From: a virus
DNA length: 26,731 nt
IMG/VR virus record: IMGVR_UViG_3300020417_000426
Location: 1-26,731 of that record
Direction: 5' to 3' (one strand)
Position numbers and translations under genes: made by a program
In this document: positions 1-26,731 of the stretch, in pieces
Layout of the letters: each line of letters starts with the position of its first letter
Numbering within the stretch: position 1 is the stretch's first letter
Notes under the pieces: generated by a model
What the model was told of the DNA's origin: nothing
Seen by the model: the letters and a program-made list of their open reading frames with translations, nothing else
The model's database searches: none

Positions 1-1296
1 CCTGAAAGTATTTTACACATAAAAGACACAAATGCAGAGATAAGAGTTGCAACTGCTGCTGATGGACAAACAGCAAGAATAGCATTAACTGAAGATGCAG
101 ATGGTGATACTCACGGAGGGTATATGCAATATGTAGGAAATGGTGATACTTTAAGATTAGGTATTATAAACTCAGGGACAGATACTGATGTTTTAACTAT
201 AAAAGATACTTTCCAAGTTGGAATAGGAACAACATCTACCGAAGGTAAATTTACTGTGGTTGGTGCAACTCAGACTTGTAATTTTGATTTAGATGCAAAT
301 GCAGAAGTAGGTTTATCCGTAATGGGTGTACACTCTACAAATTTTGTTGGTATGACTATTGGCTCGGCTAACTCTACAAAAAATTCAGGTGTATTTAGGT
401 TTAAATATAATGGTGCTGGTAGTAATAATAATTATGTAGGTATTGGTTTATATGCAGCAGATGATATTCTTAATGTTACAGGTCATAGTCGAGTTGGAAT
501 TGGAACTACGACGCCAAATGCAAGATTAAGTTTAGGAGATGCGGGTGGACAACAATTTTATGTTTATGAGGGAGGTGATGTTAGAGCAGGTTTAGGTGTT
601 GATATGAGTGGTAGCTCAAGAGAATTAACCGTATTTCACGCAAGCTCAGATGCTTCAAACGGTAATATCAGTTTTGGCTATAGACTAGACAGTAATGGTT
701 CTTATGTAGAAAGAATGAGATTAACTGGTGCAGGAAATTTAGGGCTTGGAAACACTAGCCCACAAGCTCTGTTTCACGTTGGCCCTACACAAACTATAGG
801 TAGCGACCATACAAGTGGATTTGGAAGTTCTAGATTTTTTATTGTTAATGGCAATAATGGCGGTAGTGGCGTATTTCAACAAGGAACTTCTGCAGCAAAT
901 ATAATTATGTTTGGTAAAGACACGGCTAATACAGCCATAGGTTTTTACAATAGTGATATATCTACAAATCAAAGTTCTGTTGGATCAATAACAACAACCT
1001 CAAGTGCAACTGCATTTAACACTTCTTCAGACTATAGATTAAAAGAAGATTTAAAAGACTTTGCAGGATTAGATATGGTCTCTAAAATACCTGTTTATGA
1101 CTTTAAATGGAAAAAAGATGAAAGCAGAAGTTATGGTGTTATGGCGCACGAACTTGAAGAAGTTTTACCACAAGCAGTTAATGGAGAAAAAGATGCAGAA
1201 GAAATGCAATCGGTAGATTATTCAAAAATAGTACCACTACTTGTAAAATCAATACAAGAATTAAAAAAAGAAATAGAAATTTTAAAAAATAAGTAA
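1..1296 (+). CDS. Tail fibre/spike protein with C-terminal S74 intramolecular chaperone (5' partial)
   Basis: The frame is open from base 1, so the gene starts outside the window; 431 residues are visible. It should form part of a trimeric host-recognition fibre or spike. Three copies of a GIGTT-type repeat are seen near residues 74-80 (VGIGTTS), 164-172 (VGIGTTTPN) and 246-256 (LGLGNTSPQ). The first visible residues (PESILHI) look like the tail of another copy. The last ~90 residues match the peptidase S74/endosialidase chaperone family: SSDYRLKED around residues 342-350, YGVMAHELEEVLPQAV, VDYSKIVPLLVKSIQELK and a terminal coiled coil. In characterised family members this domain trimerises the fibre and then cuts itself off at a conserved serine, which corresponds here to Ser343-Asp344. 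The receptor-binding part cannot be assigned to a fold by eye. Confidence 0.88.
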   Translation, partial: PESILHIKDTNAEIRVATAADGQTARIALTEDADGDTHGGYMQYVGNGDTLRLGIINSGTDTDVLTIKDTFQVGIGTTSTEGKFTVVGATQTCNFDLDANAEVGLSVMGVHSTNFVGMTIGSANSTKNSGVFRFKYNGAGSNNNYVGIGLYAADDILNVTGHSRVGIGTTTPNARLSLGDAGGQQFYVYEGGDVRAGLGVDMSGSSRELTVFHASSDASNGNISFGYRLDSNGSYVERMRLTGAGNLGLGNTSPQALFHVGPTQTIGSDHTSGFGSSRFFIVNGNNGGSGVFQQGTSAANIIMFGKDTANTAIGFYNSDISTNQSSVGSITTTSSATAFNTSSDYRLKEDLKDFAGLDMVSKIPVYDFKWKKDESRSYGVMAHELEEVLPQAVNGEKDAEEMQSVDYSKIVPLLVKSIQELKKEIEILKNK

Positions 1297-1298
1297 TT

Positions 1299-1619
1299 AT
1301 GGCAAAATCAAAAATAAGTTATAACTGGGTGATAAATGCTCTTGATGCAAAAATCAAAGAGGGAGATCACGAGCAAGTAATATACAATGTGCATTGGGGT
1401 TACAATGCGAATAAAGGCGATTATAATGCAAATATGATAGGCACTTATAGTGTTGTATATGACAAAGATAATTTTATTGAATATGATAAATTAAAAAAAT
1501 CTGATGTTACTAAATGGCTTGAAGCTGGATTAGATGTAGATTCTATGAAAACAAATCTTTCAGGTCAGATTGATAAATTAGAAAATCCAACTGACATTGT
1601 ATTACGACCTAGTTGGTAA
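1299..1619 (+). CDS. Small tail-associated phage protein (DUF7936-like)
   Basis: A 106-residue soluble protein that starts 2 nt after the tail-fibre stop and is probably cotranslated with it. The pattern ISYNWVINALDAKI, YNVHWGYNA, a central aromatic strand region (GTYSVVYD) and VTKWLEAGLD resembles a small beta-rich family (DUF7936 as I recall it) often found beside tail genes. The last residues are LRPSW. No signal peptide, membrane segment or catalytic motif is visible. A role in tail-fibre assembly or as a minor virion protein is inference from position only. Confidence 0.65.
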   Translation: MAKSKISYNWVINALDAKIKEGDHEQVIYNVHWGYNANKGDYNANMIGTYSVVYDKDNFIEYDKLKKSDVTKWLEAGLDVDSMKTNLSGQIDKLENPTDIVLRPSW

Positions 1620-1624
1620 TTTAC

Positions 1625-1632
1625 TATATTTG
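1625..1632 (+). promoter_or_regulatory. Possible host-type -7 box upstream of the lysis cluster
   Basis: The sequence TATATTTG fits the Bacteroidota -7 consensus TAnnTTTG and lies 17 nt before the ATG at 1649, a workable leader. No correctly spaced TTG-type -33 box was found (the nearest TTG gives a spacer of 25). It could be a weak promoter for the lysis genes or chance in AT-rich DNA. Confidence 0.28.
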
Positions 1633-1648
1633 AATAAAATATAAAATT

Positions 1649-1918
1649 ATGAGTAAAAAATTAGAACAATCAGAATTAGAGTATATCAAAGAATTATTTG
1701 ATAGCAAAACCAAGAACTATATTGCAATAGGTCAAAAGTATGAGCAAAAAGAACTTTTATTATCTGAAATGAATAACTTAGTAAAAGACAACTTAGAAAC
1801 TCAAAGCGACTTTAATAAAAATATGCAAAAGTTACAAGGTAAATATGGCAAGGTCAATATTAATTTAGAAGATGGCTCTATTCAAGAAATAGAAAACAAT
1901 GAGCAAAGTACTGAATGA
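1649..1918 (+). CDS. Hypothetical coiled-coil protein ahead of the lysis genes
   Basis: 89 residues, charged and mostly helical by eye. Residues 1-65 are rich in Glu, Lys, Leu and Gln with heptad-like spacing (KKLEQSELEYIKELF, then QKELLLSEMNNLVKDN). The C-terminus is acidic (IENNEQSTE). No membrane segment or signal peptide. It begins after a 29-nt gap following the tail-end genes, with the leader AAAATTATG, and overlaps the next gene by 20 nt, so it is probably translationally coupled to it. I do not recognise a family with confidence. Confidence 0.6.
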   Translation: MSKKLEQSELEYIKELFDSKTKNYIAIGQKYEQKELLLSEMNNLVKDNLETQSDFNKNMQKLQGKYGKVNINLEDGSIQEIENNEQSTE

Positions 1919-2180
1919 AGATACACAAGTAAAACTTGATTTAAAAACAATAGGATTAATTTTAGCAGGGGCAATATCTCTTGCTGGACTATATTTTACA
2001 TTAACAGCAGAAATAGAGTTAGCAAAAGAGTTGCCTAAACCTGAGCTTACAAGGACAGAATATGACCTGAAAGATCAGTTAATAAGAGAAACTATTGAAA
2101 ATACAGCAGAGCAAGTACAAGAGAACTCTGAAAAACTAGATAAAATAGATGAGAAATTATATGAAATTATACAAAAATGA
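1899..2180 (+). CDS. Small single-pass membrane protein with C-terminal coiled coil (lysis cluster)
   Basis: 93 residues. A hydrophobic stretch at about residues 17-37 (TIGLILAGAISLAGLYFTLT) can span a membrane. It is followed by a charged helical region from ~45 to 93 (TRTEYDLKDQLIRETIENT, then LDKIDEKLYEII). A short N-terminus, one membrane helix and a coiled coil is an architecture shared by spanin-like, pinholin-like and other phage envelope proteins. Its place next to an amidase and a holin-like gene supports a lysis or membrane role; the exact function is inference. It overlaps both neighbours (20 nt and 4 nt). Confidence 0.6.
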   Translation: MSKVLNEDTQVKLDLKTIGLILAGAISLAGLYFTLTAEIELAKELPKPELTRTEYDLKDQLIRETIENTAEQVQENSEKLDKIDEKLYEIIQK

Positions 2181-2512
2181 AAAAGATATTTGTCCTCATT
2201 GCGTTATTTGTATATGCAATAGGTAGTTCACAAGAATACACAGTTTTACATATAAACAGTTCTTGGAATTACAGAAACGATTATAAAGACCTTAATAAAA
2301 TACAAGGTGCTAAAATTGTTAGAGCTTTATTAGAAGAACAAAAAGCATCTATTAAATCTCAAATTAAATCTGTGCCTGTTATATTTTTATATAGAGGTAG
2401 AAATTTAGTTGGTAGATGGGATGCAGGTATTTCACTTTCTATTAAAGTACCTGTTGAAGAAATACAAGGTGTTATAGAAAAAACTAAATACACAAGGTTA
2501 GCTACAAACTGA
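2177..2512 (+). CDS. Secreted thioredoxin-like protein lacking CXXC
   Basis: 111 residues. An N-terminal signal peptide is clear: MKKIFVLIALFVYAIGSSQ, with likely cleavage near residue 18-19, a typical Flavobacteriia export signal ending in SSQ. The mature part has a thioredoxin-like layout: strand YTVLHINSSW, helix with IVRALLEEQ, then VPVIFLYRGRNLVGRWDAG, where Val66-Pro67 fits the cis-proline position and LYRGR the following hairpin. The CXXC redox site is absent: the equivalent region reads SSWNYRND. It should therefore not act as a dithiol oxidoreductase. It sits between a membrane protein and the endolysin (ATGA and TGATG overlaps). A periplasmic role in lysis or superinfection control is speculation. 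Confidence 0.62.
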   Translation: MKKIFVLIALFVYAIGSSQEYTVLHINSSWNYRNDYKDLNKIQGAKIVRALLEEQKASIKSQIKSVPVIFLYRGRNLVGRWDAGISLSIKVPVEEIQGVIEKTKYTRLATN

Positions 2513-2937
2513 TGAGAAAAATAAACAAACTCATAGTACATTGTTCAGCTACACCTGAGTTTAAAGATTTTGATGTAGAGGATATTAGAGAATGGCACGT
2601 TAAAGGTAATGGTTGGTCTGACTGTGGTTACCACTATGTAATAAAGCTAGATGGAACTTTACAAGAGGGTAGGCCTATAGAAAAAATAGGAGCTCATTGT
2701 GCAGGTCATAATAGAGATAGCATAGGTGTATGTTATATTGGAGGTATGGATAAAAATATGAAAGACTGGAAAGATACAAGAACACCTGAACAAATAGAAA
2801 CTCTACACAATCTTTTAGTTGATCTGAAAGAAGCACACCCACAAGCTATAGTATATGGCCATAAAGATTTTACTGACAAAAAAGAATGTCCGTCTTACAA
2901 CGCAAAAGAAGAATATAAATTAATAAGTAATGAGTAA
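2512..2937 (+). CDS. Endolysin: T7-lysozyme-type N-acetylmuramoyl-L-alanine amidase (Amidase_2)
   Basis: 141 residues, the normal size for single-domain phage amidases. It cleaves the bond between N-acetylmuramic acid and L-alanine in peptidoglycan. Visible family landmarks: LIVHCSAT with zinc ligand His10, GWSDCGYHYVIKLDGTLQEGR (Tyr40 in the T7 Tyr46 position), HCAGHNRDSIGVCYIGG, YGHKDF with His117, and KECPSYN with Lys124 and Cys126 matching T7 Lys128/Cys130. No signal peptide, so export must rely on the holin. The start ATG overlaps the previous stop (TGATG), and the end overlaps the next gene by 8 nt. Confidence 0.95.
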   Translation: MRKINKLIVHCSATPEFKDFDVEDIREWHVKGNGWSDCGYHYVIKLDGTLQEGRPIEKIGAHCAGHNRDSIGVCYIGGMDKNMKDWKDTRTPEQIETLHNLLVDLKEAHPQAIVYGHKDFTDKKECPSYNAKEEYKLISNE

Positions 2938-3376
2938 ACCTAAGAAAAAATTTGCTGATAGTACAGTAGGTAAGCTACTATTAGGAGCTGCAGGTATAGT
3001 AAACCCAACACTAGGTAATGTTTTAAAGGGTGTTACATCACCAAAAGAAGCAATAGCAGAGATAGGCAAAGCTAAGATACCTACACAAGATAAAATAAGA
3101 CTACAACAAATGTTGTTTGAACAACAAAGTAAAGAGATGCAAGAAATAAGTACAAGATGGGTTGCAGATTCAAAAAGCGACAGTTGGTTAAGCCGTAATG
3201 TAAGACCTATGGTTTTAATATTTTTAGTAGTATCAAGTGTCCTTATGGTTTTTATAGATGCAGGATGGATAGATTTTGAAATAAGTCAAAGCAACCAAGC
3301 ATTGCTTACAACGAGTTTATCAATTTCTTTAGGTGCATATTTTGGTGGGCGTAGCTTTGAAAAGATAAAAAAATAA
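2930..3376 (+). CDS. Holin-like membrane protein (3TM / GTA-type holin family)
   Basis: 148 residues. N-terminal soluble part with a hydrophobic glycine-rich segment (VGKLLLGAAGIVNPTLG, ~13-29), a helical linker (EQQSKEMQEISTRWVADSKSDSWLSRNVRP), then two membrane segments: ~92-112 (MVLIFLVVSSVLMVFIDAGW) and ~122-141 (LLTTSLSISLGAYFGGRSFE). The motif RWVADSKSDSWLSRNVRPMVL followed by YFGGR near the C-terminus is what I expect for the 3TM holin family first seen in gene transfer agents. It would permeabilise the inner membrane and release the amidase encoded just upstream. Confidence 0.8.
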   Translation: MSKPKKKFADSTVGKLLLGAAGIVNPTLGNVLKGVTSPKEAIAEIGKAKIPTQDKIRLQQMLFEQQSKEMQEISTRWVADSKSDSWLSRNVRPMVLIFLVVSSVLMVFIDAGWIDFEISQSNQALLTTSLSISLGAYFGGRSFEKIKK

Positions 3377-3378
3377 CT

Positions 3379-3510
3379 ATGGAAACTTTAGAACATTTAT
3401 TAGGCATTTGTGGTGAAGCTCATATAAACTTGTATCACATTATTTTGTTTTTTGTACTATCATATTTAGCTGGTAGTCTTTTATATTATATAACAAGAGA
3501 TGGCTCGTAA
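3379..3510 (+). CDS. 43-residue single-pass membrane peptide
   Basis: A small ORF 2 nt after the holin stop. The peptide METLEHLLGICGEAHINLYH is followed by a membrane segment (IILFFVLSYLAGSLLYYI) and a short tail TRDGS. It overlaps the next small gene by 11 nt. The spacing and the fully hydrophobic block argue for a real gene. It may be an accessory holin or antiholin, but nothing in the sequence decides this. Confidence 0.55.
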   Translation: METLEHLLGICGEAHINLYHIILFFVLSYLAGSLLYYITRDGS

Positions 3511-3634
3511 AGTAAAGGTCAATATATATAAATCTAAAAGCAGAAAGCGAAAAGGTGTTCACTCAAAAACTAAAATGAGTAAAGTAAAACAAAGCAAGAA
3601 CTACAAAAAAAGATATAGAGGTCAAGGTAGATAA
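3500..3634 (+). CDS. 44-residue, very basic small protein
   Basis: Starts MARKVKVNIYKSKSRKRKGV and ends NYKKRYRGQGR, with roughly 20 Lys/Arg and no acidic residue. The blocks RKGVHSKTK, SKNYKKRYRGQGR match a short basic protein I recall from several Bacteroidota phages, always tiny and lacking known domains. Such a charge suggests binding to nucleic acid or an acidic partner. It is the last gene before the non-coding region at 3635-3806 and overlaps the membrane-peptide gene by 11 nt. Confidence 0.65.
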   Translation: MARKVKVNIYKSKSRKRKGVHSKTKMSKVKQSKNYKKRYRGQGR

Positions 3635-3740
3635 AAAAATTTATATATATTTGTTTTTGCTTATAGCTAAACTTCTGCAACCTAATAAAGACGGACGGCA
3701 GTTGGATCAGGTATTTAGAAATTTTGTTTTTCTTAGGAGG
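3635..3740 (+). other. Intergenic region with no gene
   Basis: AT-rich except for a short GC-richer patch (AAGACGGACGGCAGTTGG, about 3688-3705). A TATATTTG at 3646-3653 fits the host -7 box but has no visible -33 partner. An AGGAGG at 3735-3740 has no start codon at a useful distance. No convincing hairpin was found. A small RNA or leader is possible but unsupported. Confidence 0.4.
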
Positions 3741-3787
3741 CTTTTTCTTTTCTTTTCTTTTGTTTACTTTTCTTTTCTTTTCTTTTG
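3741..3787 (+). repeat. CTTTT pentanucleotide tandem tract
   Basis: About nine consecutive copies of a CTTTT unit, the first extended by one T and the fifth altered to GTTTA, so the tract reads as two blocks of four perfect copies. It ends about 20 nt before the NinG-like ATG. The strand bias (pyrimidine on +) is complete. It could vary in length by slippage, act as an unstructured leader or bind a protein. Confidence 0.85.
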
Positions 3788-3806
3788 TATTTAAATATAT
3801 TTGTAT

Positions 3807-4214
3807 ATGCCAAAAAAAATATCTCGTAAAGGTCTTATAAATAAATTAGATCGAATATTTTCAGAATACATACGAAAAAAAAACGCAGACAAAAAAGGTT
3901 TTGTTACCTGCATAACATCAAAAAAAAAATATCATTATAGCGAAGTTGACGCAGGGCATTTTATATCTCGTAAACAAATGAGCACTAGATGGCACGAGGA
4001 CAATGTATGGCCACAATCAAGATTTGATAATCGATATAGGTACGGAAAACAATATGAATATAGCTTAGCATTAGAAAAAAAGAAACCTAACCTACCTAAA
4101 TATCTTTACAATCTATCAAAAGAAACAGTAAAGTATTCAATTATAGATCTTAAAGAATTAATAGAAAAATATAAAAAACTTTTAGAAAAAGAAAATAAAA
4201 GATTAAATTTGTGA
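3807..4214 (+). CDS. ninG: NinG/Rap-like recombination protein with eroded zinc cysteines
   Basis: 135 residues from the ATG at 3807; a TTG six bases upstream is possible but less likely. NinG (Rap) of lambda promotes recombination and acts on branched DNA. Family features are plain: a basic N-terminus, EVDAGHFISRKQMSTRWHED around residues 46-65, NVWPQ and GKQYEYSLAL. The usual cysteine pairs are mostly lost: CxxC is Cys35-Ile-Thr-Ser38, and QCxxCN is Gln70-Ser71-Arg-Phe-Asp74-Asn. The last ~40 residues form a Lys/Glu-rich helix (DLKELIEKYKKLLEKEN). It lies alone between the CTTTT tract and two terminators, so it may be the last gene of the lysis unit or its own transcript. Confidence 0.8.
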   Translation: MPKKISRKGLINKLDRIFSEYIRKKNADKKGFVTCITSKKKYHYSEVDAGHFISRKQMSTRWHEDNVWPQSRFDNRYRYGKQYEYSLALEKKKPNLPKYLYNLSKETVKYSIIDLKELIEKYKKLLEKENKRLNL

Positions 4215-4217
4215 ATT

Positions 4218-4247
4218 CTTACCAGCTTCGGTAAGCGTTTTGTTTTT
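4218..4247 (+). terminator. Intrinsic terminator after the NinG-like gene
   Basis: Perfect 6-bp stem CTTACC/GGTAAG with loop AGCTTC (4218-4235), followed by the T-rich run CGTTTTGTTTTT. It starts 4 nt after the NinG-like stop. It would end the lysis/NinG transcript. Confidence 0.7.
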
Positions 4248-4282
4248 AAAAGGGAAGGATTAATTTTTTTCCCTTTTTTTTT
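4248..4282 (+). terminator. Second terminator-like hairpin in tandem
   Basis: AAAAGGGA (4248-4255) can pair with TCCCTTTT (4270-4277), followed by further T residues. The stem is weaker than the hairpin just upstream, but the pair together would insulate the early region from the lysis genes. A-rich on the left and T-rich on the right, it could also act on the opposite strand. Confidence 0.5.
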
Positions 4283-4338
4283 ATATTATTTTTTTTATTG
4301 ACAATTTATCATTATCTTGTACAGCAAAACAAAACATT

Positions 4339-4503
4339 ATGAATACATTTCAAATAGAATTATTAAAATCTTTTTTAAAACAATATAAAAAAGGAAATGT
4401 TAGTTTAGAATCAATAATACAACATATAGATTGTATTGTAGATACAAAAAAAATAGAGACTACTATTAAACTAAATAACAAAAAGTATGAAAGCATCTCC
4501 TAA
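4339..4503 (+). CDS. 54-residue hypothetical protein at the start of the early region
   Basis: Starts MNTFQIELLKSFLKQYKKGN and continues VSLESIIQHIDCIVDTKKIE. First gene after the tandem terminators. Mixed helical, soluble, no recognised motif. It overlaps the next coiled-coil gene by 17 nt. Its place and the A-rich leader (AAAACATTATG) support translation. A TTGAC at 4298 and TATCTTG at 4313 lie upstream but are spaced too closely for a standard promoter. Confidence 0.5.
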   Translation: MNTFQIELLKSFLKQYKKGNVSLESIIQHIDCIVDTKKIETTIKLNNKKYESIS

Positions 4504-4675
4504 TATAGACGAATTAAACAATAGAATTAAACTTTTAGGTAAGCAAGTAAACACTTTAATAAAGCTTTACAATGAGCTTAAAAGAGAAAATAAGGACTTA
4601 GAAATTAAAGTCAGATTAGTTATGAATAAAAACAAAATCACTAACGGTAAACAATTACAAGAACATTTAAAATAA
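4487..4675 (+). CDS. 62-residue coiled-coil protein
   Basis: Residues ~6-48 make a nearly continuous coiled coil (IDELNNRIKLLGKQVNTL, then LYNELKRENKDLEIKVRLVM) with Leu/Ile at heptad positions, followed by a short polar tail. The shape resembles small phage leucine-zipper proteins; a DNA-binding end is not visible. It overlaps the preceding ORF and is followed 4 nt later by the next gene. Confidence 0.55.
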   Translation: MKASPNIDELNNRIKLLGKQVNTLIKLYNELKRENKDLEIKVRLVMNKNKITNGKQLQEHLK

Positions 4676-4679
4676 AACA

Positions 4680-5162
4680 ATGATAAGAAAAGATCAATGG
4701 GAAAATCTCCCGCCAAAAACAGGCAAATTAAATTCTGTTAAATTTGTCGAAGAAAATTCCATAGTAGGAAGTAAAAATAAAATATACAATATTAATATTG
4801 ATGGATTACAAAACATAAAATATTACTTAAACGAACATAATCAAAACACAAAAAATGATATAACAGAATATCAAGTTGGAGATATATTAGAATACAAATA
4901 CGATTCTTATAAAAAGAAAATTAAGATATTTGGTAAAGTAATAAAACAAAATAACAATCAAGCTATGTACAATAACTTTGAAAAAAAAGAAAGCAAGGAA
5001 TATATTAGTCCTACAGAATTTAGAGATAACAATATATTTTTTCAATCTGCAAGACGAGACTTTGTTCTTATGAATCAAGGTAAAGATTTGTCTCTACAAG
5101 AAATACACGAGGGAGCTATAGAATTATACAAAAAACACAAACAAATTAAAAATCAATTATAA
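4680..5162 (+). CDS. Hypothetical early protein, beta-rich, upstream of the SSB-like gene
   Basis: 160 residues. The middle (ITEYQVGDILEYKYDSYKKKIKIFGKVIKQ, about 60-90) has alternating hydrophobic strands and a VGD turn, as in small beta-barrel folds such as OB or SH3. The C-terminus (EIHEGAIELYKKHKQI) is helical. Its stop overlaps the ATG of the DUF3127 gene (TAATG), so the two are probably translated together. I do not recognise a named family; a part in DNA replication or repair is suggested only by context. Confidence 0.55.
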   Translation: MIRKDQWENLPPKTGKLNSVKFVEENSIVGSKNKIYNINIDGLQNIKYYLNEHNQNTKNDITEYQVGDILEYKYDSYKKKIKIFGKVIKQNNNQAMYNNFEKKESKEYISPTEFRDNNIFFQSARRDFVLMNQGKDLSLQEIHEGAIELYKKHKQIKNQL

Positions 5163-5527
5163 TGGAAATAATAGGAAAAATAAAAAAAATAGGACAAACT
5201 AAAGAATTTGGCGTAAAAGGCTTTAGAAAAAGAGAACTAGTTCTTGTTACAAAAGATCAATATCCGCAACCTATATTAATAGAGTTCGTACAAGATAGAT
5301 GTGGTTTGCTTGATAATTATAAAACAGGCGATGATATTAAAGTATCAATAAACCTAAGGGGAAAAGAATGGACAAACAAAGATAATGAAGTTAAATACTT
5401 TAACTCTATACAAGGATGGAAAATCGAACATAACAATGAGGTTACGCTACAAGATCAGAATCAAGATCGAGAAAGTTATGCTGTACCAAAAGATGATAAA
5501 CAATTAGCAAATGATTTACCATTTTAA
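5162..5527 (+). CDS. DUF3127 single-strand-DNA-binding-like OB-fold protein
   Basis: 121 residues. It closely follows the DUF3127 pattern, a family found mainly in Bacteroidota and their phages: MEIIGKIKKIGQTKEFGVKG, FRKRELVLVTKDQYPQPI, IEFVQDR, VSINLRGKEW and YFNSIQGWKIE. The fold is expected to be OB-like, as in SSB. The C-terminus is flexible and ends NDLPF, close to the acidic DDIPF-type tip by which bacterial SSB recruits partners. Placed before a helicase, it probably coats single-stranded DNA during replication or recombination. The replacement of host SSB is inference. Confidence 0.82.
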   Translation: MEIIGKIKKIGQTKEFGVKGFRKRELVLVTKDQYPQPILIEFVQDRCGLLDNYKTGDDIKVSINLRGKEWTNKDNEVKYFNSIQGWKIEHNNEVTLQDQNQDRESYAVPKDDKQLANDLPF

Positions 5528-5563
5528 AATTAAAGCTTTTAAAAATTTGAATTACAAAGGATA

Positions 5564-6475
5564 ATGCTAATAAACTTTGGAGACGAACTTAACAAGGTCG
5601 ATAAGATTCGTAAGGGAATACTTAAAGAAGCTCCAAAGTTAGAGATTAATGAAATCGACAATGTTATTCGTTTTAAAAGAAATGTTACGTGTTTTGCTGG
5701 ACACGCGAATGTAGGCAAAACCTCTATTATTATTTATTTTATGCTACTCTTTGCTATGAAGCATAAAGTAAAGTTTTTGGTATTTAGTTCTGAAAATGAG
5801 CCTTATTCTCTTATTAGAAAACTTATAGAGTTTAAATCTGCTAAGCCTATAAACAAAATCTCTGAAGAAGAATTAGATAAACATTCACAATTTGTATTTG
5901 AGCATTTTAAATTTATTGACTGCGAAAAGAACTATGATTACTTAGATTTACTATCTTTATGTGAGGTAGTGTACCCGCAATACAAATTTGACTGTTTGAT
6001 TATTGATCCAATTAACAGTTTAAAAAAAAATAAAGGTATGATGAAATACAGTAATGCTTATGAATATTTATACGAATGTATGACTGACTTTAGAATTTTC
6101 GTTAAGAAATATAATGTAGGTTTGTGGTTGATTATGCACTCTGTTACTGAGGCTTTTAGAAAAAGATACCCAGCTAATCACGAATTTGCCGGCCATCCTT
6201 TACCTCTTGCTATGTCTGATGTTGAAGGTGGCAATGTTTTCGGAAACAGAACAGATGACTTTTATACTATACATCGACTTACTCAACACGATAGCAGGTG
6301 GATATATACAGAGCTGCATTGTAAAAAAATAAAAGATCACGATACAGGAACAAAACCTACAGGATTTGATTCACCATTGTTACTACAAAGTATACCTAAC
6401 AACGTAGGATATAAAATAGGAGAACAAAGCACAATTAATAAATCAGTAATCGAACAACTTAATTTTCCATTTTGA
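5564..6475 (+). CDS. RecA-fold replicative helicase/ATPase (DnaB/gp4-like core, no primase domain)
   Basis: 303 residues. Walker A is GHANVGKT (46-53), a strand FLVFSSENEP near 71-80 carries the glutamate typical of DnaB-like ATPases, and Walker B is FDCLIIDPINSL (142-153, Asp148). Later motifs LIMHSVTEAFRK and the stretch GHPLPLAMSDVEGGNVFGNRTDDFYTIHR match the C-terminal helicase core of Toprim-helicases and phage DnaB/RepA types, where the asparagine/arginine/aspartate end contacts the next subunit's ATP. Only the ATPase core plus ~40 N-terminal residues is present, with no zinc or Toprim primase. The 36-nt gap before the ATG contains AAGG at a Shine-Dalgarno-like distance. The gene ends in TTGA, which overlaps the start of the next. 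Confidence 0.85.
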   Translation: MLINFGDELNKVDKIRKGILKEAPKLEINEIDNVIRFKRNVTCFAGHANVGKTSIIIYFMLLFAMKHKVKFLVFSSENEPYSLIRKLIEFKSAKPINKISEEELDKHSQFVFEHFKFIDCEKNYDYLDLLSLCEVVYPQYKFDCLIIDPINSLKKNKGMMKYSNAYEYLYECMTDFRIFVKKYNVGLWLIMHSVTEAFRKRYPANHEFAGHPLPLAMSDVEGGNVFGNRTDDFYTIHRLTQHDSRWIYTELHCKKIKDHDTGTKPTGFDSPLLLQSIPNNVGYKIGEQSTINKSVIEQLNFPF

Positions 6476-6957
6476 AAACACCAGTCGAAATTGCAGCAGA
6501 AAAACACAAACAATGGATCGAAATAGTAAAAAGTTTTGGGTGTAATAAAACAACAGCTGAAGATATTGTACAAACTATGTATTTAAAATTAATTTTATAT
6601 TCACAAAAAAAAAAAGATTTTATGTACAATGATAAGGAAGTTAATTATTATTATGTATTTAAAATACTTAGAGGTTTATTTGGCGATTTAGTTCGAAAAG
6701 AAAAAAAAATTAAGTATATAAACATAGATGATATACAAATTGAAACAAGTTTTAATAATATTGATTATAATAAAGCTTTTAAAAAAGTAAACGATCATTT
6801 AAAAAAAATACATTGGTATGAAAAAGAGGTATTTAATTTAATACAAGAAGGCGAATCAATTTTACAATTATCAAAAAAAACTAACATAGGCTATAGTAGT
6901 TTATATAATACTTATAATAAAGTTAAAAATAAATTAAAAAATGAAATTAGGGAATAA
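6472..6957 (+). CDS. Sigma-70-family-like transcription factor
   Basis: 161 residues. It starts at TTG within TTTTGA, overlapping the helicase stop by 4 nt; the next in-frame ATG would remove region 2, so TTG is preferred. Residues ~9-80 resemble sigma region 2: HKQWIEIVKSFGCNKTTAEDIVQTMYLKL, then a helix with YYVFKILRGLFGDLVRKEKK. Residues ~114-158 resemble region 4 with a helix-turn-helix: WYEKEVFNLIQEGESILQLSKKTNIGYSSLYNTYNKVKNKLK. Length and order fit ECF-type or phage late sigma factors. Encoded in the early block, it is a good candidate for switching host RNA polymerase to the late genes; the five AAAAT-N13-CGATATAT boxes are possible targets (inference). Confidence 0.7.
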   Translation: MKTPVEIAAEKHKQWIEIVKSFGCNKTTAEDIVQTMYLKLILYSQKKKDFMYNDKEVNYYYVFKILRGLFGDLVRKEKKIKYINIDDIQIETSFNNIDYNKAFKKVNDHLKKIHWYEKEVFNLIQEGESILQLSKKTNIGYSSLYNTYNKVKNKLKNEIRE

Positions 6958-7111
6958 ATTAGAATATATAATAAACATCATTACATTTGGTAAAGGAAAA
7001 GCCATAGCAACTTGGATAGCAAACAAGTTAGGCTACGAAGACTGTGGCTGTAATGACAGAAGAGAATACTTAAACAACATAACTAGAAATGGCAGACAAG
7101 AAATGGATTAA
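6941..7111 (+). CDS. 56-residue small phage protein with DCGCNDRREYLN motif
   Basis: Begins MKLGNKLEYIINIITFGKGK and ends in a segment with the motif EDCGCNDRREYLNN (residues 33-46). It overlaps both neighbours (17 and 23 nt). The CGC plus charged helix is a pattern I have seen in other small Bacteroidota phage proteins at similar places. The paired cysteines could bind metal or form a disulfide. Hydrophobic residues near 10-30 are too few for a confident membrane helix. Confidence 0.6.
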   Translation: MKLGNKLEYIINIITFGKGKAIATWIANKLGYEDCGCNDRREYLNNITRNGRQEMD

Positions 7112-7325
7112 ACTAAATAAAAAAGAATACGATTATTGGACAGAATTTAAATCTGTAAAAAGTAGTAGTATCAATAAACAGGAACAAGAGCTTATAGCAT
7201 CTTTACACAGCAAGTATTTTATGCATTCATATTATATACCCTGCTCTTGTACTCCTAAACATTGGAATAATTGGATTAGCGATCTTAATACTATCTACGA
7301 GAATGGGTATAGAGACTATAAATAA
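7089..7325 (+). CDS. 78-residue conserved-looking early protein
   Basis: Contains the notable stretch QELIASLHSKYFMHSYYIPCSCTPKHWNNWISDLNTIYENGY (about residues 33-74; given here as landmarks HSKYF, PCSCTPK, WISDLNTIY). The CSC motif followed by aromatic residues is unusual and resembles a small family in flavobacterial phages. It overlaps the nuclease gene by 23 nt. No known domain; possibly a partner of the following nuclease. Confidence 0.58.
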   Translation: MADKKWIKLNKKEYDYWTEFKSVKSSSINKQEQELIASLHSKYFMHSYYIPCSCTPKHWNNWISDLNTIYENGYRDYK

Positions 7326-7716
7326 ATTTGAAAAAATTGTTGTAAATTTTCTTAATGAGTTTGAGGGCTGGAATCTTAAATGGAGTAAAGGCAAGTTTGA
7401 GCACTATGATGCGTCAGGTTTAACACCCAAAGGGCACAAGTGTGTAATCGAAATGAAGTTTAGAAATAAATACTATAAAGACAAACTACTTGAGCAGTAT
7501 AAGTATGATAAGCTTATGGAAATGGATAGTGAAATTGTTAAGCTATACTTTGTATCAGATCCTAAAGGTACTTACTTGTATTGGATTAACTATTTAGAAA
7601 TGCCGCCTGTAAAAGAATTATTCTGTCCTGATACTACATTATGGACAAAAAAAAAGCTACTTAAAAAGGTTTATTTACTCACGGAAGATATGGCAAGTAT
7701 TGTTAATAAAGTATAG
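7303..7716 (+). CDS. PD-(D/E)XK nuclease-like protein (resolvase/VRR-type)
   Basis: 137 residues. The motif pattern fits a small restriction-fold nuclease: Asp36 in HYDASGL, then Glu50-Met-Lys52 in CVIEMKFRNKYY, then a helix with EQYKYDKLM. This is the D...ExK arrangement of Holliday-junction resolvases and VRR-Nuc proteins. The C-terminal half has strands (KLYFVSDPKGTYLYWINY) and LWTKKKLLKKVYLL. In this context it may process recombination intermediates or degrade host DNA. It is the last gene before a promoter-bearing gap. Confidence 0.62.
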   Translation: MGIETINKFEKIVVNFLNEFEGWNLKWSKGKFEHYDASGLTPKGHKCVIEMKFRNKYYKDKLLEQYKYDKLMEMDSEIVKLYFVSDPKGTYLYWINYLEMPPVKELFCPDTTLWTKKKLLKKVYLLTEDMASIVNKV

Positions 7717-7719
7717 TTA

Positions 7720-7750
7720 TTGCATATTGTTAATTATTTTTAGTATATTG
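7720..7750 (+). promoter_or_regulatory. Probable host-type early promoter
   Basis: TTG (7720-7722) and TATATTG (7744-7750) are separated by 21 nt, a spacing normal for Bacteroidota promoters (TTG...TAnnTTTG), with the -7 box missing one T. The start of transcription would fall near 7757, leaving a short leader before the ATG at 7771. A TGTTAATTATT stretch inside it recurs at the promoter near 12971. Confidence 0.45.
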
Positions 7751-7770
7751 TAAAACTAAAAAATAAAACT

Positions 7771-7938
7771 ATGGCAAAAAACAATCACAATCCAATAGAA
7801 AATCAAGTAATGGACTATTGTAGGCAAAAAATAAAAAAAGAACAAGAGGTACTTAAATATATAGAAGAAAATAAACCAATACTAACAGAGCTTGGATATG
7901 AAATCAAAAAAAAAGAATTATCTAACGTATCTGAATGA
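7771..7938 (+). CDS. 55-residue hypothetical protein
   Basis: Reads MAKNNHNPIENQVMDYCRQK, then a charged helix (KKEQEVLKYIEENKPIL). First ORF after the promoter-like sequence and preceded by an A-rich leader. It overlaps the following ORF by 41 nt. Soluble, mostly helical, no recognised family. Confidence 0.5.
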   Translation: MAKNNHNPIENQVMDYCRQKIKKEQEVLKYIEENKPILTELGYEIKKKELSNVSE

Positions 7939-8137
7939 AAACTATTTTTTTGAAATAGGCTATGTAAAAAAAGAAAGTAATATTAAATATATAAAAATGA
8001 AAAAACAAAGACAATTTAGAAGCAATCAAGGTAGGGATCCTAAAAAAGATGAAATAACATATCAGACCATAAAGTTTGCGTTTATAATATTATTTATGTG
8101 TTTATGTTTTTTTTTGATATTAGAGCAATGGATATAA
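7898..8137 (+). CDS. Small protein with a C-terminal membrane segment
   Basis: From ATG 7898 it is 79 residues; a TTG 6 nt upstream is a weaker choice. A separate, more typical start may be the ATG at 7997, giving MKKQRQFRSNQGRDPKKDE. The C-terminal 20 residues (KFAFIILFMCLCFFLILEQWI) are strongly hydrophobic, so it is likely a tail-anchored membrane protein with a basic cytoplasmic head. Its function in the early block is unknown; small early membrane proteins often modify host envelope functions. Confidence 0.45.
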   Translation: MKSKKKNYLTYLNENYFFEIGYVKKESNIKYIKMKKQRQFRSNQGRDPKKDEITYQTIKFAFIILFMCLCFFLILEQWI

Positions 8138-8379
8138 AAGCAAAACAAAAGTATGAGGCATCTTTTAATTACTTAGGTGGGGCTATGGCATTAGCATTCG
8201 AAAAAGCAAATACTATAAGAAAAAAAGAAATAGGTAATTATATAAAATGTTTAAATCAAATGTACAAATACACAAATAAATTGGAAACAAAACTTATAAA
8301 ACAAGATTATGAAAATAATACAACTTTTAGACGGAAACGATTACAACAAGCAAGACTTATTAAAAAAAATGGTAGATGA
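8128..8379 (+). CDS. 83-residue basic helical hypothetical protein
   Basis: The ATG at 8128 (MDIKAKQKYEASFNYLGGAM) is preferred; the longer GTG-initiated reading would translate the membrane-coding end of the upstream gene in another frame. Very rich in Lys/Arg near the end (FRRKRLQQARLIKKNGR). It overlaps the upstream ORF by 10 nt and the nuclease gene by 71 nt. No recognised domain; a nucleic-acid-binding role is possible from charge. Confidence 0.5.
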   Translation: MDIKAKQKYEASFNYLGGAMALAFEKANTIRKKEIGNYIKCLNQMYKYTNKLETKLIKQDYENNTTFRRKRLQQARLIKKNGR

Positions 8380-9082
8380 TGATTTTTACTATGGCGAGTT
8401 ATCACAGTTAGTCTTAAGTAGTTCGTCTTTAAAATTACTTTTATCTAGTCCAAAAACATATAAATACGTAACAAAATATGGCAGTAAAGAAACACAACCA
8501 TTAAGAGATGGTAGGCTTGTGCATATGTCAATATTAGAGCCAAATAAATTTCAAGAGCAGCTTTTTGTAAATGTATCTAGTAAAAATTCAAAAGCATATA
8601 GAGAAGCTAAAGAAAAGTACGGATTAGTATATACTAGAACAGAAAAAGAAAATGCAGAGAAAATTGCTGATTCTTTTTTTAAGAATGAACAAGCCCTAAA
8701 ATACATAACAGACTGTAAGTTTGAAGTACCTGCAATAGACACGATACAAGGATTTCCATTTAGGGGCAAAGCAGATGTACTAAGTAGTAAAGGTATTGTA
8801 GATATAAAGACAACAACAGACATAAAAGGTTTTCCATATTCAGCAAAAAAATATTCTTACGATGTACAATGTTATTTATACTGCCATTTGTATAACAAGT
8901 CTTATGAGGATTTTACATTCCTGGTAATTGATAAAGGTAGTTTAGATATTGGTGTTTGGAAATGTAGTGAAGAGTTTTATTTAGAGGGTAAAAGAAAAAC
9001 AGAACAAGCCTTAACGATATTTGAAAACTTTTTTATACAAGGCCACGATTTAGATAATTATATAATAGAGGGAATATTATGA
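8309..9082 (+). CDS. PD-(D/E)XK exonuclease (RecE/lambda-exonuclease-like, PDDEXK_1 type)
   Basis: 257 residues, the usual length. Signature stretches are GNDYNKQDLL, LSSSSLKLLLSSPKTYKYV, LRDGRLVHMSILEP (His72, Glu77), the core GFPFRGKADVLSSKGIVDIKTT with Asp156 and Asp165-Ile-Lys167, and QCYLY (187-191). The last is the Q-x-x-x-Y motif typical of RecB-like nucleases. It should digest double-stranded DNA ends to make single strands for annealing or recombination. A single-strand annealing protein is not seen beside it, although the DUF3127 SSB-like protein could supply binding. The start lies 71 nt inside the upstream gene; the matching N-terminus supports it. Confidence 0.85.
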   Translation: MKIIQLLDGNDYNKQDLLKKMVDDDFYYGELSQLVLSSSSLKLLLSSPKTYKYVTKYGSKETQPLRDGRLVHMSILEPNKFQEQLFVNVSSKNSKAYREAKEKYGLVYTRTEKENAEKIADSFFKNEQALKYITDCKFEVPAIDTIQGFPFRGKADVLSSKGIVDIKTTTDIKGFPYSAKKYSYDVQCYLYCHLYNKSYEDFTFLVIDKGSLDIGVWKCSEEFYLEGKRKTEQALTIFENFFIQGHDLDNYIIEGIL

Positions 9083-9492
9083 CAAAAGCAATTAAGATAG
9101 CAAACAAAATAAAAAAGATAACAAAGCTAGATGTATTTGAAAACACTAGAAAGATAGAGATAGTAGAGGTACGATCTTTACTAGCCTTTATTTTATATAA
9201 GTATGAAAAAATGAAACTACAAGAAATAGCAAAGTTTTTTCAATCGCAAGGAAAAACATCAAGTCATTCATCTGTATTACACGCGGTAAATAATTTTGAA
9301 ACAAATGCTCAATACAATAAAAAAATAGGAGACTGGCTAACATACTTAACAAAGACCAGCAAAGATTTAAATTACGATGCTAAAAGAGAGTTTGTAAAAT
9401 TTAAAGCTAATCATCTTAACGACGAAAACATCAATATAATGATAAATATTATAGATCAATTAGAACAAAAAAAATTAATTAATAAAATATAA
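9079..9492 (+). CDS. Stand-alone DnaA domain IV-like DNA-binding protein
   Basis: 137 residues. Residues ~28-75 match the C-terminal DnaA-box-binding domain: VEVRSLLAFILYKYEKMKLQEIAKFF, then SSHSSVLHAVNNF, the HxSVxHA signature. Domains I-III, including the AAA+ ATPase, are missing. The C-terminus is a helix (INIMINIIDQLEQKKL). It may bind DnaA-box-like sites on phage or host DNA, helping origin recognition or blocking host initiation. ATGA overlap with the exonuclease gene shows cotranslation. Confidence 0.78.
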   Translation: MTKAIKIANKIKKITKLDVFENTRKIEIVEVRSLLAFILYKYEKMKLQEIAKFFQSQGKTSSHSSVLHAVNNFETNAQYNKKIGDWLTYLTKTSKDLNYDAKREFVKFKANHLNDENINIMINIIDQLEQKKLINKI

Positions 9493-9494
9493 TT

Positions 9495-10004
9495 ATGCAA
9501 AAAATATTAATATCTAAACAAACAATTACATTTAAAGGAAGTAATTCAAATAATATAAAAGATAAAATAAAAACTTTAAATGATATTTTACCTTCTAATG
9601 TTTTAAAACATATAATAGACAATGCTAAAAAATCTAAAGCAAATAATGAAATGTATGTTTTTAGAAATATATTTAAATTATTACATAATAAAAAAAACCA
9701 ATTAAATATTTTTAATAGTGTGTTTGATAATATTAGAGCCTGGGCGATTGATAGAGAAATTATAAGCAAAGGCGATTCAAAAACACAATATGTTAAATTT
9801 CAAGAAGAAGGGGGCGAGTTAGCAAAAGCATTATTAGAAAATAATCAAAAAGAAATAAAAGACGCAATAGGCGATATAGTGGTAGTATTAACAAATCTTG
9901 CAACATTAAATAACTTTACTATTGAAGAATGTATAGAATCAGCGTATAACGAAATAAAAAATAGAAAAGGTAAAATTGTAAATGGAAGTTTTAAAAAAAA
10001 TTAA
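9495..10004 (+). CDS. MazG-like nucleotide pyrophosphohydrolase with an extra N-terminal region
   Basis: 169 residues. The C-terminal half is a MazG-type all-alpha NTP pyrophosphatase: YVKFQEEGGELAKALLENN with the EExxE metal site (Glu104, Glu105, Glu108), EIKDAIGDIVVVLTNLA with Asp123/Asp127, and CIESAYNEIKNRKGKI. It would hydrolyse nucleoside triphosphates to monophosphates, cleaning or supplying precursor pools, or lowering alarmone levels as proposed for phage MazG. The first ~75 residues (TITFKGSNSNNIKDKIKTLN, then YVFRNIFKLLHNKKNQLN) are not part of that domain and I cannot assign them. Confidence 0.82.
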   Translation: MQKILISKQTITFKGSNSNNIKDKIKTLNDILPSNVLKHIIDNAKKSKANNEMYVFRNIFKLLHNKKNQLNIFNSVFDNIRAWAIDREIISKGDSKTQYVKFQEEGGELAKALLENNQKEIKDAIGDIVVVLTNLATLNNFTIEECIESAYNEIKNRKGKIVNGSFKKN

Positions 10005-10278
10005 TATGAATATTTTAAAAAAAGCAAATAAAATTATATTTAAAAGAGACGAAGAAAAAGAAAGACAATATGGCCCAATCGATGAATCGATAAGTAAAGC
10101 AGCAAAAATGGCTTCAGAAATGTGTAATAAAGAAATTACTACTGAAGATTTTTATAAATGTATGATAGCTTTAAAACTTAGTAGATTAGCTTATAGTAAT
10201 AAGAAAGATACTTTTTTAGATGCAGTCGGTTATATAGCTGCGCTCGATAGTTTTGTTAATGGAGGGTATGAAAAATAG
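9982..10278 (+). CDS. DUF6378-like phage protein
   Basis: 98 residues from ATG 9982; a start at 10006 (MNILKKANKIIFKRD) right after the MazG stop is equally possible and may fit the family better. The pattern ILKKANKII...RQYGPIDESISKAAKMAS, TTEDFYKCMIALKLSRLAYSNKKDTFLDAVGYIAAL matches the helical DUF6378-type proteins found in many phages, which resemble NTP-pyrophosphatase folds. Its place between MazG and the methyltransferase and next to thymidylate synthase suggests nucleotide metabolism. Activity is unproven. Confidence 0.68.
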   Translation: MEVLKKINMNILKKANKIIFKRDEEKERQYGPIDESISKAAKMASEMCNKEITTEDFYKCMIALKLSRLAYSNKKDTFLDAVGYIAALDSFVNGGYEK

Positions 10279-10687
10279 AAATTTAAACCATAATAATAAT
10301 TGGCAAACACCAGATTATTTATATAATGAATTAAATAAAGAATTTAATTTTAATTTTGATCCTTGCCCTTTAAATCATAATATAAATTTATGGGACGGTT
10401 TAAAAATTAGTTGGAAGGAAAGAAACTTTATAAACCCCCCTTATAGCAGAAAATTAAAAGAAGCATTTGTAAAAAAAGCAATAGAAGAAAGTAAAAAAGG
10501 AAAATTATGCGTTTTGCTATTACCAGTATCAACAAGCACAAAATTATTTCACGATTATATTTTGCCAAATAAAAAAGAAATAAGATTTTTAAAAGGTAGA
10601 GTTAAATTTATAGGCTATAATACTTTTGGGGAAAAAGTAACAAATGTGGCTGGAATGCACGATTCAATGATTGTTATTTTAAAATAA
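10268..10687 (+). CDS. Phage DNA N6-adenine methyltransferase (Dam-like, PF05869 type)
   Basis: 139 residues from the ATG at 10268, which follows GGAGGGT, one of the few Shine-Dalgarno-like sequences here; the longer TTG start at 10253 is unlikely. Landmarks are NNNWQTPDYLYNELNKEF, DPCPLN (31-36), the catalytic NPPYS (56-60) and LLLPVSTSTKLFHDYI. It should transfer a methyl group from S-adenosylmethionine to adenine N6, probably protecting phage DNA from restriction. The short size is normal for this phage family. It overlaps the upstream gene by 11 nt. Confidence 0.9.
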   Translation: MKNRNLNHNNNWQTPDYLYNELNKEFNFNFDPCPLNHNINLWDGLKISWKERNFINPPYSRKLKEAFVKKAIEESKKGKLCVLLLPVSTSTKLFHDYILPNKKEIRFLKGRVKFIGYNTFGEKVTNVAGMHDSMIVILK

Positions 10688-11452
10688 ATGAATAAATACG
10701 AAATAAGATATAAAAAAATATTAAAAGAATGTTTATATAAAGGCGAGTTACAAAAAACAAGAACAAAATATAAAGCTTATGCAGTTTATAATAAGCACTT
10801 AAAAATAAATATAAATAAATACTTTCCTATACTAACAAGTAAACATATAAGCCAAAAAATATTCGAAACAGAATTTGAATGGTTTATAAATGGCGAAACA
10901 AATATTAAAAGGTTTAAACAAAACAACATTGCAATATGGAATAGCTGGGCAAATGAAAATGGTGATTTAGGACCTGTTTATGGGCACCAATTAATTAATT
11001 ACAATAGTAAAGGTATAAATCAACTTAAAAACACGATAGAGGCTATTAAAACGCACCCAGAAAGCCGCAGGCACGTTATAAACTTATGGAATCCTCAACA
11101 ATTAGAAGATATGGCCTTACCACCTTGCTATTTATATTTTCAATTATACATAAGTAATGGCAAACTAAATATGACTATAATTCAGAGAAGTGCCGATCTG
11201 TTTTTAGGTGTGCCTTATGATATAGCTTTATATAGTTTATTATTATTATATATAGCAAAACAAACAAGCTATAAAGCCGGATATATATATATAAACTTTA
11301 TAAATGCACATATTTACGAAAATCAAATTAACCCTACATTAAGATATTTACAAAACAACATATTAAATCCTGTAAAATATTCATATAATAATAAATTAAA
11401 ACTTTATGATTATAAATCAGTTGAAAAAATAAAATGTAAAGTAGCTGTATAA
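10688..11452 (+). CDS. thyA: Thymidylate synthase, ThyA type
   Basis: 254 residues, near the usual ~264. It converts dUMP to dTMP using methylenetetrahydrofolate. Visible motifs are TRTK (Arg25 region) for phosphate, WFINGETNIKRF, WNSWANENGDLGPVYGHQ, ESRRHVINLWNP (Arg127, Arg128 from the dimer partner), the catalytic Cys147 in LPPCYLYFQLY, QRSADLFLGVPYD, and the substrate-contact HIYENQ. The C-terminus is KCKVAV, like the family's conserved terminal Ala-Val. It starts directly after the methyltransferase stop (TAAATG) and closes the early operon. Confidence 0.95.
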   Translation: MNKYEIRYKKILKECLYKGELQKTRTKYKAYAVYNKHLKININKYFPILTSKHISQKIFETEFEWFINGETNIKRFKQNNIAIWNSWANENGDLGPVYGHQLINYNSKGINQLKNTIEAIKTHPESRRHVINLWNPQQLEDMALPPCYLYFQLYISNGKLNMTIIQRSADLFLGVPYDIALYSLLLLYIAKQTSYKAGYIYINFINAHIYENQINPTLRYLQNNILNPVKYSYNNKLKLYDYKSVEKIKCKVAV

Positions 11453-11476
11453 AATTACAGACTAAATACGATATAT
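11451..11476 (+). promoter_or_regulatory. Late two-part box 1 (AAAAT-N13-CGATATAT) before terminase genes
   Basis: AAAAT at 11451-11455 (overlapping the thyA stop) and CGATATAT at 11469-11476, 13 nt apart. This is the one copy not adjacent to a start: the C lies 47 nt before the terS ATG. If a promoter, it would make a leader of about 35 nt carrying a palindrome at 11490-11503. Confidence 0.5.
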
Positions 11477-11489
11477 AGATATAAAGAAG

Positions 11490-11503
11490 ATTGATTAATC
11501 AAT
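11490..11503. promoter_or_regulatory. 14-bp palindrome in the terS leader
   Basis: ATTGATTAATCAAT is a perfect palindrome 13 nt before the terS ATG, between the replication and packaging blocks. It could be an operator, an RNA hairpin or a terminase recognition site. Such palindromes also arise by chance in AT-rich DNA. Confidence 0.28.
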
Positions 11504-11515
11504 GTTTTTTCAATT

Positions 11516-11764
11516 ATGGATAAAAGAATAAATAACGGAGGTAAAAGAATAGGTGCCGGCCGAAAACCAAAGGCACAAGAAAAAGATCTTATAGAAAAGC
11601 TTGATTTAATAATAGACAATAAACAAGTTATAGAAAAACTAAAAGTATTAATTGATAAAGGAGACATAAGGGCTTTAAATTTATATATGGGCTATAGATA
11701 TGGCAAGCCTAAAGAAACAAAAGATATTCATATTAACGATGACCAACCAATATTCATTGACTAA
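11516..11764 (+). CDS. terS: Terminase small subunit (TerS)
   Basis: 82 residues. N-terminal GGKRIGAGRKPK (about 8-19), a basic Gly/Arg/Pro-rich motif common at the start of phage TerS and related DNA-binding proteins, then a helical region (LIEKLDLIIDNKQVIEKLKVL) and the segment RALNLYMGYRYGKPKETKD that precedes terminase large subunits in many phages. It would bind the packaging site and bring TerL to the DNA. Its stop overlaps the TerL ATG (TAATG). Shorter than usual TerS, so the HTH may be minimal. Confidence 0.82.
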   Translation: MDKRINNGGKRIGAGRKPKAQEKDLIEKLDLIIDNKQVIEKLKVLIDKGDIRALNLYMGYRYGKPKETKDIHINDDQPIFID

Positions 11765-12930
11765 TGTTTACTAAGACTACGGCTCTTACAAAACTTAGAT
11801 CATTAAATCAAAGAACAAAAATAATTAGAGGTGGAAGTTCGGCGGGTAAAACTATTGCGGTTTTATTAATACTTATTGATTACGCTTGTAGAAATTCGCA
11901 TAAAGAAATAAGTGTTGTAGCGGAATCAGTACCACATTTGCGTAGAGGTGCTTTAAAAGATTTTTTAAATATAATGAAAACCTTAAATAGGTACGATGAA
12001 AGAAAGTTCAATAGAAGTATCTTAAAATACGAATTCAGCAACTATAGCTATATAGAGTTCTTTAGCACAGACCAGCCTGATAAACTAAGAGGTGCAAGGA
12101 GAACAGACTTATTTATTAACGAGTGTAACAATATTAGCTTTGAAGCATACCAACAATTAGCAGTAAGAACATCAGGTAATATATGGCTTGATTATAATCC
12201 TACTAATTTGTTTTGGGTAGATAAAGAATTGATAGGCCAAGAGGATACAGACTTCCTTACGCTAACATACAAAGACAATAACAGTTTACCTACATCCATT
12301 GTAAAAGAAATAGAGAAAGCTAAAGTAAAAGCTAAAACATCTACATATTGGGCTAATTGGTGGAAAGTATATGGACTTGGAGAGATAGGTAGTTTAGAGG
12401 GTGCTTGTATTCCTGACTGGAAGTCTATTGACAAAATACCTGATGATGCTAGGCTTTTATGTGCAGGTCTTGACTTTGGTTATTCTGTTGATCCTACAAC
12501 TTACATAAGATTATATAAATGGAACAATGCTTATATATTTGATGAGCTTCTTTATAGAAAAGGTATGCTAAACAGAGACATAAGTAATTTCTTAACAGAC
12601 AATAGAGCTTTGGAACACATATACGCAGATAGTGCAGAGCCTAAGTCAATACAAGAGCTTAGAAACTATGGCCACAGAATATTCCCTGTAACAAAAGGCA
12701 GAGATTCAATAGTATATGGAATCAACCTTATAAATCAGAATGAGGTATATGTAACATCAAGGTCAAAGAATATGATAAGAGAATTGCAAGGGTATGTATG
12801 GGATAAAGACAAAGAGGGAAACAACATACAAAAACCTACAGGCTTACATCCTGACTGTATTGATGCAGCTCGATACTCATTAATGATGGCCTTACAAAAC
12901 CCAAACAAGGGTAAATATGCAATAAGATAA
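11764..12930 (+). CDS. terL: Terminase large subunit (TerL), ATPase-nuclease
   Basis: 388 residues, near the lower end for TerL. It pumps DNA into proheads and cuts the concatemer. The ATPase domain has IIRGGSSAGKT as Walker A (Lys29), DLFINEC as Walker B (115-121), and NPTN as a coupling-like motif. The RNase H-like nuclease domain has metal ligands in AGLDFGYSVDPT (Asp237), IYADSAEPKSI (Asp289) and HPDCIDAARY (Asp364/Asp367). No truncation or frameshift. The portal gene, which often follows terL, is instead at 25694, far downstream; a separate small cassette follows here. Confidence 0.95.
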   Translation: MFTKTTALTKLRSLNQRTKIIRGGSSAGKTIAVLLILIDYACRNSHKEISVVAESVPHLRRGALKDFLNIMKTLNRYDERKFNRSILKYEFSNYSYIEFFSTDQPDKLRGARRTDLFINECNNISFEAYQQLAVRTSGNIWLDYNPTNLFWVDKELIGQEDTDFLTLTYKDNNSLPTSIVKEIEKAKVKAKTSTYWANWWKVYGLGEIGSLEGACIPDWKSIDKIPDDARLLCAGLDFGYSVDPTTYIRLYKWNNAYIFDELLYRKGMLNRDISNFLTDNRALEHIYADSAEPKSIQELRNYGHRIFPVTKGRDSIVYGINLINQNEVYVTSRSKNMIRELQGYVWDKDKEGNNIQKPTGLHPDCIDAARYSLMMALQNPNKGKYAIR

Positions 12931-12970
12931 CAGAGGTAGATAAAAAAAAACTAAAACTTTTATTAAAAAA

Positions 12971-13003
12971 TGTTAATTATTCCAAAATAAAGTTGTAGAT
13001 TTG
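12971..13003 (+). promoter_or_regulatory. Probable host-type promoter of the moron-like cassette
   Basis: A perfect -7 box TAGATTTG (12996-13003) lies 25 nt after the start of TGTTAATTATT (12971), which falls where the -33 element should be; the same TGTTAATTATT occurs at the early promoter near 7728. The leader to the ATG at 13026 is 22 nt. Confidence 0.5.
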
Positions 13004-13025
13004 ATTATAATTAAAAACAAAACAA

Positions 13026-13385
13026 ATGAATATAAATACATTTACAGCAAAACCATCTGAACTTGAAAAAGTTAATGATTTGTATAAACAAACAGGAATA
13101 AGCAAAAAACTTCTTACTATACACAGTCTTGTTGATACTCTTTTACAAATTGATGAAATAATTAAAAGAGAAAGAAATTTTATTAAAAACAATGTTCTAT
13201 GTAGAAAACATCTTACAGAACAATATCAAATTGAGAAATATGAAAATCCTAACTCTACAAAAACAAAAGAGCTTGAATTAGATATTATGGATCAAGAATA
13301 TAGTTGTAATGAATCAAGAAAATTAATTTCATCATTAAAATTAGATTATAGTGAAACAAAACAAAAATTAAAGCAATTATTTTAA
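13026..13385 (+). CDS. Hypothetical coiled-coil protein of an autonomous cassette (moron-like)
   Basis: 119 residues, soluble and highly helical. Hydrophobic repeats run from ~8 to 50 (SELEKVNDLYKQTGISKKLL, IHSLVDTLLQIDEIIKRERN) and again from ~80 to 119 (ESRKLISSLKLDYSETKQKL). Two cysteines (Cys58, Cys93) only. I do not recognise a family. The gene stands alone with its own host-type promoter and a strong terminator downstream, and it interrupts the terminase-to-tail gene order. This is the layout of a moron, expressed independently of the late programme. Confidence 0.6.
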   Translation: MNINTFTAKPSELEKVNDLYKQTGISKKLLTIHSLVDTLLQIDEIIKRERNFIKNNVLCRKHLTEQYQIEKYENPNSTKTKELELDIMDQEYSCNESRKLISSLKLDYSETKQKLKQLF

Positions 13386-13390
13386 AAAGA

Positions 13391-13477
13391 ATGGAAGACA
13401 TTAAATTTTTCATCAAAGCATTAATATTATCCACTTTCTTTTGGTTAGGAGTATGGTTACAATTAATGTACTTATAG
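13391..13477 (+). CDS. 28-residue single-helix membrane microprotein
   Basis: Starts 5 nt after the preceding stop: MEDIKFFIKALILSTFFWLG, continuing VWLQLMYL. Almost the whole peptide is one membrane helix with a charged N-terminus. The close spacing with the coiled-coil gene and the shared promoter and terminator suggest a two-gene cassette. It could be chance, since the peptide is short. Confidence 0.4.
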   Translation: MEDIKFFIKALILSTFFWLGVWLQLMYL

Positions 13478-13481
13478 AACA

Positions 13482-13551
13482 CATTGAGTTAATTAGTTAG
13501 TTGTTTAATTTAATTTAAATTGATTTAATTTAGTTTTTTACAAACTCAATG
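13482..13551 (+). ncRNA. Possible structured RNA element before the terminator
   Basis: A perfect 9-bp inverted repeat, CATTGAGTT (13482-13490) and AACTCAATG (13543-13551), closes a loop of about 52 nt made of repeats of TTTAATT-type sequence including the palindrome AATTTAAATT. It sits between the microprotein stop and the terminator hairpin 2 nt downstream. The outer stem, A/T-rich interior and terminator fit a small RNA or a long 3' UTR structure. Confidence 0.38.
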
Positions 13552-13553
13552 AT

Positions 13554-13584
13554 AGGAGGTCTCAAAAGGGCCTCCTTTTTTTTT
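13554..13584 (+). terminator. Strong intrinsic terminator ending the moron-like cassette
   Basis: Stem AGGAGGTC (13554-13561) with GGCCTCCT (13569-13576), including one T-G pair, loop TCAAAAG, followed by an unbroken T run. It separates the cassette from the late tail operon, whose two-part box begins 5 nt later. Confidence 0.88.
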
Positions 13585-13588
13585 GTCA

Positions 13589-13614
13589 AAAATCCACTTT
13601 AGATTTCGATATAT
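13589..13614 (+). promoter_or_regulatory. Late two-part box 2 (AAAAT-N13-CGATATAT) before the tail operon
   Basis: AAAAT at 13589-13593 and CGATATAT at 13607-13614, 13 nt apart, immediately after the terminator; the C is 12 nt before the ATG at 13619. A restart of transcription is needed here, which argues that the box is a promoter. Confidence 0.58.
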
Positions 13615-13618
13615 ATAT

Positions 13619-14269
13619 ATGAGAGTAAAAATTAGTGTACCTAATGACTTGTCAGAAATCAAACTATGGCAGTATCAGAAGTTCTTAGAAATACAAAAAC
13701 AGAATAGTGATGAAAACTTTTTAGCAAGTAAAATGATAGAGATATTCTGTGGTATAGAACTTAAAGAGGCCTATAAAATGAAAGCTAAAGATGTTCATAG
13801 AATCACAGGAATACTTGCAGATATGTTTGAACAAAAGCCTGTACTTATAAACAGATTTTATCTAAATAATATTGAGTATGGTTTTATACCAAACTTAGAT
13901 GATATGACTTTAGGAGAGTATGTTGATCTTGATACTTACTTGCCAAAATGGGAAGAGATAGAAAAGGCTATGGCAGTATTGTACAGGCCAATAACAAAGA
14001 CATATAAAGGTAAATATCAAATAGAAGATTATACAGCTGAAGGTCAAGATGCTTATAAAGATATGCCTATGAGTATAGTCTTTGGTGCTATGTTTTTTTT
14101 TTATCGTTTAGGGATAGACTTGTCAAAGATTATGACATTTTATTTGGAACAGAACAAGGACATTCACTCACAGCTCTCTCACAGTTTGGGCAAAAATGGG
14201 GATGGTATCAATCAATTTATGCACTCTCTCAAGGAGATATTAGAAGATTTGAGAATATCACTGAATTAA
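13619..14269 (+). CDS. Tail assembly chaperone-like protein, 0-frame product
   Basis: 216 residues from ATG 13619; the TTG 36 nt upstream lies inside the terminator T run and is rejected. Landmarks are LWQYQKFLEIQ, IEIFCGIELKEAYKM, GFIPNLDDMTLGEYVDLDTYL, EKAMAVLYRPIT and MPMSIVFGAMFFFYRLG, a pattern I associate with a conserved Bacteroidota-phage family at the start of tail operons. The end is GKNGDGINQFMHSLKEILEDL. The last 79 nt also encode protein in the -1 frame, and the gene has two candidate slippery sites: T10 at 14093-14102 and TTTGGGC at 14185-14191. By analogy with lambda gpG/gpGT this is probably the short chaperone form; the function is inferred. Confidence 0.72.
   Translation: MRVKISVPNDLSEIKLWQYQKFLEIQKQNSDENFLASKMIEIFCGIELKEAYKMKAKDVHRITGILADMFEQKPVLINRFYLNNIEYGFIPNLDDMTLGEYVDLDTYLPKWEEIEKAMAVLYRPITKTYKGKYQIEDYTAEGQDAYKDMPMSIVFGAMFFFYRLGIDLSKIMTFYLEQNKDIHSQLSHSLGKNGDGINQFMHSLKEILEDLRISLN
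14185..14191 (+). other. Candidate -1 ribosomal frameshift site (TTTGGGC)
   Basis: TTTGGGC fits XXXYYYZ and is in the required phase: the 0 frame reads T TTG GGC. After a -1 slip the next codons are CAA AAA TGG GGA TGG, entering the protein-like -1 frame. No strong downstream hairpin was found by eye. Confidence 0.55.
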
Positions 14270-14355
14270 ATGTACATAAATGTTTAACAATGCTAACCTT
14301 TATGAAAGAAAAAAGCGACTTAGAATCGAAACAAATAAAAAGTAAAATGAGATGA
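14191..14355 (+). CDS. -1-frame extension of the tail chaperone (probable frameshift product domain)
   Basis: Read in the -1 frame, this encodes QKWGWYQSIYALSQGDIRRF, then ENITELNVHKCLTMLTFMKE and KSDLESKQIKSKMR, a well-formed helical sequence. The frame is open from 14059 but has no ATG, GTG or TTG before the WGWYQS part, so a frameshift from the 0-frame gene is the simplest way to reach it. Its TGA overlaps the next gene's ATG (ATGA), the same coupling used elsewhere in this phage. A slip at 14185-14191 would make a fusion of about 245 residues. The first 79 nt are dual-coding. Confidence 0.68.
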   Translation, partial: QKWGWYQSIYALSQGDIRRFENITELNVHKCLTMLTFMKEKSDLESKQIKSKMR

Positions 14356-14822
14356 GCAATCAAGGTATAAGAGGTTTTTACCAAGTTACAGATACAATAA
14401 AAACAAACTTACTAAGTGATAGTAATGTAAACTCTGTAACAACTGGTGATATAACACAAATAGATTTAAACAAGCAAACAATATTTCCTCTAGCACATAT
14501 TATAGTAAATAGTGTTATAGCTCAAGAACAAACATTGTCATTCAATATAACAATTATGGCAATGGATGTTGTAAACGAATACAAAGATGCAGAGACAGAT
14601 ATATTTGTTGGCAACAACAATGAGCAAGATATACTCAATACTCAATTAGCTGTATTGAACAGAATCATACTTCTGCTTAGAGGTGGCTCGTTATATACAA
14701 CAAAATATCAATTAGAGGGCGATCCTACTTGTGAGCCTTTTTATGAAAGGTTTGAAAACAGATTAGCTGGATGGGCAGCAACAATGGATATATTAATAGA
14801 TAATGATATAAGTAGTTGCTAA
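14352..14822 (+). CDS. Tail terminator/neck-like structural protein
   Basis: 156 residues. Notable stretches are GFYQVTDTIKTNLLSDSNVNSVTTGD, DLNKQTIFPLAHIIVN, MAMDVVNEYKDAETDIF, NNEQDILNTQLAVLNRII and EPFYERFENRLAGWAATMDI. This is a pattern I associate with Bacteroidota-phage tail-completion proteins that follow the chaperone gene; size and place match tail terminators, which cap the tail tube and join it to the head. No catalytic motif. Flanked by ATGA and TAATG overlaps. Confidence 0.62.
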   Translation: MSNQGIRGFYQVTDTIKTNLLSDSNVNSVTTGDITQIDLNKQTIFPLAHIIVNSVIAQEQTLSFNITIMAMDVVNEYKDAETDIFVGNNNEQDILNTQLAVLNRIILLLRGGSLYTTKYQLEGDPTCEPFYERFENRLAGWAATMDILIDNDISSC

Positions 14823-15322
14823 TGGAGTTACAAGATACAAGAGACATATTAAATAGTTTTGCAAAGTATGTAGTTCAGCAATCACGAAGCAACCTTACAA
14901 AGGGCAAGAAAAATGTTTCTAAGGCCTTATATAATTCTCTTGATTATAAAATACTATCTGATAATTCAGGATTTATTTTACAATTCTTAATGGAGGAATA
15001 TGGAGCTTATCAAGATCAGGGTGTTTCAGGTACAAAGAAAAAATATAACACTCCTTTTAAATATACAAACAAAAGGCCACCATCATCAGCATTTGATAAA
15101 TGGTCAGTAAGAAAAGGTATAGCACCAAGACAAGAGGGAGGTAGATTCGCAAAGAGAAAAGGTTTAAACTTTGCTATAGCTAAGACAATATTTGAGCAAG
15201 GTATAAGGCCAAGTTTATTTTTTACAAAACCTTTTGAAAAACGATTTAAAACTTTACCAAATGAACTAATAGCAGCATTTGTAAATGATGCAGAAAAAAC
15301 AATAGAAGATGGCAATATTTAA
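14822..15322 (+). CDS. HK97 gp10-like tail completion protein
   Basis: 166 residues from the ATG in TAATG; a TTG 6 nt upstream is not needed. Basic overall, with LNSFAKYVVQQSRSNL, SLDYKILSDNSGFILQFLMEEYGAYQDQGVSG, then SAFDKWSVRKGIAPRQ, LNFAIAKTIFEQGIRPSLFFTKPFEKRF, LPNELIAAFVNDAE. The arrangement of GAYQDQGVSG, the W-x-x-R-K-G-I segment and the F-F-T-K-P block resembles gp10-type head-tail joining or tail completion proteins. Assignment to the family is moderate. Confidence 0.6.
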   Translation: MELQDTRDILNSFAKYVVQQSRSNLTKGKKNVSKALYNSLDYKILSDNSGFILQFLMEEYGAYQDQGVSGTKKKYNTPFKYTNKRPPSSAFDKWSVRKGIAPRQEGGRFAKRKGLNFAIAKTIFEQGIRPSLFFTKPFEKRFKTLPNELIAAFVNDAEKTIEDGNI

Positions 15323-16427
15323 AGTAAACATAAACTCACCTGTATATATAAAAGTAGCAAATGCAAATTTAGCAGACTGTAATTTAGATATATCAATATT
15401 TAGTGGTACATACGATACAAGTCCAAGCCTTACTTATCAGCTTAGAAAGAACGAAGTGTCAAACAATAACTTTGTAATATTTGAAATAGGTGAGCTTATA
15501 AAAGACTACATTGAATACAGCTTTAGTGGAACATTTGGAAACAATGGCCTGAATGTTTGGGTCAAGACCGTAGCTACACCAAGAAACTCATCAGGAACAG
15601 CTCTTGATGCTATTACTACAAATATGTTAGCCTTTGATGGTGTAGGATATTTTGAGGATGGGTTTACAACAGAAACACAAACCAATAGTGCAACAACATT
15701 ATCTCTAAGTGCTTATAAAGGTAGCACAACAAAGCTAATGTCTAATGATACTATATTTAGAGAAAGTCAAGAGATTCTTAAGATTCCTGTATTAGCAAAC
15801 CTAAGTGTAAACTCAGGATCAGATACTTTGACTGGTGCAACTACTGTAAACTTTAAAAATGGTAGTTCGACAGTAACAAGTGTAACAGTAGGTACAGGCA
15901 TTGATACAACTAACACAGCAATAGAATATGCAACAAGTACAACAGCTACTTTGACAAGTGTAGATATAGTTACAGGAGGTAGTACAGAAACGATAAAAGT
16001 AGAGGAGCAGCATTGTGAGAAGTTTACAAATATGCCTGTTACATTTGTTAATAGATTTGGAGCTTTACAAAGAGTAAACTTTTTCTTAAAGTCTATAGAA
16101 AGTATTGACATAGAAAGAGAGGAGTATAAGGCCAATACACTAACAACAGGTGCGACATATTCTGTAAACAATCATCAATACAAGACCAGGAACATAATGG
16201 GTAGAGAAAAGATTATACTAAACACAGGATATGTAAATGATAGTTATAATCAAGTCATAGAGGAATTACTGATGTCTCCAAGATGTTGGTTATTCAAAGA
16301 CAATCAACAATTACCTATAATACCTCAAAATAAACAAGTTACTTTTAAAACTAGCTTAAATGATAGATTAGCTAACTATACTCTTGAATTTAAGTTCGCA
16401 TACGATAAACTAAATACTATTAGATAA
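15309..16427 (+). CDS. Tail tip/baseplate structural protein
   Basis: 372 residues. N-terminal part (FKVNINSPVYIKVANAN, FVIFEIGELIKDYIEYSF) and C-terminal part (NRFGALQRVNFFLKSIESID, RNIMGREKIILNTGYV, LMSPRCWLFKDNQQLPIIPQ) resemble a baseplate or distal-tail family I have seen in Bacteroidota phages. Between them (about residues 140-240) lies a Thr/Ser/Val-rich beta region (TLTGATTVNFKNGSSTV), possibly an Ig-like insertion. It overlaps the upstream gene by 14 nt. No enzymatic motif. Virion location is inferred from context. Confidence 0.6.
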   Translation: MAIFKVNINSPVYIKVANANLADCNLDISIFSGTYDTSPSLTYQLRKNEVSNNNFVIFEIGELIKDYIEYSFSGTFGNNGLNVWVKTVATPRNSSGTALDAITTNMLAFDGVGYFEDGFTTETQTNSATTLSLSAYKGSTTKLMSNDTIFRESQEILKIPVLANLSVNSGSDTLTGATTVNFKNGSSTVTSVTVGTGIDTTNTAIEYATSTTATLTSVDIVTGGSTETIKVEEQHCEKFTNMPVTFVNRFGALQRVNFFLKSIESIDIEREEYKANTLTTGATYSVNNHQYKTRNIMGREKIILNTGYVNDSYNQVIEELLMSPRCWLFKDNQQLPIIPQNKQVTFKTSLNDRLANYTLEFKFAYDKLNTIR

Positions 16428-19012
16428 TGAATCAAGTAGGCCTTGCGATACCGAGTATTCTTTTAGATAGTCCTGACCCAAATCCTGATATTTGGAATTT
16501 GACAGAAACTTTGTGGGAGAATACATTTAGAAAATGGAATGAGATAAATCTTATTACTGATATAAACTTTCAGCATTTAGATTTATTTGAGGATGAACAA
16601 ATCACACTTACGCAAACGATTCAAGACATAAGAGACATAGAAAAAGTATTTACTGACTTTAGTAGGACATTTAATTTACCGGCAACAAGTGTAAATAATA
16701 AATTATTCAAACATTACTACAGAAGAGACTTAGTATCAGATGCAATACCTGATGGTATATTTGATGCAAACTCAAAATTAGATGCAATATTAGAATTAAA
16801 CTACAAACCTTTCAAAGCAGGTTATATTGTAATGAATGGTGTCAAACTAAAAAACAATGTACCTGAAAGTTATAATATTACTTTCTATGGTCAAACAATA
16901 CAACTTAAAGATAGGGTACAAGATAGAAAACTAAGTAGCTTAGACTTTTCTCAATTTAATCACGATTACAATGTTACAAGAGTAAAGCAGGGATTAGAAA
17001 GTTTTGTATCTGTTTTGAATGGCCAAACAGTATCAGTACCTCACATAATATATCCTTTAATATCACATACACAAAGATTCATATATGATAGTACAGCAGG
17101 TGGTGTATTGACAACACAAGCAAGAAGCGATACAACAAGAAACTTATATGCAAGTGGAAGCCAAGCTGATTCAGGCTCAGGTAATACAGAAAGATTAGGA
17201 ACAACAAAAGGTTTTCAATTTACAGACCTAAAACCTGCATTAAGAATTATAGATATAATAAAAGTTATAGAGCAAGACAATGAAATAGATATAAACTTTA
17301 CAGATGACTTTTTTAAAACAACAGGCTTCTTTTCAAATCTCTATATGTGGTTACACAGAAACAAAGGAGAGATAGGAGTAACACCTACAAATGAAACAAA
17401 TACAAATCTAATTGTAGTAGATAAAATACAAAGTTTTACAGGCGATGTCATAGAGTTTTTTGATAGTGATACTACTCAAGACCCACCACATAGTTTTACA
17501 GGTATTGCACCTGTGTTTGATGGTGGTGTATTTAGATTCGCTACAGGCCTTACAAGTCAAACAAGTTTTGATGATAAGGAATCAATGAAAATCAAGTGGA
17601 CAGTAACGCCAAGTGTAAACACTAAAAATTTTACAGCTAGGCTTAGAAAAGCAGGTACTAACGAAGTCATTGCTGAACTCGCACATACTTCAGGAACAAC
17701 AAACACTATTCTTGAATTTGAATTTGAAACAAGTCTTGCAACAACTGTAGAAAATCACAATGTAGAGTTTGTTATAGAAACTACAGAAACATCTTTGAAT
17801 TTAACTTATGGTCTTACTTGTACTAAAATATTAGAGCAAGTAGGTACAGGTACACAAAACTTAGCTATACAAGCAGGTACAATAAGTCCTGATTCTGTTG
17901 TTGATACTATATATATATCAGACCAAATACCTGATATGAAAATATTAAACTTTTTGACAGGCCTATTCAAAACATTTAACTTAACTGCATTTGTAGATAA
18001 TGATGTATCGAGTAGTACATTTAGTCAAATCAAAGTACAAACACTCGATAGTTTTTATGCAAGTGGTACAACTAGAGATATAACTGAATTTGTAAACATT
18101 GAGGAGGGAGAATCTAATTTTAGTGTTCCCTTTAACGATATAGGTTTTAGTTTTGAAGAGCCTAAATCATTTGCAGCTTTTTATTACAACAAACTCAATT
18201 CAAGAGAATACGGATCAGTAAAAGCGAGTGATGCAAGTAATAGTGGTAGAGACCCAAGATTAAATAGAGGCCAAGACTATATTATAAAAACACCATACGA
18301 AAAGATGTTATTTGAAAGACTGAAAAATGTAAATGGAGGTGCAGATACTAATATTGGTTTTGGATATTTTGTTGATGACAACCAAAGTCCTACAATCGGA
18401 AACCCTTTACTATTCTATAAAAAAAGCACGAGTGTAAGTGGCACACCTATACAGATGTTTAATGGAGGAGGCACAGGAACACCTGCAAGTATAAGCACAA
18501 TAAATAGAGCTACAAACTTTCAAGAGGGTACAGCAAGTGTATTTTTAGCAGTATCAGGTGAGCCAAGCTCTATATCATTTAGTTATTTAGATGGCAACAA
18601 TGCACCACAAACAGTTACAGTAGCAAATGGTGCAAACACTACAATCAATCCTGTAATAAAAAATAGTGTAATTATAACAAGCAATGTTGATGATCCTGGT
18701 AATGTTACAATAACATATACTGTTTCATCAGATAGTCAAACACTTAATTTTAGTAGAGAGGTGAATCCTTTTGTTACAGGTCAGATAGATGACAATACTT
18801 TATTTAAAAAATATTATAGTGATTACATAAGTGATTTATTTAGCTATAACAGAAGATTAGTAAAAGTTAAGGCCATATTACCACAGAGTTTTTTATTACA
18901 ATATAAATTAAGTGATACACTTATTATAAGTAATGAAGCATTTATAATAAACAAAATAACTACAAACCTACAGACAGGTGAGAGTAGTTTAGAATTATTG
19001 AACAAGTTATGA
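16427..19012 (+). CDS. Large tail-associated protein (tail tip/host contact)
   Basis: 861 residues. N-terminal third includes DIRDIEKVFTDFSRTFNLPATSVNNKLFKHYYRRDL, VPESYNITFYGQTIQLKDRVQDRKLSSLDF and LKPALRIIDIIKVIEQDNEIDINF, fitting the large minor tail proteins that follow the distal tail gene in Bacteroidota phages. The middle is Thr/Ser-rich beta structure, and a segment around residues 680-780 (SGEPSSISFSYLDGNNAPQT) reads like Ig-type carbohydrate-binding repeats. The C-terminus (LFSYNRRLVKVKAILPQSFL, then ITTNLQTGESSLELLNKL) looks like the end of a baseplate hub. Probably sits at the tail tip. Its ATG overlaps the previous stop. Confidence 0.6.
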   Translation: MNQVGLAIPSILLDSPDPNPDIWNLTETLWENTFRKWNEINLITDINFQHLDLFEDEQITLTQTIQDIRDIEKVFTDFSRTFNLPATSVNNKLFKHYYRRDLVSDAIPDGIFDANSKLDAILELNYKPFKAGYIVMNGVKLKNNVPESYNITFYGQTIQLKDRVQDRKLSSLDFSQFNHDYNVTRVKQGLESFVSVLNGQTVSVPHIIYPLISHTQRFIYDSTAGGVLTTQARSDTTRNLYASGSQADSGSGNTERLGTTKGFQFTDLKPALRIIDIIKVIEQDNEIDINFTDDFFKTTGFFSNLYMWLHRNKGEIGVTPTNETNTNLIVVDKIQSFTGDVIEFFDSDTTQDPPHSFTGIAPVFDGGVFRFATGLTSQTSFDDKESMKIKWTVTPSVNTKNFTARLRKAGTNEVIAELAHTSGTTNTILEFEFETSLATTVENHNVEFVIETTETSLNLTYGLTCTKILEQVGTGTQNLAIQAGTISPDSVVDTIYISDQIPDMKILNFLTGLFKTFNLTAFVDNDVSSSTFSQIKVQTLDSFYASGTTRDITEFVNIEEGESNFSVPFNDIGFSFEEPKSFAAFYYNKLNSREYGSVKASDASNSGRDPRLNRGQDYIIKTPYEKMLFERLKNVNGGADTNIGFGYFVDDNQSPTIGNPLLFYKKSTSVSGTPIQMFNGGGTGTPASISTINRATNFQEGTASVFLAVSGEPSSISFSYLDGNNAPQTVTVANGANTTINPVIKNSVIITSNVDDPGNVTITYTVSSDSQTLNFSREVNPFVTGQIDDNTLFKKYYSDYISDLFSYNRRLVKVKAILPQSFLLQYKLSDTLIISNEAFIINKITTNLQTGESSLELLNKL

Positions 19013-19155
19013 TACAAAGTATATTACAATTATTAGAGTTCGCAAATGGTGAAACTGAGAATATCAGAATAGCACAAGGTAAGTATGAGTTGCCAAAAAC
19101 TTTTACAAGAACATTCAAACAAATTAAAAATGAAATAAAATGGCAAAACAAATAG
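19009..19155 (+). CDS. 48-residue ORF between the tail-tip and tape-measure genes
   Basis: Begins MIQSILQLLEFANGETENIR with an ATGA overlap of the upstream stop, and ends in TRTFKQIKNEIKWQNK, running 16 nt into the tape-measure gene. It fills the only gap between two long virion genes, so translation is likely. Helical, soluble, unknown. Confidence 0.55.
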   Translation: MIQSILQLLEFANGETENIRIAQGKYELPKTFTRTFKQIKNEIKWQNK

Positions 19156-20855
19156 TAGTAGATTTCACAGTCAAAACTGGTGCTGCAACAAGAGAGGTAT
19201 CTGATTTAAAAAAAGAGATACAAAATGTTAACAAAGAAGCAGTCAAAGGCTCAGAAAAAACTGAACAAGGCCTTAAAGGTATAGAGAAAGCAAGTGATAA
19301 GGCATCAAGTGGTATAGGCAGAATTGGTACAGCTTTTAAGGCACTTGGTATAGGTTTATTAATTGGTGCTTTTGCAAAATTTACAGAAGTCTTAAATTCA
19401 AATCAAAGAGTTGCAGATTTTTTTGCTACTACCTTTGAAACTGTAAGAATTGTTTTTAACGATTTTATAAATTTAGTATTAGACAATGTTGGTGGTGTAG
19501 CTGATTCCTTTAAACAAATATTTTCTGTAGAGGGTATAAAGAATTTTGGAAAATCACTTTTTGAAAATGTAATTGAAAGATTTAGATCAATGTTAGATGC
19601 AATAGGGTTTGTTGGTACAGCTATAAGAAAAGTATTTGAGGGAGATTTCAAAGGTGCAGCAGAAAGTGCTAAAAATGCTGGTAAAGAATTATTTGATGTA
19701 ATAACAGGTGTTGATAATAGTTTTGATAAAACAATAGAAACAGTTACTAAAGTTGCAGAAGCGACAACTAAATATGCAACTGAAACAGTAAAGACAGCAA
19801 CAGCTAATGTAAAACTTGCCAACTCAGCTCAATTATTAAATGCAGAAAATCAAGGCCTCATTGAAAAATACGATGTACAAGCAGAACAGCAAAGACAGTT
19901 AAGAGATGACACCTCTTTAAGCATAGAAGAAAGAATAGCTGCTAATAAAAGGCTTGGAGAAATATTAGATGAACAATCTGAAGTAATGCAAAAAAATGCA
20001 CAAGTAGCAGTTGATGCAGCTAGGGCAGCTTTAAAAGGTAATGAAGATAATATCGAATTACAAACTGCTTTACAAGAAGCTCTAAATGAACAAGCAGCAA
20101 TACAAGCAAGAGTTACAGGCCAAAGAAGTGAACAGCTCACAAATGAAAATGCTTTGCTTGATGAACAAAAAGAACTAAACAAAGAATTAGCTTTAATAGG
20201 AAAAACAGAAAGAGAAATAGAACTTATAGAATTAGAACAAGCTCTTGCAGATAAAAAAGCGTTAATAGAAAAAGAGGTTACTAATGAAGAAGAAAAAAAT
20301 AGATTATTGTTAGCAGCTCAAGATGACTTTAATAAAAAGAAAGAGGCACTTGATAAAGAAAGTGGAAAAGAAGAAGTAAAAATAACTGAGCTTACTCAAG
20401 AGGCAAAACTTGCTATAATATCAGGTGCTTTAGGTGGACTTGCAAATTTAGCAGGTGAGAATAGCAAATTCGGTAAAGGAGTAGCTGTTGCACAAGCAAT
20501 CATTGATACTTTTGCAGGAGCAAACAAAGCTCTTGCACAAGGCGGTATATTTGGTGCTGTTGCAGCAGCAGGAGTTATAGCATCAGGACTTGCTAATGTT
20601 AGAACTATTTTATCAACAAAGACACCTGACGCACCAAGTGGTACAGGAGCAGGTGGTGGACGATCTTTTAGTTCAGGAGGCGCAGCTCCACAAGCACCAT
20701 CATTTAATATAGTGGGTGCTGATACACAAAATCAATTAGCACAGACTTTAGCAGAACAAACACAAAAACCTGTGAAAGCATTTGTAGTATCAGGAGATGT
20801 AACAACAGCACAAAGTTTAGATAGAAACATAATTAGAGAAAGTGCTATAGGATAA
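19140..20855 (+). CDS. Tail tape measure protein
   Basis: 571 residues. The N-terminal third is helical with coiled-coil repeats (TREVSDLKKEIQNVNKEAVK, KGIEKASDKASSGIG) and a hydrophobic membrane-like segment (FKALGIGLLIGAFAKF, ~67-82). The centre (~230-430) is a long Gln/Glu/Ala/Leu-rich coiled coil, and the C-terminus is Gly/Ala-rich (AIIDTFAGANKALAQGGIFG, AAAAGVIASGLANV) with a Gly/Ser linker. This composition is typical of tape measures. Using the rule of ~0.15 nm per residue, the tail would be near 85 nm, short for a siphovirus. It has no recognisable peptidoglycan hydrolase motif. Confidence 0.85.
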   Translation: MAKQIVVDFTVKTGAATREVSDLKKEIQNVNKEAVKGSEKTEQGLKGIEKASDKASSGIGRIGTAFKALGIGLLIGAFAKFTEVLNSNQRVADFFATTFETVRIVFNDFINLVLDNVGGVADSFKQIFSVEGIKNFGKSLFENVIERFRSMLDAIGFVGTAIRKVFEGDFKGAAESAKNAGKELFDVITGVDNSFDKTIETVTKVAEATTKYATETVKTATANVKLANSAQLLNAENQGLIEKYDVQAEQQRQLRDDTSLSIEERIAANKRLGEILDEQSEVMQKNAQVAVDAARAALKGNEDNIELQTALQEALNEQAAIQARVTGQRSEQLTNENALLDEQKELNKELALIGKTEREIELIELEQALADKKALIEKEVTNEEEKNRLLLAAQDDFNKKKEALDKESGKEEVKITELTQEAKLAIISGALGGLANLAGENSKFGKGVAVAQAIIDTFAGANKALAQGGIFGAVAAAGVIASGLANVRTILSTKTPDAPSGTGAGGGRSFSSGGAAPQAPSFNIVGADTQNQLAQTLAEQTQKPVKAFVVSGDVTTAQSLDRNIIRESAIG

Positions 20856-20857
20856 GC

Positions 20858-20883
20858 AAAATAATTAATTAAAAACGATATAT
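20858..20883 (+). promoter_or_regulatory. Late two-part box 3 (AAAAT-N13-CGATATAT) before the prohead protease
   Basis: AAAAT (20858-20862) starts 3 nt after the tape-measure stop and is 13 nt from CGATATAT (20876-20883). The C is exactly 12 nt before the protease ATG. The whole 32-nt gap between the genes is occupied by the motif and its flanks. Confidence 0.55.
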
Positions 20884-20887
20884 TATT

Positions 20888-22510
20888 ATGAAGATAGTTG
20901 AATTAATTTTAGACGATAACGAAGATTTAACTGGCATAGAAGCTATTAGTATAGTTGAGAATCCTGCAATAGAGGAGGACTTCATAGCACTAAAAGGTGA
21001 ACAACAATTACAATTAGCAGAGGTAGATAAAGAGAAAAGAATTTTATTGGGAGCTTTACTTGTACCAAACAAACCTATCTACAGAAAAAGTGGTGAAGAT
21101 GAATATTATATATACTTCTCACGAGATACAGTACGAAAGGCCTCCCAAATTTATTTACAGAAAGGAAACCAAAACAACTCTACATTAGAACATAAACACT
21201 CATTAAAAGGTTTATCACTTGTAGAATCTTGGATAGTAGAGGATTCTAAAAAAGACAAAACAGCATTATATGGTCTTGAATATCCAGTAGGTACTTGGGT
21301 AGGTGCAGTAAAAGTAAACAATGAACAAGTATGGCAAGAGTTCGTAAAAACAGGTAAAGTCAAAGGATTTAGTATCGAGGGTTACTTTGCAGATAAAGCA
21401 GAAAGACCTAAAGACCCTACAATTAACGATCTTGCACAAATTGAAGAAGAAGAAGCGCAGGAGCTGCTTTCACAAGTCAGAGGCATTATTAGAAACGACC
21501 AAAGATATAAGGCAGGAAAAAAAATAATAATGGAATCATATTCTGATTATCCAAGTGGTGTTAAGAACAATGCAAAGAGAGGTATTGAACTAAACAAAAA
21601 AGTAAACAATAAATGTGCTACTGATGTTGGTAAGATTAGAGCTCAACAATTAGCACAAGGTAAACCAATAAGCAAGGAGACCATTAAAAGAATGTACTCT
21701 TTCTTATCACGCGCTGAGGAATACTATAAGCCTAATGACAAAGAGGCTTGTGGTACAATTTCATATTTATTGTGGGGAGGTCTTGCGGCAAAAAGATATT
21801 CAAAAAGAAAACTAAAAGAGCTCGGAGAAATAGAATTGTATAGTGAAAAAGTAAATGATGACTTTGCAATAATTAATGATAGATTAGGTTATTCTACAAG
21901 AGAAATGGCTGAAAAGATAGCAAAGGATATAGGATGTGATGGAATACACCAACACGATTTTGAAAATCAAATTTGGTATATGCCTTGTGAAAAACACGCG
22001 CTATCAGAAGAAGAGTTTAAAAAATATAAATGTCCAAAGGGCTACTATAAAGATTATCAGAAACACAAATGCGTGAAAAGAGATAATTATGCAGAAATAG
22101 GGCCAAGAGGAGGTATTAGAAAAAGTCCAAAAGCACCAAAGTCAAGTACACCAAATCCAAGTCCAAAAGGTAAAGGTACAGCTAAAGGAGATGCTTCAAC
22201 AAGCAGGGGGGCAAAGGTCTCACAAAAAGATTTAGCTTCTTTACAAAAAAAGTCAGATGACTTTAATGAGAGATATAAAAAGAAACTTGGTTATGGTGTA
22301 ACAGTTGGACAGTTAAAAGCAGTATTTCAAAGAGGCTTAGGCGCGTTTAACACAAGTCATAGTCCTCGAATAAAATCTCCTACAGCTTGGGCACAGGCAC
22401 GAGTAAATGCTTACTTATACTTAGTAAGAAATGGTAGACCACAAAATCCTAAGTACACAGGAGACTTTGATTTACTACCAAAAAAACATCCTAAAAGCAA
22501 TAAAAAATGA
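20888..22510 (+). CDS. Prohead protease (XkdF/Peptidase_S78_2) fused to two extra C-terminal domains
   Basis: 540 residues, about three times the size of a bare protease. Domain 1 (~1-172) is an XkdF-like serine protease: ISIVENPAIEEDFIAL, LGALLVPNKPIYRK, EHKHSLKGLSLVESWIVE with His102/104, and KGFSIEGYF with Ser162. It should process the scaffold and capsid proteins during maturation. Domain 2 (~218-312) has NAKRGIELNKK, CATDVGKIRAQQLAQGKPIS, RMYSFLSRAEEYY and ACGTISYLLWGGLAA, a module I have seen in Bacteroidota-phage head proteins. A Lys/Ser/Pro linker (~405-440) leads to domain 3 (~450-535), DUF5824-like: VGQLKAVFQRGLGAFNTSHSP, AWAQARVNAYLYLV. Whether the fusion self-cleaves is unknown. 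Confidence 0.83.
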   Translation: MKIVELILDDNEDLTGIEAISIVENPAIEEDFIALKGEQQLQLAEVDKEKRILLGALLVPNKPIYRKSGEDEYYIYFSRDTVRKASQIYLQKGNQNNSTLEHKHSLKGLSLVESWIVEDSKKDKTALYGLEYPVGTWVGAVKVNNEQVWQEFVKTGKVKGFSIEGYFADKAERPKDPTINDLAQIEEEEAQELLSQVRGIIRNDQRYKAGKKIIMESYSDYPSGVKNNAKRGIELNKKVNNKCATDVGKIRAQQLAQGKPISKETIKRMYSFLSRAEEYYKPNDKEACGTISYLLWGGLAAKRYSKRKLKELGEIELYSEKVNDDFAIINDRLGYSTREMAEKIAKDIGCDGIHQHDFENQIWYMPCEKHALSEEEFKKYKCPKGYYKDYQKHKCVKRDNYAEIGPRGGIRKSPKAPKSSTPNPSPKGKGTAKGDASTSRGAKVSQKDLASLQKKSDDFNERYKKKLGYGVTVGQLKAVFQRGLGAFNTSHSPRIKSPTAWAQARVNAYLYLVRNGRPQNPKYTGDFDLLPKKHPKSNKK

Positions 22511-22656
22511 AAAAAAAAAATTACATACCTAGCTATACAAGTCCAAAAGGCGGGAGACGAGCTTGTTTATGTAAAGACGAATTGACTTACAAAATTGAGT
22601 GTTGTACTGGAGAGCTACACGCACAAGGCATAGGTCAAATAACAAGAAGCAGTTAA
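22507..22656 (+). CDS. 49-residue cysteine-rich small structural-region protein
   Basis: Begins with MKKKNYIPSYTSPKGGRRAC and continues LCKDELTYKIECCTGELHAQ, then GIGQITRSS. The pattern CLCKD...ECCTGELxAQGIG is distinctive and matches small proteins I recall beside the capsid genes of Bacteroidota phages. Four cysteines in CLC and CC could bind a metal. It starts in an ATGA overlap with the protease gene, so it is co-expressed with head proteins. Confidence 0.7.
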   Translation: MKKKNYIPSYTSPKGGRRACLCKDELTYKIECCTGELHAQGIGQITRSS

Positions 22657-22662
22657 AAATGC

Positions 22663-22688
22663 AAAATTAATTTAAAAAAGCGATATAT
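22663..22688 (+). promoter_or_regulatory. Late two-part box 4 (AAAAT-N13-CGATATAT) before the scaffold-like gene
   Basis: AAAAT at 22663-22667 and CGATATAT at 22681-22688, 13 nt apart; the C is 12 nt before the ATG at 22693. The box would give the scaffold and capsid genes an extra entry point for RNA polymerase. Confidence 0.55.
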
Positions 22689-22692
22689 AATT

Positions 22693-23289
22693 ATGAAAGC
22701 TACAGAAATGATAAAACAAGTAAAAAATCTCTTAGGTGTTGAGCTATCTGATATTCAATTAGCTGAACTCAAATTAGAGAACGGAACTGTTTTAGAAGCA
22801 GATGCTTTTGAATCAGGCAAAGAGGTCTTTATTAAAACTGAAGACGAAAATGTTGCTCTACCTGTCGGAGAGTACGAACTAGAAGATAATCGTTTGTTAG
22901 TTGTCGAAGAAGAGGGAGTGATTAAAGAAATTAAAGCTCAAGAAGAAGAAGAAAAGGAAGAAGACAAAGAAGAAATGAGATATGTGACTAGAGAGGAGTT
23001 CAGAAAAGAAATGGACGAACTTAAAGATATGGTTGAAAAAATGATGTCTCCAAAAGACAAAGAGGAAATGTCATCACATATTCAAGAGGAAGTATCTTTA
23101 GCAGTTACAGAAGTTTTAAATAGCGAAGCGAAAGAAAAAGAAATTCTAAAAGAAGAATTATCTCAACCTGCTGCAGAGCCTTTAAAGCATAATCCTGAAG
23201 AAAAGAAAAGCAACTTAAAAGTTAAGTTTGCTCAAAACAGGACAAAATCTACTCTAGATAGAGTAATGGAAACTATAAGTAATAAATAA
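22693..23289 (+). CDS. Scaffold-like capsid assembly protein
   Basis: 198 residues. The N-terminal ~75 residues form a compact beta-type domain (LELENGTVLEADAFESGKEV-like pattern: LKLENGTVLEADAFESGKEV, VFIKTEDENVALPVGEYELED, LLVVEEEGVIKEI). From ~78 to 150 it is highly acidic and coiled-coil (EEEEKEEDKEE, REEFRKEMDELKDMVEKM), and the C-terminus is basic (NLKVKFAQNRTKSTLDRVM). The long charged helix, the position right before the decoration and capsid genes, and the protease upstream fit a scaffold. A basic terminal peptide is typical for binding capsid protein. Confidence 0.72.
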   Translation: MKATEMIKQVKNLLGVELSDIQLAELKLENGTVLEADAFESGKEVFIKTEDENVALPVGEYELEDNRLLVVEEEGVIKEIKAQEEEEKEEDKEEMRYVTREEFRKEMDELKDMVEKMMSPKDKEEMSSHIQEEVSLAVTEVLNSEAKEKEILKEELSQPAAEPLKHNPEEKKSNLKVKFAQNRTKSTLDRVMETISNK

Positions 23290-23303
23290 ATAAATATAAA
23301 ATT

Positions 23304-23723
23304 ATGGCAGTATTAACGCATATAAATAACGATGTCGTAAGAATTAAAAACGATGTTGATTCAGTATCAGCAGCAGTTACATTGACTGCAGCAGATAGTG
23401 GAAAATGGTACGAACTTGCAGCAAGTGCAGGTGTAACGGTAACATTACCGTCAGTTGAATCAGGACTACATTTTAGATTTGTTGTAGCAAATGCTTTTGA
23501 TACATCAAACTATATCATTGATAGTGCAGAGGGAGACAATATAGATGGTATTTTAGTAGTTAATGGAGCAAGTGTTGCAGCTTCAGGAGAAGACCAAATT
23601 AACTTTGTAGCATCAGCAGAATCAGTAGGAGACTTTATTGATATTTGGTCTGATGGTAACAAATGGTATGTTTGGGGAATCGGAAACGCAGCAGGGTCAA
23701 TTACAGCTACTGATCCAAGTTAA
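23304..23723 (+). CDS. Decoration/head fibre-like protein
   Basis: 139 residues, beta-rich and with no long helix: MAVLTHINNDVVRIKNDVDS, VTLTAADSGKWYELAASAGVTVTLPS, GLHFRFVVANAF, EGDNIDGILVVNGASVA, DIWSDGNKWYVWGIGNAAG. The periodic W-Y-hydrophobic strands and the small size, just before the major capsid gene, suggest a decoration or cement protein bound to the capsid surface. Head-fibre or baseplate alternatives cannot be excluded. It has the leader AAAATTATGG. Confidence 0.6.
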   Translation: MAVLTHINNDVVRIKNDVDSVSAAVTLTAADSGKWYELAASAGVTVTLPSVESGLHFRFVVANAFDTSNYIIDSAEGDNIDGILVVNGASVAASGEDQINFVASAESVGDFIDIWSDGNKWYVWGIGNAAGSITATDPS

Positions 23724-23752
23724 TAATTAATTAAATAAATAAATAGAAAGAT

Positions 23753-24649
23753 ATGGCGACTACAACTTCGATAACTACTACTTATGCAGGTGAGTTTGCT
23801 GGTGAATATATAGCAGCAGCTTTATTAAGTGGTGTAACATTATCACAAGGTGGGGTTACAATTAAACCCAATATTAAATTTAAAGAAGTAATCAAGAAAA
23901 TGGCGTTGGATAGTATCTTAAAAGATGCTTCTTGCGACTTTGACCCTACTTCAACTGTAACATTAACTGAGAGAATCCTACAACCTGAGGAATTTCAAGT
24001 GAATTTACAACTATGTAAAAAAGATTTCAGACAAGACTGGGATGCTCAATCAATGGGTTTCAGTCAGTATGACAATCTACCAAAAAGATTTTCTGACTTT
24101 TTAATTGCACAAGTTGCAGCTAAAGTAGCACAGAAAGTTGAGCAAAACATTTGGAACGGAGCAACTGCTAATGCAGGAGAGTTTGACGGATTTAAAACGT
24201 TATTACTTGCTGACGGAGACGTTGTAGATGTTTCAGGTACTACATTATCAGCTTCAAACATTATTGCAGAATTAGGAAAAGTAGTTGATGCTATTCCAAG
24301 TGCAGTATATTCAAAAGAAGATGTTAAGATTTACCTACCAACAAGTGCAGCAAAATTCTACATTCAAGCTCAAGCAGCTTTAGGATATAGAGAATTGTAT
24401 CACGTTGGACAAACTGAAATGAACTTTCAAGGTGTTCCATTATTCACAGCTCCAGGCCTAGCGGCTGATACAATGGTAGCTGCTGAAGCATCAAACTTAT
24501 TCTTTGGGACAGGTCTATTAAACGACTGGCAAGAAGTTAAGTTAATTGATATGGCTGACATTGACGGAAGTCAAAATGTAAGAGTAGTATTAAGAGGAAG
24601 TGCAGGAGTACAACACGGAATTGGCTCTGACATTGTATTATACTCGTAA
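23753..24649 (+). CDS. Major capsid protein (HK97-fold likely)
   Basis: 298 residues. Abundant-protein composition (Ala, Gly, Val, Thr rich, few rare residues). Family-like pieces are PNIKFKEVIKKM, LQPEEFQVNLQLCKKDFRQDWDAQ, LIAQVAAKVAQKVEQNIWNGATAN (the spine helix), AIPSAVYSKEDVKIYLPTSA and the C-terminal GTGLLNDWQEVKLIDMADIDGSQNVRVVLRGSAGVQHGIG. This layout matches HK97-like capsid proteins of Bacteroidota phages, without a separate delta domain. A strong terminator follows directly. The start is the ATG in AGATATGGC. Confidence 0.85.
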   Translation: MATTTSITTTYAGEFAGEYIAAALLSGVTLSQGGVTIKPNIKFKEVIKKMALDSILKDASCDFDPTSTVTLTERILQPEEFQVNLQLCKKDFRQDWDAQSMGFSQYDNLPKRFSDFLIAQVAAKVAQKVEQNIWNGATANAGEFDGFKTLLLADGDVVDVSGTTLSASNIIAELGKVVDAIPSAVYSKEDVKIYLPTSAAKFYIQAQAALGYRELYHVGQTEMNFQGVPLFTAPGLAADTMVAAEASNLFFGTGLLNDWQEVKLIDMADIDGSQNVRVVLRGSAGVQHGIGSDIVLYS

Positions 24650-24668
24650 TAATGTTTAACATAAAAAG

Positions 24669-24703
24669 GGTAGGTGGGTATGAGCCTACTTACCTTTTTT
24701 TTT
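24669..24703 (+). terminator. Intrinsic terminator after the major capsid gene
   Basis: A 10-bp stem, GGTAGGTGGG (24669-24678) with CCTACTTACC (24685-24694), two G-T pairs, loop TATGAG, followed by nine T residues. It would limit read-through from the highly expressed capsid gene into the tail-tube gene 15 nt downstream. Confidence 0.87.
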
Positions 24704-24717
24704 AAAAAAATAAAAAT

Positions 24718-25242
24718 ATGGCTTGTAATATAACAAACGGAAGAAGTTTAGCTTGTAAATCAGGTGTAGGTGGATTAAGATATGTTTTCTTTTCTAACTA
24801 CAGCAACGCAACAAGAGATTTAGCAATAGCTGGAGATGGCTCTGTTACTCTTGATGGCTCTGTAGATTTTTACAGATACGATTTAAAAGGTAATTCATCT
24901 TTAGAAACAGCCATAAACTCTTCAAGAGAAAATGGAACAACTTTTTACGAAAGCACTTTAAATCTTACATTACAATTTTTAGATAAGGCTACACAAGAGC
25001 AAATTAAATTACTTGCTCACGGTAGGCCACAAGTTGTAGTTGTTGATTATAACGGTAATGCTTTCTTATTAGGTAAAGAACACGGATGCGAGGTTAGTGG
25101 CGGCTCTATGGTTTCGGGAGCAGGAATGGCAGACTTGTCAGGATTTACATTAGTATTGACTGCACAAGAAACTAATCCACCATTTTTCTGTGCAGCAGCA
25201 CCATCAGATGATGCTACTTCACCTATTGATCCTAACGCATAA
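24718..25242 (+). CDS. Major tail (tube) protein-like
   Basis: 174 residues, beta-rich: NITNGRSLACKSGVGGLRYVF at the N-terminus, then LAIAGDGSVTLDGSVDFYRYDLKGNSSLETAINSSRENGTTFYESTLNLTLQFLDKATQEQIK (central strands and helix; landmarks given only as YRYDLKGNSSLE and FYESTLNLTLQF), RPQVVVVDYNGNAFLLGKEHGCEVSGGSMVSGAGMADLSGF and TLVLTAQETNPPFFC. The repeated T-L-N-L-T-L, S-G-G-S-M-V-S-G pattern fits tail tube proteins that polymerise around the tape measure. Transcribed after the capsid terminator, so probably by read-through or an unseen promoter. Medium confidence as no signature residue exists. Confidence 0.7.
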   Translation: MACNITNGRSLACKSGVGGLRYVFFSNYSNATRDLAIAGDGSVTLDGSVDFYRYDLKGNSSLETAINSSRENGTTFYESTLNLTLQFLDKATQEQIKLLAHGRPQVVVVDYNGNAFLLGKEHGCEVSGGSMVSGAGMADLSGFTLVLTAQETNPPFFCAAAPSDDATSPIDPNA

Positions 25243-25265
25243 AGAGTTATGGTTTATAAATTAAG

Positions 25266-25291
25266 GGAGGCTATACGCCTCCTTTTTTTTT
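25266..25291 (+). terminator. Intrinsic terminator after the tail-tube-like gene
   Basis: Stem GGAGGC (25266-25271) with GCCTCC (25277-25282), loop TATAC, then nine T residues. Another G-T pair extends the stem outward. Its GGAGG stem resembles the terminator at 13554. Confidence 0.88.
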
Positions 25292-25301
25292 ATATCTATA
25301 C

Positions 25302-25327
25302 AAAATAGCTTAATTATTTCGATATAT
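25302..25327 (+). promoter_or_regulatory. Late two-part box 5 (AAAAT-N13-CGATATAT) before the portal unit
   Basis: AAAAT at 25302-25306 and CGATATAT at 25320-25327, 13 nt apart; the C lies 12 nt before the ATG at 25332. It lies 10 nt after a terminator, like box 2. The flanks ATTTCGATATATA...ATATGA are almost identical to those at box 2. Confidence 0.58.
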
Positions 25328-25331
25328 AAAT

Positions 25332-25697
25332 ATGAAGATATTGACTACGAGTAGCTCTGCTCAGACAATAGATGTAATACCAAGAACATTTGCATCTACA
25401 TATACAATGAAATTAAGAGATACAAGTAAGAACAAAGAAGTATTTAGTGCAAGTGTTAATGCTAGTAATGTAACAAATCATAAAAGAGTATCAGCAACTA
25501 TAAGTCCTGTTTTGAAAGAGGGTAGATATTATGACTTAACTTTACTAAGCGGGTCAAGTGTTGTTTACAAAGACAAAATATTTTGCACAGACCAAACTAT
25601 TAATCAAGCAAACAATGATTACTATGATATTAATAGTGGAGAATATACTTTTGATGAAACGGCAGGATCGCACGATAACGATTATATTATAGTATGA
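25332..25697 (+). CDS. Small structural protein upstream of the portal
   Basis: 121 residues. The central part (SATISPVLKEGRYYDLTLLSGSSVVYKDKIFCTDQTINQ, landmarks: VLKEGRYYDLTL, VVYKDKIFCTDQ) and the short acidic tail YDINSGEYTFDE resemble a small beta-sandwich protein family found in Bacteroidota phages near head and tail genes. Ends by ATGA overlap with the portal gene. Its virion role is not decided; the beta-sandwich suggests a fibre or connector component. Confidence 0.6.
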   Translation: MKILTTSSSAQTIDVIPRTFASTYTMKLRDTSKNKEVFSASVNASNVTNHKRVSATISPVLKEGRYYDLTLLSGSSVVYKDKIFCTDQTINQANNDYYDINSGEYTFDETAGSHDNDYIIV

Positions 25698-26731
25698 ACG
25701 ATTTAAGATTTATAAATTTAAGTAGTTATACAACACCAAAAGTTGTAGAATACAAAAACAAAGAGTGGGTAGCTTATGGAGAGGATAATAATTATTTCAA
25801 ATACCTTATAGACAGGTACAATGGTAGTCCTACAAACAATGCAATCATAAATGCAATCTCCGCTATGATATATGGTAGAGGCTTAGATGCTACAAATTCA
25901 AATCAAAAGCCTGACCAATATGCAAAGATGATTTCTTTATTCAACGCAGACTGCACAAGAAAACTTTGTTATGACTTGAAACTTATGGGTCAATGTGCAA
26001 TGCAAGTAATTTATTCTAAGGATAGAAATACAATAGCACAAATAGAACACTTTCCTGTGGAAACACTAAGAGCTGAGAAGTGTAATGATGATGGAGATAT
26101 AGAGGCTTATTATTATTTCTCTGACTGGTCAAAATACAAACCAACAAGTAAGGCAAAAAGAATACCTGCTTTTGGTACAAGTAACGAAGCGATAGAAATA
26201 TTATATGTAAGGCCTTATAGAGCAGGATTTCATTATTATAGTCCTGTAGATTATCAAGGTGGTTTGCAATATTCAGAGCTAGAGGAGGAGATAGGAAACT
26301 TTCATTTAAATAATATTATGAATGGTATGTCTCCGAGTATGTTAATTAACTTTAATAATGGAGTACCTAACGAAGAAGAAAGGGAGCTTATAGAGCAAAG
26401 AATATACCAAAAGTTTTCAGGAACATCAAATAGTGGTAAATTTATTTTAGCCTTTAATGACAATGCAGAAACAGCAGCAAACATAGAGCCTGTACAATTA
26501 TCTGATGCACACCAACAATATCAATTCTTAAGTGAAGAAAGCACGAGAAAGATTATGGTATCGCACAGAATTGTAAGTCCTATGCTTATTGGTATCAAAG
26601 ATCAAACAGGCTTAGGTAATAATGCAGATGAGTTAAAGACTGCATCTACACTTTTAGACAATACTGTGATTAGACCTTTTCAACATTTATTGATAGATGC
26701 TTTTGACCAAATACTAGCTTATAATAAAATA
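25694..26731 (+). CDS. Portal protein (3' partial)
   Basis: 346 codons are open to the right edge, so the C-terminus is outside the window. Begins MNDLRFINLSSYTTPKVVEY and continues KNKEWVAYGEDNNYFKYLID, NAIINAISAMIYGRG, CYDLKLMGQCAMQVIYSKD, IEHFPVETLRAEKCNDDGDIEAYYYFSDW (landmark: HFPVETLRAEK), ILYVRPYRAGFHYYSPVDYQGGLQY and STRKIMVSHRIVSPMLIGIKDQTGLGNNADEL. The YGRGLDA, PSPVDYQ-like and V-S-P-M-L-I-G-I elements fit phage portals, the dodecameric ring through which DNA enters the head. Its place after MCP rather than after terL is unusual. Confidence 0.85.
   Translation, partial: MNDLRFINLSSYTTPKVVEYKNKEWVAYGEDNNYFKYLIDRYNGSPTNNAIINAISAMIYGRGLDATNSNQKPDQYAKMISLFNADCTRKLCYDLKLMGQCAMQVIYSKDRNTIAQIEHFPVETLRAEKCNDDGDIEAYYYFSDWSKYKPTSKAKRIPAFGTSNEAIEILYVRPYRAGFHYYSPVDYQGGLQYSELEEEIGNFHLNNIMNGMSPSMLINFNNGVPNEEERELIEQRIYQKFSGTSNSGKFILAFNDNAETAANIEPVQLSDAHQQYQFLSEESTRKIMVSHRIVSPMLIGIKDQTGLGNNADELKTASTLLDNTVIRPFQHLLIDAFDQILAYNKI

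Follow-up and report, generated by a model that had tools for sequence, protein, structure and literature searches.

A two-part motif, AAAAT-N13-CGATATAT, recurs five times in the viral DNA analysed here (26,731 nucleotides, hereafter the window), and we consider it highly likely that this motif is a phage late promoter, read by the phage's own sigma factor on the host RNA polymerase core, with transcription beginning 12 nt past the C of CGATATAT. The original prediction had favoured a late promoter with very short leaders. This reading is now the best supported, and it can be sharpened to a predicted leader of zero nucleotides at four of the five sites.

At 26.7 kb and 31% G+C, the window is a piece of viral DNA that carries tailed-phage genes, and beyond 11.5 kb it encodes terminase, tail genes, an XkdF-like protease, a probable capsid protein and portal. 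All five copies of the motif lie within this terminase-to-portal block, and it is from gene content only that we infer the late expression of these genes. Given that the named terminases nearest to the window's TerL belong to Flavobacterium phages (48% identity), and that start codons in these phages lack Shine-Dalgarno sites (G at no more than 13% at each of positions -1 to -12 in genes without the motif), the host is likely to be a member of the Bacteroidota. Compared with bacterial genomes, TerL returned a single distant match, in a Chitinophagaceae MAG. Host-type TAHHTTTG words occur at similar frequency on either strand of the window. A small protein encoded at 9079-9492, with a DNA-binding region like DnaA domain IV, is present in most relatives, not all, and is possibly an origin binder. 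The features to which we refer below are as follows.

0.1-3.4 kb: tail fibre and lysis genes
3.8-11.5 kb: genes for NinG, SSB, a DnaB-like ATPase, the sigma factor, an exonuclease, a DnaA-domain protein and thymidylate synthase
6472-6957, plus strand: phage sigma factor of 161 aa, the proposed reader of the motif (region 2 at about residues 12-79, region 4 at about residues 115-159)
7089-7325, plus strand: 78-aa protein with invariant H40, H46, C52 and C54, encoded near the sigma gene and present in 20 of 20 near-complete relatives
11451-11476, plus strand: P1 (terS), putative late promoter; AAAAT at 11451-11455, CGATATAT at 11469-11476, predicted start at A11481, 35-nt leader
11516-12930, plus strand: terS and terL, downstream of P1; terL assigned by Terminase_3/3C, terS by position and phrog_38011
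13554-13576, plus strand: terminator-like hairpin with a T run, just before P2
13589-13614, plus strand: P2 (tail gene 13619), putative late promoter; boxes at 13589-13593 and 13607-13614, predicted start at the A of ATG 13619
20858-20883, plus strand: P3 (XkdF-like protease gene 20888), putative late promoter; boxes at 20858-20862 and 20876-20883, predicted start at the A of ATG 20888
22663-22688, plus strand: P4 (gene 22693, head region), putative late promoter; boxes at 22663-22667 and 22681-22688, predicted start at the A of ATG 22693
25263-25285, plus strand: terminator-like hairpin with a T run, just before P5
25302-25327, plus strand: P5 (gene 25332, followed by portal), putative late promoter; boxes at 25302-25306 and 25320-25327, predicted start at the A of ATG 25332

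A pattern scan of both strands of the window found the motif five times on the plus strand and not at all (0) on the minus strand, at each of the positions originally predicted. Dinucleotide shuffles of the window yielded a mean of 0.00 copies and a maximum of 0, and base composition alone leads to an expectation of 0.016 copies for both strands together, in keeping with the earlier hand estimate of far below one chance copy. Even the downstream word, CGATATAT, is confined in the window to the five motif copies. The spacing is as rigid as had been claimed: AAAAT begins 18 nt before the C of CGATATAT in all five copies, and this C lies 12 nt 5' of the ATG at 13619, 20888, 22693 and 25332, and 47 nt 5' of the terS ATG (11516). 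The strong terminators said to precede two of the copies correspond to the hairpins at 13554-13576 and 25263-25285.

Relatives were chosen from IMG/VR as TerL homologues, the motif playing no part in the choice. One group of them, set A, has CGATATA at the same spacing before the same five genes, namely terS, a tail gene, the gene for the XkdF-like protease, a downstream gene and the gene preceding portal. A second group, set B (TerL 82-84% identical), carries CGTTATA at the same five sites, 12 nt before the ATG, with the A-box one base closer than in set A. CGTTATA is also kept before the same genes in a third branch, whose terminase is different (TerL identity no higher than 31%). Across relatives, the terS site lies 33-53 nt from its ATG. 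The motif is not present before other structural genes, for example the probable capsid gene, and some sites are lost in the divergent genomes G041-G043.

Boxed CGATATA occurs 41 times in the forward and once in the reverse orientation in nine set A genomes, where boxed CGTTATA is absent (0), and eleven set B genomes hold 61 forward and 0 reverse copies of boxed CGTTATA and 0 of boxed CGATATA; many of these contigs were drawn from a small number of metagenome series, which makes them less than fully independent. Thus, the two outcomes on which the original prediction had staked itself in relatives, conservation ahead of the same genes and a scarcity of copies on the wrong strand, were both obtained. 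A one-base change at every site of a genome requires a single reader shared by all of them, and we interpret the concerted change from CGATATA to CGTTATA as the apparent trace of one DNA-binding factor co-evolving with its sites.

Some matches were set aside in this comparison. The L320-type phages were considered as a second, independent switch and then dropped, as their CGATATA matches lie inside genes and the word at their ATG sites is CGTTATA, and a recurrent CGTTATA match within the set B sigma gene was put down to coding (Ser-Leu-Tyr). In one contig, G008 (the 47,685-base IMG/VR contig of L071), the sigma gene and the late promoters are each present in two versions that differ; the contig looks like a fusion of two related phage genomes and is possibly an assembly chimera. 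Both phage sets also keep, in the terS leader (11476-11515 in the window), the palindrome ATTGATTAATCAAT with TTTTTTCAATT after it; this palindrome could serve for binding of TerS or a repressor, for packaging, or as a hairpin in the RNA.

The position of the RNA start is indicated by the bases around the ATG. In promoter genes, the base ahead of the ATG is a T in 64 of 64 cases, compared with 47% in other genes, and among the 74 sites with an ATG at a position other than +12, a YR step is found at +11/+12 in 71; many of the promoter sites share descent, and these counts are non-independent trials. In another branch, the ATG has shifted to +13 or +15 with T11 and R12 unchanged. The constraint therefore appears to fall on the RNA start and not on the codon. 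Given that the YR step is kept even where the ATG lies elsewhere, we place the start on the A of the ATG at four of the window's sites, where transcription probably begins with a zero-nt leader, and such starts would lead to leaderless or nearly leaderless late mRNAs. An RNA start at this base would put CGATAT at -12 to -7, its CG at -12/-11, and the A-box at -30 to -26. The -7 element of host promoters, TAHHTTTG, spans -12 to -5 and is followed by the start after 4-5 nt (PMC6847099); CGATATAT, which would likewise span -12 to -5 and leave 4 nt before the start, fits the same frame. The conserved sites carry CGATATAT or CGTTATA, not TAHHTTTG.

These observations also disfavour the alternative offered with the original prediction, that the motif serves as a signal for translation or RNA processing. 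A constant sequence context in the mRNA before the start codon would account for the constant 12 nt to the ATG at four of the five window sites, and might seem apt in phages from which Shine-Dalgarno sites are absent. Yet the fixed distance is to the YR step and not to the ATG, as the ATG positions at terS and in the branch with the shifted ATG attest; in addition, the probable capsid gene, among other structural genes, has no copy of the motif, and a one-base change of the -10 word at all sites together makes no sense in translation. We hold a translation signal to be very improbable. We attach just as little weight to an RNA-processing or operator site that is not a start site, which would suit the two copies that follow terminators and the presence of the terS-leader palindrome. 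Copies directly after terminators require a new transcription start there, however, the two boxes are asymmetric, and the distance from the palindrome to the promoter box differs between the two phage sets.

If the motif is a promoter, the sigma factor encoded at 6472-6957 is the best candidate for its reader. This ORF matches the sigma family phrog_1740 (E 2e-6), and its predicted structure (mean pLDDT 84) consists of two helical domains with a low-confidence linker. Only regions 2 and 4 are present, regions 1.1 and 3 being absent as in ECF (group 4) sigmas, and the best Foldseek matches are the ECF sigmas SigE, SigL and sigmaE in the PDB and phage Sigma70-ECF proteins among viral structures. 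Its score against Pfam Sigma70_r2 is 16 bits, below the cut-off of 24, and 7 of 21 members of the sigma family match this profile at E<=0.01 (best 1e-4). The -35 element of ECF promoters has an AAC core, with a spacer of about 15-17 nt. The motif is unlike such promoters in having AAAAT, not GGAAC, and a 13-nt spacer, and its distance from the A-box to the -10 word is ~3 bp shorter than in known ECF-type promoters. Because the protein falls below the Pfam cut-off and the upstream box is not the ECF consensus, we regard this sigma as ECF-like by predicted fold and assign it to no ECF group.

All 20 near-complete relatives have the sigma gene, and outside the structural block the only genes common to these 20 are those for NinG, sigma and the 78-aa protein. 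Its domains have diverged unequally. Between sets, identity is 82% for the region 4 recognition helix and 34-51% for the region 2 helices and loop; within set A, the values are 85% and 67-76%. Conservation of region 4 thus parallels that of the A-box, and divergence of region 2 that of the -10 word, a pattern that points to sigma as the reader. Residues that fully separate the sets include 50, in the loop between two region 2 helices, as well as 68 and 74, which lie in a helix aligned with ECF region 2.3-2.4; in ECF sigmas, the flipped -11 base is selected by the L3 loop (PMC6372665). In a tree of the sigma proteins (n=46), with the L320 in-gene matches set aside, the A and B words are split by a single change, and since there is one change only, any co-inherited factor fits the tree equally well.

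Two further observations concern the sigma gene itself. TTG is its start codon in every set A relative checked, and the overlap of this start with the stop codon of the helicase gene in the window suggests that translation of the two is coupled. The window and the relative G001 share helicase, TerL and capsid sequences that are 97-98% identical, and their sigma proteins are only ~49% identical; the sigma gene has been replaced while the promoter word remained unchanged.

A different reader acting at a late promoter deserves more consideration than the two alternatives above, although we judge it unlikely. It could be a host ECF sigma, or host sigma-A assisted by a phage activator at AAAAT; MotA of phage T4 is an activator that acts at -30. 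In favour of such a reader, AT-rich patches at -18 and -28 belong to F. johnsoniae host promoters (PMC6847099) and the A-box lies at -30 to -26, while NinG and the 78-aa protein are as universal as sigma. Host sigma-A alone would not be expected to read the -10 word, because CG at -12/-11 mismatches TAHHTTTG. Moreover, the change in the word tracks the phage sigma family, and the 78-aa protein matched no family, DNA-binding ones included, and no sequence or fold in structure and fold searches; this protein may possibly be a partner of sigma. No ORF of the size of a single-subunit RNA polymerase was seen apart from genes in tail or fibre positions, not all of which are named, and ORFs of at least 700 aa are few. 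The T7-type polymerase profile PF00940 had no match in 20 relatives and was likewise silent on the control.

With sigma as the reader, the proposed mechanism would run as follows. The phage sigma would be made along with the early genes and would be carried to the motif by the host RNA polymerase core, where region 4 may contact AAAAT and region 2 may read CGATAT. RNA synthesis would then start 12 nt after the C, on the A of the ATG at four sites, yielding leaderless late mRNAs, and at A11481 ahead of terS, yielding a 35-nt leader.

A search of phage records with the window sigma gave no sequence match at E 0.01, and so no cultured relative. Nonlabens phage P12024L (JQ823123), a marine flavobacterial phage whose protease and portal genes are related to those of the window, was reached through its protease gene. 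Its protein P12024L_35, annotated as Sigma-70 region 2, is a distant homologue of the window sigma (hhalign 97.5%) and only 23% identical to it. The -10 word of this phage, CGTTAATA, is unlike that of the window, and is found at 3019, 5400, 24759, 25999 and 27600, in each case 12 nt before the ATG of a structural-region gene, accompanied by a CAAA box at -18. A strict form of the pattern has four sites, compared with 0.02 in shuffles. The literature we searched held no earlier description of these promoters, and apparently there is none. In phages of the Flavobacterium FPSV-S2 type, the nearest cultured phages by TerL (48%), the system was absent from the half that was examined.

We think it reasonably probable, with less assurance than for the promoter itself, that marine Bacteroidota phages of a large, uncultured group use their own sigma and late promoters locked to start codons, with nearly all late units leaderless and with orthogonal sigma-promoter pairs whose -10 words lie one base apart (CGATAT, CGTTAT and, in P12024L, CGTTAA). 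If so, leaderless phage late mRNAs would be predicted in a phylum without Shine-Dalgarno sites, among host mRNAs that mostly have leaders (87% over 10 nt; PMC6847099), possibly as a phage-specific mode of late translation. This prediction can be tested in cultured P12024L on its Nonlabens/Persicivirga host. The motif offers a readable late-gene switch, together with its likely protein, for a wide group of uncultured marine phages, and could be used to annotate late units in metagenomic phages. Natural pairs that differ by one base should also help to clarify recognition of the -10 word by sigma region 2.

Late promoters served by a phage sigma are already known, and the system in the window would be of that kind: both a sigma-70 family protein and a shared element in one orientation before structural genes are found here. 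According to the portions of PMC8948821 on which we draw, phages 7-11 and phiEco32 each encode a sigma factor through which the host polymerase gains late promoters, with in vitro proof for 7-11. The 7-11 sigma, SaPh711_gp47, has late promoters of the form GTAAtg-(16)-aCTA, with starts 6-9 bp past the element. The resemblance to the window extends to the phage sigma with host core, the bipartite promoter before structural genes, and a promoter word that varies with sigma among related phages. Unlike the window, 7-11 has an enterobacterial host and a wider box spacing, and those portions of the source do not mention leaderless starts. In phiEco32, the phage-encoded sigma gp36 likewise drives late genes, from middle and late promoters tAATGTAtA; the same portions describe a single-element promoter and report no region 4 homology, whereas the window has two boxes and a conserved region 4 helix. 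Host Bacteroidota sigma-A promoters, TTTG / TANNTTTG, have their downstream element in the same register as the phage motif (-12 to -5, with 4-5 nt to the start) and differ from it in the bases of both boxes (PMC6847099). Our literature search found no paper describing this motif, and what is new relative to these systems is the boxes and their spacing, the fixed position of the promoter relative to the start codon, the change of one base throughout a genome and the occurrence in Bacteroidota.

Follow-up and report, generated by a model that had tools for sequence, protein, structure and literature searches.

How could a viral gene be read into a second frame that lacks a start codon of its own? 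The question is raised by a gene in a 26.7-kb virus record, all 26,731 nt of which form the window analysed here. As a first-pass annotation of the same DNA had described, the 0 frame of this gene is overlapped by a -1 frame that continues to a TGA, and this TGA in turn overlaps the ATG of the next gene at 14352. The -1 frame is open from 14059. It was also right that the -1 frame has no start codon ahead of its WGWYQS motif: between the T run and that motif there is no ATG, GTG or TTG. The features are listed in Table 1.

Judging by comparison with related sequences, this gene apparently yields two proteins with different ends by means of a frame switch, and apparently does so across a large group of flavobacterial viruses. 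The switch looks real and strongly conserved, and it is undescribed for this group in the literature searched. The two products are best explained by programmed transcriptional slippage on a run of Ts, a reading to which we give a probability of about 0.6.

Table 1 Features of the frame-switched gene, in window coordinates.
Feature	Position	Strand	Evidence
0-frame product, probable tail assembly chaperone, short form, 216 aa	13619-14269	+	ORF from ATG 13619 to TAA 14267-14269; 80 homologous loci at 42-98% identity; confident fold over about residues 1-160
-1 frame extension, 86 codons FFLSFRDR...KWGWYQSIYALSQGD...KSKMR, then TGA 14353-14355	14095-14355	+	Same -1 domain in all homologues; no start codon from run to KWGWY in window
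T10 run, conserved putative slippage site; in-phase T_TTT_TTT at 14095-14101	14093-14102	+	At least 9 T in 213/213 distinct sequences and in 76/76 of the unbiased sample
Dual-coding overlap, purifying selection on both frames	14103-14269	+	-1 frame fourfold-degenerate sites: 18.5% differ inside vs 47.1% after the 0-frame stop (102 disjoint pairs; P 4e-18, sites pooled over pairs and treated as independent)
TAG stop of third (+1) frame, inside conserved TTTAGG	14109-14111	+	+1 frame closes within 2-5 codons in 103/103 clusters
TTTGGGC heptamer, rejected as shift site	14185-14191	+	Present in 2/102 clusters

Conservation of the T run and of both frames

The 80 loci of Table 1 were found by scanning viral contigs with the 0-frame protein. 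In the loci that are readable in both frames, the -1 frame encodes the same domain, FFLSFR.RL...YD.LFG....QFG.KWGWYQSIYALA.GDI.RFENIT.L..H.CL.ML.FMKEK..LE..QIK. Scanning with this -1 domain gave at least 600 matches among viral contigs, as well as three loci in Bacteroidetes/Flavobacteriaceae MAGs, and 400 genomes from the family of one of these MAGs contained two more copies. A tblastn search of cultured phages with the -1 domain found no match. With two distant 0-frame homologues as queries, Nonlabens phages P12024S and P12024L were the only cultured relatives found.

The pooled set consists of 213 distinct sequences, in which T runs from T6 up were accepted. Comparisons by cluster use 103 clusters at 80% identity of the -1 protein; these clusters have common ancestry and are not independent events. 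The pool includes an unbiased sample, for which 80 contigs were chosen solely because their DNA fits a pattern for the KWGWY motif, ignoring the T run; 76 of these have sufficient upstream sequence.

The T run, which the first-pass annotation had put forward as its second candidate for the shift site, turns out to be universal. The pooled sequences have T9 (154), T10 (58) or T12 (1), and neither T7 nor T8 occurs. In the unbiased sample the counts are 64 for T9 and 12 for T10. Elsewhere in the 707 kb of that sample, runs of at least nine Ts in the same orientation occur 27 times.

Upstream of the run, the 0 frame is open for at least 154 codons in the unbiased 76, and the -1 frame for at most 34. 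The -1 ORF opens just a short distance upstream of the T run, which means that the frame must be changed at or after this point.

Every cluster has T_TTT_TTT in phase, and the floor of nine is kept with the surplus Ts placed 2+0, 1+1 or 0+2 around this heptamer. The residue encoded before the heptamer is V, L, I, F, S or G, and the one after it Y, W, L, F, S or C. Where the heptamer's first T is the third base of a V, L or I codon, that codon is NTT in 92 of 92 cases. Both the conservation of the Ts and the third-frame stop may partly follow from the amino acids needed in two frames.

The window has other T9 runs. One, at 8107-8115, falls within the overlap of a pair of short ORFs (7892-8137 and 8098-8379), of which the downstream one is in the -1 frame of the other. 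Those at 4274, 13576, 24695 and 25283 lie between annotated ORFs or near gene starts, and are possibly terminators.

Dual coding had been claimed for 14191-14269. It holds up, but its extent was set too short: both frames appear protein-like and selected from the T run on, at 14103, which makes about 55 codons in the window and not 26. Past the run, the 0 frame is open for at least 27 codons in all 103 clusters and for at least 52 in 101. Were the -1 protein alone of importance, just 6.3 of the 103 would be expected to stay open for about 50 codons, so the overlap is not a product of chance.

The suggested alignment of homologues also found synonymous change to be depressed in both frames. At 0-frame fourfold-degenerate sites, 16.5% differ in the overlap against 46.1% upstream (102 disjoint pairs; P 3e-79, with sites pooled over pairs and treated as independent), and the -1 frame gives a similar picture (Table 1). 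Selection appears to act on both proteins across the overlap. The overlap is about 57 codons in general and goes up to about 90. Overlaps of about 90 codons are seen in some members, among them L177, L196, L200, L204 and L240, in which the 0 frame stays open past the run for so long that almost all of the -1 ORF is covered twice.

Explanations for the frame switch

With programmed transcriptional slippage, one gene would give two co-linear proteins that have residues 1 to ~159 in common and differ in their C-termini. Normal expression would produce the 216-residue 0-frame form. In a fraction of transcripts, RNA polymerase would slip on the T9-T10 run, by +1 U (or by -2). Ribosomes would then read the -1 frame, leading to a form of ~245 residues with the conserved KWGWYQSIYALA...MKEK domain at its C-terminus. 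If lambda gpG/gpGT is a guide, the pair would be the short and extended forms of a tail assembly chaperone, and their ratio would depend on how often the polymerase slips.

T runs above 8 have been tied to transcriptional realignment (PMC3711429), and the E. coli polymerase has a bias to slip on poly(T) (PMC6260861). Since seven Ts can be enough for this enzyme to slip (PMC6260861), the floor of nine should not be taken as a sharp biochemical threshold. For genes of Shigella, PMC4256274 quotes slippage efficiencies of 15-55%. Among open-licence papers, no account of transcriptional slippage in tail assembly genes was found.

The first-pass annotation had proposed a programmed -1 frameshift. 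A switch of frame is indeed strongly supported, but the ribosome as its agent fits less well than a slipping RNA polymerase. TTTGGGC, its first choice of signal, is in the phase claimed for it, yet unlike the T run it is not kept among homologues: any X_XXY_YYZ heptamer is found at that place in only 3 of 102 clusters.

A ribosomal -1 shift could instead take place on the in-phase U_UUU_UUU within the T run, using the mechanism of lambda G/GT at another slippery site. We consider this a serious rival, if rather less than an even bet. The heptamer it needs is present in every cluster, and U_UU.U_UU.U leads to above 0.1% frameshifting in E. coli without stimulators (PMC4066793). Tail assembly genes are also the classic site of ribosomal frameshifting (PMC5009743). 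For a ribosome, however, seven Ts would suffice, and none of the 213 sequences has fewer than nine. Nor does the heptamer ever end in C, even though a change to TTC would leave the 0-frame protein unaltered and U_UU.U_UU.C is active in E. coli (PMC4066793).

Stimulators, which are common but not obligatory for ribosomal shifting, were looked for around the run. Conserved RNA structure has a mean z of about 0 over 8 windows in the 103 clusters, and the virus window itself scores 0.49. An SD-like core is absent in 99 of 103 clusters, and no Rfam elements were found. What tips the balance from a ribosomal shift towards transcriptional slippage is the T9 floor, together with the third-frame stop and the lack of a detectable stimulator.

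Homopolymer runs are error-prone and hypermutable, which raises the matter of sequencing error, a pseudogene or phase variation at the DNA level. This is the least credible explanation. More than 200 contigs share the out-of-frame arrangement, as do cultured phages and copies that look like prophages; the two halves are fused in frame in none of the 76 unbiased loci; and both frames appear to be under selection. A separate -1 gene, translated from a start codon of its own or by coupling to the 0-frame stop, is also very unlikely. An ATG does overlap the 0-frame stop in P12024L, where the record annotates a separate gene, and between the run and KWGWY an ATG is found in 3 of 103 clusters and a GTG or TTG in 32. 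In the other 68, which include the window, there is no start codon in that interval, and the -1 protein is conserved right up to the run and seemingly selected across the overlap.

Protein identity and known relatives

By analogy, the frame-switched protein is likely a tail assembly chaperone. This label, already given in the first-pass annotation, remains plausible. Of 26 members, 15 match phrog_166 (tail protein), with a best E of 3e-5. The AlphaFold model of the 0-frame protein has high confidence up to about residue 160 and low confidence past the run; in a fold search it hit many phage proteins without names and, weakly, a single protein annotated as a tail assembly chaperone (BFVD, E 0.013). 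The gene sits between the large terminase gene and the tail genes. All homologues have the two overlapping frames, with a predicted short product and a -1 extended one, which is a trait of gpG/gpGT chaperones. Proteins of that type are also expected to bind the tape measure and tube proteins and to be missing from the virion. Other comparisons lend the label no support. Searches of Pfam, NCBIfam and PDB sequences gave nothing usable, the 0-frame model has no fold match in the PDB, and similarity to lambda G and T is not detectable. The -1 domain modelled by itself is poor (pLDDT 57).

The arrangement resembles lambda gpG/gpGT and other tail chaperone frameshifts of dsDNA phages (Xu, Hendrix and Duda 2004, as cited in PMC5009743) in being a co-linear pair with a common N-terminus and a -1 extension in the structural module. 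It differs in having a run of at least nine Ts where lambda has a minimal heptamer, and in its long overlap, for which no stimulator was found. Nor does the tape measure candidate at 19140 follow the gene directly, as would be expected for a gpG/gpGT chaperone; it lies four genes and ~4.8 kb past 14355. At 32-33% identity over 59% of its length, this candidate (19140-20855) is similar to structural proteins from the Cellulophaga phages phi13:1, phi19:2 and phiST, which is consistent with a flavobacterial host.

Cases closer in mechanism may be the T run of Shigella mxiE and the A run of Thermus dnaX (both as cited in PMC3711429), and the A run of Citrobacter tssM (PMC4256274). Like the present gene, these have a homopolymer of at least nine, no SD or structure nearby, and two expected length variants. 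Here, in contrast, the gene is a phage gene with long dual coding after the run, and its slippage is predicted from sequence.

Nonlabens phages P12024L (genes 40/41; locus L082, 3001-3695) and P12024S (genes 38/39; locus L290, 1001-1695) carry the homologous pair, which corresponds to phrog_32199 and phrog_38404, both of unknown function. In the P12024L locus the T run is a T9, with ATCATTTAGGGA directly after it as in the window, and the -1 KWGWY domain is shared too. The overlap there is just 27 codons, with an ATG at the 0-frame stop, and in both phages each half is annotated as a hypothetical protein by itself. In P12024L, conservation covers both the T9 run and the part of the -1 frame that precedes the annotated ATG, so this pair is probably one frame-switched gene. 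This means that annotation can mis-split the -1 halves of such genes.

A likely counterpart gene in Flavobacterium phage 6H was left out as homologue evidence, given that its frames look broken twice and it has no T9 run. The protein, AGN89393 (locus L292, 10048-10927, minus strand), paired with the record by its length, is a candidate distant homologue by a distant fold match, and it stops short. Beyond its end the protein seems to go on in other frames, next to a gap of ~300 bases without annotation. Sequencing error or a different signal may be involved.

We give even odds to a broader statement: that throughout a clade of tailed phages of Bacteroidota, programmed RNA-polymerase slippage on T9-T10 takes the place of the ribosomal frameshift of tail assembly genes, with a locus built for all three frames, two of them giving selected C-termini and the third stopping at once. 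The Flavobacterium johnsoniae lineage seldom uses Shine-Dalgarno sequences (PMC8710568), and from this we infer that such phages may have no access to SD-type stimulation of ribosomal shifting.

The locus is a strong added example of long dual coding on the same strand. The T-run gene is also widely conserved and open to testing, as an instance where RNA polymerase, and not the ribosome, may determine how much of one phage protein is made relative to another.
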